From Margaritifera margaritifera (Eukaryota; Mollusca; Bivalvia; Unionida; Margaritiferidae), in assembly GCA_029931535.1 (NCBI GenBank), contig JAQPZY010001415.1:1-64000 (forward strand): a stretch of 64,000 nucleotides of DNA. Reading direction: 5' to 3'. Positions 1 to 64,000 of the stretch are shown here, piece by piece (the stretch's first letter is position 1; each line of letters begins with the position of its first letter). Made by a program: the position numbers and the translations under genes. The notes beneath the pieces are model-generated. The model was not told the DNA's origin. It searched no databases and worked only from the letters and a program-made list of their open reading frames with translations.

Positions 1-216
1 ATTCTCTAGAAAAGAAATCAAATTGCCAAAAAAATCAAGTAAAACTTTAAAAATCCCCATTTGTGTAAGAGTGAGTGCGTGCGTGCGTGTATCCATACTC
101 TAAAATAACAACACAAAAAACACTTACTTTTTTTCCATTCTGGTCTATTCTCATTTTTTTTTTTACAAAATAATTCACCATGAACATCACATAACACTCC
201 AAAAAAAGTTAATTGT

Positions 217-663
217 TCACTGTCTGTCTCTCTTGTTCTTCTTGAATTTCTTCACAGGAATCAAGGGTTCTTTTTCTTCTTCATTCTCATTGTCTTCCAT
301 CCATCTAACTTTCTTGCTTTTCTTGACGATATGTTCTTCTTCTTCTTCTAGGTTTGAAGATCCTTCGGCTTCCTCCCTCTCTGGTAGATTTTTTTCTTGT
401 TCTTTCTGAGGGCACTCCGAAGACCAATGTCCTTTTCCTTTACAATAATAACAAGTATCTTTTCATTTATCTCTGTTTTGGTTTTGACGTTGTGGACATT
501 CTGGAGCCCAATGTCCTTTCTCTTGGCAGATATAACAAGTATCTTGACTTTTATCTCGAGAGGTAGAGGAGGAGTAGTCCTTACTCTTACTGGTAGTATA
601 CTTTCGAAGGACCGTCTGCAAATCTCTCACCAAAAAAGCAATCTGTCTTCTTGACTCTTCCAT
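217..663 (-). pseudogene. CCHC zinc-knuckle protein with an in-frame TGA
   Basis: Minus-strand reading frame from an ATG at 663-661 to a TGA at 219-217, about 148 codons, interrupted once by an in-frame TGA at 465-463. It encodes two tandem CCHC zinc knuckles (CYICQEKGHWAPEC before the stop, CYYCKGKGHWSSEC after it), then an acidic Glu-rich stretch and a lysine-rich tail. Retroviral Gag-type knuckles bind single-stranded nucleic acid; here a nucleic-acid-binding role is inferred. The TGA falls exactly in the linker between the two knuckles, where the first repeat has a Ser codon. So it is either a nonsense mutation or a one- versus two-knuckle product by readthrough. The gene is divergent from the polymerase gene, with about 108 bases between the start codons. 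A TTG at 684 is in frame, but the ATG is the more likely start. Confidence 0.6.
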
Positions 664-720
664 CTTTACAGTTTGAAAGTTCAATCACAAAGACTGATTC
701 TGAAGGTAAGAAGGTCTCTC

Positions 721-728
721 TATATATA
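721..728 (+). promoter_or_regulatory. TATA box of the polymerase gene
   Basis: TATATATA lies 51 bases upstream of the polymerase ATG at 772. The same spacing, about 50-60 bases, recurs before many plus-strand genes of this provirus. Confidence 0.5.
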
Positions 729-771
729 GGTTCCTGTGTGAAACTCCATCAGATCTAAATCAGATTTCAAG

Positions 772-3700
772 ATGAAAAGATCACGCCCAATCTATGAGAA
801 ACCAGAAGAAGAAGAAGAAACGAAGAGGCCACGGCGACGAAGACATTCCGTGCCGCCTGAAACACCGCTGGCTGAACTGCTAGCTCAAGTCCATGCTAGC
901 GATTTCGAAGAAGAGATGAGTGAACCTGAAACCTTACCACCTTCTAACCGACTCAAAACAAAAACCACCACTAGAACCCCTGACCAAAAAGGACCTACTA
1001 CCGTGGCTCCTGAAAATTACTATCGGATTCGAGAGACGCAAAAAATAACCTCTCGAAAATTTAAAACCACAGCCTACACTCACACGGTTCACTTTAAAGA
1101 CTTGAAGTCCGAAGTGCCTCACGAGAAAGCGGCGGGGTTCATTAGCGATTTGTGGGGATCTGTGTTACAGAACTTGAAACGACAATGTGGAGCCAAAGAA
1201 GACGATCGATTGAGACTGGCCATCCATCACGACAATTTGAAGTCATCTGTTTGGATCGAGTTCAGCACCCCGGCAGAATTAACACCAGACAAAGTCATGT
1301 CCAAAATCGAACACGTTCAACAATCTAACGACAAGTTTACCTTCACGGATGGAAAGGCTACACTTTACATGACTCACGTTGCTCCTCCTCGAGGGAGCGG
1401 ACAAAGTAGGAAAGCGTTACTGGTGGACGATCTTCGCAGTACCAAACAGAGTGTCGTCCATATTGACAATACTCAAGACCAGATGTGTTTGGCTCGGGCC
1501 ATCGTGGTGGAGCGAACGCATGCCAACAAGAAAGAGAGCAAAGAATGGAAAAGAGCCTGGAATAACATTCGACGATCTAACAGAGTCCAACAACGAAAAG
1601 AAGCAGAACTCCTGTTACGACAAGCAGGCATCCCTAAAGACACCGTCTGTGGCATTTCTCAAATGCAACAACTTCAAGACGTCTTGGCTCCTCACTACAC
1701 GTTGAAAGTACACCCTCAAGAAGTGCGCGGAGATATGCTGTTTCGAGGCCCCGATTTTCATGAAGGAAAATACATTCACCTCTATTACCACCAAGAACAT
1801 TTCGATACCATCACTAGTATCACCGGATTTTTAGGCTACTCTTACTATTGCGAGAAATGCAACCAAGGGTTTAACAGTCGGGAGCGACACCTTCATTGCG
1901 GTAAGAGATGTCGGGGCTGTTTAGCGGACAAACCATGCCTTCCTGAACAACACCACGTCCATTGTGAGACGTGTCGACGCACTTTTGTCAGTCCCTCTTG
2001 TAACGAACAACATCGCAGGACACAAGGACACCAACAAAAATGTGCTTGCGACTTATTGAAATTGTGCTCCACGTGTGGAAACCTGATTCGCACCAATGAC
2101 CCCAAGAGCCACACTTGTACTGGAAAAAAAAGATGTAACATTTGTCAGCAGATGGTGAACTTTGATCATCGATGTTTTATTCAAAAGTACGACAAGACAG
2201 AGAAGAAAGAATTAAAGAAGAACAAGAACCAAGTGGATTTCATCTTTTTTTATTTTGAATGCATGCAAGAAACAGGCATTCACATTCCCAATTTTTGCGT
2301 GGCTCATCGGGCTTGTGAGAAGTGCATTCAAGAAACGATCCATTTTCACTGTCCTCATTGTAGTCGGATTCCAGGAGGACGTGAAAAAATCTTTCGGGGT
2401 CCTAACACTTTGTCCGAGTTTGCTGAATGGATTTTAGACCCTACCGACGACACTTGGAGCGAAGAGGACATTCAACGTTACGGAGACTGTCATCGCTATG
2501 CGACCGTCATAGCTCACAATTTCTCGGGATTCGATGGACAGTTTTTGTTAAATTATTATTTGCGACAAGGTACCGAACGCCCTGAAGTCACCATGAACGG
2601 AAAAAAACTCATCTACATGAAAGTGGGCCAAGTCAAATTCAAAGATTCCATGAGTTATTTAGCCATGCCTTTTGAGTCGAATGCCAAAAACATTTGGCAT
2701 GACAGAAATGGCCAAAGGCTATTTTCCTCACTTCTTCAACACGGAAGCTAATCAACATGCCGTCCTACCTCATTTGCCTGACCTCCATGATTACGACCCC
2801 GACGAAATGCGCCCCGAACAGCGAGAAGCCTTTCACGCTTGGTACCGCGCTCACCAGTCCGATCCATTTGACTTTCAAGAGGAAATGTTGAAGTACTGTC
2901 GATCTGATGTGGACATTTTACGGCGTTGCTGTGGAAAGTTTCGAGAGTTATTTCTAGATCACGGAGACGTCGATCCTTTGAAAGATGCGTTCACCCTACC
3001 CAAAGCCTGTTCCTTAGTGTACACCCAAAATTTCATGCCCGAGAACGAACTAGCCATCATTGACTCCAACACGTCTCTCTTTGCCAGTCGTCAATATTCG
3101 GCCAAAGCTTTACGTTGGCTCCATTACTTGTGCCAAAAAGAAGACAATTGGATACAACATGCCAGAAACGGAGGAGGAGAAAAGAAGATTGGATCTTATT
3201 CCGTGGATGGTTGGGATTTAGAAAACCTGCACACGGTGTACGAATTTCAGGGTTGCTTGTTTCACGGATGTCCTACCTGTTATCCTGATCGAGACATGAA
3301 AAGTCCTTATTCAGACTCTACCATGGAACAGTTGTACGAACGCACTTACCAACGACGACTCAAGTTAGAAAGTCAAGGATACCAAGTGGTTGAAATGTGG
3401 GAGCACGACTACGATCGACGTTTGAAAACCGATCCTGAATTTAAGAGCATCACCGAAAGTTACGACATGGCCGACATCGAACCTTTGGATCCGCGCCACA
3501 GTTTATTTGGAGGACGAACCAATGCCACTCGCTTGCTGTACAACGTAGACGAATCCAAAGGAGAAGAAATCAAATACATCGACGTGTGTTCTTTGTATCC
3601 TTGGGTGTGTAAATATGCTCGTTTTCCAACCGGACACCCAGAAATCTTGACAGAACACATCGATGTGCAACACATTCGTCAATACGAAGGATTGATCAAA

Positions 3701-4922
3701 TGTAAAGTCTTACCTCCGACCAACTTGTACAACCCCATCTTACCTCACCATTGCCAAGGAAAACTGATGTTTCCTTTATGTCGTACGTGTGCCGAAACAT
3801 GCAACCAAGATCACCCCTGTCACCACACGGAGGAAGAACGATCTTTGACAGGAACATGGGTCAGCGCCGAATTGTTTCGAGCTCTGGATCGAGGATACCG
3901 TTTGTTGAAAGTGTATCTGGCACTTTCCAACCACATCACAATACCAAAAGGACGACGCCACGAATCATCCAGGCATTTTCTCGGGGTACGTCAACCAGTT
4001 TCTCAAACTCAAACAAGAAGCCAGCGGCTATCAGTCGTGGTGTCAGACTCCCGAAGACCAAGTTCGATTCAAAGAAGAGTACCGTGACATCGAAGGCATC
4101 ACTTTGGAAGACGTCGAAAAGAACGAAGGAAAAAGATCGTTTGCCAAAGTCATGCTCAATTGTTTGTGGGGAAAAATGGCCCAACGACCCATCTTAACCA
4201 AAACGGAATACGTGACCGATCCTTATCGCTACCTTCAACTGGTGGACGACAAAAGTGTACTAGTCAAACACGTCGAAATCGTCCGTGATGATTTTATCTT
4301 AGTCAATTTCGAAGAAGAACCCAAGTTTGTAAAACCCGACAAGTTTAGCAACGTAGTCATTGCCGCCTACGTGACAGCCCATGCTCGTTTGAAGTTGTAC
4401 GACGAAGCTTTAGAAGTCTTGGGAGATCGTGTCCTGTACTTTGACACCGACAGTTGCATGTACATCCATCGACTCGGTTGCCCATACCCTACCATTCAAG
4501 GAGATCGTTTAGGAGCCTGGACAGACGAGCACCCTCAAGACACCATCCTGAGTTTTGCCAGCGGTGGCCCTAAAAATTACGGTTACCGATACCGAGACCC
4601 ACAAGGACAATTTCACACCCAATGCAAAGTCAAAGGATTAACCCTCAACTATCGAACCAGCCAAGTGGTTAACTTTGAGGTTTTGAAAAATGTTTTGCTG
4701 TCTGGACAAGTGGAAGCCTTTCGAGTGCACACGTTAGAACCTCACAAGATCGTACGGTTACCTAATCACCAAATTGTCACTCGTCCTTTACAAAAAGTGT
4801 ACCAAATCGTGTACTAGAAGCGAGTGAGACTTCCAGACCACACCACTTTGCCTTACGGACACGCCGATCTGCAGTATAAAAAAGGGCACCCCCTTGAACA
4901 GAAAAGCCAACACCAAGATTGA
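772..4922 (+). pseudogene. Protein-primed family B DNA polymerase of a Polinton/adintovirus, broken
   Basis: Replicative polymerase of the provirus. The N-terminus is basic. A Cys/His-rich zinc-binding region (about 1850-2200) is followed by the 3'-5' exonuclease domain (Exo I near 2245, Exo II HNFSGFDG near 2514). The polymerase domain has motif A (DVCSLYP near 3582), motif B (KVMLNCLWGK near 4147) and motif C (YFDTDS near 4440). This layout is typical of Polinton and adintovirus PolB. The copy is broken. Frame changes occur near 2672-2690 and near 3914-3918. A TAG at 4815-4817 is followed in the same frame by about 34 codons with a family-like tail ending at TGA 4920-4922. In Exo I the catalytic Asp of the usual FDFE is Tyr (codon 2251-2253). 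The start ATG sits 51 bases after a TATA box. Identification is firm; function of this copy is unlikely. Confidence 0.92.
4875..4880 (+). promoter_or_regulatory. TATA box for the first BIR gene
   Basis: TATAAAAAAGGG inside the 3' tail of the polymerase frame, 50 bases upstream of the ATG at 4925. Confidence 0.5.
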
Positions 4923-4924
4923 CG

Positions 4925-5314
4925 ATGACTTCAACACCGTGTGATTAACCCACTGTAGACCTCAAGTTGAAAGAATACAAATTTCCCGTGGTCTTGCCTG
5001 ACTATTGTGATTGTGCCAGTCGATTGAACACGTTCAAAAAATGGCCTAAATGGCATGGATTACCGACTTCCAATTCTTTAGCCAGAGCAGGATTTGTCTA
5101 CTTTGGACAGGGAAACAAAGTGAAATGTTTCAGTTGTGGTGTAACCATTTACATGAACCCTAAAAATTCAGCTATCCTGGAACATATCAGATGGTCTCCA
5201 AACTGTGCTTACCTTTCTTTGGAGTTTCCACCGATTACATTACAGTACTTTGCGGATGGTACAATCGACAGGTATAAAAAAAGGAACCACTTCCATTCTG
5301 ACTTTCAACGTTGA
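4925..5314 (+). pseudogene. BIR-domain (IAP-like) protein 1, early nonsense codon
   Basis: Single BIR (baculovirus IAP repeat) domain. The zinc ligands are seen in KCFSCG...LEHIRWSPNC as C-x2-C-x15-H-x6-C, preceded by the usual helical part ending LARAGFVYFGQG. BIR domains bind caspases or IAP antagonists, so an anti-apoptotic role is inferred. No RING finger follows. The ATG at 4925 is 50 bases from a TATA box, but codon 8 is TAA (4946-4948). The frame is then open to 5314 with no other upstream ATG, so this copy is probably dead unless a near-cognate start is used. The canonical Trp between the second Cys and the His is missing and the spacing is one residue short, unlike the next gene. Tandem paralogue of the gene at 5335. 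Confidence 0.75.
5273..5279 (+). promoter_or_regulatory. TATA box for the second BIR gene
   Basis: TATAAAA followed by an A-run and GG, inside the 3' end of the first BIR frame and 62 bases before the ATG at 5335. Confidence 0.5.
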
Positions 5315-5334
5315 CCGAGCAAGAAGAAAAAAAG

Positions 5335-5940
5335 ATGAGTAATTTTGTCATCCTCCCACCAAAGATGAATAAGAATACTCATGCCACCCACCCACCAAGG
5401 GAGAAATCTAGTGTGAACTCCAAGTGCCATCACGACTTGGAGTGCGATGCAGTGCCATGCGACGAGACGGATTCCGTACGCTTTGGCATCGGCGATTCAC
5501 ACGATCAGACGGATGCCGTACGCTTGGACATCGTCGATGCTGTGCGTGTGCCTCACCGTCCCTCTAGAGATGCAGGACCTCCTTTCTTCTTTATTGGGAA
5601 AAATGCTAAACGTACCTGTGAATGTCATAAAGAATTGACGATACCTGTGGCTTTGCCTGGCTATTCCAAGTATGAAAGGCGACTCCAGACGTTCCAAGAC
5701 AAGTGGCCTAAATATCTACTACAATCAACTACTGACAAAGCTTTAGCCAGATCTGGATTTATCTACTTGGGAGAAGGAGATAAAGTTCAGTGTTTCAGTT
5801 GCGGTGTGAGACTTCACCAATGGGAGCCTACCGACTCAGCTTACATTGAACATGCCAGATGGTCTCCGCACTGTCAGTTCTTACCTTTAGTGGCCTTAGA
5901 AGAGTACGGGTTCTACGAGCCAGATGCCAAGAAGAAGTAA
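5335..5940 (+). CDS. BIR-domain (IAP-like) protein 2, intact
   Basis: 201 residues, ATG 5335 to TAA 5940. Residues 1-95 are a low-complexity region with an imperfect internal duplication (DETDSVRFGIGDSHD / DQTDAVRLDIVD). Residues about 100-185 are a BIR domain with canonical zinc ligands C153, C156, H173 and C180 (C-x2-C-x16-H-x6-C) and the expected Gly and Trp. No RING or CARD is present. Viral IAP-like proteins with one BIR usually block caspases or sequester IAP antagonists; that role here is inferred. It follows the broken BIR gene directly, with its TATA box inside that gene, so the pair arose by tandem duplication and only this copy stayed open. Confidence 0.8.
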   Translation: MSNFVILPPKMNKNTHATHPPREKSSVNSKCHHDLECDAVPCDETDSVRFGIGDSHDQTDAVRLDIVDAVRVPHRPSRDAGPPFFFIGKNAKRTCECHKELTIPVALPGYSKYERRLQTFQDKWPKYLLQSTTDKALARSGFIYLGEGDKVQCFSCGVRLHQWEPTDSAYIEHARWSPHCQFLPLVALEEYGFYEPDAKKK

Positions 5941-5941
5941 C

Positions 5942-6112
5942 ATGTCGGATGATACTTTACAATGGTACATTCGTGGTTTACCTTTGGAGTTGCTAGAACA
6001 CATTTACAGAGAATGGGTTCAGATACAAGTGAAACGTAAAGAACAGTTACATCCTTTACGACATACATGTTTTAACCATTGGCATCTGAATTTTATAAAA
6101 AATACTGATTAG
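5942..6112 (+). CDS. Small F-box-like protein
   Basis: 56 residues from ATG 5942, whose A directly follows a single base after the BIR stop, to TAG 6112. Residues 9-45 (IRGLPLELLEHIYREWVQIQ and onward to CFNHW) resemble an F-box: LPxELL, a helix, then a Cys and Trp near the end. F-box proteins bridge substrates to Skp1-Cullin ubiquitin ligases. The same motif recurs twice in the next frame. Downstream DNA at 6118-6195 in another frame reads as a possible degraded extension, so the gene may be truncated. The F-box call rests on pattern only. Confidence 0.4.
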   Translation: MSDDTLQWYIRGLPLELLEHIYREWVQIQVKRKEQLHPLRHTCFNHWHLNFIKNTD

Positions 6113-6196
6113 TACCAAGATATTCAAATGGTCAGACATTCATGAAGGACTAGAAGACCACTTTAAGAGTTTGGAATCACCACCTACAATGTTTCA

Positions 6197-6832
6197 GTGA
6201 TCCATAGAATTCGATGGAACGAAGTGAAGGAAAAAAATGTGACCAACAGACCAGAATACCAAAAACTTTTACTAGAAGTGTCACCTCAAGACGAAACGTC
6301 TTTACGTCGACTGACGTGTAATACGGTTCTTCTCACTGATCATCTTAGACATCCTTTACCCACCGATTCCATTTGGCTAAAGTGTGAGTATTTTGTCACG
6401 AAGAAGACTAGTTCAGAAAATCGCATTCGTGACTTGCCTTCGAAGTTGCGAGTACGAATTTACAAAGAGTTGGTCCAGATCCAAGTGAAACGCAAACTCA
6501 AAGTCATTCCTCGATTTTTAAACTATTGCTACTTCCACCGTATCAGAAGTCTGATTCTGGAGAGAAACTATCACCGCTATCGTGAAGAACACAAAGGAGA
6601 GTTACTTCTTTCCAAGTCGGAAACTTTACCAGAGTACATTCGTGGTTTGCCTTTGAAGGTGCGAGAACGCATTTACCGAGAGTTTGTCAAGATACAAGTG
6701 AAACACAAACTCAAAGTCATTTCTCGATTTTTAAGGTATGTTTACTTCCAAACTGTCAGAAGAAAGATTCTGGAGAAAACCTTTCATTGTAGAATCCCTG
6801 GAATAGTCTATCACAAAAGAACCTGGATATAA
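6197..6832 (+). CDS. Protein with two tandem F-box-like repeats
   Basis: Open frame of about 211 codons ending at TAA 6832. No ATG opens it: the first in-frame start-like codon is GTG 6197 and the frame is closed upstream by TAA 6164, so the 5' end may be lost. Residues 1-45 (RWNEVKEKNVTNRPEYQKLL) resemble the N-terminus of the next gene product (PWKEVNDRVQTLEDYKHLI). Two repeats of about 55 residues follow (IRDLPSKLRVRIYKELVQIQ and IRGLPLKVRERIYREFVKIQ), homologous to the small protein at 5942 and F-box-like in outline. Placed next to BIR genes, a role in host ubiquitin or apoptosis control is possible but unproven. Confidence 0.5.
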   Translation: MIHRIRWNEVKEKNVTNRPEYQKLLLEVSPQDETSLRRLTCNTVLLTDHLRHPLPTDSIWLKCEYFVTKKTSSENRIRDLPSKLRVRIYKELVQIQVKRKLKVIPRFLNYCYFHRIRSLILERNYHRYREEHKGELLLSKSETLPEYIRGLPLKVRERIYREFVKIQVKHKLKVISRFLRYVYFQTVRRKILEKTFHCRIPGIVYHKRTWI

Positions 6833-6835
6833 AAA
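6828..6835 (+). promoter_or_regulatory. TATA box overlapping a stop codon
   Basis: TATAAAAA overlaps the TAA stop (6830-6832) of the upstream frame and lies 59 bases before the ATG at 6887. A second TATAAAA at 6873 is only 14 bases from that ATG. Confidence 0.5.
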
Positions 6836-6886
6836 CCCGCCACAAAAGATACCCACCTTGGGAATCTCACCCTATAAAATCTCACC

Positions 6887-7435
6887 ATGCCTGATCTGTG
6901 GTCTTCACTCGTGAAACTGATTCCGTGGAAGGAAGTCAACGATCGTGTTCAGACCTTAGAGGATTATAAACACTTGATACAAGAACTGTTTCCATTGAAT
7001 TTTGGACGCTATGCAGTGTGTGTGTTAGTGACTACCTTTCTTGGATTTCGTTTTCCAGGACATTCGTTGTGGAGTATTTTTGAGGATCAGTGTTTGTCTT
7101 GGATTATTTTGGAGGACCCGTGGTTGTTTTGGACTATTTTGATGACCCATCAAAAAAAAAAAAAAAACATGACCATTCATGCTTTATCGGTACACGAAAG
7201 ACAAATTGTACTCAAAGTGTTGAGAGTGGTGATGAAGACAAGTGGTGTACCTCCGTGTGAAGAAGACATTAGTCAAACTTTATCTACCTTTGACACGTTT
7301 CAAGAAGTGTGTATTGCTAGTGAGTTACACCAACAACTTACCGATTGTAAAGATGTACGTGACTGGAGAAAAATTGGTTTCGATGCTTGGCTACAAGAAG
7401 TGGCTCAGTTTGCCAAAGATCTGGCACGTCACTAA
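6887..7435 (+). CDS. Uncharacterised 182-residue protein sharing an N-terminal domain with its neighbour
   Basis: ATG 6887 to TAA 7435. Residues 1-40 share a pattern with the start of the preceding frame (Trp-x-Glu-Val, then Tyr-x-x-Leu). Residues about 43-95 are hydrophobic and include two imperfect copies of a WxIF/WxIL-type unit, reflecting a short tandem DNA repeat at 7065-7145. A 16-base A run at about 7152-7167 encodes QKKKKN, then an internal ATG (7169) starts a more ordinary helical segment of about 88 residues. The A run is a frameshift hotspot. The protein may really be two genes, or start at 7169. I do not recognise a family. Confidence 0.5.
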   Translation: MPDLWSSLVKLIPWKEVNDRVQTLEDYKHLIQELFPLNFGRYAVCVLVTTFLGFRFPGHSLWSIFEDQCLSWIILEDPWLFWTILMTHQKKKKNMTIHALSVHERQIVLKVLRVVMKTSGVPPCEEDISQTLSTFDTFQEVCIASELHQQLTDCKDVRDWRKIGFDAWLQEVAQFAKDLARH

Positions 7436-7473
7436 GTTTCCTAAAGTGCAATGGGAACCTAAGTAAAAAAAAA

Positions 7474-7755
7474 ATGACCTTAGAAACCATCCTGGAAGAA
7501 GAAGAACCTGACACAGCAGAGAAAGACCACACCGTCGTCGTCGTCCAAATACAACCCTCTGAGGAACATTTTTCCAAAACAAAGACGACCAGAAGAATAC
7601 TACCACCAGTGCCTGGACCTTCCATTCCTAGGACAGTGTTTTGTTCTTGTTGTACATTTACTTGTTTGTACAGAACTTTAATTCTTTTAGTGGTAGCCTT
7701 AATCTTGTACCTCACCATTTTTGCCGTTTGCATTTTTGTCCTTCATGACTTGTAA
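7474..7755 (+). CDS. Small tail-anchored membrane protein
   Basis: 93 residues from ATG 7474 to TAA 7755. The N-terminal half is acidic and hydrophilic. A Cys-rich stretch (residues about 53-62, VFCSCCTFTC) precedes a strongly hydrophobic segment (about 66-92, TLILLVVALILYLTIFAVCI), then the C-terminus. This predicts a single membrane span with the N-terminus cytosolic, and possible palmitoylation of the Cys cluster. Small membrane proteins are common in this virus group. No family assigned. AATAAA signals follow at 7790 and 7796. Confidence 0.6.
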   Translation: MTLETILEEEEPDTAEKDHTVVVVQIQPSEEHFSKTKTTRRILPPVPGPSIPRTVFCSCCTFTCLYRTLILLVVALILYLTIFAVCIFVLHDL

Positions 7756-7789
7756 AATATGTTTTTGTTTGTTTGTTTGTTTTTGAAAA

Positions 7790-7801
7790 AATAAAAATAA
7801 A
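7790..7801 (+). terminator. Overlapping polyadenylation signals
   Basis: Two AATAAA hexamers (7790-7795 and 7796-7801) lie just after the small membrane protein gene and just before the TATA box of the ATPase gene. Confidence 0.5.
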
Positions 7802-7814
7802 CGTGTATGAAACG

Positions 7815-7820
7815 TATAAA
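7815..7820 (+). promoter_or_regulatory. TATA box of the ATPase gene
   Basis: TATAAA abuts the ATG at 7823 but is 56 bases from the in-frame ATG at 7871. The usual spacing in this provirus therefore argues for 7871 as the real start. Confidence 0.5.
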
Positions 7821-7870
7821 AAATGTCTTGGGTCTTTTGTCTTCTTCTCAAAAATCTTCCTACCTCAGTC

Positions 7871-8611
7871 ATGGCTACATCTTCTTCTGCCTCGTCTGCC
7901 TCTTCTACTTCCTCTGTGGTCAAAGCGATTGACGAAAAGTTAGATCGTCCCAGTTGGGACGCTTTGTATCTGCGCCATCCCTTTAACATGTTGATTGCTG
8001 GACCCAGTGGTTCAGGCAAAACCGAATTTGTCAAACGTTTGATCGAACACAAATCTCATTTGTTCGATCGTCCACCTCAACGTATCCTGTGGCGTTACAA
8101 AGAGTGGCAATCGTCTTACACTTTATTGAAAGAAAGTCAAGGAGAAGCCATTTCGTTTGTAGAAGGCATCCTTCGCGAAGACGATGGGATCGTGTCTGAC
8201 GTGAGTCAAACACATCTGGTCATCTTTGACGACATGTTAGGAGAAGACGAAGAAGAAATTAAACTTTGGTTTACACGAAAAGGACACCATCGAAATGCCA
8301 GCATCATTTACATTACTCAAAATTTATTTCAACAAAGTAAAGCCCATCGTACCATCAGTCTCAACTCTCATTACGTGGTGTTGTTTAAAAGCCCCAGAGA
8401 CAAATCTCAAGTGCAAGTGTTAGCCAAATAGTTAGGCACTCCTTGGTTGAATTATGCGTACGACGATGCCACTCAAACACCTCATGCGTATTAACTAATT
8501 GACTTAAAACCGACCACTCCCGACTATTTGAGATTTCTTGCCCACTTGTTTCACCACTGGTGCCAAGAAGGAGGTCCTTTCATTTACACGTCCCCTTCAG
8601 TCACACTCTGA
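7871..8611 (+). pseudogene. FtsK/HerA-type genome-packaging ATPase, in-frame stops near the C-terminus
   Basis: DNA-packaging ATPase of the A32/HerA-FtsK class found in Polintons. A Ser-rich start is followed by the P-loop GPSGSGKT (8000-8023), then Walker B LVIFDD (8216-8233) and the family motif TRKGHHRNASIIYITQN. The frame stops at TAG 8429-8431, reads on for 20 codons to TAA 8492-8494, then continues to TGA 8609-8611. The segments after the stops (ending YAYDDAT and starting LIDLKP) look like the normal family C-terminus, so both stops are nonsense mutations. An upstream ATG at 7823 is in frame, but 7871 fits the TATA spacing. ATP-binding residues are intact. Identification is firm. Confidence 0.88.
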
Positions 8612-8626
8612 AGAAAAAAACTATAA

Positions 8627-9581
8627 AAACATCTACTACGTCATTTCTGTCTCACAGTCTTCGAGATTACTTCCTTTCAATCTCATCCTCCTGCTAAATT
8701 GATTCGTGCCTTGTATGGCATCAGTCGCGAAAAAAATGCACAAGTCCGTGCTCATTTGTTAGAAGCTAGTCTTAAAGAAGTGTTACGATGGTTTACTTTG
8801 ACGGCACGTCAATTACTGCAAGGCATCATTCACATCCCTCGTCAAACTCAACGTTTTTTTTCAAAAACATAAAGGGGCGTTGTCACAACTAGCAGATCCT
8901 AGAATCGATCCACGGACTAAAAAACAAATCATTTTAACCCCTGGAGGGAGCGGTGCTTTAGGAGAGGTTATGATTCGTTCCCTTTTGAAATGGGATCCTA
9001 ATGCCCAAGCCAAAAAACCCAAAACACCAAAAAAGAAGAAAAGTCCCAAAAAGAAAGCCACAAAAAAGAAAAGCCCTAAAAAGAAAGCCCCCAAGAAAAA
9101 GAAGAAAAGTTCTGCCAAGAAGAAGAAAACACCCACCACTGCAAGGAGCCGCAAGAGAGGTTCTGCTGCCAGGACGCAAACGTACACCCGCAAGACACCA
9201 CCACCACAGCCAGCAGTGACGAGGTCTCCTTTTGCGTCCACTTCTTCGTCTTTTTCACCACCCTTCATGATCATGATGCCTGCCAAACCGGACTTAAGAC
9301 AAGTGTTTCCTAATTTGATGCAAAAATGGAAACCCATTTCGAAAGTCACCACGTCGGGACCCTCGACTTCGGCTGATCTAGCCATGGCAGCGGCCGCGAA
9401 CAAAGTACCGTCCCCTAAAACCAAAGTCCAAGAAAGTACCGGCGTGTTACAAAGTTTAGTGGATTTATCCAAAGAAGAATTGAGACGATTTAGTCCATTG
9501 AAAACACCTCAACGTCGAGTGAGGCCTGTCATGAAGATGGTACGTCGTGCAGACAATCAGTGGAGACGTGTTCCAGTATAA
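8627..9581 (+). pseudogene. Lysine-rich core-like DNA-binding protein, frameshifted
   Basis: Two frames joined at a run of eight T (8854-8861). The first is open from 8627 with no ATG and stops at TAA 8870; the second continues in another frame to TAA 9581. The upstream part is helical (AKLIRALYGISREK... through LQGIIHIP). After the break comes a segment containing PGGSGALGEVMIRSLL. Next is a tract at 9001-9200 with repeated SPKKK/APKKK units like an H1 tail, then a Pro/Ser-rich region and an Arg-rich C-terminus. A genome-condensing core protein, analogous to adenovirus core proteins, is the best guess. A TATA-like element at 8622 would place the start near 8672-8680, where no ATG remains. 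Confidence 0.6.
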
Positions 9582-9583
9582 AA
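9577..9583 (+). promoter_or_regulatory. TATA box overlapping a stop codon
   Basis: TATAAAA overlaps the TAA (9579-9581) of the lysine-rich gene and lies 55 bases before the ATG at 9632. Confidence 0.5.
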
Positions 9584-9631
9584 TAGAAGGGTGACCTGAA
9601 AGAGACTTCAGACTTATTCCTAACCTCTAAG

Positions 9632-10051
9632 ATGGCTCCCAAACGTGCACACCACCACCACCACCAAAAAAAGAAGAAAAGCAAAAAAGGACTTCCACCT
9701 CGTCTGGCGAAACATTGGGACGTCTTGTCTGTCCTGACCAAATCCAATCCTCCCATGCGAAAACAACTCATTCAAACAGCCCCCAAAGAAATCATCGATA
9801 CCGTGTGTGAATGTTGTTTTAACGTCTTGAAAGGAACGGTACCTTTGTCCAAGATACAGAAACAAAAATTAGGCAAACATCGGAACGTTCTTCGCCAAAT
9901 GGTGAAAAAAAAAATACCTCTCCAACAAAAGAAAAAAATGTTGGTGCAACGAGGAGGATTTCTACCTATGCTGTTAGGACCGTTGTTAAAAATAGCGGGT
10001 CCTTTGTTAGGAACGATTGCTGGACCACTTTTAGGAGGTGTCATGCGATAA
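9632..10051 (+). CDS. pX-like virion protein with C-terminal hydrophobic repeats, intact
   Basis: 139 residues, ATG 9632 to TAA 10051. A basic, His- and Lys-rich N-terminus is followed by a conserved helical core (LAKHWDVLSVLTKSNPP, then CECCFNVLKGTVPLS) and a lysine-rich KKMLVQRGG motif. The C-terminus is Leu/Gly/Pro-rich (FLPMLLGPLLKIAGPLLGTI). The RGGFLP plus hydrophobic repeat pattern is common to Polinton and adintovirus late proteins and resembles adenovirus membrane-active or core peptides. I recognise the family but not its exact function. The frame is unbroken, unlike most neighbours. Confidence 0.7.
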   Translation: MAPKRAHHHHHQKKKKSKKGLPPRLAKHWDVLSVLTKSNPPMRKQLIQTAPKEIIDTVCECCFNVLKGTVPLSKIQKQKLGKHRNVLRQMVKKKIPLQQKKKMLVQRGGFLPMLLGPLLKIAGPLLGTIAGPLLGGVMR

Positions 10052-10116
10052 AAAAAAGAAGATAAAAAGGACACCCTTCTCTGGAAAGACCACACCTTTT
10101 TGTACCTTTGGATGAA

Positions 10117-10779
10117 ATGGAAGGACGAAAACTGACTTTAGTACCTTACAAACGATGGCTGGAATTCCATCGTTGGAACGAAAAACGGATACCTCATTTA
10201 CCACCCAATCCTAATCTCAACGAGATGTCACAGTTGCAACAAGAATTGCAAACGCTGATGGAACGAAGCGATTTGTCAGAAACAGAAAAATCGCAACGGT
10301 ACGGTCAACTCTTACAACGTCTGCAACTCTTTCACCAAAAAGCTGTCGACGAAACAGCTCCACCCACTCTGAGAGATTTCAAAACCCTGATGAAAAGCGA
10401 ACCTAAAGTTACCACCACCACCACTAAAACAGACACCGCCACGGGGATGCCAGAATAAGACGAGCGCCGAGAAGTGTTTCAAACTCCGTCTGCTGGCATA
10501 CCTAGTCAAATTGCAGCTTCCTTGTTGACACCCTCTCCTACCCCTCATCGAGAAGCCATGAAAGCTTGGGTTAAAAAGAAGATGTCCACTCCTTCTTCAG
10601 CAGAAGAAAAAAAGAAAGACAGCAAGACTGAAGTGAAAAAAGACACCACCAAAAAGAAACCTACCATCATTGCCCCTTCTTCACTACCCACTCCTGTGGC
10701 TCGTCGAACGCGTCAAGCCGCTTCGTCCAAACCTCACGACACTCAAAGTAGTAGCATCCAACTGTGGGTAACTTATTGA
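10117..10779 (+). pseudogene. 'LVPY' Polinton late protein with in-frame TAA
   Basis: A single frame from ATG 10117 to TGA 10779, interrupted by TAA 10456-10458. The N-terminal half has the LVPYKRWLEF motif, typical of a small Polinton/adintovirus late protein, followed by a predicted coiled coil (residues about 37-75). After the stop the same frame continues with a Pro/Ser/Lys-rich region containing two short repeats (VFQTPSAG and LLTPSPTP contexts) and a Thr/Arg/Lys-rich tail. The frame keeps virion-protein-like composition on both sides, so I treat it as one gene with a nonsense mutation. A degenerate TATA (gATAAAAAGG) lies at 10061, 56 bases before the ATG. Confidence 0.55.
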
Positions 10780-10785
10780 GGAATC

Positions 10786-11908
10786 ATGGAGAAACTTTTA
10801 GCCAGCCTTTATTACAATCCTGACCATGCTGCTGGTTACAGAGGAGTTCAAAAATTGTATCGAGCTGCCAATAGTAAATTGAAAAGTGTACGTTTGCCCG
10901 AAGTACGACGATGGTTACAAGAACAATCGACGTACACGTTATACAAACCCATTCGACGAAAATTTTCTAGAAGTCCAAACCAAGTGGAAGGCATCGATCA
11001 TCAATGGCAAGCCGATTTAGCCGACGTCTCTCATTTGGCAACCTACAATTGTGGTCACAAATATTTGTTTTGTGTCATCGACGTGTTTTCTAAATTTGCT
11101 TTGCTCGTGCCTTTGACTTCTAAAAGCAGTACCGAATTGGTACGTGCCTTAAAATTGGTCTTGAAACAAAGTGGTCGTCACCCTTTACGATGGCAAACTG
11201 ACAAAGGCACCGAATTTCTAAACCAAGCTTTCCAAAAAGAATTGAAACAAAGACAGATTCATTTTTTTACTACCGAAAATCTTGAAACCAAAGCCAGTAT
11301 CGTGGAACGTTTTCAAAGAACTTTGAAAGAACGCATGTGGAAATATCTTACACATCAACACACTCTCAAGTACATCGACGTGTTACCTCGTTTGGTCAAA
11401 GCGTACAATCAATCGTACCATCGAAGCATCGGATGTTCCCCCCTAAGAGGTCAGTCCTGAAAACGAAGTGACCGTATTTGATCGATTCTTTGGTACACCC
11501 CAGAGCAGACCAATCCAGAAAAAAACCTTGCTGGAGTTGAAGACGGGAGATTGGGTTCGCATCGGAAAAACCAAACACACTTTTGACAAAGGTTATTTAC
11601 CCAACTGGACCACCGAATTGTTTCGTGTCACTACACCCGTGCGTGGACGCGATCCTCCCGTCTATAAATTGGAAGACATGCACGGTGAAGTGCTCCAAGG
11701 AACATTTTACTTGCCTGAGTTACAACGAGTGACTAAAAAAGAAGACGCCTTGTACGACATCGAAAGCATTCTCGAACAAAGAACACGCAAAGTAGGCAAA
11801 CGTCGAGTAGAAGAAGTCAAAGTACGTTGGAAAGGATATCCTCCTAGTTTTGATTATTGGATTGCTGCTTCCCAAGTCGTCGACTATAAAAAGAAGAAGA
11901 AGCAGTAA
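10786..11908 (+). pseudogene. Retroviral-type integrase with C-terminal chromodomain, frameshifted
   Basis: Integrase of the provirus, which would insert the linear genome into host DNA. ATG 10786 follows the previous stop by 6 bases. The N-terminal helical domain (YYNPDHAAGYRGVQKLY) is typical of Polinton integrases. The rve core has the three acidic residues: Asp in WQADLAD (about 11013), Asp in QTDKGTEF (about 11199) and Glu in SIVERFQRTLKE (about 11306). The frame stops at 11460. The normal continuation is in another frame from about 11447, so a frameshift lies between about 11435 and 11447 at a C run. The second part holds a basic linker and a chromodomain (YDIESILEQR to VRWKGYPPSFDYWI), which in relatives targets histone marks. 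It ends at TAA 11908. Confidence 0.9.
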
Positions 11909-11914
11909 CCTAAC

Positions 11915-12337
11915 ATGCCATTCAACACAACCACGACCTCAACTCCTTCGCAGAGTTCCTCTCTTCAAGAATTACAAAAACAACCGTTCTGGGTGTGGTG
12001 CGGGTTACGTGTGCCTAAAAATCAAATCGTCTTTTTCTGCCAAATTTTTGTGGTGTATTGTGTCATCGGAGCAGCTATTGCCAATTTGAGTTTACAACAA
12101 GGAGACAAACAATTGTGGACCATTTTACTTAGCAGTTGCATCGGTTATCTTTTACCCAGTCCCTCTTTGAAATTTACGACGACGACGGACAACAGTTACC
12201 ACAACGGTAGGACGACCAACGCCAGTCCACCACCTTCTTCCAGTCACCATAATACCACTCCTCTTTTGGAACCCTTTGAACATCCTTTGAACTCGAGTGA
12301 CACCTCGGACGCCAAAACCACTTTGGACCTACTATGA
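11915..12337 (+). CDS. Two-helix membrane protein conserved in Polintons
   Basis: 140 residues, ATG 11915 to TGA 12337, starting 7 bases after the integrase stop and overlapping the start of the minor capsid gene by 4 bases. The motif FWVWCGLRVPKNQIVFFCQ leads into a first membrane segment (about residues 39-60). A second segment (WTILLSSCIGYLLPSP) follows. The C-terminal half is Ser/Thr/Pro/His-rich and hydrophilic. I recognise this as a small hydrophobic protein found next to capsid genes in Polintons and adintoviruses; its function is unknown to me. A TATAAA at 11885 lies only 30 bases upstream. Confidence 0.6.
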   Translation: MPFNTTTTSTPSQSSSLQELQKQPFWVWCGLRVPKNQIVFFCQIFVVYCVIGAAIANLSLQQGDKQLWTILLSSCIGYLLPSPSLKFTTTTDNSYHNGRTTNASPPPSSSHHNTTPLLEPFEHPLNSSDTSDAKTTLDLL

Positions 12338-13291
12338 ATGACCAATTTTATTTAACTTTACCCAGTGACAGTTCCCAACAACACCTTATGTTGTTTCACC
12401 ACCAAATTACCTCAGTCCATCCAATTGGATCACGACGCTCATTGGGAAGAAAGTTTGGTAGAAATCATTCATCCTACGCAAATCACAAACATCAACGAAG
12501 GTCAAAACACTTTCGTCGTGGAAATCTTGAACCCAAAAATGCAAGATGAGTTGGAAAAAAATGATCCTAAAATGTCGGAATCAAAGAAAAGGGTAGTAGA
12601 TCCTAAATCTCATGTCTTGTCGCAGTATACCATGAGAATTCCTACGGGGTATTATTTCAGTGCTGAACATTTGGTGGAGACGATTGCGAACAAGTTTTCA
12701 CTCCAATTTGGCAATGCCTTAAAAGATGCCCAAAAATTTGTACGAATCGCTTACCATGCTGTGCCACGCCGTTTCATCTTGCAATGTTTCAAAGAAAAGG
12801 GGCAACTCATTGGCGAGAAAGACAAAGAATTACCCGTGGAGGAGAAAACACCCTTAACCATCACTTTTTCTCCTGGATTGTATGCTATTTTGGGTGGAAA
12901 TAAAAAGTATGCTACTAAAAAAGTCGCAAGCAACGTAGAATTCGGAGATACTTTTAAAGCCCCTATCGAATTGAACGTTGGACTAAATTTAATGTTTGTG
13001 TACTCCGATGTGGTGGAGTACAACGTGGTGGGACACACAGCTGCGCCCTTACTGAGAGTCCTTCCTTTCAAACTGGATTCTGGCGCTGGTGCTAAAGAAG
13101 AAGGTGGTGGAAACACATATCACGTTCACCATGAATTTGTACACCCTCATTATCTTCCAGTCAGTAAATCGTATTTTGACAGTGTCAACATTAGTATAAA
13201 AGGAGATTTGGGACAAAGTGTGCCATTCATTGACCAAGGAAAAGTCACGGCGAAACTACATTTTCGAAAAAAGTTCTCCAACGCATTGTAA
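12334..13291 (+). pseudogene. Penton-like minor capsid protein, frameshifted near the start
   Basis: Single-jelly-roll vertex protein (penton base counterpart) of the virion. The N-terminal family motif FYLTLPSDSS is read from ATG 12334. The rest, beginning with the typical NTLCCFTTKLPQSIQL, is in another frame, so a frameshift lies between about 12365 and 12385. The body runs to TAA 13291 and ends with the family-like GQSVPFIDQGKVTAKLHFR. The ATG overlaps the TGA of the preceding gene, which suggests tight packing of late genes. Apart from the one break the frame is clean. Confidence 0.75.
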
Positions 13292-13301
13292 CATCCAAAA
13301 A

Positions 13302-13748
13302 ATGTATCCAGTGTACCGAGGAGTGACTCGACAACGAGGACATGGTTAAGGAGATATGTTAAAATCGGCTTTTCGGACGGTAGCCCCTATTTTGAAACCC
13401 CTGGTGACTCGAGGATTCCATGCCTTAAAAGATGCCGCTTTGACGCAAGGAAAAGAATTTTTGCAAAACGTCCTCATTGACAAACAAAATCCTAAAGAAG
13501 CCTTTATGAGAGCAGGCAAAAATGTGTTGATGAACACTGGCAAAGATCTTTTAGGTCTCCGAGAGAGTCCTATAAATGCGCTTCACGCTTCAGGCCCTGG
13601 CATTACTTCTTCCTCCACTTCACAGCAAGGACAAGGTAGAAAGAGACGACGTCGAAATCCCTTCAGAGTTCATAAAACACACGGTGGTGTTCCAAAAAAG
13701 AATAAGAAAAGAAGAACCGTCAGAGAATTAGACGTGTTTGATTACTAA
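13302..13748 (+). pseudogene. Basic virion protein, 'QRGHG' family, with an in-frame TAA at codon 16
   Basis: ATG 13302 opens a short conserved start (YRGVTRQRGHG) that hits TAA 13347-13349. The same frame then continues to TAA 13748. An internal ATG at 13356 could restart translation. The body has amphipathic helices (MLKSAFRTVAPILKPLVTRG) and a basic Arg/Lys C-terminus (GRKRRRRNPF). The short N-terminus ending in RQRGHG followed by a basic amphipathic body is typical of a Polinton/adintovirus late protein similar in outline to adenovirus pVI or core peptides. The stop immediately follows the conserved Gly, at a position like a protease-processing site. Confidence 0.6.
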
Positions 13749-13759
13749 AACCTTTGAAA

Positions 13760-15115
13760 ATGATGCACCGAGATTCTTGCGAATGTACCAAGTCAGAACT
13801 GGATATGTTTACCATGCTTCCCACCATGATGACGATGCAAGAATCCCAATGGGTGGAATTTCATCCTGTATCGTCTTTGACGGAATCAGCTCCTATCGAA
13901 TTTGAAATCAAAGGACAAACTGAAGATTACATCGATCTGAATAACAGCTACTTGTACCTGAAACTCCAAGTATAAAAAAATGACAACACCCTTCCTGGGG
14001 ACGGTGACCGAGTGGCACCCGTCAATAATTTCATGCATTCCTTGTTCAGCGGAATAGATTTGTACTTGAATAACAAACTGGTCAGCAGCAGCTTGGATAC
14101 TTACCCTTACCGTACTTATTTGGAAAATCTCTTGACGTACGGAAAAGAAGCCAAGAACACTCATCTGGATGCTTCGGTGGTCTGGAAACCTGACACCTCG
14201 GAAAAGTTCAACCAAACAGACCTGTCAGTAGCGGCGAAGTCTACTGAGGATGGTAATAATGGTACTAGAGATATAATTCCAGCAGTCCAACACAATGTGG
14301 GATTTAACGACCGTCGAAAGAAAATCAGACGCAGTTTAGAACTGATGGATCGTTTGCATTTGGACATGTGGTTGCAAGACAAGTATTTGTTAAACGGAGT
14401 GGATGTACGTCTGAGACTGAATCGCAGTAGTGCCGACTTCCATTTGATGGCCGAAAGCAACGAGTGGAAAACCAAAATCCAAGAAGCCAAACTTTACGTG
14501 CGCCGTGTAGAAGTCTTACCTAAAGTAGCCAACGACATCAGTCAAACGTTGAGCAGAACCACTGCCAAGTATCCTGTGCGACGCGTGGAAGTGAAAACCT
14601 TTACCATTGCAGCTGGACTCCGATCCAAAGTCGAAGATCACGTCTTCCAAGGACAGCTCCCTAAACGTTTGCTGATTGGCATCGTCAGTAATGCAGCCCT
14701 CAACGGAGTCCACAATCAGAATCCGTTCGAGTTTAAACACTACAACGTCTCCAAGATAGAAGTCAGTCGAGATGGCAAGACATTGTGTATCAGACCTTTT
14801 GAACCTAAGTTTACCGAGAGAAATTACTTGCGATCTTACTTGAGCCTGTTTGAAGCCACAGGACAGTTAGGTACCAACACCAGCCACGGTATTTCGTACG
14901 AGGATTATGCTGGAGTGTATGCCTTGTGGGGTTTTGATTTCACTCCGGACCAAGGCAACGACGAAGAACATTTCCACCCTATAAAATCAGGCCCACTTCG
15001 TGTGGAACTTCAGTTTGCAAATCCTCTACCCGACACGGTGAACGTCATCTTGTATGCAGAATTTGATAATACTCTAGAAATCAACAGCTTGAGAGAAGTG
15101 ATTCTAGACTATTAG
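13760..15115 (+). pseudogene. Major capsid protein (double jelly roll), in-frame TAA
   Basis: Hexon-like major capsid protein of the Polinton/adintovirus type, the family that includes the C. elegans protein F54H12.2. ATG 13760 opens the conserved start (SELDMFTMLPT, then QWVEFHPVSSLTESAPIEFE and DYIDLNNSYLYL). A TAA at 13973-13975 follows, and the same frame continues (NNFMHSLFSGIDLYLNNKLV) to TAG 15115. C-terminal signature: GPLRVELQFANPLPDTVNVI. Total length is about 450 codons, the expected size. Only one nonsense codon is seen. The downstream part has no ATG near its start, so a truncated but functional product is unlikely. Confidence 0.88.
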
Positions 15116-15131
15116 AAGGAAAAGAAAAAAG

Positions 15132-16184
15132 ATGCAACACGTAGAAGAAGAACCTATGGAGATAGACGAGGGATTTTGTGAAGTACAACAGTCACAAACT
15201 ACCACGGATGATGATGATGACGAAGTCATTCATTCAGAACCTAAAAAAGAAGAAGAAAAAAATCCTTTTCCAAAGTTTGCTGGATTTATTCCATGTATGC
15301 CATCAAGATGGCCAGAACAAGAACAACATTTAGTCTCTTGTTTTGCTACGGCAATGGGTTCCAAAATTACAGAACTGTCTAGGAAAGATTGTCATGGATG
15401 TCAAATTGATCATCCCAGTCAGAAACAACACGACAAATGTTTGATGATGACGGCCGAAGAAAAAATGGACGAATATATGGAGGACGCCTGGTCTCAGATC
15501 TCGGAAGAAAAGGTGTTGAGACAATGGTATAAAGACTTGCAGCATTCTTCTTCACCTCCACTCACTCCTCTGGAGATCCGACGCATCGAAGCTCATTTAC
15601 AAAAGGCTATTGAGACTGTGCGTGATTCGTCGACTTACTTGAGAGACACATTCAAGCATAAAGTCAAGTGTGAATTAATGACTTTTCGTTACCTGTGAAA
15701 AAAATGGATACCAGGAACTTCATTACCTGTTGACATCAATACCGACGACAGTCATCGACCAGGAACCCATTGGGTAGCTGTGTACTTTCCCAACGATCAC
15801 AATGGTGGTGTGGAATATTTTGATTCTTATGGATTACCTCCTTTGGAAGACGACATCATCGAGTTTATGAGAAGAAATGCCATCTCTACTCGATTCAATA
15901 ATGCCCGATTACAAGGATTGGATTCTATGGTGTGTGGACAATATTGTGTACATTTTCTTCATCAACGCAGTCTCGGATATTCCTTAGAACATTTAGTGAC
16001 TTGTTTTGATAGAGACTATGCTCGAAACGATGCTAAAGTAGAACGATGGTTTTGTGAACATTATGGTTATCTCTTGTCTTTAGCTCAGAAACGTAGTGTG
16101 CATCAGAATGATGTAGATGTAGAAAAGTGGAAGTTTAGTTTACCTTCCCAACGTTGTCAACCCTGTAAATACGTTCCTGTTTAA
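15132..16184 (+). pseudogene. Cys/His domain fused in frame to an adenain-type cysteine protease, in-frame TGA
   Basis: One frame from ATG 15132 to TAA 16184 with TGA at 15696-15698. The N-terminal part has an acidic leader, then a Cys/His motif (CHGCQIDHPSQKQHDKCLMM) that recurs in Polinton proteins and probably binds zinc. After the stop is an adenovirus-protease-like domain (C5/Ulp1 fold) that would cleave virion precursors. Its catalytic His is in GTHWVAVYF, the acidic residue in EYFDSYG, and the oxyanion Gln and Cys in VCGQYC (about 15947). The usual N-terminal segment of adenain seems shortened. Either the two domains are one protein with a nonsense mutation, or they are two genes fused by decay. 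Confidence 0.75.
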
Positions 16185-16377
16185 TATCTTGTTGATTGTT
16201 ATTACCTTTTTATGTTAGAGAAGCTTCTTCTTGTTCATTAAAAAAATGTTGATTTTTTGAAAATAATGGTGTTGTGTGGTTTTTTTTATTGAATTTGAAA
16301 AAATTATTATGTTCTATCTCTTTCTATCGATCTGAAGTCACCCCCTCTATCCATTTCTCACTCTCAATCTGAACCCC
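16185..16377. other. Intergenic spacer between late genes and the three 3' genes
   Basis: AT-rich spacer with T and A runs and one weak ATTAAA (about 16237) that could end the protease transcript. No gene is seen. It separates the capsid/protease block from the histone-tailed gene block. Confidence 0.5.
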
Positions 16378-16420
16378 ATGTTTTCCATCGCGTCCTCGCT
16401 TCAAGCATATAAAGCGGTGC
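16378..16420 (+). promoter_or_regulatory. Promoter module of 3' gene 1
   Basis: A block of about 43 bases shared with 17346-17388 and 17964-18006: ATGTTTTCC, a GC-rich box (CGCGTCCTCGCTTC), then TATAAA at 16408-16413. The ATG is 71 bases past the TATA box. Confidence 0.65.
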
Positions 16421-16478
16421 GTTGGCCAGTGTAGTCACTCTCGTTGACTCGTCAGGATCTCAACAACACTTCAAGAAG

Positions 16479-16874
16479 ATGGCAACAGCCAAGATAAGCA
16501 AACTGAACGACGCTATGGTGAACATGCAGAGGGTGAAGCATCATTTGATGGATACCAACCCTGAGAGAAAGACAATGATCTTCCTACAAATGGCTTATGA
16601 TCTATTGGAAGAAGTCATGAGGGAAGAAATCATCAGGGACAGAACGGAATGGGAGGAGAGACAAAGACTGCAGCAGCAGCAGCAACAGCAAAGACAACAA
16701 CAACAACAACTCTTGCAGTCCATGAAACTACCCGACGGAGAAGTCAGCTGTAAGATAGACTGCGATGAGTTTGCCTTCTCTTTTACCAGAAAGAGAGCTT
16801 GTCTTAAAGCCGTGAGACCCGTGGCTAAACGTGGCCGCCCTGCTGCGGCTGCCGCTACTGCTACTAGAAGTTAA
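16479..16874 (+). CDS. 3' gene 1: helical, Gln-rich protein with AT-hook-like tail, histone-type mRNA 3' end
   Basis: 131 residues, ATG 16479 to TAA 16874. Residues about 7-52 form two predicted helices (LNDAMVNMQRVKHHL and MAYDLLEEVMREE) similar to units in the gene at 18043. Residues 55-83 are a charged, Gln-rich coiled coil (CAG/CAA repeats at 16670-16715). The C-terminus is basic with an AT-hook-like KRGRP followed by an Ala/Thr/Arg tail, suggesting DNA or chromatin binding. It is not a histone. A histone-type stem-loop lies 24 bases after the stop. The frame is intact. No known family recognised. Confidence 0.65.
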   Translation: MATAKISKLNDAMVNMQRVKHHLMDTNPERKTMIFLQMAYDLLEEVMREEIIRDRTEWEERQRLQQQQQQQRQQQQQLLQSMKLPDGEVSCKIDCDEFAFSFTRKRACLKAVRPVAKRGRPAAAAATATRS

Positions 16875-16898
16875 ACAACATAACTTCTTAACCCCAAC

Positions 16899-16934
16899 GG
16901 TCCTTTTCAGGGCCACCCATTAATCAAGAAAAGA
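16899..16934 (+). terminator. Histone-type 3' end of gene 1: stem-loop plus downstream element
   Basis: Stem-loop GGTCCTTTTCAGGGCC (16899-16914) has a six-base-pair stem with one G-U pair and the loop TTTC, preceded by CCAAC and followed by ACCCA. A purine-rich CAAGAAAAGA (16925-16934) matches the histone downstream element that pairs with U7 snRNA. In animals these signals direct cleavage without polyadenylation and bind SLBP. Confidence 0.85.
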
Positions 16935-17345
16935 TTAATTTTCATATCATTGCCATATATATGTGTTTGTATGTTTGTGTGTTTGAGTTTGTCTTTGCCC
17001 CTTCACAAAATTCCCTTTCCCAAAAAATATTGTTTGTATAGAGAGTGTGGTGTGTGTTTGATAAAAAATATAAAAAAGGATAGTGTGGTGTGTTTGATAA
17101 AAATAAAAAAAAAGGATAGTGTGGTGTGTTTGATAAAAATACAAAATCAAAAATAAAAAAGGGTGGTGTGTTTGTATGTGTTTTTTTTTTATCAAAAGTA
17201 GTTTCTTTTAGGTCCGCGCACTGGGTCTGTGTTTTTGGGGTAAGGGGTCATGGAGTGTAAAATCCGCGAAGCCTAGAATGACGTCATAGGGATGACGTCA
17301 GACTCGGGGTAGTGGGAGTAATGTTTTTTTTTTGTTTGGAAAGGA
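16935..17345. other. Spacer between 3' genes 1 and 2 with repeats
   Basis: TG/TTTG-rich imperfect repeats (units like GTGTGGTGTGTTTGATAAAAA at 17040-17180). The first part, from the downstream element to about 17020, is repeated after gene 2 (17746-17850), showing the gene units arose by tandem duplication. No gene seen. Confidence 0.6.
17279..17300 (+). promoter_or_regulatory. Two perfect CRE/ATF sites
   Basis: TGACGTCA at 17279-17286 and again at 17293-17300, about 75-95 bases upstream of the TATA box of gene 2. CREB/ATF factors bind this palindrome. Adenovirus early promoters use the same sites, so an early, host-factor-driven promoter is inferred. Confidence 0.7.
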
Positions 17346-17388
17346 ATGTTTTCCTTCACGTCCGCGCTTCTAGTATATTAAAACAACA
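17346..17388 (+). promoter_or_regulatory. Promoter module of 3' gene 2
   Basis: Second copy of the shared module: ATGTTTTCC, CACGTCCGCGCTTC, and TATATTAAAA at 17374-17383, 51 bases before the ATG. Near-identical in its GC box to the gene 3 module. Confidence 0.65.
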
Positions 17389-17424
17389 CCTTCCCTAGTC
17401 GAGCTGCCCATTTTATCTATCAAG

Positions 17425-17688
17425 ATGAACAAGACTGAAATCGTGAGACAGGTCCGAGTTCATTTAGAGGTGGTCTGGCACCTCCTCCATGACCTGGAGA
17501 AGAAGGAGAAGGAGGAGAGAGAGAAGAATATCCCCATCAAACCTCATTGGATGATGGAGGAAAAAGAAAATTGGGATCCTGAAGCGGACCATCCTCCGTT
17601 TATCCTTCACAACAACAACAAGCGCTGCATGAGTGTAGCCACATGGAGGGGAAGCTGTCCCGCTTGTCGGGCAAAACCAGGGAGGTGA
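17425..17688 (+). CDS. 3' gene 2: short helical protein with histone-type mRNA 3' end
   Basis: 87 residues, ATG 17425 to TGA 17688. Residues 3-35 form a charged amphipathic helix (IVRQVRVHLEVVWHLLHDLE) comparable to the first helix of the gene 3 repeats. The middle is acidic with WMMEEKENWDPE. The C-terminus is basic with a CPAC pair, which could bind zinc only with other ligands. Not a histone, and not a recognised family. A canonical histone stem-loop follows the stop by 31 bases. The frame is intact, with the shared promoter and two CREs upstream. Confidence 0.6.
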   Translation: MNKTEIVRQVRVHLEVVWHLLHDLEKKEKEEREKNIPIKPHWMMEEKENWDPEADHPPFILHNNNKRCMSVATWRGSCPACRAKPGR

Positions 17689-17719
17689 CCACACCTCTAG
17701 ATGTACTAAAAAACCAAAC

Positions 17720-17755
17720 GGCCCTTTTCAGGGCCACCCATTACTCAAGAAAAGA
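17720..17755 (+). terminator. Histone-type 3' end of gene 2
   Basis: GGCCCTTTTCAGGGCC (17720-17735) is a perfect six-base-pair, four-base-loop histone stem-loop, with CCAAAC before and ACCCA after. CAAGAAAAGA follows at 17746-17755, 10 bases downstream. Confidence 0.88.
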
Positions 17756-17963
17756 TTAATTTTCATAATTGCCATAGGTGTTTGTATGTTGGTGTGTTTG
17801 AGTTTGTGTGTTTGTCTTTGCCCCACTTCAAAAAAATTCCCATTCCCTGGTATGTGTTTGTATAGAGTGTGCATGATAAAAAAAGAAAAAAATAAAAAGG
17901 ATGGTGTCGTGTGTGTTTTGTTTGTATGCTTGATAAAAAAAATTATGTTTTGGAAAAAAAGGG

Positions 17964-18006
17964 ATGTTTTCCTTCACGTCCGCGCTTCGAGCATATAAAG
18001 CGGCGC
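17964..18006 (+). promoter_or_regulatory. Promoter module of 3' gene 3
   Basis: Third copy: ATGTTTTCC, CACGTCCGCGCTTC, TATAAA at 17994-17999, then GCGGCGCC as in gene 1. The ATG is 49 bases past the TATA box. Confidence 0.65.
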
Positions 18007-18042
18007 CTTCCGCAGTCGCACCATTCACACTTCAACTGAAGA

Positions 18043-18639
18043 ATGAATACTGTAGAGCTATTGCAGGAAGCCTGGGATATCATGGTGGGTGTGGAGTCTT
18101 TAGTGGAAAGGTTGGAGTGTTGGTGGAGATATCCTGCCACCAAGCCATACGTCACCAGCCAACTAGCGGCTTTCACTTCAGCGAGGAGGCTGGTGAAGGA
18201 TGTCTTGGTGGAGGAAACCCAAAAGACTTCTTCGGCTTCTTGTCGTGTGGGTTTTATCAAGTCAGCCCTCGACTTACTGGATGGGGTGGAATACTTCCTA
18301 AACAAAGTTCAGGAAGATTGTTGGATCTATCCACCCGCCAGTAGCGTCAGGCGTGAAGAGATAAATCTTCACACGACAAAATTATTATTAAGAAAAGTTT
18401 TGGAGCAAGAAGTAGCCCACATTAAGATCTTGTGGGCTCTCGAAAGAAGTCAGAAGGAACAGGCCAGGAAAGAAAAGGAATTTCAACGCCTGAATTTAAA
18501 CTGGATGAAAATCCAGGATAAGTTCAGACGTATGGAACATCCAGACTGGCTACCCAATCCACCAGCCCCACTCCAGAAGAAGAAAAAATCTCACACCACC
18601 TTCCTAGGCTTCTTTACTCAATGTTGGAGGAAAAAGTAA
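18043..18639 (+). CDS. 3' gene 3: protein with two tandem helical repeats, histone-type mRNA 3' end
   Basis: 198 residues, ATG 18043 to TAA 18639. Two repeats of about 55 residues (about 6-58 and 66-124) share the pattern A-x5-GVE...W-x-YP...L-x-x-VL-x-E-E: AWDIMVGVESLVERLECWW with LVKDVLVEE, and ALDLLDGVEYFLNKVQEDCW with LLRKVLEQE. A charged coiled coil (about 130-165) follows, then a Pro-rich segment and a basic C-terminus (KKKKSHTTFLGFF). Gene 1 contains one related unit, so the three genes look paralogous. Function unknown. The stem-loop begins 12 bases after the stop. Confidence 0.65.
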   Translation: MNTVELLQEAWDIMVGVESLVERLECWWRYPATKPYVTSQLAAFTSARRLVKDVLVEETQKTSSASCRVGFIKSALDLLDGVEYFLNKVQEDCWIYPPASSVRREEINLHTTKLLLRKVLEQEVAHIKILWALERSQKEQARKEKEFQRLNLNWMKIQDKFRRMEHPDWLPNPPAPLQKKKKSHTTFLGFFTQCWRKK

Positions 18640-18651
18640 TCCTCCTCCAAC

Positions 18652-18687
18652 GGCCCTTTTCAGGGCCACCCATTTTTCAAGAAAAGA
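18652..18687 (+). terminator. Histone-type 3' end of gene 3
   Basis: GGCCCTTTTCAGGGCC (18652-18667), preceded by CCAAC and followed by ACCCA, then CAAGAAAAGA at 18678-18687. Same arrangement and spacing as the two upstream copies. Confidence 0.88.
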
Positions 18688-18708
18688 TTAATTTTCCATT
18701 CTTGCCTA

Positions 18709-18883
18709 CCATGTTAAAATTCCCGTTGGTACCTGTAGAGGCCCCAATGTTAATTTCCCGTTTGTACCCAGAGTGCCCCCGCCATGTTAAATTCCCGTTG
18801 GTACCCAGAGTTCCCCCGCCATGCTAAATTCCCGTTTGTACCCAGAGTGCCCCCACTGACCTCAATACCCCCCATATACTACT
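18709..18883. repeat. Terminal repeats and candidate right terminus of the provirus
   Basis: About four imperfect units of 37-38 bases (core TTCCCGTTGGTACCCAGAG then a C-run), followed by CCCCCCATATACTACT ending at 18883. Read from the outside, this end begins AGTAGTATATGGGGGG. Polinton terminal inverted repeats begin with AG, so this is the likely right end. Bases 18884-18889 (CAAGTG) would be the right copy of a 6-bp target duplication. The left end is outside the window, so neither can be verified. Confidence 0.5.
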
Positions 18884-18943
18884 CAAGTGGTTCCACAACC
18901 AATATTACTGGGCCAAGCACTCGGGAAATCAACTTTAGAGTTG

Positions 18944-19356
18944 CAAGATGACTGTCGTAAAGGAGGCAGCAAAAGCTCTGCAGCTGCAAGATAACTGTCG
19001 TTAAGGAGGCAGCATCAGCTCTACAGCTGCAAGATGACTGTCGCAAAGAGACAGCATCAGCTCTACAACTGCAAGATGACTGTCGCAAAGGAGACAGCAT
19101 CAGCTCTACAACTGCAAGATGACTGTCGCAAAGAGACAGCATCAGGACTACAACTGCAAGATGACTGTCGTAAAGGAGACAACATCAGCTCTACAACTGC
19201 AAGATGACTGTCGCAAAGAGACAGCATCAGCTCTACAACTGCAAGATGACTGTCGTAAAGGAGACAACATCAGCTCTACAACTGCAAGAAGACTGTCGTA
19301 AAGGAGACAACATCAGTTCTACAGCTGCAAGATGACTGTCTTAAAGGAGGCATCAT
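18944..19356. repeat. Minisatellite, about 43-base unit
   Basis: About nine to ten tandem copies of a unit containing CAGCTCTACAACTGCAAGAT and GACTGTCGTAAAGGAGACA. It lies just outside the candidate provirus end. Confidence 0.9.
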
Positions 19357-19359
19357 CCT

Positions 19360-20780
19360 GGCAAGACATCAAACTATATGACTACAATGAAACATTCAAA
19401 CTCTTTATACTAGTACGTGGCGGGAACTCGGATGGAAAACATGAGGTGCATTCGTACAGCCATCACTAAGTAAGCGCCTCTGCTATCTGGCGATTTACTA
19501 TCCCTACGCCTACGTCTGTATGTTAAGAATAACAAAATAGTTGCAAACATTTGGCCCAATTACTTCGTTTATTTTCAGGAATTGCTAAGGTCAATCTCAT
19601 ATATGTCTTGATTGTAATTTAAACTTTATTGTAATTTAAACTAAGTAAAAAAAAATTGCTAAAAATGGGTTAGCTTGTGTTTTTGCAAAACGTAAAATTG
19701 CCCATGCTTATTGGAGCACTTCCGTTGTCAAATCTTCATTTTCGGAGGTGCATAGTTTTGCCTGTTGTCAAGCTCTCCAATTTCGGAGGTAAGTAAATTT
19801 TCCATGTAGTCCGCAATCCCATAATACCTGAATAGAAGTGATCGGTTTTGAAAAACACCGGAACTTATAAAGTTTGTCGGGCAACCAAGTGAGTGAAATC
19901 ATATATGTCACAATCGTCCGACATAACTACATTTTAGCATACAGAACGTGTACTTCTGTACGCGGCAACAGGACCAATACTATGTTGACATTAGAATACA
20001 ATACACTTGCAACTATGTCCACACAATTCCGTGACAATCTGTAGTAATTTAACAGCTTCCAGTCTAACATTTAGACATGAAAATTAAAATAAAAAAATGA
20101 CACAGCCATGAGATCTGGCTTTGAAGTAGATCCATGAAAATGTAGTGTGAATACCTCGGTTCGTATAACTCATACAAGTTGACTGTCTATCACTACGTTA
20201 TAGAGTTCCCGAATTACAACCTCAAAATAAATAGAGTAATGTTTACCTTTGATCTGGAAGTGAGAACCTTGAAATGGATATATTCTATACCCTTGAATCT
20301 TACATGTATTACATTTTTATACCACTGTCTTTATTATTTTCAGGGTTACAGCCCGCACCGTAAAAGTACACAACCTTGACCTGTGACCTTGGCTTTCAAG
20401 ACAGGATTCTCTAATTATGATGTGTACATGTACAAATTATCACATTAGAAATCTATTAAATACTAAAAAATTTAACTTCCAGCAAACAGACTGGCTTCAG
20501 TAAACCTTGCATGCAGAATAATTTTGTACGATTTGTACAAAATTACTCAAGTATCCATGAACACTGTCTCCTCATTTTCTTTACGAAGCATTGGAGTATT
20601 GTCAATTATACAGTTTTCATGTTGGGTGGTTGTTTGGGTGAACATCTAATTCAGTGTAATCCAAGGTATGATGAAGCATCACTTCTCAAAGCTGTGTATA
20701 GTAATAGAGGTTTTCAATAGAAACTCTGAAAAAATCACATTTGGTATATCTTGTATGGTTAGCTCACTGCAAGATTTAGT
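19360..20780. other. Intergenic DNA, nothing recognised
   Basis: AT-rich single-copy-looking sequence. A short direct duplication around TTTTCGGAGGT/AATTTCGGAGGT is at 19738-19790. No supported gene or RNA. Confidence 0.5.
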
Positions 20781-20930
20781 AGAATAATGGTAGATTGTGT
20801 CGGTCCCTTACCTAGGACCAAGTCAGGCAACCAATACTTGTTGACCATAATATGTGTGTCTACAAGATTTCCAGAGGCAATTCCTTTGAAAAATATTAAA
20901 ACTAAAACCACTGTAAATAGTCAAGAAGCC
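20781..20930 (+). pseudogene. Gypsy-type integrase core fragment
   Basis: A frame from about 20781 reads MVDCVGPLPRTKSGNQYLL followed by TRFPEAIPLKNIK. This is the start of the rve catalytic core of Ty3/Gypsy retrotransposon integrases, with the first catalytic Asp in VDCVGP. Homology ends near 20930 and no flanking pol domains are seen, so it is an isolated remnant. Confidence 0.75.
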
Positions 20931-21066
20931 TCAATTGGTTAAAAGACATATATACCGCAGACACTGTCAACAGCGTAGGCACTTATTTATGAATTCTATA
21001 ATGGGCTTCCCATTGAACTTTATCTTTGCTGACGGTATGTTTGTATGCATGTATGTATGAACATAT

Positions 21067-21073
<7 letters not shown>

Positions 21074-21132
<59 letters not shown>

Positions 21133-21152
21133 GTCTGTCTGTCTGTCTGTCT
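21074..21152. repeat. (TA)n then (CTGT)n microsatellite
   Basis: About 57 bases of TA followed by five CTGT units. Confidence 0.95.
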
Positions 21153-21272
21153 AGTGTGTATGTATGTAATTAAACCTCTAGGGAGAGAAATTCCCTGCAA
21201 CCAAGTTAAAGTTTGTTTTTCTGGGTTTTCGGTTTACTGAAGTTCTAAAATTTCACCTAAAATGAGATGCAA

Positions 21273-21601
21273 TCAGGTATGCCCTTTAGTTACAATATGC
21301 ATATTGTGTACAGGTATGCCCCTTAGTTACAATGTGTATATTGTGTACAGGTATGCCCCTTAGTTACAATGTGTATATTGTGTACAGATATCCCCCTTAG
21401 TTACAATGTGTATATTGTGTACAGGTATTCCCCTTAGTTACAATGTGTATATTGTGTACAGGTATGCTCCTTAGTTACAATGTGTATATTGTGTACAGGT
21501 ATGCCTCTTAGTTACAATATGTATATTGTGTACAGGTATGCCCCTTAGTTATAATATGTATATTGTGTACAGGTATGCCCCTTAGTTACAATGTGTATAT
21601 T
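21273..21601. repeat. Minisatellite, about 37-base unit
   Basis: About nine copies of a unit with AGGTATGCCCCTTAGTTACA and TGTGTATATTGTGTAC. Confidence 0.92.
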
Positions 21602-22256
21602 GATTAGATTTATTAGTGCCTACTTTACGTTTTATTAATAATAATTTGATTTTTGTTGAAGTTTGCTTCTTCACACGCATTTGTACTTTTATGTAAAGTT
21701 ACATGATTTGATAAAATGTTATCAGCAGGTAAACATGAGAGAACATTGTTGTGTAATTCTTTTGTTGGTCTTTGTCAGCAGGTAAACAAGAGAGAACATT
21801 GTTGTATAATTCTTTTGTTGGTCTTTGTCAGTAAAAATGTCAAAGGTGAGGACGCAAGCCTTATTTTAGGTTCAAAAGCCAATTAATGGAGGATTGTTTA
21901 GATTTATATTATCGGACATAGTGAGATGATCGGTAAATAGGCATAATCTCATTGATTTACACAACAACTAGCACTATCTTACAAACAATTAACATTGAAT
22001 GCTGTTACTTCGGCCAGATACGAGTGCTGTGCTTTATTCCGCTTCACGTTTGACCCTAGGCTATTTACTGACCGTCGACCGACCTCGTGACGGGCATCTG
22101 GCAGTTATCTGGTCATATATCCAGTACGTTCCGGTTTTATGGGGGTCATTTCTGTTGGTTTGTTTGTTTGCTTTTGTTGGTTTGAACTGGTTAAATATTG
22201 ATAAAAATGTGTTGGAAAGCTTATATAACAAATAACCCCATAAAAGCTTTCTCTGT

Positions 22257-22258
<2 letters not shown>
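21602..22258. other. Intergenic DNA with a twofold 57-base repeat
   Basis: A 57-base direct duplication (CAGCAGGTAAACAWGAGAGA context) at about 21722-21830. Otherwise nothing recognised. Confidence 0.5.

Positions 22259-22344
<86 letters not shown>
22259..22344. repeat. (TA)n microsatellite
   Basis: About 85 bases of uninterrupted TA. A shorter TA tract is at 22421-22444. Confidence 0.95.
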
Positions 22345-22350
<6 letters not shown>

Positions 22351-22721
22351 AAAATTATATAGACACAAAAATTTATAACGGCACAAATTCAAAACGGTTT
22401 CCCAACGTTTCGAGCTAATCATATATATATATATATATATATATGGATTCTCCGAGCACGTGACTACGTCTAGATGTCAACCAATCTCTCTCTCTCTCTC
22501 TGCAGAAATGTGTCAGTCTATCTCATATCTATATCTATCCATCTATCTGCCCGCCGACAGAAATTCCGGCGCATCGGCAGAGCAGTCATTCGCCCCAAAA
22601 CTAGAAAACTAGGTTAATTTTTATAAGTGAGTTGACGGCGGGACCCTAGAAATCGCCGGGCCTCTGGGCAATTGCAGTCCTTCCCCTTGCCCCCTGCCCC
22701 CAACCCTGAGCGGCAGCGGGA

Positions 22722-23410
<689 letters not shown>

Positions 23411-23486
<76 letters not shown>
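23411..23486. repeat. (TA)n microsatellite
   Basis: TA tract with one GA interruption near 23446. Confidence 0.95.
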
Positions 23487-23490
<4 letters not shown>

Positions 23491-24560
23491 TCATTGCGGT
23501 CATGACGATTGTTGATTATGTGAATTCGAGAGAAACATTTAGAGTTCTCGAAGCTCAGATGCGCGTATTTGAAGCTTGAATTTGAGGTCTCAAGAGAGCC
23601 AATCGGAAAGGTCGTTTAAATCACATTATAACGTATCGGAGACAGGAATGCACATTCTCGATCTCCATCACTTATTCGGGTCAAGAGATCCTGTATTCAA
23701 GCCTCAAAAACACATCGATTTTCAAATAATGAAACCAATCATCTCATAAAATACTTCTCCGATTGGCGCTTTCTAGACCACGTAATCGAGCTTCGAAAGC
23801 GCGCATTCACACTGTGCTGAATACGTGATCATATGATTTAAACAACTTTCGAATTGGTTCTCTCGAGATCGCTTATTCATGGTTAAAATTCGTGCATTCA
23901 AGTTTCGAAAACGCGAAATGTTTTCACGTTATGGCCCTATTGGCCTGCCATATTGGTGGTGAACAGCGATTACAGCGTAATGGAGAGTTTCATTTCGTGC
24001 AACACAGAAATCATGTAATTGAAAAGTATCTTCTGATTGACCTTTCCGAATGCACGTAACACAGCCTTGAGATCGCAAAGCATTTTCACATCACGGTCCC
24101 AATGACTTGCCAAAAACGTGTAAATAACATTACTGCCTGCAAAGACCGCGTGACCCCAGGGTCAGCCTCATTTTGAGTTTTCACACATTCAACCATTTGT
24201 TCTTTGAGTTAACATTAATAGTACCAGTGTTGCTGGCTCAAAGCTTGGAATCTCTTGGGGGAGTGAAAGAGGGGAAGTCAGGGGGTCGTTACCTTTTGCG
24301 AATCCATTGAAAACTGAGGTAAAAACAAGAGCAGGCGTTTCTGCAAGAATGTTGCAGATATAAACTTGTGCTGGCTGTGACTTTTCGAGGTTTTGGGCGT
24401 TACCTGGTGAGCAGTTTGACACTGTATAACTATTGAAAAAAAGATTTTGCAAATCGGCAAAATTGTATGTCGCTAATACGCTAAAAATAAAGATTCGCTA
24501 ACATATGATAACATTAAAATATTGATTTTCTGAAGGTCATGATGATGATGATAATGCTGA
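23487..24560. other. Intergenic DNA with diffuse degenerate motif repeats
   Basis: Loosely repeated motifs (CGATTGG, TCTCGAGATCGC, GCGCATTCA, TTCAAGCTT variants) every 60-100 bases suggest an old degraded tandem array. No gene is supported. Confidence 0.3.
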
Positions 24561-24569
24561 TGATGAAAA

Positions 24570-24577
24570 CGTCATTA

Positions 24578-24624
<47 letters not shown>
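24570..24624. repeat. (ATT)n microsatellite
   Basis: About 18 ATT units, preceded by ATG/GAT repeats. Confidence 0.93.
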
Positions 24625-24707
24625 GTCTTATACAAACATTATTATCATTCATATTATCAGTTTCTTTCTGCTCCAGCTTCTTTATCTTATGATTCTTCTT
24701 TTCCTTC

Positions 24708-25459
24708 TGTTACGACTCTATGGTCTAAGAAAAATGTAACAGAAAGAAAGTGAAACCAACAAATCAAGTAAAAATCAACAAGCAATTTATTACTAGATAA
24801 TTAAAATGAAAATTCAAAAAAGTCACTTACAGTAATGTGTTTTGAAATCCTAATAATCCAATAAGAATGATTGTTCTAATCACAAGTCCTAAATATACAA
24901 TGTTCCGATTTCACGGCTGTGTCCTTGAATGTTATGATGTGCTAATGGTCTACAAAGTCCTGATGTACTAGAAATCTTGATGTGCTGATGTCAAAATGAA
25001 GTATTCCAAAATCTCTGAATAAGTTCAGTTCAATTCCAAAATCATCAATTAAAAATCCAAAATCCAAAAGTTTATGAGCACTGTTATAATCCAATGAATA
25101 TTTAAAATAATTCCTCTCTTAGAATTTGGAATGAATTTTCACAACTGTAATAGCTCTTTACAAGACTGATGGTAATGTCAAAACTGAATAAATGTCCACC
25201 AAACATGGCATATATAAAGATTGGTCACATGACAGAATGTTCTAGAATGTGTGTCATCTTAATGGAATTTTACTTGTAAACAAAAATTCAACCTTGACCT
25301 TCAAATTGAGAAAACATATTGATCAAAACAACCTAATTCAAGGACACTAGTTAAACATGTTTTTCATGATAACATTAAGATTTAAGCAAATATTAAAGTG
25401 AAGAAACATTTATAATTTCCTAAAATATTTATAATATTATATAAACATCATACATAACA
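24708..25459 (+). mobile_element. Candidate solo LTR
   Basis: A 752-base unit with termini TGTTA...TAACA, as expected for an LTR. It is flanked by the 4-base direct repeat CTTC at 24704-24707 and 25460-25463. A TATA-like CATATATAAAG lies near 25207. No internal coding region or second LTR is seen, so recombination to a solo LTR is inferred. A diverged partial copy in inverted orientation is at 44270-44629. The CT-rich flanks make the 4-base match less decisive. Confidence 0.55.
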
Positions 25460-25463
25460 CTTC

Positions 25464-26040
25464 ATCTCTTTCTTTTTTTTCATCATCATTCTCTTCTTCT
25501 TCGTCGTCGTCGTCGTCGTCGTCGCGTGTTAAGAAAGATGGCTATCCAAAGGATTTTCCTTGAGGATAATTTGTTTTGTTATGTTGTTGACTTTTACGTG
25601 CTAACAATCGCCTGATCTTTAAAAACAATAATATTTCTAACTTTGTCCAATAGGTCACACACACACACACACGCACACACACACACACACACAACGACAA
25701 AGGGTAAAAAAGAAAATGATAGCAAATATGTAAGAAATGTACAGAAACAAATATATAACCAAGTTTTTAAAGCAAGTTGTGCTTTTGGATACATTTACTT
25801 AACTTTAAAGTATGACAAGGTCGAGTACCATTTGCCGACATTACGTTCAGAAATATGAAGAATGTAGAACGGGGGAAATGCATGGGAAGAAATCTCATTG
25901 TTTTAACCATGAATCTCAAGATTAAAAGAAACAACCCCAGCCCCTCACCCCTAAAAAAACAACAAAAAAACCAAAAAAGAAAAAAAAACTTGAAAAACAA
26001 AATGAAATATGGAAATGAAAGACTTGTTACTTTTTGAGCA
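25464..26040. other. Intergenic DNA with microsatellites
   Basis: (CGT)n at 25501-25524 and (CA)n at 25656-25693. No gene seen. Confidence 0.6.
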
Positions 26041-27385
26041 ACTTTTATATTGAAACATCTTCGGGCTCTGTATACAGTTAAGCGTGTTGGAGAGGTAACG
26101 TGTACAGTTAAGTGTCCTGTATAGATAATGTATATTGTCAAGCGTGCTGGAGAGGTAATGGATGCAGTTAAACCTGCTGGAGAGGTAACGTGTTCAGTTA
26201 AACCTGATGGAGAGGTAATGTATATAGTTAAGTCAGCTGGAGAGGTTCTTTGAATAGTTAAGCCTGTTGGAGAGGTAATGTGTACAATTAAGCGTGCTGT
26301 AGAGATAATATATACAGTTAAGTGTGCTGGAGTGGTAATGTATACAGTTAAACCGGCTTGAGAGGTAATGTGTACAGTTACGCGTGCTGGAGAGGTACCG
26401 TCTACAGTTACGCGTGCTGGAGAGGTAACGTGTATACTTAAGCGCGCTGGAGAGGTAATATATACAGTTAAGCCTGCTGGAGAGGTAATGTGTACAGTTA
26501 AGTGTGATGGAGAGGTAATGTGTACAGTTAAGTGTGATTGAGACGTAATGTGTACAATTAGGTGTGATGGAAAGGTAATGTGTACAGTTAAGTGTGATGG
26601 AGAGGTAATGTGTACAGTTAAGTGTGATGGAGAGGCAATGTGTACAGTTAAGTGTGATGGAGAGGTAATGTATACAGTTAAGTGTGATGGAGAGGTAATG
26701 TGTACAGTTAAGTCTGATGGAGAGGTAATGTGTATAGTTAAGTGCGATGGAGATGTAATATATACAGTTAAGCACGATGGAGAGGTAATGTGTACAGTTA
26801 AGTGTGATGGAGAGGCAATGTGTACAGTTAAGTGTGATGGAGAGGTAATGTGTATAGTTAAGTGTGATGGAGAGGCAATGTGTACAGTTAAGTGTGATGG
26901 AGAGGTAATGTGTACAATTAAGTGTGATGGAGAGGTAATGTGTACAATTAAGTGTGATGGAGAGGTAATGTGTACAGTTAAGTGTGATGGAGAGGTAATG
27001 TGTATAGTTAAGTGCGATGGAGATGTAATATACACAGTTAAGCACGATGGAGAGGTAATGTATACAGTTAAGTGTGATCGAGAGGTCATGTATACAGTTA
27101 AGCGCGATGGAGAGGTAATGTGTACAGTTACGCGTGCTAGAGAGGTAATGTGTACAGTTAAGCGCGATGGAGAGGTAATGTGTATACTTAAGCGCGATGG
27201 AGAGGTAATGTGTACAGTTACGCGTGCTGGAGAGGTAATGTGTACAGATAAGCGCGATGGAGAGGTAATGTGTACAGATAAGTGCGATGGAGAGGTAATG
27301 TGTACAGTTAAGTGTGATGGAGAGGTAATGTGTTCAGTTAAGCGCGATGGAGAGGTAATGTGTACAGTTAAGCATACTGGGTGAT
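26041..27385. repeat. Large minisatellite, 30-base unit
   Basis: About 44 tandem copies of a 30-base unit containing GATGGAGAGGTAATGTGTAC and AGTTAAGTGT. Because 30 is divisible by three, long apparent open frames run through both strands with 10-residue repeats. They are by-products of the repeat. Confidence 0.95.
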
Positions 27386-27389
27386 AATT

Positions 27390-28010
27390 TGTACAGTTAA
27401 TAGCTCAAGAAGAAAATGAAATGAACTTCTCAGAAGATGACACCACTTCTGAACTTTCCAAGAGATTGTAGTCTGGATGATTATATACCAGTATTTTAGA
27501 GGTGCATTAATATTGTCATAATTAAAATTATTTTAAAAAAAAAACAAATAGATAATTGTCAAAACCTTTAACTACTATACATAATGTATAGCTATGACAT
27601 TATAAATTAGAAGTTTAACAGTCCTACTTCGAGGTTTTAATACATTGAAGTATTCCTAGGAGACATTATGCCGGCCTGAAAGATATCAATATATCTACGA
27701 GAGTTAAAACTATTTTATCACACATTTTATTTTTAATCATGAATATTTGATACAGTGTTGAATACGTATGTTTGCAATCCTTTTTAGTTCATTGCAACAA
27801 AAGTTAGTTAGAAAACAACCGAGTTATTTTCTTAACTTTTCTTATACGTAAGTGAAACTCACCATTACTCTCCCCTGTCGTTAGATGGCGTGAGTGTGTC
27901 CAGATATTCCTAGACTGGTGCTCTGATTCATAAGACAGTACAATTTCTGAAACAGGGAACCAAAAAGGTGTATACTATGCAAATGCATTTGGAAGATTAA
28001 CGTTATAGCA
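27390..28010. other. Intergenic DNA, nothing recognised
   Basis: AT-rich. No coding or repeat structure beyond poly-A runs. Confidence 0.5.
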
Positions 28011-28017
28011 CTCTTGT

Positions 28018-28325
28018 ACGCTAAACTTATATGAAGACCTCTCAAAGACTCAGATTTTAATGTGAGACACAACGCTAAACTTATATGAAGTACTCTCAAA
28101 GACTCAGATTTTAATGTGAGACAACGCCAAACTTATATGAAGACCTCTCAAAGACTCAGATTTTAATGTGAGACAACGCCAAACTTATATGAAGTACTCT
28201 CAAAGACACAGATTTTAATGTGAGACAACGCCAAACTTATATGAAGTACTCTCAAAGACTCAGATTTTAATGTGAGACCACGCCAAACTTATATGAAGTA
28301 CTCTCAGATTTTAGTGTGAGACTGT
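28018..28325. repeat. Minisatellite, about 52-base unit
   Basis: About six copies with AACTTATATGAAGTACTCTC and AGACTCAGATTTTAATGTGA, alternating between 'AAGACCTCTC' and 'AAGTACTCTC' variants. Confidence 0.92.
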
Positions 28326-28826
28326 TACCGGAGGGGGGGGGGAAGGGGGGGCCGGACCTGGAGAACCCAGGGGAGACTACCGACCTCGGATGGGTGACGT
28401 CGTTATAATTTCTTTCCAAGACACGTGTTCATCATATCTATGTCGGATATTCTGCTATGAATGTATGTGAATGAAAGGATAAGAGTTTTAAAAGGATTTC
28501 TAAGAAAAAAATAAATAAAAGAAAACAAAGAAAATGTTTATGTGATAAGTTGTGAAGAAAAAAATGGCTCCTTGGGTATTTTCTGGGAATAGCTTTGTGT
28601 GTTTCTACATTATTGCGTAGATTTGAAATTTTTTAACAACTGCATACCAAAATCACAGAAAGAACTTGCACTAAAGACTATGTAAGTAACTAGCTAGTTT
28701 ATTTAGTTTTATTCCTATCAGAGAGTTTTCATGGACTCGTTGCGTTCATACATTTTATCAGAACATTACTGGAGCAAAGAGTTTGACATTTTCCCAAATA
28801 AATGTGATCCTGTAATCAACTGATTT
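28326..28826. other. Intergenic DNA, nothing recognised
   Basis: Starts with a G-rich run (28331-28351). Otherwise AT-rich and featureless. Confidence 0.4.
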
Positions 28827-29084
28827 AGGGACCAACCATATAGTTTTCGGGTTGGGGTGGAGGTGGTGGGATTTTCTCTCCAACCTGGATATTTTTTGTG
28901 TTTTTATTTAAAGATAATTTTTTTCAAACTAATATAATGGATATGGTTAGTTCTTCGTCTCTACAATTCAGAGCAATAATATTTTTGTTACCTATTTGGA
29001 GGTCGGAAATTGTTTTCCCAAAAAATCCCTGACACCCCCTTACGCGCCCCCACCTCCCTGCGGAAAATAAAATGGTCAGTCCCT
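28827..29084. mobile_element. MITE with about 20-base terminal inverted repeats
   Basis: The left end AGGGACCAACCATATAGTTT matches the reverse complement of the right end (AGGGACTGACCATTTTATTT) at most positions. The sequence between is 258 bases, non-coding, with G-rich then C-rich subterminal parts. A DNA-transposon-derived non-autonomous element. Confidence 0.6.
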
Positions 29085-29215
29085 TATCAACTATGCTCCT
29101 CTATCATAACATCTTTTTTATACACAAAATTCTACAATATTTTCTTTGTATGCATACTTCAATAGCACGGCTGAGTTTCTACTAAAAATGTTACCTAACT
29201 TGGGCAAGAGAAGTA

Positions 29216-30770
29216 AAGCATTATATTTCATAGTGAACATTTTCTAGGTGTTCGGGTCCAGTCAATAAATTTTTACAAAGAAAACTTTGATTTTAAGTAA
29301 GATAGGCTCATAAGATAGGCTCATAAGACAGGCTCATAAGATAGGCTCATAAGATAGGCTCATAAGACAGGCTCATAAGATAGGCTCATAAGACAGGCTC
29401 ATAAGATAGGCTCATAAGATAGGCTAAGATAGGCTCATAAGATAGGCTCATAAGACAGGCTCATAAGATAGGCTAAGATAGGCTCATAAGACAGGCTCAT
29501 AAGATAGGCTCAAGAGCAGGATGCGCTTAGTCTATAAGTTTTAATTATTTTGAAAGTTAAGTTTTGATTATTTGAAGGATCACGGTTGAGTTTCTGGCAT
29601 TTCGGGATATCTCTAGCTAGGAATGTAATTGTGAAGAACCGTTTATGCGCATATTCAGTGTATTTATTTACGGGAAACTCTGATAAGCCGACACTGACTG
29701 TTGGTAGATCATTGGTTTTTGCCCCAGATTCTCAAAACACAAAAGTTAGCATGTCCTCTGGTTGAATTCCTGAATCTGTACATCATGAAATAGACATTAT
29801 CTGCATGTCATTAACCTATCTGTGAATTTTCTTACCTCGTTACCAACAACCCATGGCATGATTACTAGACGATGTCTTGTTTGAGTGGTTACATCATGTT
29901 ACACACTATAAGTCGGACAAGGTAGACTGGTATATAGTAAATATTTACTAACTTTCAGCTTATATAACTAAAATAAGGTCATCTTTTTTACACAGATTTG
30001 AAACCTTTGCTTCCTTCGTGTTGAAGTAAAAACAATATGTAAAATTTTATCAGTTTTGATACAGTGGAGCAGATTTGCATATGCAGATGAGAGTGGGCGT
30101 GACTTTGAGCATATTTCGTAAAGACCTATATATTACTGTGTACATTTCATTAACCTGATCAATAGCTGCATTGCATCATTGATAATTTACCGTGCTGTGT
30201 CACTACAACTAAACCACAGCTGTTACATAAACTAATGTGGTCTAGACTGAGTAGTCGATTAAAGTATAATGAACAGTTTTCAGTTTGGAATTTATCAGAA
30301 ATAAATAAAGTTGATAGTATTTGAGTTTCTGGCACTGTAACGAAATGCTTTAACATTTAAATCAACCCACAGGTGTGAAAGCAATGTAAAGAAGGACCAA
30401 TCCTTGTCAAGAGGAACAAAACATTCAAGCTGTAAATTTTAAGATGTTTTATAGTGAACACTTTCTAGGTATTTGAGTCCAGTCAGTAAATGCTGTCTAC
30501 TTGAATTCCTGAATCGGCACATCATAAAATAGACCTTTTTCACGTGTTGTTAACCTAACCGGGCATCTTCTTAACCTCGTTACCAATAATCCATGGCAGG
30601 ACTAATAGGCGAAATAAATTATAGGTCTGACAAGATAGACTGGTATATACATTACCGTGTTTGCATATACAGATGAGCGTGGACGTGACTTTGAACACTG
30701 TAATAAAAACATTTAAAATTTAAATCACCCACAAGTGTGATGGCAACGAGGTGTAACGAAGAATCAAAGT
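29216..30770. repeat. Local segmental duplication
   Basis: Blocks at 29216-29270, 29757-29945, 30070-30125 and 30345-30395 recur in the same order at about 30440-30495, 30500-30650, 30655-30710 and 30710-30770. Shared strings include GTCCAGTCAATAAA, GAATTCCTGAATC, CTCGTTACCAA and GACTGGTATATA. The first copy also contains the 13-base minisatellite. No gene within. Confidence 0.7.
29298..29513. repeat. Minisatellite, 13-base unit
   Basis: About 15 copies of GATAGGCTCATAA, with GACAGG variants and two 8-base short units. Confidence 0.93.
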
Positions 30771-31194
30771 TTTTTTTTCTCTCATTAGATCTAACATTAC
30801 TCTGTGGCATGATATTTAAGATCGCATATCTCTCAAACACACGATATCATGCACATATCGTGATCAATTATGAATCTACACATTTTTGTGATAATAGCAC
30901 AAGTATTAAATCACGCGCTCTCAAACGTGCGAATGGACATTGTAATAATTAGTGAATAAATAACGCTTGCAGCCATATTCACTATTCTTATGTAAGCAAA
31001 ATTATTTAAACTTGCTGAGTGGCCGAGTTTCGTGAGGATCACGGAAATGCGATTACAACCCTCATAGTACCATAGCTCGTATTTCGGTCATGTTGTACAA
31101 GTTTTGCTACCAAAGAAGACACCATGCATTACAGTAATGTTACCTCTACAGTCGCAGTAATCAGACGAACGTTCCTCGTCTTCTGAGACCGAAC
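30771..31194. other. Intergenic DNA, nothing recognised
   Basis: AT-rich, no supported feature. Confidence 0.4.
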
Positions 31195-31390
31195 AGATTT
31201 TATTTGTTTGACTGGTGTTTTACGGCACATCAACACATGAAAGTTGTATTATGCCGGGACAATTGGAGTAAAGTGTCCTTACCTAATCACTCCATGGCAA
31301 CCGATCTGAACCGATGTAATGGCAAGATTTGAACCCACATCTGTCTGGTCGCGAGTCCGGCCAAATAACCGCTGAGCCACCTTGGCTGTT
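31195..31390 (-). mobile_element. tRNA-derived SINE
   Basis: On the minus strand the head has a pol III A box (TGGCTCAGCGGTTA, complement of 31366-31379) and B box (GGGTTCAAATC, complement of 31326-31336) spaced as in a tRNA. The far end carries GACTGGTGTTTTACG, a string I associate with mollusc SINEs. Confidence 0.65.
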
Positions 31391-31796
31391 TTGAGATTGA
31401 AAGGGGGTGCACAGGAAGAGTGAATAAAATGTCAGAATTAGAAACTTTCTAAATATCGAACACTCCTCGATTCCTAATAGTTTATTGCGTGCAAATAATG
31501 ATAGAATATACCTATTGTTAATCGATCACACCTTAATATCTAACACTTTTGTCTGTGCATTTGATCCTCGGTACCCAGGTGCTCCATTGGATGGCCCTGC
31601 ATGGGTAGGATGCTGCCATTTGGTGAACATCGATTGTCCTTTTGTTAAATCAAAAATAGAATAAATTACTCGCTTTCCATAACCTCAGACTTTTACTTTA
31701 GTAGCTACTAGTGATGATGCATCATTAAGTTTTGTGACGTCAATAAGATTATTATGACGTAATAAGAACGGACATGAAAGCAGTTTAATATTAGGG

Positions 31797-31990
31797 GCGC
31801 GGGGGGCAAAGTTCCCGGAAGCTCCTGCATTTTAATCGTTTCCAGGAAATACTTTGATCCATCTAACTGTAAAGAATACTTACTCTAGGAAACGTTCCTG
31901 TTGTTTCACGCTTATTGGTTTTTTTTTTTTTTTTTAAATTATTTTTTTTGGGGGGTGGGCCGCCGGTTCCATCTCCCTTTTCAATCAAAC
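31797..31990. repeat. Dispersed repeat copy A
   Basis: Shares GTAAAGAAWACTTACT, TAGGAAACGTTCC and GTTGTTT in order with 50695-50880. Both have G-rich and C-rich ends. Likely a non-autonomous element of unknown class. Confidence 0.5.
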
Positions 31991-32587
31991 CCCCACCACC
32001 TACCCCCTCCCCCCTGAAAATATCCACTATTTACATTAGAAGTTATTTCTAGCATGTTACAGAAAAGGCAGAGGATGTTCCGAGTGCATAATCCTCACAG
32101 TGGCTTACCTACCTTGAGTGGATAATACCACTGCCACAATGCTGTATATTTTTGTTGCAAAATGACACTTGGAGAAAACCGTACGCTTTGATAACTGCTG
32201 CATACTCAGTTTAGACTGTATTTGCTCAATCTTTTCTATACAATGGTTTTAGTGCAGAATGTAAACATTTTGTCAGATACGGTAGAGGAAAAGTAAGGAA
32301 TTATTTGCTGGCATTGACGGAGCAGATAACTCACGATGTAACGAGGTACCACGCGGCAGATATCACACTATGCACATGACGTCAGAATGAAGCGCATCTG
32401 ACCCGCCATATACAGTCTGTTCCCCTTGTTTTTAATAGACTTCACTCTGTCGTTAGAGAAGCAGGGCAGGATCCAATCAACGTTCTCGTAAACTAATGCG
32501 CGGAGACGATGCACTAAGATAGATATGACCCACGGTTCAAAACAGATTCTCGACGATATAATCTGAAAGAGTATGAGTTGTGAACGG

Positions 32588-33106
32588 CGTGACGTTAAGG
32601 TTTATGTGACTTTCTTGGTCATTACACCATGTATTTTGGCCATATGACTTAATATGAGCACAGAAGAAACTATACATTGTAACTAATTATAACTGATATG
32701 AGTACCTAGATTACATTGTTGTAATTACAAATAGGCATAAATAGTTAATCAACTACCACTAGAACAAGCAATTACATTTTTTTAGTTTTCAAAACTTTCA
32801 ACCAAAAAATGACCAAGTCCAAAAGATTCATATTCAATCTTGAATTGAGCCCATAAACATGTAGTGAGGCTACTCATCCGTAACATACGTGACCATTATG
32901 GTTTGAATAGATGAACATCAAGGTGAGAGGACACCTGTACATGTTTTCTCATGTACATTTATAGAGGTTGTGTCTACAACATTGCAATATAGCCTATATA
33001 GCTCCCCTAAAATTAATTACAATGTATAGTTTCTGCTGTGTTTATTTGAAGTCATATGGCCAAAATACATTGTATAATGACCAAGAGGGGCACATAAACT
33101 TAACGC
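32588..33106. mobile_element. Foldback element with about 100-base inverted arms
   Basis: The left arm (32588-32690) and the reverse complement of 33010-33106 match over about 95 bases, including TTGGTCATTA, TGTATTTTGGCCATATGACT and GAAACTATACATTGTAA. The inner spacer of about 320 bases is AT-rich and non-coding. Fits a foldback or long-TIR MITE. Confidence 0.65.
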
Positions 33107-33268
33107 TATGAAAAATATGAAACAGGTCAAGGGTCAAAACAAGGTCATGACGATGATCTCATGTGACAAATTTATTTTGGTCCATGCAACAAAAGAACAG
33201 ATAAGAGCTCAGCTTTAACGTTTTAGATCAGTTTCACAGAACTTACAAACAGGCACACGATTTATTGT

Positions 33269-33269
<1 letters not shown>

Positions 33270-33339
<70 letters not shown>
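33270..33339. repeat. (GA)n microsatellite
   Basis: About 35 GA units. Confidence 0.95.
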
Positions 33340-33343
<4 letters not shown>

Positions 33344-34138
33344 ACTTACACATACTTTATGTCTTTATTTTATTTGACTCTGAATTACAGTGTTAAAAGC
33401 AATATATCTAAACCAGTATCACTCAAAACTACTGGATATATCAAAAATTAAATATTGACAGTAAAAGACATTTTAATTAAATATTTCGAACGAAAAATTA
33501 TTTTTGTGGATGAACATGGAACTGAAGGGAAAAAAGAAGAATGTATTGTTAATTTTGCCTATAGATTTACATAAATAGGGTGACACCATATTCCAATATA
33601 TCAGTATTTTGTAATAGGCCAAGCATATACAGAAGCAATATCACCTGAATTGTATTGTCAAACAGATTTCTTTTACTGATGGTGTAGTAGATTATTTTGG
33701 GGATATTTTTTTCATCACACATCATAGGATAAACTTTTGCCCCCGTTATTGATATGTAGCCAGTGTGCGTATTATGACAGTTTTGTGTTTGTCATGGTTA
33801 CATTATTGATCACATGCATTAATATGTCGGTTCAGATATTGTACTGACCATCCCCTGCATGATCGATTTTTTTTTAGATAGATGTTGTTAATACGCCCGT
33901 TGTACATTTAGGAAACAATGAATCGAGTTGACTGTATTGACAACGCCATTTCCGGATCAATAACAGACGCATTCTTAAGACCGGATTTTTCTATGAATAT
34001 TACAATGTTCGAACTGTTGTCTTTATGAAAAATTATTATGCCGAATATTATTGTGTATTAACTAATTAGTTCAAATTATTTACCATTTCAATATAAGAAA
34101 TTATTCATCGATCTGACTGTCCAAAATACGACTTTACA

Positions 34139-34140
<2 letters not shown>
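33340..34140. other. AT-rich intergenic DNA
   Basis: No gene, RNA or repeat structure recognised. Confidence 0.4.
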
Positions 34141-34230
<90 letters not shown>

Positions 34231-34320
34231 GACAGAGACAGAGATACAGAGAGACAGAGATACAGAGAGACAGAGAGACAGACAGAGAGACAGACAGAGA
34301 TAGATAGATAGATAATTAGG
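34141..34320. repeat. Compound (TA)n-(GA)n-(GACA)n microsatellite
   Basis: TA to about 34186, GA to about 34222, then GACAGA/GATA units. Confidence 0.94.
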
Positions 34321-34414
34321 TAAATAGATAGATAATAAAATTTAGTTCATTAATGTCCAATTGTCGGCAGCCTAAGTATCACAAATATTTGAATGCTTAT
34401 GCTTAATTCCTACC

Positions 34415-35018
34415 CCAGAAATATATACTCTAAAGATACTACGTCAGAAATATATACTCTAAAGATACTACGTCATAAATATATACTCTAAAGATACTAC
34501 GTCATAAATATATTCTCTAAAGATACTACGTCATAAATATATACTCAAAAGATACTACGTCAGAAATATATACTCAAAAGATACTACGCCAGAAACATAT
34601 GCTCGAAAGATACTACGTCAGAAATATATACTCTAAAGATACTACGGCAGAAATATATACTCTAAAGATACTACGTCAAAAATATATACTCTAAAGATAA
34701 TACGTCAGAAATATATACTCTAAAGATACTACGTCATAAATATATACTCAAAAGATACTACGCCAGAAACATATACTCTAAAGATACTACGCCAGAATCA
34801 TATACTCTAAAGATACTACGCCAGAAACATATACTCTAAATATACTACGCCAGAATCATATACTCTAAAGATACTACGTCATAAATATATACTCTAAAGA
34901 TACAACGCCAGAAACATATACTCTAAAGATACTACGCCAGAATCATATACTCTAAAGATACTACTCCAGAAACATATGCTCTATAGATACTACGTCAGAA
35001 ATATATACTCTAAAGATA
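34415..35018. repeat. Minisatellite, about 29-30-base unit
   Basis: About 20 copies of TATACTCTAAAGATACTACG followed by TCAGAAATA or CCAGAAACA variants. The two variant types alternate in blocks. Confidence 0.93.
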
Positions 35019-35393
35019 AAAAAGAAAAAGAAGTAAAAAAGAGGAGGAGCAGGAGTCGTCCAGACGGAAGCAACAGCAGAATAAAAGGAAAAAAAGCGGA
35101 GAATAAGAAGGAGGAACATCAATTGCAATAGCAGCAGAAGAAGAAGATTGGAGAGGAGGAGATCGCAAACAAGAGGTAGATTTTTGAGAAAAAAATTTGA
35201 AGGAAAATCTAATCCACGTAGTGGCATGCTTTCCCGCTCTTTGTCGATTTGTATCTTCCACAATGTCGGTAAAGTTCAGGAACAAACAGACGGGAAAGCT
35301 TGGAAATCACGATCCTGATTAATACACTGATATCAATTATGAAGCAAATGGATGTAATAAAGTTACAGTTCATTCTGAGACAAAAAAAGGTGC

Positions 35394-35397
<4 letters not shown>

Positions 35398-35471
<74 letters not shown>

Positions 35472-35543
35472 TGTGAATTGCAAATTATACATGTATCAGT
35501 GTTAAGGTGCAAATGATACATATATCAGTGTGAATTGCAAATG

Positions 35544-35604
<61 letters not shown>

Positions 35605-35690
35605 TGTGAATTGCAAATGATACATATATATCAGTATTAAGATGCAAATGATACATATATCAGTGTGAATTGCAAAAAGGTCTCAAAAGT
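35398..35690. repeat. (TA)n tracts with a 27-base satellite
   Basis: TA tracts (35398-35468, 35548-35601) separated and followed by units with ATCAGTGTGAATTGCAAATG. Short copies of the unit with GTTAAGGTGCAAATGATACA are also present. Confidence 0.9.
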
Positions 35691-37530
35691 TAGGTTTATT
35701 TTACGTTGAATAACAACTTGAACGAATTTGTTGAAGTAATAAAAGCTTAAAATATGTCTTACTCTTTTAAAAAGTAAAGATACAAAATTACAAAAGAAAT
35801 ATAGGTCAAGGAAGGCAAGTTTAAGGTAGAATAGTTAACCTATAGGGAAGACTTATTCCTGTAATAGTACAAGCACAGTATGGACTATTGCACGCGCCTT
35901 GGATTTTATGTGCAGTTGGATAAATCGTTCAGTTTAATTTAAGTTCGACATTTTAGCGCCCTTGACAAGGGTAAAATCAAGTTACGTTCATTTACTCATA
36001 TATGCGCTAGCTTTTGTATAATGCAGACGTGAAATTAGCCAAAAATGTCAATTTTCTAAAATGTTCCCCTAAATAAATAGGTAAACAACCAAAAAGTATA
36101 ATTCCATACGAATCCACTTAGTTAATAGTATTAGTCAAAGTTACGTCCACTAAGTTACTAGTAAAAGTTACGCCACACTATTCTTCACAAACGTTTAGAT
36201 TGGCACTTCGGAGAACAAAGAAAACTGACAATTTGTACGACTTTTTCTTTATTTTACGAACTTTATAAACTTATAAAGTGCATAAAAGAGGAAGAAGTAA
36301 TTAAAAATGCACCCAGTGTTTCAGATTGGATATTGCACTCAAGTTTAATCTTAGAACATTGATTTCTATTAAAGCCACCACAGCCCTTTGATGAATCGAT
36401 TTGAAATGCATTCTTCAAACTCTTTATAGTACAAGTAAAAGAAGGCATTTTATATTGCTCAATGTTGTTATCATTGCATTCTGGAACAAAAGTAGGTCCC
36501 TTAGTTTTATCTATGTGTCCTTCATGTTAATTATAAGCGCCGTTCGGGATACAGCTCCCAGACTGGGCAGTTGACTTTCCCGTGGGGTGGGTCAGTGCAG
36601 TAGGGTTTCCAAATTTCTCTGCAACCCCATGGGCCCAGGGGCTGAGTTAAATTCCAACATACACAGTCCTGTTAATTACTGTATGATTTTCATTTTTTTT
36701 TTTTTTTTGTATAGTTCTTAAATTACGCAAGGTATGTCATACTATTACCCTGTTTTAACAGTTAATTCCATGGGTCCAGGGGAAGGGGGCAGAGGTCAGA
36801 GGGGTCAAAATATAACATCCGTAAAATACGTCATCGTGGATGTTAATCAAAGGTCTTAGTGGATACTTTAGCTCTCACTGACCCCCAAGACAAGGTATCT
36901 AAGTGGAAAATATAGAATGTCACTAAGTAATGTTAGGAATGTTGTTGTGTGCATGTAAGTAATGCTAGGAATGTTGTTGTGTGCATTGAATTTTAAGCTT
37001 TTGATATGTAACTCAAAATCGGGTTTTTATAAGCTGTTTTTGATGCAGCATTCAATCTCATTTGATGACCGTATGGGATACAGGCTGACAGTAAGTTTTC
37101 AAAATTTCATTGCATCCCCACCTTCTCTCTGGGTTGTGGTCCATGAGTAATTGTCCAGGGGTGTGGATTTAGTGTTTTTTTTCGTGGAGAGTTGGTGTAT
37201 GGATTTGCGATGGTGAATCATCTAAGTTCCACTAATTGAAATCGATTTCAGTCTGAAAAAAACATCAATTCCAAAATGAGGGCATTTTTGCTTACTATCA
37301 ACTTTCCTCTAGTTTGAAACTGACCTAAACTTTAATACATGAAGAGTACAGACAATTTAGAGTGAAGTTTTAAGGGGAATTCTGATTTACCCTTCTTCAC
37401 AAAAACATAGGTTGTCTTTTTTTTGCACTTTAATGGTTATTGGTCTCAAGGAAGAAAACGTTTATCCAAAAACGCTGAAATTGTAAATCTGTTACGAATC
37501 GGTATTTATAATTTCTGTACAGAGAAATCT
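35691..37530. other. Intergenic DNA, two weakly related blocks
   Basis: Blocks near 36545-36640 and 37065-37140 share GGGATACAG and CCAAATTTC/CAAAATTTC plus a C-rich string, perhaps remnants of one repeat family. No gene supported. Confidence 0.3.
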
Positions 37531-37539
37531 GTGATAATC

Positions 37540-38160
37540 TATTACAGAAAGTACTGTCTTGTATTAGAAGGACATGTCATCTGTCCAAGTTCTTACAGAA
37601 AGAACTGTTTTGTATTAGAAGGACATGTCATCTGTCCAAGTTCTTACAGAAAGTACTGTTTTGTATTAGAAGGACATGTCATCTGTCAAAGTTCTTACAG
37701 AAAGTATTGTTTTGTATTAGAAGGTCATGTCATCTGTCCAAGTTCTTACAGAAAGTACTGTTTTGTATTAGAAGGACATGTCATCTGTCCAAGTTCTTAC
37801 AGAAAGTATTGTTTTGTATTAGAAAGACATGTCATCTGTCCAAGTTCTTACAGAAAGTACTGTTTTGTATTAGAAGGACATGTCATCTGTCCAAGTTCTT
37901 AGAGAAAGTACTTTTTTATTAGAAGGACATGTCATCTGTCCAAGTTCTTACAGAAAGTACTGTTTTGTATTAGAAGGGCATGTCATCTGTCCATGTTCTT
38001 ACAGAAAGTACTGTTTTGTATTAGAAGGACATGTCATCTGTCCAAGTTCTTACAGAAAGTATTGTCTTTTTATTAGAAAGACATGTCATCTGTCCAAGTT
38101 CTTACAGAAAGTACTGTTTTGTATTAGAAGGACATGTCATCTGTCCAAGTTCTTGTATCT
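37540..38160. repeat. Minisatellite, 51-base unit
   Basis: About 12 copies with TATTAGAAGGACATGTCATC and TGTCCAAGTTCTTACAGAAA. 51 is divisible by three, so a repeat-only frame of 17-residue units appears. The array abuts and probably replaced the 3' end of the polymerase fragment of the second Polinton. Confidence 0.94.
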
Positions 38161-39660
38161 ATAAAAGTAATATTTGTTTTTGTAACCTCTTTTTTGAATT
38201 GAAAATGTCTTTTTGCTTGTGACATCATAAAATTTGCTGTTTGGTGGATAATCAGAAAGATCAAATAATTCTTTTGAAGCAAGCACGTCCTCATTAATAA
38301 CCCATGTCTCTATTTCATAACATAATGAATCTGTATCAGTAAAAAGCAATTTGACTGTATTACCATATTTAGTTTTAATGTATCTCCAATGAATGTCATT
38401 CATATGACACTTTGGTAGTTCTAATACAGTGAAACCAATATAAATAGGTTTATTAAAAACAATATTTGTTTCTTGCTACAAAGTTTTCATCAAATATTTT
38501 CATAGCGACAAATCTTGGATTATCAACTAATTTATAACGTCGTTCTTATTTATTAACTATTTCTACGAGAACTCGTTTTATAATGTTTTCCATAGTTTTA
38601 CCATATACTTAATTGTTCATGACCTAAAAGAAATCTTCTTCAAATTTGTTTTTTGCCATTTTTATTTTTTCTGTATTAAAATCGATATAAGTCTTTAACC
38701 AGGCATCGTGTTTGAATTTTTGGACACGACGAATTATAATGAGCTGCATACCTAAATCGAGATACTGTCTTCGATTTCTATAGTGAAAGACGTACCTTTT
38801 TTCCCCCCATCAAATTGGAATAAGGTTTGGAACAATTAAATTTGACAATGTTGAGTTTATTTTTATGAAGTAGAGTATGTTTACTTAACACGGTGATATT
38901 TTCTGGAGCGAGTGGATAATCATTATGCAAGTGATGAATTCCAGGTGGATACTCAAGATCAACTTCAAGAATATATCCAGTATCATCATCGCTTTGTAAT
39001 AGTTCTTCAGTAAAATGCCCTGGATCCACCCAAGAAAAGCCACTGATTGGTAATTTTTTTTAACATTGCCCAGTTCTAAAGATTATTAGGATTAAGTAAA
39101 TAATGTTCTTGGATGGTTTTTAAGGGACATAATTTTCTCCTAAATATTTATGATTAGCTTTTGAATGTTTTGTTGAAATGACTGAAATTCCACCTCGAAT
39201 TCCACGTTCAATCATATTATGCATTATTATGTCAGTGATAAGTTCTAACTGTACTTTAGACATTTTAAGCTCAGCACTCCAACCTAATCCAGTACAGGAA
39301 TAATACCAAGCAGGATCTAAAGTGTAATATATCATGCAGACATCTCTAAAATTTTCAAATATATCAGCGAGTAACAACACGTCCGTTTTCAGATCCAAAT
39401 CATGATAATCATAGAGATTTTTAGCATTCATTGTATTCTAGACATTGCAAGCATGTTTAAAATCCTCATCAGAGATATCTTCGTTTTCAAGTTGGTTATA
39501 AAAAAAAATTTTTTGTGTGGTAGGCTAGTTTCACCAAATTTATCCCAAGAGGACATGTGTTTATGGGGATAAACTCCTTTACGTGTAGCCAAATCAACAT
39601 GATGACCAAATGCATCTACAGTATGTTTAAACATGTTTTTGTCTTTTACATGTTCAACGA
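38137..39660 (-). pseudogene. Second Polinton: family B DNA polymerase remnant
   Basis: Degraded minus-strand polymerase, different from the one at 772. Fragments in order from high to low coordinates: 39634-39428 (TRKGVYPHKHMSSWDKF); 39431-39120 (LKTDVLLLADIFENFRD and TGLGWSAELKM); 39029-38778, containing motif A (GYILEVDLEYPPGIHHLHND); an interrupted motif B region near 38600-38650; and 38403-38137 with motif C (LFTDTDS). The N-terminus, exonuclease and zinc region are missing. The 3' end is cut by a minisatellite. Multiple stops and frame changes. Confidence 0.88.
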
Positions 39661-40923
<1,263 letters not shown>

Positions 40924-41163
40924 ATAACGAGCAAATATAAAATTATTTGTCAAGTGCGACAATCGGTTGGACATCAGAACAACCACCAGAAATGGTCTTC
41001 ACAAACATGGATTTTATTTGCTGCTAATGGCACATATAGATTGTATGACTGAACGTCCATTTTTACTTTGAGACGAAGTTTCTTCAAGACTATGCGTATT
41101 CTTGCTGCACACGAAGCTGTCATTATATTTGACATTTACATAAAACACACTTGAAAATTATTT

Positions 41164-41560
41164 CTATTGATTACGCTTACTTAAAACTAACTTGTCGTTG
41201 TTTAGACTGGGTAACGCATTAAATTCCTTTAAGATATATAATGCAGATTTTCCTTGGCTTCGTGCTCTGATAAAATAAATACAATAAAGACCACAAGCTG
41301 AACTATTTATATGCTCAATTTGTGTTGAGTTGTAAATACAACTTCGCCTGGCACTAGAAATATTTTTGGATGGCAAGGCATGGTAGCAGACCAAACGAAT
41401 CAAAATATTCAGTGGTATCATTATCTGGTCTGTTGACAATGCCAACCCAATGTGTTTCAGAACCATCAAAATAATTTTCGATATTGACAACGCAGCATTC
41501 CTCATCAGTGGAAGAAAAAAACCCACAGCGAACTGATTTTATATCTTTATATCTCTTTTT
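41164..41560 (-). pseudogene. Second Polinton: adenain-type protease remnant
   Basis: Minus strand. The first part has the catalytic His and acidic residue (ETHWVGIVNRP and TEYFDSFGL). After a frame change near 41360 the rest carries the Cys motif (QIEHINSSACGLYCIYFI). Adenovirus-protease family. Confidence 0.8.
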
Positions 41561-42093
41561 TTTACTTCCCATGCCGCGTCCAAAAAGCTTACCAAGAAGT
41601 CTAGGCAATAGCGCATCGGCACTATCAGCAGCAAGCAGCGGTAGAAGTGGTAAGACTCCACCTTGTTTTTATGTTGTGCTGCTGACAAATCAAGTACAAC
41701 ACCGTTTCCTTCTGCACTTTGTTTTTTCACTTTTGTCATCTTGCCGTTTTCTAAGCACCAACTTGTCGCTGTCAGAAGATAATTGTTTAGCTGATAGTCT
41801 TATGGACACTGGGCAACCTCTAGAAGAGGCCAGATCAATTAGTTTACGCTGAGCTTCAGAGAGAGATAGAGTCACTTCCTGATACGACATTTCAATGTAG
41901 AATGTTTTGACAAAACTTTCTGTAGCTGATGTTTTACATGGGTCAGCGTTTTGGACGCCACCTGTCTAAAGCGAATGGGTTTATTTGGTCTGCGTCGCAG
42001 TCCTCTGCTGCTTGTTGCCTTTTCTGTAGCACCAGATATTGCTCCTGAGGCTGATACTATTCCTAACGAACCAAGAATATTTTTGGTGATCAC
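41560..42093 (-). pseudogene. Second Polinton: minor virion protein remnants
   Basis: Two or three minus-strand fragments: 42093-41872 (ISGATEKATSSRGLRRRPNK), 41890-41690 (VTLSLSEAQRKLIDLA and VSIRLSAKQL) and 41739-41560 (GNGVVLDLSAAQ, then LLPRLLGKLFGRGMGSKKKR in the next frame). The 'TLS-x-AQ...IRLS' pattern and Gly/Leu-rich ends are typical of Polinton late proteins. Confidence 0.6.
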
Positions 42094-42589
42094 GCTGCAA
42101 GAAATGGTAAAATTGCACTTAAAGCGCCACCAATGCGAGATATTTTTCTGACCGATAACTTTAGGGTTAATACAATATTAGAACGTTTTGCTGCATCAAC
42201 ATCTGCATACAGTTCCTTCGTAAGCGCGATAACATGTTGTCCCTGATGCAGTTGGTTGCTTCCAAGTCTGATGGATACGCTATTGTGTTTTTATGCGCTG
42301 CTGCAAGGGATTACTGTTGTGATGGATTCAAAACACTTTGACCGAAGTGCAACTCATTTATATGATAACTTTGAACTATTATGTGAAACCAGTTTCTCCT
42401 AAACAATCACTGTCATCTTGCTAATATATCTTGTTGGATAGTCCACTTGACTTAAGGGTCTGCCATGGAGTCTTTTTTGTGCTCCAGATGCTTGGAAACG
42501 TTAATGTGATAAATAGTGAACAGATTTGCAAAGACCTCCTGAAATATTTGAGTTCCCGTGTCGACATCCTGGTATTTTTGCATAGCTTT

Positions 42590-43620
42590 CTATAGCATAA
42601 AGTACGCACGCGAATATATTCTATGAGCTACCCTAAAATCACGCTCAAGTTCGCGCTCAGGATATTGTATACTATTGACTCTAACAGCAATACGAGTAAG
42701 CCCCATGTTATCAAATACCTGGCTGCCTTCGTCTTGATCTTCATCTCTTGTGGTGCGTTGAAAGGTTTCGAAGACGTGTCTATGTAGATCCCTGCCTGGC
42801 AATGTAGCTATTCTCTACGTGACAGAAAATTGCGCTGCTAAATACGTAACACTTTTGTAAACGCGAATTTGCTCAAAATAAAGTTTCTTGCTAAATCTGG
42901 ACAAAAGGTTATCCAATTCTAGTGCGTGATACATAGAAGACGTTAATTTTGGCATTCAAAACGATAATTTGGTAAGAATGAATTCTCCGTCATCAACGCC
43001 ATCTTCGTGATGCATATAAGTATTTGGATCAGCTCGTTCCAAAACCAGCGTGTGCTTAACGCCTCTAAAAACCGTATCAATGTCGCGGCAAAAACCAAAA
43101 ATGGAGCTTAGTAGCAAGAGCATGCACACTTCATTAAGACAATCAGTGAGATTGTGCCTTATTGTAAAACCAAGATTATGATTTCCATTTTCTGGATCAA
43201 CAAAGACGCCTCCGATGTGTGCTACAGCATTAGCTCCAGCATAAGCTGCAACAAGTGTATTATCATCAGCAATCAAACCATCACCTTGTTTGTACTTTTT
43301 GCTAACTGCTGCATTGATCGTATCCTTGTACCAAACCATATTTTTTTGCTGAACTTCTGCTGTGGTCATCACTAATCGAAATTAAATTCATGATGGTGCT
43401 GGCAGCTGGCAGAGAGTTGCTAATGTTTTCAACGGTCTGATTATTCAGTTGATATCGTGCCGTCTTAAATAAGCTCCAACCATTGCTTCTTAGCGCCACG
43501 TTTGTATTTGCGGGATAATTGGCAGGTGGAGCAGCACTGGTTTGAAAAAATCGCGTGTCAATAATTCTTGTTCCAATTTTATTCATTTGATGCGAATCTT
43601 TGTCCAAGTATTCCACTTAT
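42590..43620 (-). pseudogene. Second Polinton: major capsid protein remnant
   Basis: Minus-strand double-jelly-roll capsid fragments: 43616-43302 (N-terminal part), 43372-42956 (WYKDTINAA, FTIRHNLTDCLNEV, FGFCRDIDTVFRGVKHTLVL) and 42802-42590 (NMGLTRIAVRVNSIQYPERE). The GFCRD...GVKHTL string and the 'GLT+I...VN' motif are typical of the classic Polinton capsid, not of the capsid at 13760. Confidence 0.75.
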
Positions 43621-43686
43621 TCGTACTCGGTGGAGGATTCGTCAATGGGCGCTTAACCAAAAAGCTTTAAGTATTCTGGTGTAAAT

Positions 43687-43850
43687 CGAGACAGCATGTT
43701 TATACATTCTTGTTACACAAGTGTAAATCGAGACAGCATGTTTATACATTCTTGTTATACAAGTGTAAATCGAGACAGCATGTTTATACATTCTTGTTAC
43801 ACAAGTGTAAATCAAGACAGCATGTTTATACATTCTTGTTACACAAACAT
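43687..43850. repeat. Minisatellite, 42-base unit
   Basis: Four copies with GTGTAAATCGAGACAGCATG and TTTATACATTCTTGTTACAC, inserted between capsid and upstream fragments. Confidence 0.93.
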
Positions 43851-44038
43851 TTTGTTTAGGCATGATCCTGCCATAATATTTCACACTGCTGTTCTTGTAT
43901 TGGCTTCTGACGTACGCGTCTCAAGTTCATTCATAATTTCTTCACTGCGCTTAGGCAATAGTTTTTTTAGCAGTACTCGTCATTACACGTCAGCTTCTTT
44001 GGTGGATGCAATTTACTTGACGATTTCTTTGACAGGTT

Positions 44039-44251
44039 TCAATGCAATAGATTGCTGTGGCTCTCGCTTCCCTTAATAGTGTCTTCAATTGTTTGTCCCA
44101 CTGCTTTTCCTAAAGCTGAAACGGCACATTTTGCAGCATCCACATCAGGTGGAGACACTTTTTTGGCTATGCCATGAACTGTCTTTGCAATCTTTGAAAA
44201 CACCGTTGATAAAAATCCTCCTGTGATCTTCAACAGAGCTACCTGGATCAT
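44039..44251 (-). pseudogene. Second Polinton: small virion protein remnant
   Basis: Minus-strand frame with an amphipathic Gly/Ala/Lys-rich segment (LLKITGGFLSTVFSKIAKTV), similar in style to Polinton late structural proteins. Assignment by position and composition only. Confidence 0.4.
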
Positions 44252-44269
44252 ATTATCTTTGGAACATCA

Positions 44270-44629
44270 TGACAGTCCAGACTCATTCATTCGGAACCAT
44301 CTTCTATTCGGAACATTCGTTCATTACGAAGACTCATCTATTCGGAACATTCGTTCATTACGAAGATTCATTTGGAACATTCATTAACTTGGAACATTCA
44401 TTAACTTGGAACATTCATTCACTTGGAACATTTTATAGTTTCTATATATATAGGACTTGTGATTAGGACACTAATAATTGTTGGATTATTTGGATTTTAA
44501 TACACGAAACTGTAAGTGTATTTTGATTTTCACATTAATTATTTAAAATAAATTGTTTGTTGATTTTTACAAACATTGTTGGTTTCACTTTCTTTTTGTT
44601 TCGTTTGTTCGAGCCATAGGGTCGTAACA
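44270..44629 (-). mobile_element. Partial, inverted copy of the LTR-like repeat
   Basis: The reverse complement begins TGTTACGAC at 44629 and matches 24708-24910 in order (AAAGAAAGTGAAACCAAC, AAAATCAACAARCAATTTAT, CTAATCACAAGTCCTA). It then becomes a short repeat array (GGAACATTCATTAACTT units, 44280-44425). The 3' terminus is missing. Confidence 0.6.
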
Positions 44630-44853
44630 CAAGGTAGTGTACTATAGTGAACAAGGCAGTACACTAAAGTGAAAAAGATAGTGCACTAAAGTGAACAAGG
44701 TAGTGCACTAAAATGAACAAGGCATTGCACAATGGTATAAAAGTTGCATCAGGCTGACCTTGTTTGTACAATGCAAATATCTTGGTAGACTAAAAGAGAC
44801 TGGACAGATCGCATGTTATTATGAAGTGATGTTATTGTTCAGATGAACAAACG

Positions 44854-44936
44854 AACGAATGAATGAATGAATGAATGAATGAATGAATGAATGAATGAAT
44901 GAATGAATGAATGAATGAATGAATGAATGAATGAAT
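44854..44936. repeat. (GAAT)n microsatellite
   Basis: About 20 GAAT units. Confidence 0.95.
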
Positions 44937-45144
44937 ATACAGTGGCGGATACTTTTAGTTGACTTAAGTACAGAGTAGTTTTTTTTTTTTAAATTTAGCC
45001 ACGTTTAACACGAGCATAAAATAAATAGTTAATATGATAAGCAATTTATCATGTCAGATCTCTCAATGAAATTTTAATCTTTCATTTTTATTATTATTTT
45101 TGTTGTAAGTAGCTTGGATCAAATGTACAAGTACTGGTTTGTTC

Positions 45145-45500
45145 CGGTAACTTTTTATGTCTGTTGCAGTTGCTGTTGTTGCAATGATGACGACAATGAT
45201 GATACTAATGTTATCATCATTATTGTTATTGGAATAGTTTTAGTTTTAGTGACAATTATGATGATAATAACGACGACGATTGTGATGATGATGATGACGA
45301 CGACGATGATGATTGATGGTGATGGTGCTCTTGTCGGTGTTGTTGTTCTGAAGGACACAGTAATACTCTGCTATTGTTATTGTTGTTGTTGTTCTGAAGG
45401 ACACAGCAATACTCTGCTATTGTTATTGTTGTTGTTGTTCTGAAGGATACAGTAATACTCTGCTATTGTTATTGTTGTTGTTGTGGTGGTGGTGGTTCAA
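45145..45500. repeat. Trinucleotide-rich region and about 51-base repeat
   Basis: GAT/GAC/TTG-type trinucleotides, then three copies of a unit with TCTGAAGGACACAGTAATAC and TCTGCTATTGTTATTGTTGT. Confidence 0.85.
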
Positions 45501-47004
45501 GTTATTGTGTTTTGGAGATGTCACCGGCGACATTCCTTCAATACATTTTAATTTGCATTTGTTGTAATGTTTTAAAATAGTTTATGAAAACAGTGATTAT
45601 TTGTCTTTTTAATTCAATTTAAGAAATGATAATGCAACCGAATTTCATAAATAACAGAAAATAAATCTCATTTTAGACTTTCAAAATATAATTCAATTAA
45701 AAGCTAATTTATCGCCTTCCATGGGTAAAATGTGCTTATATCTGAATGTCCACTTGTTCTTCCTTCCTTCAAATAAAGTCTATGGCGCGCAACTTCATCC
45801 TACCTATATCGTAACTTGATCAAAATTGTTCTGTAATAAAAATCTCCAATACAGGTGGCTATATCTACAGTTGATTGTTAAAGCCAATTCAAAATTTTCA
45901 GTTACGATAATGGCTACAATTGACCCTACCGCAGAAGACCTTTTGTTCCACCTACTTCATTAGCATATTCATTTTTATATTTGTTAAAATTTGTAGATGA
46001 AATTTTCAAGTACGATAGTGATGATGAGTTTAGTTTATAAGTTTGAAAAAATGTTATCCTTAATTGTCTCAGATACTGATAGTCAAACTTACTAAGTAAT
46101 TGAACTAAAGTACGGTCAGATGTCTAAAGTGTGTACAGTTACCGTCTATGCTCACTTACAGGTCCAGATCAAATGCAAACTACGCATCCCCAGATGTGCC
46201 CTCGTATAATGCACCAGCAGATCTGGGTCTGTGCAGTTTGTTAGAAGTTATCAGTAGAACAAACAACATAGACCTACAATGTGACGGCAGACTAAGGTCT
46301 ATGTTGTTTCCAGTTGAACTCGACTTCTACATGAGTACAGACATTAATTACGTTTTATCAGCAATCATTGCTGGCATGTGATTAGTCACTTCTTAGGTGT
46401 GGCAGACTGGTGGTGCATATACGGTAGGGTCAATTAGTCCCTTATCACAAGTATACAGCAAATAACTTGAAACTAAATGTTTATGTTAAAGTCATATTTT
46501 AAAGTAAATTAAAGGTAAAACAGGGAGATAATCACAACCATACCATGTTCTATATTTTTGTAAATGACCTGATATTTAAATTATATACATGTATTGATTG
46601 ATATAAATAAACTTGTGATAAATTTGTGTGGATGCAGTGGTGGTAGGGTCATTATGGAATTAGAAATGTTCAGGGTACTTGTCTACCTGGACTGAGGAAA
46701 CAGTCCAATCAATATAAGGTATTAGCGATACTCGGGTGATCAGTTAGCCCAGAGACATATATACATGTACTGGTATACATATCTTAAGTTGCAGACTATA
46801 TATGGATGTATAATTCAAGGGTAGACAGCGGTAAACGCATTGTTCTCCCCACGCTGCTTAAACCGCAATGCCCGCTATCCATCAGCCCGACAGTCCACAA
46901 TCCTGTGTCTACTTAAACTGGTAGGTGAACATTCACGAAACTGCTAATGTTCTTGTAAAACGAGACAACATTGGCCTACATGTGGTTACCCCCTCCCCTT
47001 TTCT
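45501..47004. other. Intergenic DNA, nothing recognised
   Basis: A 77-codon frame at 46148-46381 has no recognisable motif and is not called. Confidence 0.4.
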
Positions 47005-48034
47005 ACCAGCAAGATTTTATGAATGTAACAGATATTATATCTGCAAGATTTTATGAATGTAACATATTCTATCTGCAAGATTTTATGAATGTAACATATT
47101 CTATCTGCAAGATTTTATGAATGTAACATATTCTATCTGCAAGATCTTATGAATGTAACAGATATTATATCTGCAAGATTTTATGAATGTAACATATTCT
47201 ATCTGCAAGATTTTATGAATGTAACATATTCTATCTGCAAGATTTTATGAATGTAACATATTCTATCTGCAAGATTTTATGAATGTAACAGATATTATAT
47301 CTGCAAGATTTTATGAATGTAACAGATATTCTATCTGCAAGATTTTATGAATGTAACATATTCTATCTGCAAGATCTTATGAATGTAACATATTCTATCT
47401 GCAAGATTTTATGAATGTAACATATTCTATCTGCAAGATCTTATGAATGTAACATATTCTATCTGCAAGATTTTATGAATGTAACATATTCTATCTGCAA
47501 GATTTTATGAATGTAACATATTCTATCTGCAAGATTTTATGAATGTAACATATTCTATCTGCAAGATTTTATGAATGTAACAGATATTCTATCTGCAAGA
47601 TTTTATGAATGTAACATATTCTATCTGCAAGATTTTATGAATGTAACATATTCTATCTGCAAGATCTTATGAATGTAACATATTCTATCTGCAAGATCTT
47701 ATGAATGTAACATATTCTATCTGCAAGATCTTATGAATGTAACATATTCTATCTGCAAGATCTTATGAATGTAACATATTCTATCTGCAAGATCTTATAA
47801 ATGTAACATATTCTATCTGCAAGATCTTATGAATGTAACATATTCTATCTGCAAGATCTTATGAATGTAACATATTCTATCTGCAAGATCTTATAAATGT
47901 AACATATTCTATCTGCAAGATCTTATGAATGTAACATATTCTATCTGCAAGATCTTATGAATGTAACATATTCTATCTGCAAGATTTTATGAATGTAACA
48001 TATATTATATCTGCAAGATCTTATGAATGTAACA
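47005..48034. repeat. Large minisatellite, 32-base unit
   Basis: About 32 copies of ATCTGCAAGATTTTATGAAT plus GTAACATATTCT. TTTTATG and TCTTATG variants are clustered, and GATATTATAT variants sit mainly near the ends. Confidence 0.95.
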
Positions 48035-48069
48035 TATAAATTAAAAGTTGTTGAACTTAAAATTTCTAC

Positions 48070-48205
48070 TGCAGCGCTTAACATTTCTGCTAGAGTGCTT
48101 AACATTTCTACTGGAGTGCTTAACATTTCTACTGGAGAGCTTAGCATTTCGACTGGAGTGCTCAACATTTCTACTGGAGTGCTTAACATTTCTACTGGAG
48201 AGTCA
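48070..48205. repeat. Minisatellite, 21-base unit
   Basis: About six copies of CTTAACATTTCTACTGGAGTG. The unit length is divisible by three, so frames stay open on both strands. Confidence 0.92.
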
Positions 48206-48688
48206 GCAAAGACTATATCTTCAGAACATTCTCGTTTTGTTCGAAAGTTAGTCGAAGACGCGAATCCTGTTGAACAATGGATCTCACAGATTAACTTGTA
48301 ATCTTACACACATCATAATTGCTGATTATCATTGCAATAATATTTGGCAAGTTTATGCTATATTCATCTTTGTTTTTTTGTAGATAAGGTTCTCCTCCAG
48401 TTCAATTTCTGATCGACATCAGCTTGCGTACATGATTTTTGCTCATACCTATTAACGCATTTTTGTCTCCTCATTTGCAATTTTCTTTATTTTACGACAT
48501 TTTACGCCCTTTGATTGTGTGCAGTTTTTATGGTCATGCCTTAATCGCATAAGATTCATTTGTTTTTATGGGCATGCCTCAATCGCATAAGATTCACTTA
48601 CTTTGAAAAGGTATATTCATTGTGACAATATTATTGGTCATGATTGAATGTTTGTGTATCGCGCATTTATTAGAAGATCATTTTTTTT
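48206..48688. other. Intergenic DNA with a short duplication
   Basis: A 44-base direct duplication (TGGTCATGCCTTAATCGCATA context) at about 48529-48600. No gene. Confidence 0.5.
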
Positions 48689-48808
48689 CAGTGGCGTAGC
48701 AACTGCCCAAGCAAAATTCCCATCAAACAGCTTTTTTTTTTAATTGGGAGGGGCCCCCAAAATTTCGTTTTGCGAGGGGGGGGGGGAGATTTTTTTGCTA
48801 CGCTACTG
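48689..48808. mobile_element. Short MITE with CAGTGGCGTAGCAA ends
   Basis: A 120-base element whose ends CAGTGGCGTAGCAA and TTGCTACGCTACTG are inverted repeats (12 of 14 match). G- and C-rich inside. Ends of the CAGTGGCGTAGC type are common in hAT-like non-autonomous elements. A related copy is at 52625-52733. Confidence 0.65.
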
Positions 48809-48934
48809 AATCTCTGATATAAAAAAATTATAAGTGCAGTGCAAGGACACAGAACTGGCTTCCTTGCAATATTATATCACATTTTATGTATACGTCACTA
48901 CGTGCGATATTGAATTTAGAATAAATAACGTATA

Positions 48935-49215
48935 CTATGTAATATGGGCCGGTGGCCTTGAAGTACTTCTGTATTCTATGCATTACGGGCCGGTGGCCTT
49001 GCATTACTTATGTATTCTATGTATTACTGGCCGGTGGCCTTGAATTACTAATGCTTTCTGTGTAATAGGGGCCGTTGGCCTTGAATGACTCATATGTTCT
49101 ATGTAATATGGACCCGTAGCCTTAAAGAACTGATGCATTATAAGTAGTACGGGCTGGGGTCCTTAAAGTACTCACGTATTCTATGTATTATGGGCCGGTG
49201 GCCTTGAATTACGCA
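48935..49215. repeat. Minisatellite, about 41-base unit
   Basis: About six to seven diverged copies with GGGCCGGTGGCCTTGAATTA and ATGTATTCTATGTAATA. Confidence 0.9.
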
Positions 49216-49424
49216 GTAAATATTCTTGCTTTTGCCATTGCTTTAAACTGCTTCCCCTCAGATCCCCTGACTTAAACTTATAATATATGTAATGGATTTC
49301 AGGCTATGACTACTGGATCACTAATTTGTAGGGAGTGCTTAAAACGGTGTTGTAGTATTTCCATTAGGTAGTAGTATTTGATAGTATAAAATAATTCTTA
49401 ACTGGATTTTTAGAGTTAATCTCA

Positions 49425-49635
49425 ATAGTTTATTTTATATAACTTTGCTACACCTTGTCCAACAATTCGAGAATAGAAGTTTATTTTATATAACTTCGCT
49501 ACACCGAGTCCAACAGTTCGAGAATAGAAGTTTATTTTATATAACTTTGCTACACCGTGTCCAACAATTCGAGAATAGAAGTTTATTTTATATAACTTTG
49601 CTATACCGTGTCCAACAATTCGAGAATAGAATTAT
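49425..49635. repeat. Minisatellite, 51-base unit
   Basis: Four copies with TTATATAACTTTGCTACACC and CCAACAATTCGAGAATAGAA. Confidence 0.93.
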
Positions 49636-49639
49636 ACTG

Positions 49640-50694
49640 GACATATTAAAGATCTACGCTAAACAAAAAGAGTAGACTTTTTCATTTAACTTTTTAAAAA
49701 AAAGTTTGATGTCATTTATATAAATTTAAATTAGTTTAGTTTAATGGTATTATATTTCAGTTTATTATTTAGCTGTTTACTTTTTTAATGGTAGCTTTAT
49801 ATACTGCTTTTTTTTTTTTTTTTTTTTTTTTTTTTGTTAACCAATGGAAAAACAGCCCTTAAACCCGTTAGACTAAAAAAAGACCTCACTTGACGGCGGT
49901 AGGGGAGGGGGGGGGGGCCGATAATAGATAGTAATGTAATGAAAACATGAACACTAACAGATAGCACATCTTTGTCCTAGATGACGTTAACTAGAGACGC
50001 CATGAGCGATTGTTACCGACCATATAATTTCATTGAAACGCCTTTCTCTGAATGAATATGTCGCAGTTGTTTACACAAGGCAGCACTAAGTACATGCAAT
50101 GGTATGGGGCTACAAAGGCTTAAGTTGACTTTACACAAAAGCAGCACTAAATACATGTACACACCCTAGGTGGGGTACTACAAAGGATTAATATAGCCGC
50201 AAGGCGTGAGAAGTGACAGGTTTTGACAGGAATTGACGGTAGTAAAGCTTATATTGTGACATTCTAAGCAATAGATTACTTTTGTTACAGTTACGAGTAC
50301 CTTAAACTGTGATTCGACATAGCGGAATATGACACAAAAAATGTATATAAAAATCCATTCTCGGTCTTAAAAAGAATAAAAATAAATAAAAACAAGAGTA
50401 TCTTGAAATATTCTGCAGACAAGAAAAATCCATTAATAAATCCATCAATTCTCTCTTTTTTTATGTTGATTATTTATTAGACGGTGTGATAGTAATTATA
50501 AGACAAAGAAAAAATAATGAAAAAGACTCCTTGAACAAAAAGCGAACACCATCACCACAACAAATAGTATTGTTACTACTACTCCACAGGGGACACTTCA
50601 ACTCCCCTCCTTATACATTCATTTTATGATTTAATATGAAGTAGGAAAGTCAAAGTGCTCTATGTACTAATCCAGAACTATCGTGGTGGTGGTG
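49640..50694. other. Intergenic DNA with a poly-T run
   Basis: Poly-T at about 49808-49836 and a G-run at 49908-49918. No gene recognised. Confidence 0.4.
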
Positions 50695-50880
50695 GGGACG
50701 GGAAGGTAAACATGTAGGCGAGGGGTCTTTGGGTAGGAGTCATTGGAAGTTCTGAATTTTAAGCGTTACTAGGGCATAATTTCAACCATGTAACTGTAAA
50801 GAAAACTTACTATAGGAAACGTTCCGGTTGTTTTTGTGCTAATTTTGCCCAGCCCCCTCCCCCCTCCGCTCCATGTAATC
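50695..50880. repeat. Dispersed repeat copy B
   Basis: Diverged copy of 31797-31990, same orientation. Confidence 0.5.
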
Positions 50881-51726
50881 AACCGTGTTATTATTATTGT
50901 TGTCATCATTCTGATTTCTTTAATATGCAACATGTAACATTAGTTTTGCTTTGTTCATTATTGGTTCACCATAATATCAATACACAGATATTTATGCTCT
51001 GTCTTGTTCTTTTTAGCAAACTAAGTTGTTCAATATAGTGCACCACGTGGTGTAAAATTAGTACACTACTAGTGAACAGTTGTCTTGTGCTGTAAACTTA
51101 GTACATTACTAGTGCACAGTTGTGTAAGGTGGCTTTTAATCGCGACACTGTGTGCTGTAAACTCTTTCCAGTATAATGCAACATACAATACTTCATTTAC
51201 ACGTTTTTATTCCATACCTAAATACCAATGCTAAACTTTTGGTAAATAGAAATATATAACCTTTCAAGGTCAGTTAAGAAAAGCCTAAAACAATCGGCTT
51301 TTTTTTTCTCACCTGTCCGATCATGTACACATAAGGTAATGTTCAAAATAGATATTTATAAAACAGTCAGATGAAGTAAGGCAGCGTTCTTAATCAGACT
51401 GTAAATAGGAGTCGCGTACTCTTGTCTGTACTTAACTGCACCTCGGAGTAGATTTCCTAGGTGCTGTTACCTAACTCGTAGTGCTGGTTATAAGCCAAAA
51501 AGGTCACTGTAATATAAGATTATATACATTCCTTGCCTTTCAAAAATTAAAGATATTACGAACTAGATGTTGCAGGAGCAACGAGAAGTTTCACCTTTAA
51601 AACAGCAACGAGTATAATTTCGATGAGTTGCAAATGGATTTCCTGGTGTACGTAAGAGAGTATGACCAGTAAATTAGCTACTACCTCAAAATAGGACATA
51701 TGAGCACGCGCTCAATATAATGCTTA

Positions 51727-51736
<10 letters not shown>
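50881..51736. other. Intergenic DNA, nothing recognised
   Basis: A twofold repeat of about 52 bases around TTAGTACACTACTAGTGAAC at 51025-51130. Otherwise featureless. Confidence 0.4.

Positions 51737-51801
<65 letters not shown>
51737..51801. repeat. (GA)n microsatellite
   Basis: About 32 GA units after TGTGTGTG. Confidence 0.95.
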
Positions 51802-51805
<4 letters not shown>

Positions 51806-52144
51806 TTCATCAGCATAGTTCACATATTGCTGCAAGAGGCGTTAAATGCATTATCTCTATATTTCATTTCGTGGCAGTTGTCCCTGACGACCGATGTCTG
51901 CTGGCTTCTATTTGTATGGTTTACCTAGCAAGTCGATAACTTTCAACACAAAGTTAATGGGGTTTATATATATATTATAAAATCGGTCATTCTGTCTACA
52001 CAAAACAGTTACATTTTGATAATTAAATATACTTTGCATTTATTCAAATGTTTCAAAAACAGGTAATACGTAGATGTTACTGAATTGAAATGGTACAGTA
52101 TAGTCCATCATATAATGTTTATAAAAAAAATAAGTTGAGAATAT

Positions 52145-52412
52145 GTATTGGGATACAATTAAATATCGGATCGGGGCCAATGTATCATGATACAATTAAA
52201 TATCGGATCGGGGCCAATGTATCATGATACAATTAAATATCGGATCGGGGCCAATGTATCATGATACAATTAAATATCGGATCGGGGCCAATGTATCATG
52301 ATACAATTAAATATCGGATCGGGGCCAATTTATCATGATACAATTAAATAACGGATCGGGGCCAATGTATCATGATACAATTAAATATTGGATCGTGGTA
52401 AATGTATCATGA
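52145..52412. repeat. Minisatellite, 37-base unit
   Basis: Seven copies with AATTAAATATCGGATCGGGG and CCAATGTATCATGATAC. The middle copies look nearly identical, implying recent expansion. Confidence 0.94.
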
Positions 52413-52624
52413 TGCATATCGTCCTACAGCATCTGTGGACATACACACCCATACTACAACCTTTTGGAGTTGAAAAGCAGAACACATAACGTATATGGAA
52501 TCATCGACTGTAGTTGGGCAACCATCAAAATCTGCGTCTGTTTACCATAGGAGTCGAATCTGGGACAATAAAGTTCTGGAGCTTGTGATTAACAGTTTGT
52601 GAAAACATAACAATTCTGGACGCA

Positions 52625-52733
52625 CACCCCCCCCCCCTTCATCTCCCCTGCAAAATGTATTATGGGGCCCACTCCCAACAAATAAAATTGTTTGATGGGA
52701 ATTGTACCCGGGCGGTTACTACACGCCACTGAA
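52625..52733 (-). mobile_element. Partial MITE related to 48689-48808
   Basis: The reverse complement starts CAGTGGCGTGTAGTAAC and shares AATTCCCATCAAACA and a G-rich core with the copy at 48689. The other end runs into a C-tract and is not clear. Confidence 0.55.
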
Positions 52734-52739
52734 CATAAG

Positions 52740-53721
52740 TAAATAAGTGCTCCCTCAAATTAACAGTCTCGTTCCTTTTTTTGTTTTTAAATCCTGTTCT
52801 TAGCGTTTAAGTTTACACCATACCCAAGAGGCGATAGAATCAACTGGCATTGCTACTTGAGTCGGTGGGGTCTAATTTTAATGTATCTACTCAAGGAATT
52901 CAAATAAAAATCACGCCTTAAGTTCGTGACTTTCCGTAAGTAGACAGTGATAAGGTGTACATCCTCTTTCAACTTGGTGGCGAAAGTGGTCACTCGCAGG
53001 GTACGACTATTTCAACTCCTACCATTCCAAACAACAAAAACTTTTTGGGGGGGCAAGAGCAATTAAATGTTACTGGTCCAGATTTTCGACAAAAAAAACC
53101 CAAAAAACATTCGAGTCCATTTTCCCCATTGTACCCTTGCTGAGCGAGTGGGTCAAAATTAGAATTGTAAATATGCTTGTAATCGACGACTGATTCAAGG
53201 TGGCTTTATTAATGAAGAGGGCTAGAGAATACGCAACAGAATAGTTTATGGCACGCGTAAGCATGACAATATCATAAATTATGGCGATGACGTCACGCTT
53301 GACATACGTGCCACCCGTACAACAGATCGATAAGACATTGATAACAGCAGCTAAAGAGGCTATTGGTAAATAAAAAATTTAAAAAAAAAAAACCCGCTGG
53401 ATCCTCTCTCTGCTAGTACAGGATTTTGTATGTAAACGTAAAGAAAATATACAGACGCACAAACAAAACGAGGGTTATGATAGAGATCCCCATTCGTTGA
53501 TTTTTTATGTAGACGTAAAGAAACCATACAAACGCACAAACAAAACGAGGGTTATGATAGAGATCCCCATTCATTACACAACGCGGTGGAGGGTGGAGGT
53601 GGCAGTTAAGAGTGAAATTGAGGAATCTTGATCCAATAGGTTGTAATAGATTAAATGAATGTTTACAAAGAAATCTTAAGCTATAATTGTAGCTCCAATC
53701 AGTATAATACGTATTGTATGT
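52740..53721. other. Intergenic DNA with a twofold 75-base repeat
   Basis: A direct duplication of about 75 bases (GAGGGTTATGATAGAGATCC in both) at 53430-53578. No gene. Confidence 0.5.
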
Positions 53722-55228
53722 CAGGGCTGAGCAAATCTCATAGCCCGACGTCCCGGACTAGTCATTTTTGAAGTCGGGCAAGTAAAATTTTCCAAGTCAC
53801 TAGTCCGGGACAAGTGCTTTTTAAAAAAGTCGTGCTAGTCCTTATTTTCGTGCTTTAATCACTATATCTACCTTTATTTGGCCAATCATGCCCTCCGGGC
53901 GTACTGAATACTTGATTCTACCCCTCTTCGTGTATACATTTACATCCTGTTACCACTTGACTGCATATTGGGCTAAGCGACCAAATTATCGGCAAATCAT
54001 AACACGTCAAACAAAAGAAAGCCAGTATGATCAATTAGTAGTGTTTTAAGCGGCTTTGTTGCATTGAGTTTACTCAAGCCAGATTATCAGGAGCGGCTCA
54101 CTATGATTTTAATCCAGCGAGTCAGTGTAATTAAATTAATGAAAGGTACTTTACCGACATCAGTGTTGGTTTCTTTTATGAACTGATTAATGACAGTAAT
54201 GATTCTTTAATTTTTAATTGATTATACAGATGATTAACGTCCACGTGCGATATTGCGTTTGAAGCGAAACAATTACGCTAATTAATGAGCTGTCTCTGTT
54301 CGTATTTAAAAGAAAATGTATGTTATGATCACTTTAGAAGTAGTTGTCAAGCAAGCTGATAGTTACTCTGTGGATAAAATGAGTTTGCTAAATTATTTTC
54401 GCAAGGAAGGTAATAACGGCGATTCGGAGAAGGAAAATTTGTTTGAAAGTGGAGGGATAAAACGTAAGACTGATACTGAGTGTGCGGTAGCTATTTCTCC
54501 AAAGAGACATAAGCAACAATCTGTGATGGCAAAAAATGTCAAATATGACACTACTAAGAGACAGAAAATTTGCAGCCGCATCGGGTTGATTGTTATACCT
54601 GGCTTGAATGTATTGACTCTGAAGGAAGCAGTCACCGGATCCACCTGTTGAAATTCTTGGAACACTCTTAGTGAATACTCCACCTAGTCTCAGTCAATTA
54701 TGCAAACTATTAGAAATCATTTTTGTTATAAGCCCATCCACTGCTGGGTGTGAACGAGGATTTAGTTCAATGAACTTAATCAAGACTTCTTTAAGGAATT
54801 CCTTAAACCAAAAGAGTTTACAAATGCTAATGAACATTTCCGCAAATGGACCAGAGCTTGAGGACTTCAACCCAGACACATCTATCAACTGCTGGCTTAG
54901 TGCTGGTGCAGGTGGCAGACATATACATGGACATTTTTTCAAATCCATCAGTTAAAATATATATACATGAACCTGAAGAAGCCAAATGTATAACAACCAA
55001 TGTTTTTGAAAAATTAAATTCTTTTAAGAAATAATTATGTTGTATATTATTTCGTTTGTTTTTCTATGGATTAAGTACATACATCTCATCAAATCTCGGC
55101 AAGTGATTACCATTTTGGGACCAGTGAAAAGTACGGTGTTACTAGTGAAGAGTAAGGTGGGACTAGCGAATTTTCTGAAACCACTTGTCCTGGACTAGTG
55201 GTTAAAAAAAAAAATTTGCTCAGCACTT
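53722..55228 (+). mobile_element. Internally deleted hAT transposon
   Basis: Terminal inverted repeats: CAGGGCTGAGCAAAT (53722-53736) against ATTTGCTCAGCACTT (55214-55228). Subterminal ACTAGTCC-type motifs lie at both ends. Inside are two transposase pieces: an N-terminal one (54379-54560, MSLLNYFRKEG and a KYDTTKRQK basic patch) and the C-terminal hAT dimerisation region (54700-54850, ISPSTAGCERGFSSMN). The zinc finger and catalytic middle are missing. Similar to ZNF862/KIAA1586-like hAT relatives. Confidence 0.75.
54700..54955 (+). pseudogene. hAT transposase C-terminal dimerisation domain
   Basis: SPSTAGCERGFSSMNLIKTS with a following helix (LRNSLNQKSLQMLMNIS) matches the conserved hAT C-terminal block. 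It lies inside the deleted element and is not a complete gene. Confidence 0.8.
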
Positions 55229-58200
55229 AAAGTAAAATAGCATTTGATGCATTCTGAACATTTAACCCAAAACACACCTGACTGCGTACATGTATGGGGT
55301 AAAGTTTTTTCTAAAATCCATATACATAAAGGATATCTACGTTTCTTTAGTACATATAAGGAAATATTTCACGAGTGCAGTTGGAAACATTGTGTTGTCA
55401 CGAGTCAAATATTTCCTTTTATCTACTCAAGATAACGAAGATTTTCTTTTTGTTATATATATATTTGACAAAAAACGTCGATTTGCATGGATTTTTTCTC
55501 CATTCTGTAATGCGATCAACGGCTGCATTACCACACCGACAAAAATAAGTTCCAAATTTTACAATAATTTTAGGACAGAGACTTTTTACAAATTTAGCTC
55601 GTACAAATAATGCCTCAAATTGTGTATTTTGTCAAATTAATGACTCTTTTCAAACGAAAATGAGATTTTTTTTATCTTCATTTACACATTGCTTGCACGG
55701 ATTGACACAGTGAACATTGTTTGGGTGGGGATACGGTAGAAACATCGTTTGGGTGGGAATACGGTAGAAACATCAGAGAGCGGTCATATCTTACAGATAT
55801 CAGAGCGTAACATCTTTTAAACATATTTTAATCATCGTGAGTTTATTTGTATGGATTTTGGTTCTTATTTTGTTAATTTCCGCATTCAAATGTGAAATAT
55901 TGGCCTTGGCAAGCTACAATCTAGTCTGGGAACAGACGATGCACCCCAATTTCGATTATCACTTAATTCCGGTTTGCAATCAACACTCATTGATGCCCGA
56001 TTTCTCCATCTTTTTCAGACATGATTACGATTTAGCTCCGATTTAGAATCGCTACTTAAAATTTTTTATTACTATATTTAACCAGTTGTTTTTGCTAAAA
56101 ATGTGTCCGTTTGTCGTAGAGTGTAAAAGGCATATGATACTGTATGGGTGACAATATATGATACTGTATGGGTGACAATATCTAATAGCAACAGTTCATA
56201 TAAGTTTAGTCACAAATAATTTGCAGGATTCACGCCAGTTCGTTTTTTAGGCATTTTTTTACGGCGTCTCCTTATTGATTAAACAAATGTACACTGGAGT
56301 GTGTATAGTCTTGAGACATTTTAAGATCTGTTCATCATGAGAAAGAAGAAAAATTAAATAGAATTAAACAAGAAAAGAAAGTAGTTGCAAAAGTGTTATC
56401 ACCACTAGCGATAAAGGTGGTATCGCCACTGTGGTGATAACATTTGTCTCCCACTGATTTATTTCAGTATCTCATTATGAAATATATATATATATAAAGC
56501 TCTATAGCTAGTTCATAGTATTAATGTATATTAAAATTATTAACATAACACACCAAATGATTATCTTCAAATAAATGAATGGTTGGAATCAATTAAAAAT
56601 TCCAGTATGTTCTCTTTTTAAAACGGCCATTGATGACCTGTTACACACGCAAATCTTTGCTTGCGCTAATGCATCTGTGCATGTGTATGTACGTGTGACC
56701 ACACATGTGGAGTCGGTTTCTATATTTAACCGAGTCTGTGGATGCGAGTTATATATCATTTGTGAAACTTCTTTTCACTTTAATGATTTTTATCCGCCAG
56801 TTTGTGTAATTGTACCTGTGGATTTATCGGTCAAGTACCTATGGTCAGACTGGCATGTATATGCATGTTCAAGAGGACTGGATTCAACTGTGAATTATAT
56901 AACGATAAGCGATGTCTAGTAATTCTGAAGAAAGAACGTTTACAAAATAAAATCTCCTCACGGAATACGGATGCCCCTCCACATTGCATAAACTAACACC
57001 TACACAAAACTTAACAATGTTAATTGATCCCAACCATTAACAAGTCTAATACTATATGCCCCCACCATTACTGTTATGCGGCATACAAATACTAAAAAAC
57101 AGACGACATATTCAAACGACTGTCTTTTTTTTCCATTTGTAGGCATGTGCAAGAGAGATAATGCGTTATGTACGACAGACAGAGATAATAGAAAGAATAA
57201 CGTAATCAACTTCCTGAAACAGCAAAATGACCACAAAGCAAAAGATTCGTTATCATATGTTTAATATTTTAAAATATTTCCACTTGCTTCAATAAATAAA
57301 TCGTTATTCATATGCTATAAATGCTTCATCACGTCACGCCATGACTTGTCACTCAACGTTTACTCATCTAGTCGAGTGACCTAGTTTCCGGCCAACACAA
57401 AGGAGCGACAAGGTTTAGCGAAACGCTTCGCCGCCTCTCAGACATGACACAAACACTTCGTCATGGCGACGTGAACAATAAAATACCACAAGCCTCCATT
57501 GAACAAAGGCGTTCCCGGTTTTCACGGGATAACCATAGTTTGATGACTAACGGGCCGTGGCAGACACATTGAATGATAGGGCGGACAAAGGTTGTTAGCT
57601 TTCAGAGGCTCCCTATGGGGACAACAAAAAAATACGACAATACAAGAAATTGTTGCTGGTTACGGTTAACATGGAATACTTAAAATTTAGACCCCCGCCT
57701 ACAAAAATAACAAAATCACCTCCACCCCCACCCCCCCACACACACACACACAAAGGTATATAAAGGTTCAAACACGGGTTACTCATATATCGACGTAAAT
57801 GGCCGAATGGCCGCACACGTCGTTAATCAAACGAACGAACGTTACTCCTATATTTAACTTCGACGCAAATCAGTGTTTGGAACAGCTGTCGTTAGCACAA
57901 GTTTTGAGCCAAAACGATTAATATCTGTACTTATGATATAATAAAGACGTGTTCCTGTAGGCAACCAATGAGCCTTAGAAATTGGGAAATTAGTGAAATG
58001 ATAGAAAATACATACTGCCATGAAAAAAAGAAACAGAGATCTTCTTGATATAGAATTAGAGTCACACGGATTTGGAAAACGATAAGTAGGTCAATAAATT
58101 TATCCAACAAAGCTATAAAAAAAAAATGACACTGGACAAAACAAAAATCCCCATCGGTAGCCTCAATCGTGACAGTTCCAAGAACCGATTACCCCATGAC

Positions 58201-58562
58201 TGTTGCCGAATATGTGGTAAACAATAAATAATATTGGCATACAACGTTCTGAGATCAACAATACAATATGCTGCAAGGAACATTTTCGATGATCGAGTAA
58301 TACTAAGTTTTATATTCGTTCATAGAAGTCAAAGTTCGCATGTGTTGTACATGACTATCACATACTGTGTCCAATGTAATCAGGTAAAATTGATTGCACA
58401 ATTCATTATCACATTGTTAACAATACACTTATATCCATTACGGTACGGAGAATTACATGAAACACGATCACGCCTTACATTTTGTTCATAATGAAACAAC
58501 TGAGCAAATATTCGCACACATAACTCATTCCACATTCGTCCTTATACCCTTCTGTTTATCAT
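55229..58562. other. Intergenic DNA; short duplications only
   Basis: Twofold repeats at 55715-55775 (TTTGGGTGGGRATACGGTAG) and 56134-56180 (GATACTGTATGGGTGACAAT). Weak Cys pairs at 56800-56925 are discussed among the rejected items. No supported gene. Confidence 0.4.
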
Positions 58563-59453
58563 TCATACTGCTAATGCAATTACTGATGACATAGATAGTG
58601 AATCTACTTTGACTTCAATACTGCAGGAAACACTGTCTGATTTTAGATGACCGTTTCCCAGCCGTTGTGATCTCTCATGAAGATTGGAATGTAAACTTGG
58701 TTGCGAATCACTTTCGGAGTTTTGTTCCATGGGTCCATCTTGACATAAACCCCTGAACCCTGAATTAAATATGGTAACCAGACTGGATATTTGAGATGTT
58801 TCCGTCTGCATGCTTTCTATGCCGTCGTTGGAATCTTCGTAATCGCTGTGTACCGAAATAGCATCGTTATCCATTCGAGGTTTTTTGGGAGTAACCAAAT
58901 CACAATCAAAGTCACGTGACCTTCTTCTCTTGCCGCAACATTTAATACACAACTTGTTCTTTACATTTTCACTGACAGTGTAAGTGTGGTTTTCCTGTAA
59001 AACCCCATTATCCGTCACTACAGCATTTGAAAAACTGTGTGTTGACTTTTCTGCGTAGGATGAAACATGAGTAGGCGCGTTGTTTTCCTTGTTTTCCAAG
59101 TCATTTACGTCAATGGTGACCTCTGACCCAGGCAAGACGCGCGAGTCACTGACCTCGTTTTGAGTACACTCGACTTCCACTGACACGTTGTTGTCTACGT
59201 GTTGTTCAGTTTCAGTTTTACTTACAGTTTCTTTTTGTAATTCTGAGGGTGAGAATTTAGCCGTCTCGGGTTGTGATTTTCGGCTAGCCATCATATGGTG
59301 AAAACTTTCCATCATGTAAGCAGTCCGGGCTTTATTCAACACACAAGCCACTAACAGGTTCTTATGCAAGTTGATACCACCACGCTGTTGTCTTGAAGCT
59401 ACTATTTTTCCCAAAGAGACGGTAATTAGCCTTTGTGCCTCAATTGCTGCCAT
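58563..59453 (-). CDS. Immediate early response protein, IER2/IER5 family
   Basis: Intact single-exon gene of 296 residues, ATG 59453-59451 to TGA 58565-58563. The N-terminal IER domain (residues 3-46: IEAQRLITVSLGKIVASRQQ, then RGGINLHKNLLVACVLNKAR) is the family signature. A basic nuclear signal with Cys residues (CIKCCGKRRRSR, 169-180, and PKKPRM, 189-194) and a short conserved C-terminal motif (SSLVTIFNSGFRGL, 223-236) match IER5/IER2. Vertebrate members are nuclear, serum- and stress-induced, and IER5 links PP2A-B55 to HSF1. A similar role here is inferred. The linker (50-165) is Ser/Glu-rich and disordered-looking. Family identity is strong; orthology to IER2 or IER5 is not resolved. 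It appears to be the only intact host gene in the window. Confidence 0.9.
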   Translation of the reverse strand: MAAIEAQRLITVSLGKIVASRQQRGGINLHKNLLVACVLNKARTAYMMESFHHMMASRKSQPETAKFSPSELQKETVSKTETEQHVDNNVSVEVECTQNEVSDSRVLPGSEVTIDVNDLENKENNAPTHVSSYAEKSTHSFSNAVVTDNGVLQENHTYTVSENVKNKLCIKCCGKRRRSRDFDCDLVTPKKPRMDNDAISVHSDYEDSNDGIESMQTETSQISSLVTIFNSGFRGLCQDGPMEQNSESDSQPSLHSNLHERSQRLGNGHLKSDSVSCSIEVKVDSLSMSSVIALAV

Positions 59454-59614
59454 AGTTGTAGATAATATAAATAAAATTCCTTTCTTAGAGTACTGTGTAT
59501 TTTTGAATCAGTATTTACACTCCGATCGCACAGCCAGACTGCGACTACACGTACTCTCCCCGGTTTGCTACTATTATGGCGTAGCGTAGTAAAAGAGCCT
59601 ACTTATGATACGGT

Positions 59615-59705
59615 TGACGTCATTGTCGCGAGGGACAACCAATCAAAGTCGCTCGAAAGCTTCGCGTCATTGGAATTGACCAACCAATGAAGTCCCTAAT
59701 TATAG
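59615..59705 (-). promoter_or_regulatory. Upstream region of the IER gene: CRE and CCAAT boxes
   Basis: A perfect TGACGTCA at 59615-59622 is about 160 bases upstream of the start codon. CCAAT lies at 59639-59643 and 59684-59688, with a reverse ATTGG near 59669. A TATA-like TATAAT occurs in reverse orientation near 59700. CRE control is expected for an immediate early gene. The transcription start is not known. Confidence 0.5.
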
Positions 59706-61479
<1,774 letters not shown>

Positions 61480-61641
61480 TAACACATTATTAGCTATATT
61501 ATTCAGAGGACTCGGGAGCTAAGTGCCTTTTCCAAGGACACACCGAGGCAGTCGACCTGGGCTGACCTGTGTGGATATTGAACTCGCGACACTTTAATTT
61601 ACGAGCCGACTTTCTGCAAACTGACCTACCGCGGCTCCCCG
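61480..61641 (-). mobile_element. Degraded SINE-like element
   Basis: The minus strand shows a degenerate tRNA-like head with a B-box-like GCGAGTTCAATATCC (complement of 61573-61587). The GTGTCCTTGGAAAAGGCACT string resembles the central domain common in marine invertebrate SINEs. Confidence 0.45.
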
Positions 61642-61770
61642 GTGGATGGATGGGTGGATAATTGTGCATGCAGTAGGCATAATTTTTTGTGTATATATGA
61701 CTTGATAGACTGACGGATCAATTACCAAAAGGTATTCATATCATGAATATTTGTAACGTTGTCATTGTCT

Positions 61771-61771
61771 T

Positions 61772-61810
<39 letters not shown>

Positions 61811-61832
61811 GTCTGTCCGTCTGTCTGTCTAA
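61771..61832. repeat. (CTAT)n and (CTGT)n microsatellite
   Basis: About ten CTAT units followed by CTGT/CCGT units. Confidence 0.94.
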
Positions 61833-62334
61833 GAAGAGGTCATATGATGGTAAGAGTGACTCATATTAACTATCACGGTCTGTAGTCTTGCACCAAAAAA
61901 GTTGAACATGTTAATTTATTAATTAATTAAAAAGTATTTTTTTTAACTGGTACCCGCGAAGCGTATATTACCTGACTATGAAGGAGAGGTTATATGAAGG
62001 TGAGAATGCTCAAATATTAACTTTCACGATCTGTACAGAATGCTTGTACAAAAACATAACATGGTAATGTATTAAATAATTAAAAAGTTAATTGGTTTGT
62101 AAAAAAAAAAATTCCACCACGTATGTTCGTGTTCTATTAATTTTTTTTAGCGCTAAAATGACTTGATGTGTCTGTGCAAACGTAGGACATGCATCCTATT
62201 ATGTTTGTCTGTTCACCTGCCTACCTGTTTACATTACCTGTATTACTGTTTGTCTGTTCACCTGCCTACCAGTTTACATTACCTGTATTACTGTTTGTTT
62301 CTTGCAGTTTACATATGCCATATTAATCCGAGTA

Positions 62335-62668
62335 CTATATTTTCACACCAGTCCACTCGCATATGGTGTACGACAGCAGTAAAATATTTTCACACCAGTC
62401 CACTCGTATATGGTATACGACAACAGGACAATATTTTCACACCAGTCCACTCGTATATGGTATACGACAACAGAACAATATTTTCACACCAGTCCACTCG
62501 TATATGGTATACGACAACGGCACAATATTTTCACACCAGTCCACTCGTATATGGTATACGACAACGGTACAATATTTTCACACCAGTCCACTCGTATATG
62601 GTATACGACAACGGTACAATATTTTCACACCAGTCCACTCGTATATGGTATACGACAACAGTAAAATA
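62335..62668. repeat. Minisatellite, 44-base unit
   Basis: About seven to eight copies with CACACCAGTCCACTCGTATA and TGGTATACGACAACAGTACA. A twofold 62-base repeat (CTGTTCACCTGCCTACC) precedes it at 62205-62300. Confidence 0.94.
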
Positions 62669-62759
62669 TAAAATAAAAATGTTCTTGCACACTAGCCCAA
62701 CACATCCATCCACTCTTATAGGAAGACTTCGGACAACACTAAAAATAAAGAATTGATTT

Positions 62760-63050
62760 TAACTATCCCAGTAAGACTTGAGTGAATTATTGTACAAAAT
62801 CAATATTCAATAAAACTAAGCGATACTTCACAAAATTATATATTCACTAGCGCAGGTGGTCTATCGTGCTATTTGAAATCGTTATAAAATAAATGGAGAT
62901 GATAAAAGTCTACAACTATGGCACTGATGAAAAATTACGAAATCTAATTGATTTAAGCGAATAATCACTGTTACATTGGGCGAAGCGCAGAGAACACCAA
63001 CATTCAGTGTACAGATAAAGCTTCATAATTTGTTTTGACACAGTGTTAAT
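62760..63050. other. Intergenic DNA, nothing recognised
   Basis: AT-rich, no supported gene. Confidence 0.4.
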
Positions 63051-63053
63051 AAG

Positions 63054-63135
63054 AAAGGTCGCTTGGTCTAGGTGTATCACGTGATATTTTACAGATCGAA
63101 AGGTCTGCAGTTCGGTTCATGCCAGAGGTGAATAT
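63054..63135 (+). mobile_element. tRNA-like SINE head, low confidence
   Basis: GCTTGGTCTAGGTGTATCAC resembles a pol III A box, and GCAGTTCGGTTCATGCCAG about 35 bases on resembles a T-arm/B box. The arms do not form a clean cloverleaf by eye, so a tRNA-derived repeat is more likely than a tRNA gene. Confidence 0.35.
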
Positions 63136-64000
63136 ATTTTCTTCATAAATTAAGCACAAACTCTTCTTCGGGTACATTCATCGTCAAGAATGCAATTTTA
63201 ATTGGTTGGCCGGTTTTCATTCAAAAGGATCCTATATGACATCAAATCAGTGCCAAGGGTATCAATTGGTATTTCTTCAGATTACAGGGTATGTGAAACA
63301 ACAGTGCACCTTAAATTTCTGGTTACAGTTTCACTATGCACAAGTGCTGAATAAATTCATGAACTCCAGCTTTTCGTTTTGATCTAAGGTCTCCAATGGG
63401 AGCTGAGGTAACACTAAACAGTTTTATATGATTGGCCATAGGGTAAATCTTGAGTGAAGAGACATCCATACTTTAACTCCTTCTTTCTTCCTCGTTGTTT
63501 ACAGTGGTGTCAAGAATGAATGATTTCATGCTGTATTACCAAGGGGACAATTCACTTGTATAAACACATTTGTGCCCGCCTGGTTCCAAATTAAATTTTC
63601 AACAATGTGCATGTGCGGCTGTACATTTTCTCCTAACTCTGTTTTTATGCGTTACTGAAATTTTCATAGCAAGTTTTTGTTGTTGTGGGAAATCGGTCCG
63701 TTCGTGGTCCATTTTCCTCTTCATTGAAATAATATTTGGGACGCAATTTTCATCGCCTTACATATCGAACGTATCGGAATTTGTTCAGTATAGGTTTTTA
63801 TGGGGTTAAAAATGGGGGACTGTAGGGATTTTCTTGCGTTGCAGGGAGGGGGTTGGTGTGACTCTAAAGAGGGTAAACATTTGATAGCTTTGATTTCTCA
63901 TTCTCTGACGAATTTAAAGAAAATATATACATGTTGATGGATTTGGAGCTTTGCTGTGATAGCGGGTGGATTCCGCCGAAAACTATTTGAGGATAACTTA
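63136..64000. other. Intergenic DNA to the window end
   Basis: No supported gene. A 79-codon frame at 63570-63809 has no recognisable motif. Confidence 0.4.

Follow-up and report, generated by a model that had tools for sequence, protein, structure and literature searches.

How a run of small proviral genes, none of which encodes a histone, comes to carry the 3' end signals of replication-dependent histone mRNAs is the question raised by this locus of Margaritifera margaritifera (contig JAQPZY010001415.1), where a stretch of 64,000 nucleotides, here called the window, was analysed. The first-pass annotation had suggested that a virus borrows the histone pathway of its host, an interpretation that is supported by the sequence comparisons presented below. 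Quite probably, a multicopy provirus of Polinton/adintovirus-like type expresses small non-histone genes, namely g1, g2 and g3 in the window together with g4 and g5 in its relatives, through the replication-dependent histone pathway of the host.

The region from 16.3 to 18.9 kb of the window consists of three tandem cassettes, all on the forward strand, and in each of these a 23-nt motif is followed by a TATA box, a short leader, one ORF, a stem-loop, the flank ACCCA and the downstream element CAAGAAAAGA. In the g1 cassette the motif, which is of a host-H2B promoter type (16379..16401; 2 of 23 positions mismatched), has TATAAA 6 nt downstream and precedes an ORF of 131 aa (16479..16874). The stem-loop (16899..16914; Histone3 score 35.5 bits) begins 24 nt past the g1 stop, CAAGAAAAGA, which we infer to be a U7 site, occupies 16925..16934, and TTGCC lies 51 nt from the stem start (16950..16954). 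The g2 cassette has the motif with one mismatch (17347..17369) and TATATTAA 4 nt downstream of it, an ORF of 87 aa (17425..17688), a stem-loop 31 nt past the stop (17720..17735; 40.6 bits), CAAGAAAAGA (17746..17755) and TTGCC 49 nt from the stem start (17769..17773). The corresponding features of g3 are the motif, again with one mismatch (17965..17987) and with TATAAA 6 nt downstream, an ORF of 198 aa (18043..18639), a stem-loop 12 nt past the stop (18652..18667; 44.5 bits), CAAGAAAAGA (18678..18687) and TTGCC at 50 nt (18702..18706). The flanks of the three cassettes are visibly duplicated. AATAAA occurs downstream of g1 at 17102 and 17152 and downstream of g2 at 17891, and ATTAAA (16237..16242, forward strand), 52 nt past the stop at 16184 of the last ORF upstream of g1, is possibly the ordinary poly(A) signal of the preceding block.

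The annotation had read these three consecutive 3' ends as histone stem-loops some 12 to 31 bases past the stop, two of them perfect and one with a G-U pair, each with an ACCCA flank and a downstream element, and this description holds in every part. All three stem-loops exceed the Rfam Histone3 gathering score of 34 bits (E values from 1.3e-6 to 5.5e-10), the Rfam alignment has perfect stems at g2 and g3 and a single G-U pair at g1, and CAAGAAAAGA starts 10 nt past each stem-loop. These are the only matches to any Rfam family at gathering in the whole 64 kb. The sequence GGYYCTTTTYAGRRCC occurs without mismatch only at the three sites after g1-g3, and at up to three mismatches it matches the window 11 times against 5.93 expected from shuffles; TCAAGAAAAGATTAATTTTC has three exact occurrences, and four at up to three mismatches against 0.04 expected.

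Upstream of the cassettes, the rest of the provirus in the window (772..16184, forward strand) comprises pieces of a type-B DNA polymerase, a BIR protein, a packaging-ATPase-like protein, an integrase and capsid ORFs, the last of which we take to be hexon and penton. The polymerase is of the viral/organellar, protein-primed type (PF03175, E 1.2e-22), the integrase is retrovirus-like (rve, E 3.8e-13) and the ATPase is of the A32/FtsK type (Pox_A32, E 2.1e-8). A capsid ORF without a Pfam family has 332 relatives, of which 120 were listed, and those with a name come from oysters apart from one protein of a Candidatus Thiodiazotropha bin. The provirus is decayed, its polymerase being broken up into three ORFs. 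Its left end is missing, since the element begins at the start of the contig, and a self-comparison of the window for terminal inverted repeats gave no inverted self-match.

The proteins encoded in the cassettes are not histones, as had been stated, and no g1-g5 protein matches PF00125. Neither the g1, g2 and g3 proteins nor seven representatives of the g1-g5 families have a Pfam match above cut-off, and g1 and g3 are orphans in the protein collection, with no relative at E<=1. The g4 product, about 63-77 aa long, is basic, and that of g5, of about 200 aa, has acidic and basic parts; in one relative g5 adjoins the polymerase, a position that would be apt for a gene expressed early and coupled to replication. 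The coding genes are under constraint: of 13 pairs compared, 11 have a dN/dS of 0.19-0.42, one recent pair has 1.51 and one is saturated, and for the window's own genes it is 0.22 and 0.39 (g1 against two relatives) and 0.25 (g2 against one). A case for paralogy among g1, g2 and g3 could not be made (best BLASTP E 0.035). Structure prediction for g3, made with its window sequence alone, gave an all-helical model that is too poor for a fold search (mean pLDDT 58.1, pTM 0.31). An I-x-C-x-E motif in g1, presumably of the Rb-binding type, was rejected as a conserved feature, with W replacing C in one of three aligned g1 copies.

The stem-loop is also found across related proviral copies of the same genome and in five gene families, as an arrangement belonging to the element would be expected to be from the annotation's account. 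A Histone3 search of the 2.45-Gb host assembly gave at least 75 scored matches, all above cut-off, a number that is a lower bound because the window's own three are absent from them, and 70 were examined. Chance or an origin from host histone genes was rejected for these 70 loci, where tblastn with host H4, H2A, H1 and a 35-aa piece of H2B gave no match. Scanning the 70 loci, together with 5 kb from the window, for stem-loops with at least five of six pairs and a downstream element yielded 108, four of them counted twice in overlapping loci. One hundred of the 108 follow ORFs of the five small families, grouped by BLASTP (g3 39, g4 37, g5 12, g2 7, g1 5), and eight are unassigned.

Because the 70 loci had been found through the stem-loop itself, further samples were chosen independently of it. 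A search of the genome with the g3 protein gave 4395 first-look candidates, of which 150 were scored, and every fourth row of these (38/150) was taken with 170 nt downstream; two of the 38 are also among the Histone3 matches. All six stem pairs are present in 32 of the 38 copies and at least five in 34, and AGAAA lies within 34 nt in 37. Among the four copies below five pairs, three retain the downstream element next to an altered stem, and in one both are gone. A second sample consists of those genes on the 70 loci through which the locus had not been found; their independence is partial, because each shares its locus with another stem-loop. At least five pairs and a TTTT loop are present in 3/3 of these for g1, 10/11 for g2, 5/7 for g3, 15/17 for g4 and 18/23 for g5, and the ten misses resemble altered stems or variant loops. 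Judged from these sequences, the 3' signal is kept by nearly all sampled copies.

This retention bears on the idea that histone control regions were captured once, were copied along with the element and are now passive relics of no present use. Such a history would fit the duplicated flanks of the cassettes and the four sampled g3 copies with fewer than five stem pairs, and yet it appears very improbable to us given how well the signal has been kept. Six g3 representatives, all except the window's found through the stem-loop, have a 46-nt signal that is 0.89-1.00 identical at protein identities of 0.38-0.93. Over the 100 nt that follow it, identity is 0.45-0.53 for 11 of 15 pairs, no more than random sequence gives (mean 0.46, maximum 0.54). 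The other four pairs have flanks at 0.65-0.87, and in one of them the proteins are at 0.39, so that the divergence of flank and protein is not always coupled. The stems also change in a paired manner: at pair 4 the two most frequent stems have both bases exchanged, 35 of the 108 having C-G and 27 having U-A (in a scan that required at least five of six pairs), and pair 3 is changed on both sides in one copy. Paired changes and the high retention in samples chosen independently of the stem-loop both speak for signals that would still be in use.

The origin of these signals can be approached through the host's own histone genes. A stem-loop is present in 14 of 15 host histone 3' flanks, one of them with five of six pairs, and the exception is an H3 gene split by an intron, which serves as a natural negative control. 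The hairpin GGCCCTTTTTAGGGCC is found in all seven host H3 flanks, and the 16-nt GGCCCTTTTCAGGGCC, in six of seven host H2B flanks, is identical to the commonest viral hairpin. The downstream form of g1-g3, CAAGAAAAGA, recurs in four of seven host H3 flanks, the remaining three having ATGAAAAGA or CTGAAAAGA, and the g5 form, TCTAGAAAAGA, in four of seven host H2B flanks, two of the others having TAGGAAAGA and the last one no element; the g1 genes of two relatives carry the H2B-like downstream form. Stem-to-element distances agree between the viral genes and host H3 and H2B, and the H4, H2A and H1 genes of one 8-kb host unit also have a stem-loop and downstream element. TTGCC lies 50 nt from the stem start in all four host H2B flanks examined, compared with 49-51 nt at g1-g3. 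With core and spacing equal to those of the host's own histone genes, the downstream element is probably the histone processing signal that the annotation had proposed. The flank itself differs, with ACCCA beginning 103 of the 108 scanned viral 3' ends and mostly ACACA or ATACA in the host flanks examined.

The likeness extends to the promoter, an addition to what the annotation had seen. The 23-nt sequence TGTTTTCCATCACGTCCGCGCTT is present without mismatch in all three host H2B promoters read, while its best match in three host H3 promoters has 10-12 mismatches. It occurs three times in the window, just upstream of the TATA boxes of g1, g2 and g3, and not at all in 100 shuffles. Looser forms are found upstream of host H1 (three mismatches) and on the opposite strand near H2A (four). 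Among the relatives, the motif is present within 300 nt at up to four mismatches in 4/4 g2, 1/2 g1 and 9/17 g3 ORFs, and in 0/25 g4 and 0/8 g5 ORFs, so the histone likeness is at both ends for g1-g3 and at the 3' end only for g4 and g5. Convergence is possible as the origin of the 3' signal and unlikely as that of the promoter motif.

Promoters bear on two further readings. The hairpins might be decoys that titrate SLBP or U7 and disturb the host's histone supply, for which the very many genome copies seen with g3 would be suited; the signals, however, stand at a fixed short distance past ORFs and with promoter motifs, like those of genes to be expressed, and a decoy function seems to us extremely improbable. 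Alternatively, the histone 3' end may be processed and its benefit may be that short genes without introns have their transcripts ended and exported independently of poly(A), or that they are expressed in bulk in the germline and early embryo, with no coupling to S phase. The g1-g3 ORFs are indeed short and single-exon, and an integrated element gains from germline expression; we regard this as unlikely all the same, as the H2B promoter motif at g1-g3 points to histone-type transcription beyond 3' processing alone.

Expression through the histone pathway would call on SLBP and U7. RNA-binding exons of host SLBP exceed the PF15247 cut-off of 27 bits, one scoring 64.3 and another, which has one in-frame stop, 38.8. 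A genome-wide search with the Rfam U7 model gave no match. A U7 candidate occurs at three loci that differ in their flanks, where TCTTTTCAAGTTTCTCTAG, which we take to be a sea-urchin-like U7 form, stands ahead of a short hairpin (-9.3 to -10.6); two of these loci score 25.7 and 14.9 bits with Rfam U7, under the gathering score of 34, and the third is not listed. The candidate pairs over 7 bp with GAAAAGA of the viral and host elements, a result that is partly circular as the search pattern required that 7-mer. Its pairing energy is -7.3 with the g1-g3 elements (12, 9 and 7 of 500 shuffles were as good, respectively) and -7.4 to -10.2 with six host elements. The pattern had 22 matches and its reversed control 66, and with the 7-mer required as well, the hairpin and the Rfam score are the only independent evidence for this candidate. 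An earlier candidate, a 24-mer at five places plus a variant, proved to be a repeat without a 3' hairpin; nineteen others of that first pattern had a best 3' fold of -8.2 and were mostly weaker, and another repeated match (11 places, one read) had no hairpin.

On the simplest reading, the element acquired its control regions from histone genes of the host, with H2B the most similar, and set them around unrelated ORFs. Since the viral signals are identical to the host's own, SLBP would bind the hairpin and the U7 snRNP would pair with the downstream element; the RNA would then be cut a few bases past the hairpin to give an mRNA without poly(A). S-phase timing would be a natural consequence of such processing, and expression would fall when host replication functions can serve viral DNA. 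The provirus and its relatives would in this way hold at least five non-histone genes as a regulon under captured histone-gene control, with the SLBP hairpin and U7 site in five and the H2B motif in three, whose mRNAs lack poly(A) and follow S phase, and we consider this probable. Several observations count against it: the AATAAA sequences at 17102, 17152 and 17891 could be poly(A) sites, the U7 candidate scores under gathering, the motif is missing at g4 and g5, and TATA spacing and flank differ from those of the host. The provirus is, moreover, a decayed one, and the evidence comes from one genome.

Signals of this kind were also sought elsewhere. Searches of IMG/VR with stem-loop patterns hit a single contig in one case, inside an ORF, and 11 contigs in another, and none of these 12 loci reaches any Rfam gathering score; two capsid searches of IMG/VR gave no relative. 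Four stem-loop pattern matches in prokaryote genome contigs include no Histone3. Among the papers listed from the open-licence full text of PMC, a collection to which subscription papers mostly do not belong, none, judged by its listing, describes protein genes of viruses or Polintons with a histone-type 3' end. If the proposed control is true, some animal mRNAs that encode proteins other than histones would form a class with the histone 3' end, and proviral expression would be tied to host DNA replication. The pathway would be borrowable, and the element would offer a natural experiment on the effect of the signals by themselves. The arrangement of motif and stem-loop is a signature that can be searched for in other animal genomes.

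In comparison with known systems, the closest likeness is to the replication-dependent histone genes of the host (H3, H4, H2A, H2B and H1), with which the viral genes share the stem-loop, the core and spacing of the downstream element, the TTGCC distance, the H2B promoter motif and a short intronless ORF near the stem-loop. They differ in that their proteins are not histones, their flank is ACCCA rather than ACACA or ATACA, the genes are mobile and multicopy, and the motif stands 4-6 nt from the TATA box as opposed to 27 nt in host H2B. With the Polinton/adintovirus elements of animals the provirus shares a type-B polymerase, an rve integrase, an A32-like ATPase and a capsid ORF with relatives in oyster genomes, whereas for its histone-type 3' ends no counterpart was found in the searched literature on these elements. 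The HSUR RNAs of Herpesvirus saimiri are an example of viral use of a host non-poly(A) 3'-end pathway; these are non-coding RNAs of snRNA type and, unlike g1-g5, not protein genes with histone ends. A viroid loop has been likened to the histone hairpin (excerpts of PMC6827988). The Histone3 family has also been named in SARS-CoV-2, where, in the excerpted text of PMC7786107, the match lies inside the nsp3 coding sequence at 14.7 bits, far below the gathering score of 34. Adomaviruses, animal DNA viruses related to adintoviruses, have histoid genes, as described in the extracts of PMC11071296, and in both cases something has been taken from histones by a virus; there it is the protein that resembles a histone, whereas here it is the control regions that do and the proteins that do not.

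The order of genes varies between proviral copies, as seen at window 1-295 and at three loci fetched from the host genome assembly (L085, L146 and L020). Polymerase-like sequence is found about 340 nt after g3, one of the small genes with a histone stem-loop 3' end, in L020 (1846-3043), and beyond g5, a family of the related copies, near L146 (L146:770-1999). The stretch directly past g5 in L085 (2679-2987) is matched by window 1-295, so that the g5 of the window's own element may, judging from this match, be located off the contig start. A tandem or permuted arrangement of the elements is possible.

Tandem repeats, of ~37-nt and then ~85-nt units, lie immediately 3' of g3 (18707-18854 and 18928-19357). 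Another stretch is duplicated at 4985-5216 and 5644-5888, with copies 69% identical and the second within the BIR protein ORF. On the minus strand, ORFs at 39120-43586 resemble a further Polinton-type remnant; the only one tested (39120-39428) gave no Pfam match at 0.01. Among the matches listed for the window's capsid ORF, one relative (P0006) carries the name of a Candidatus Thiodiazotropha bin, which probably reflects contamination by that bacterium's bivalve host.

Histone-like matches occur in arrays on host contigs C668, C226, C1281, C318 and others, spaced at ~1.74 kb in some, with members containing in-frame stops or having odd lengths. The same assembly holds three U7 snRNA candidates (L174-L176; C747:72179, C813:273655 and C1292:4560864), in which the hairpin is conserved and the 5' end and Sm site are sea-urchin-like.
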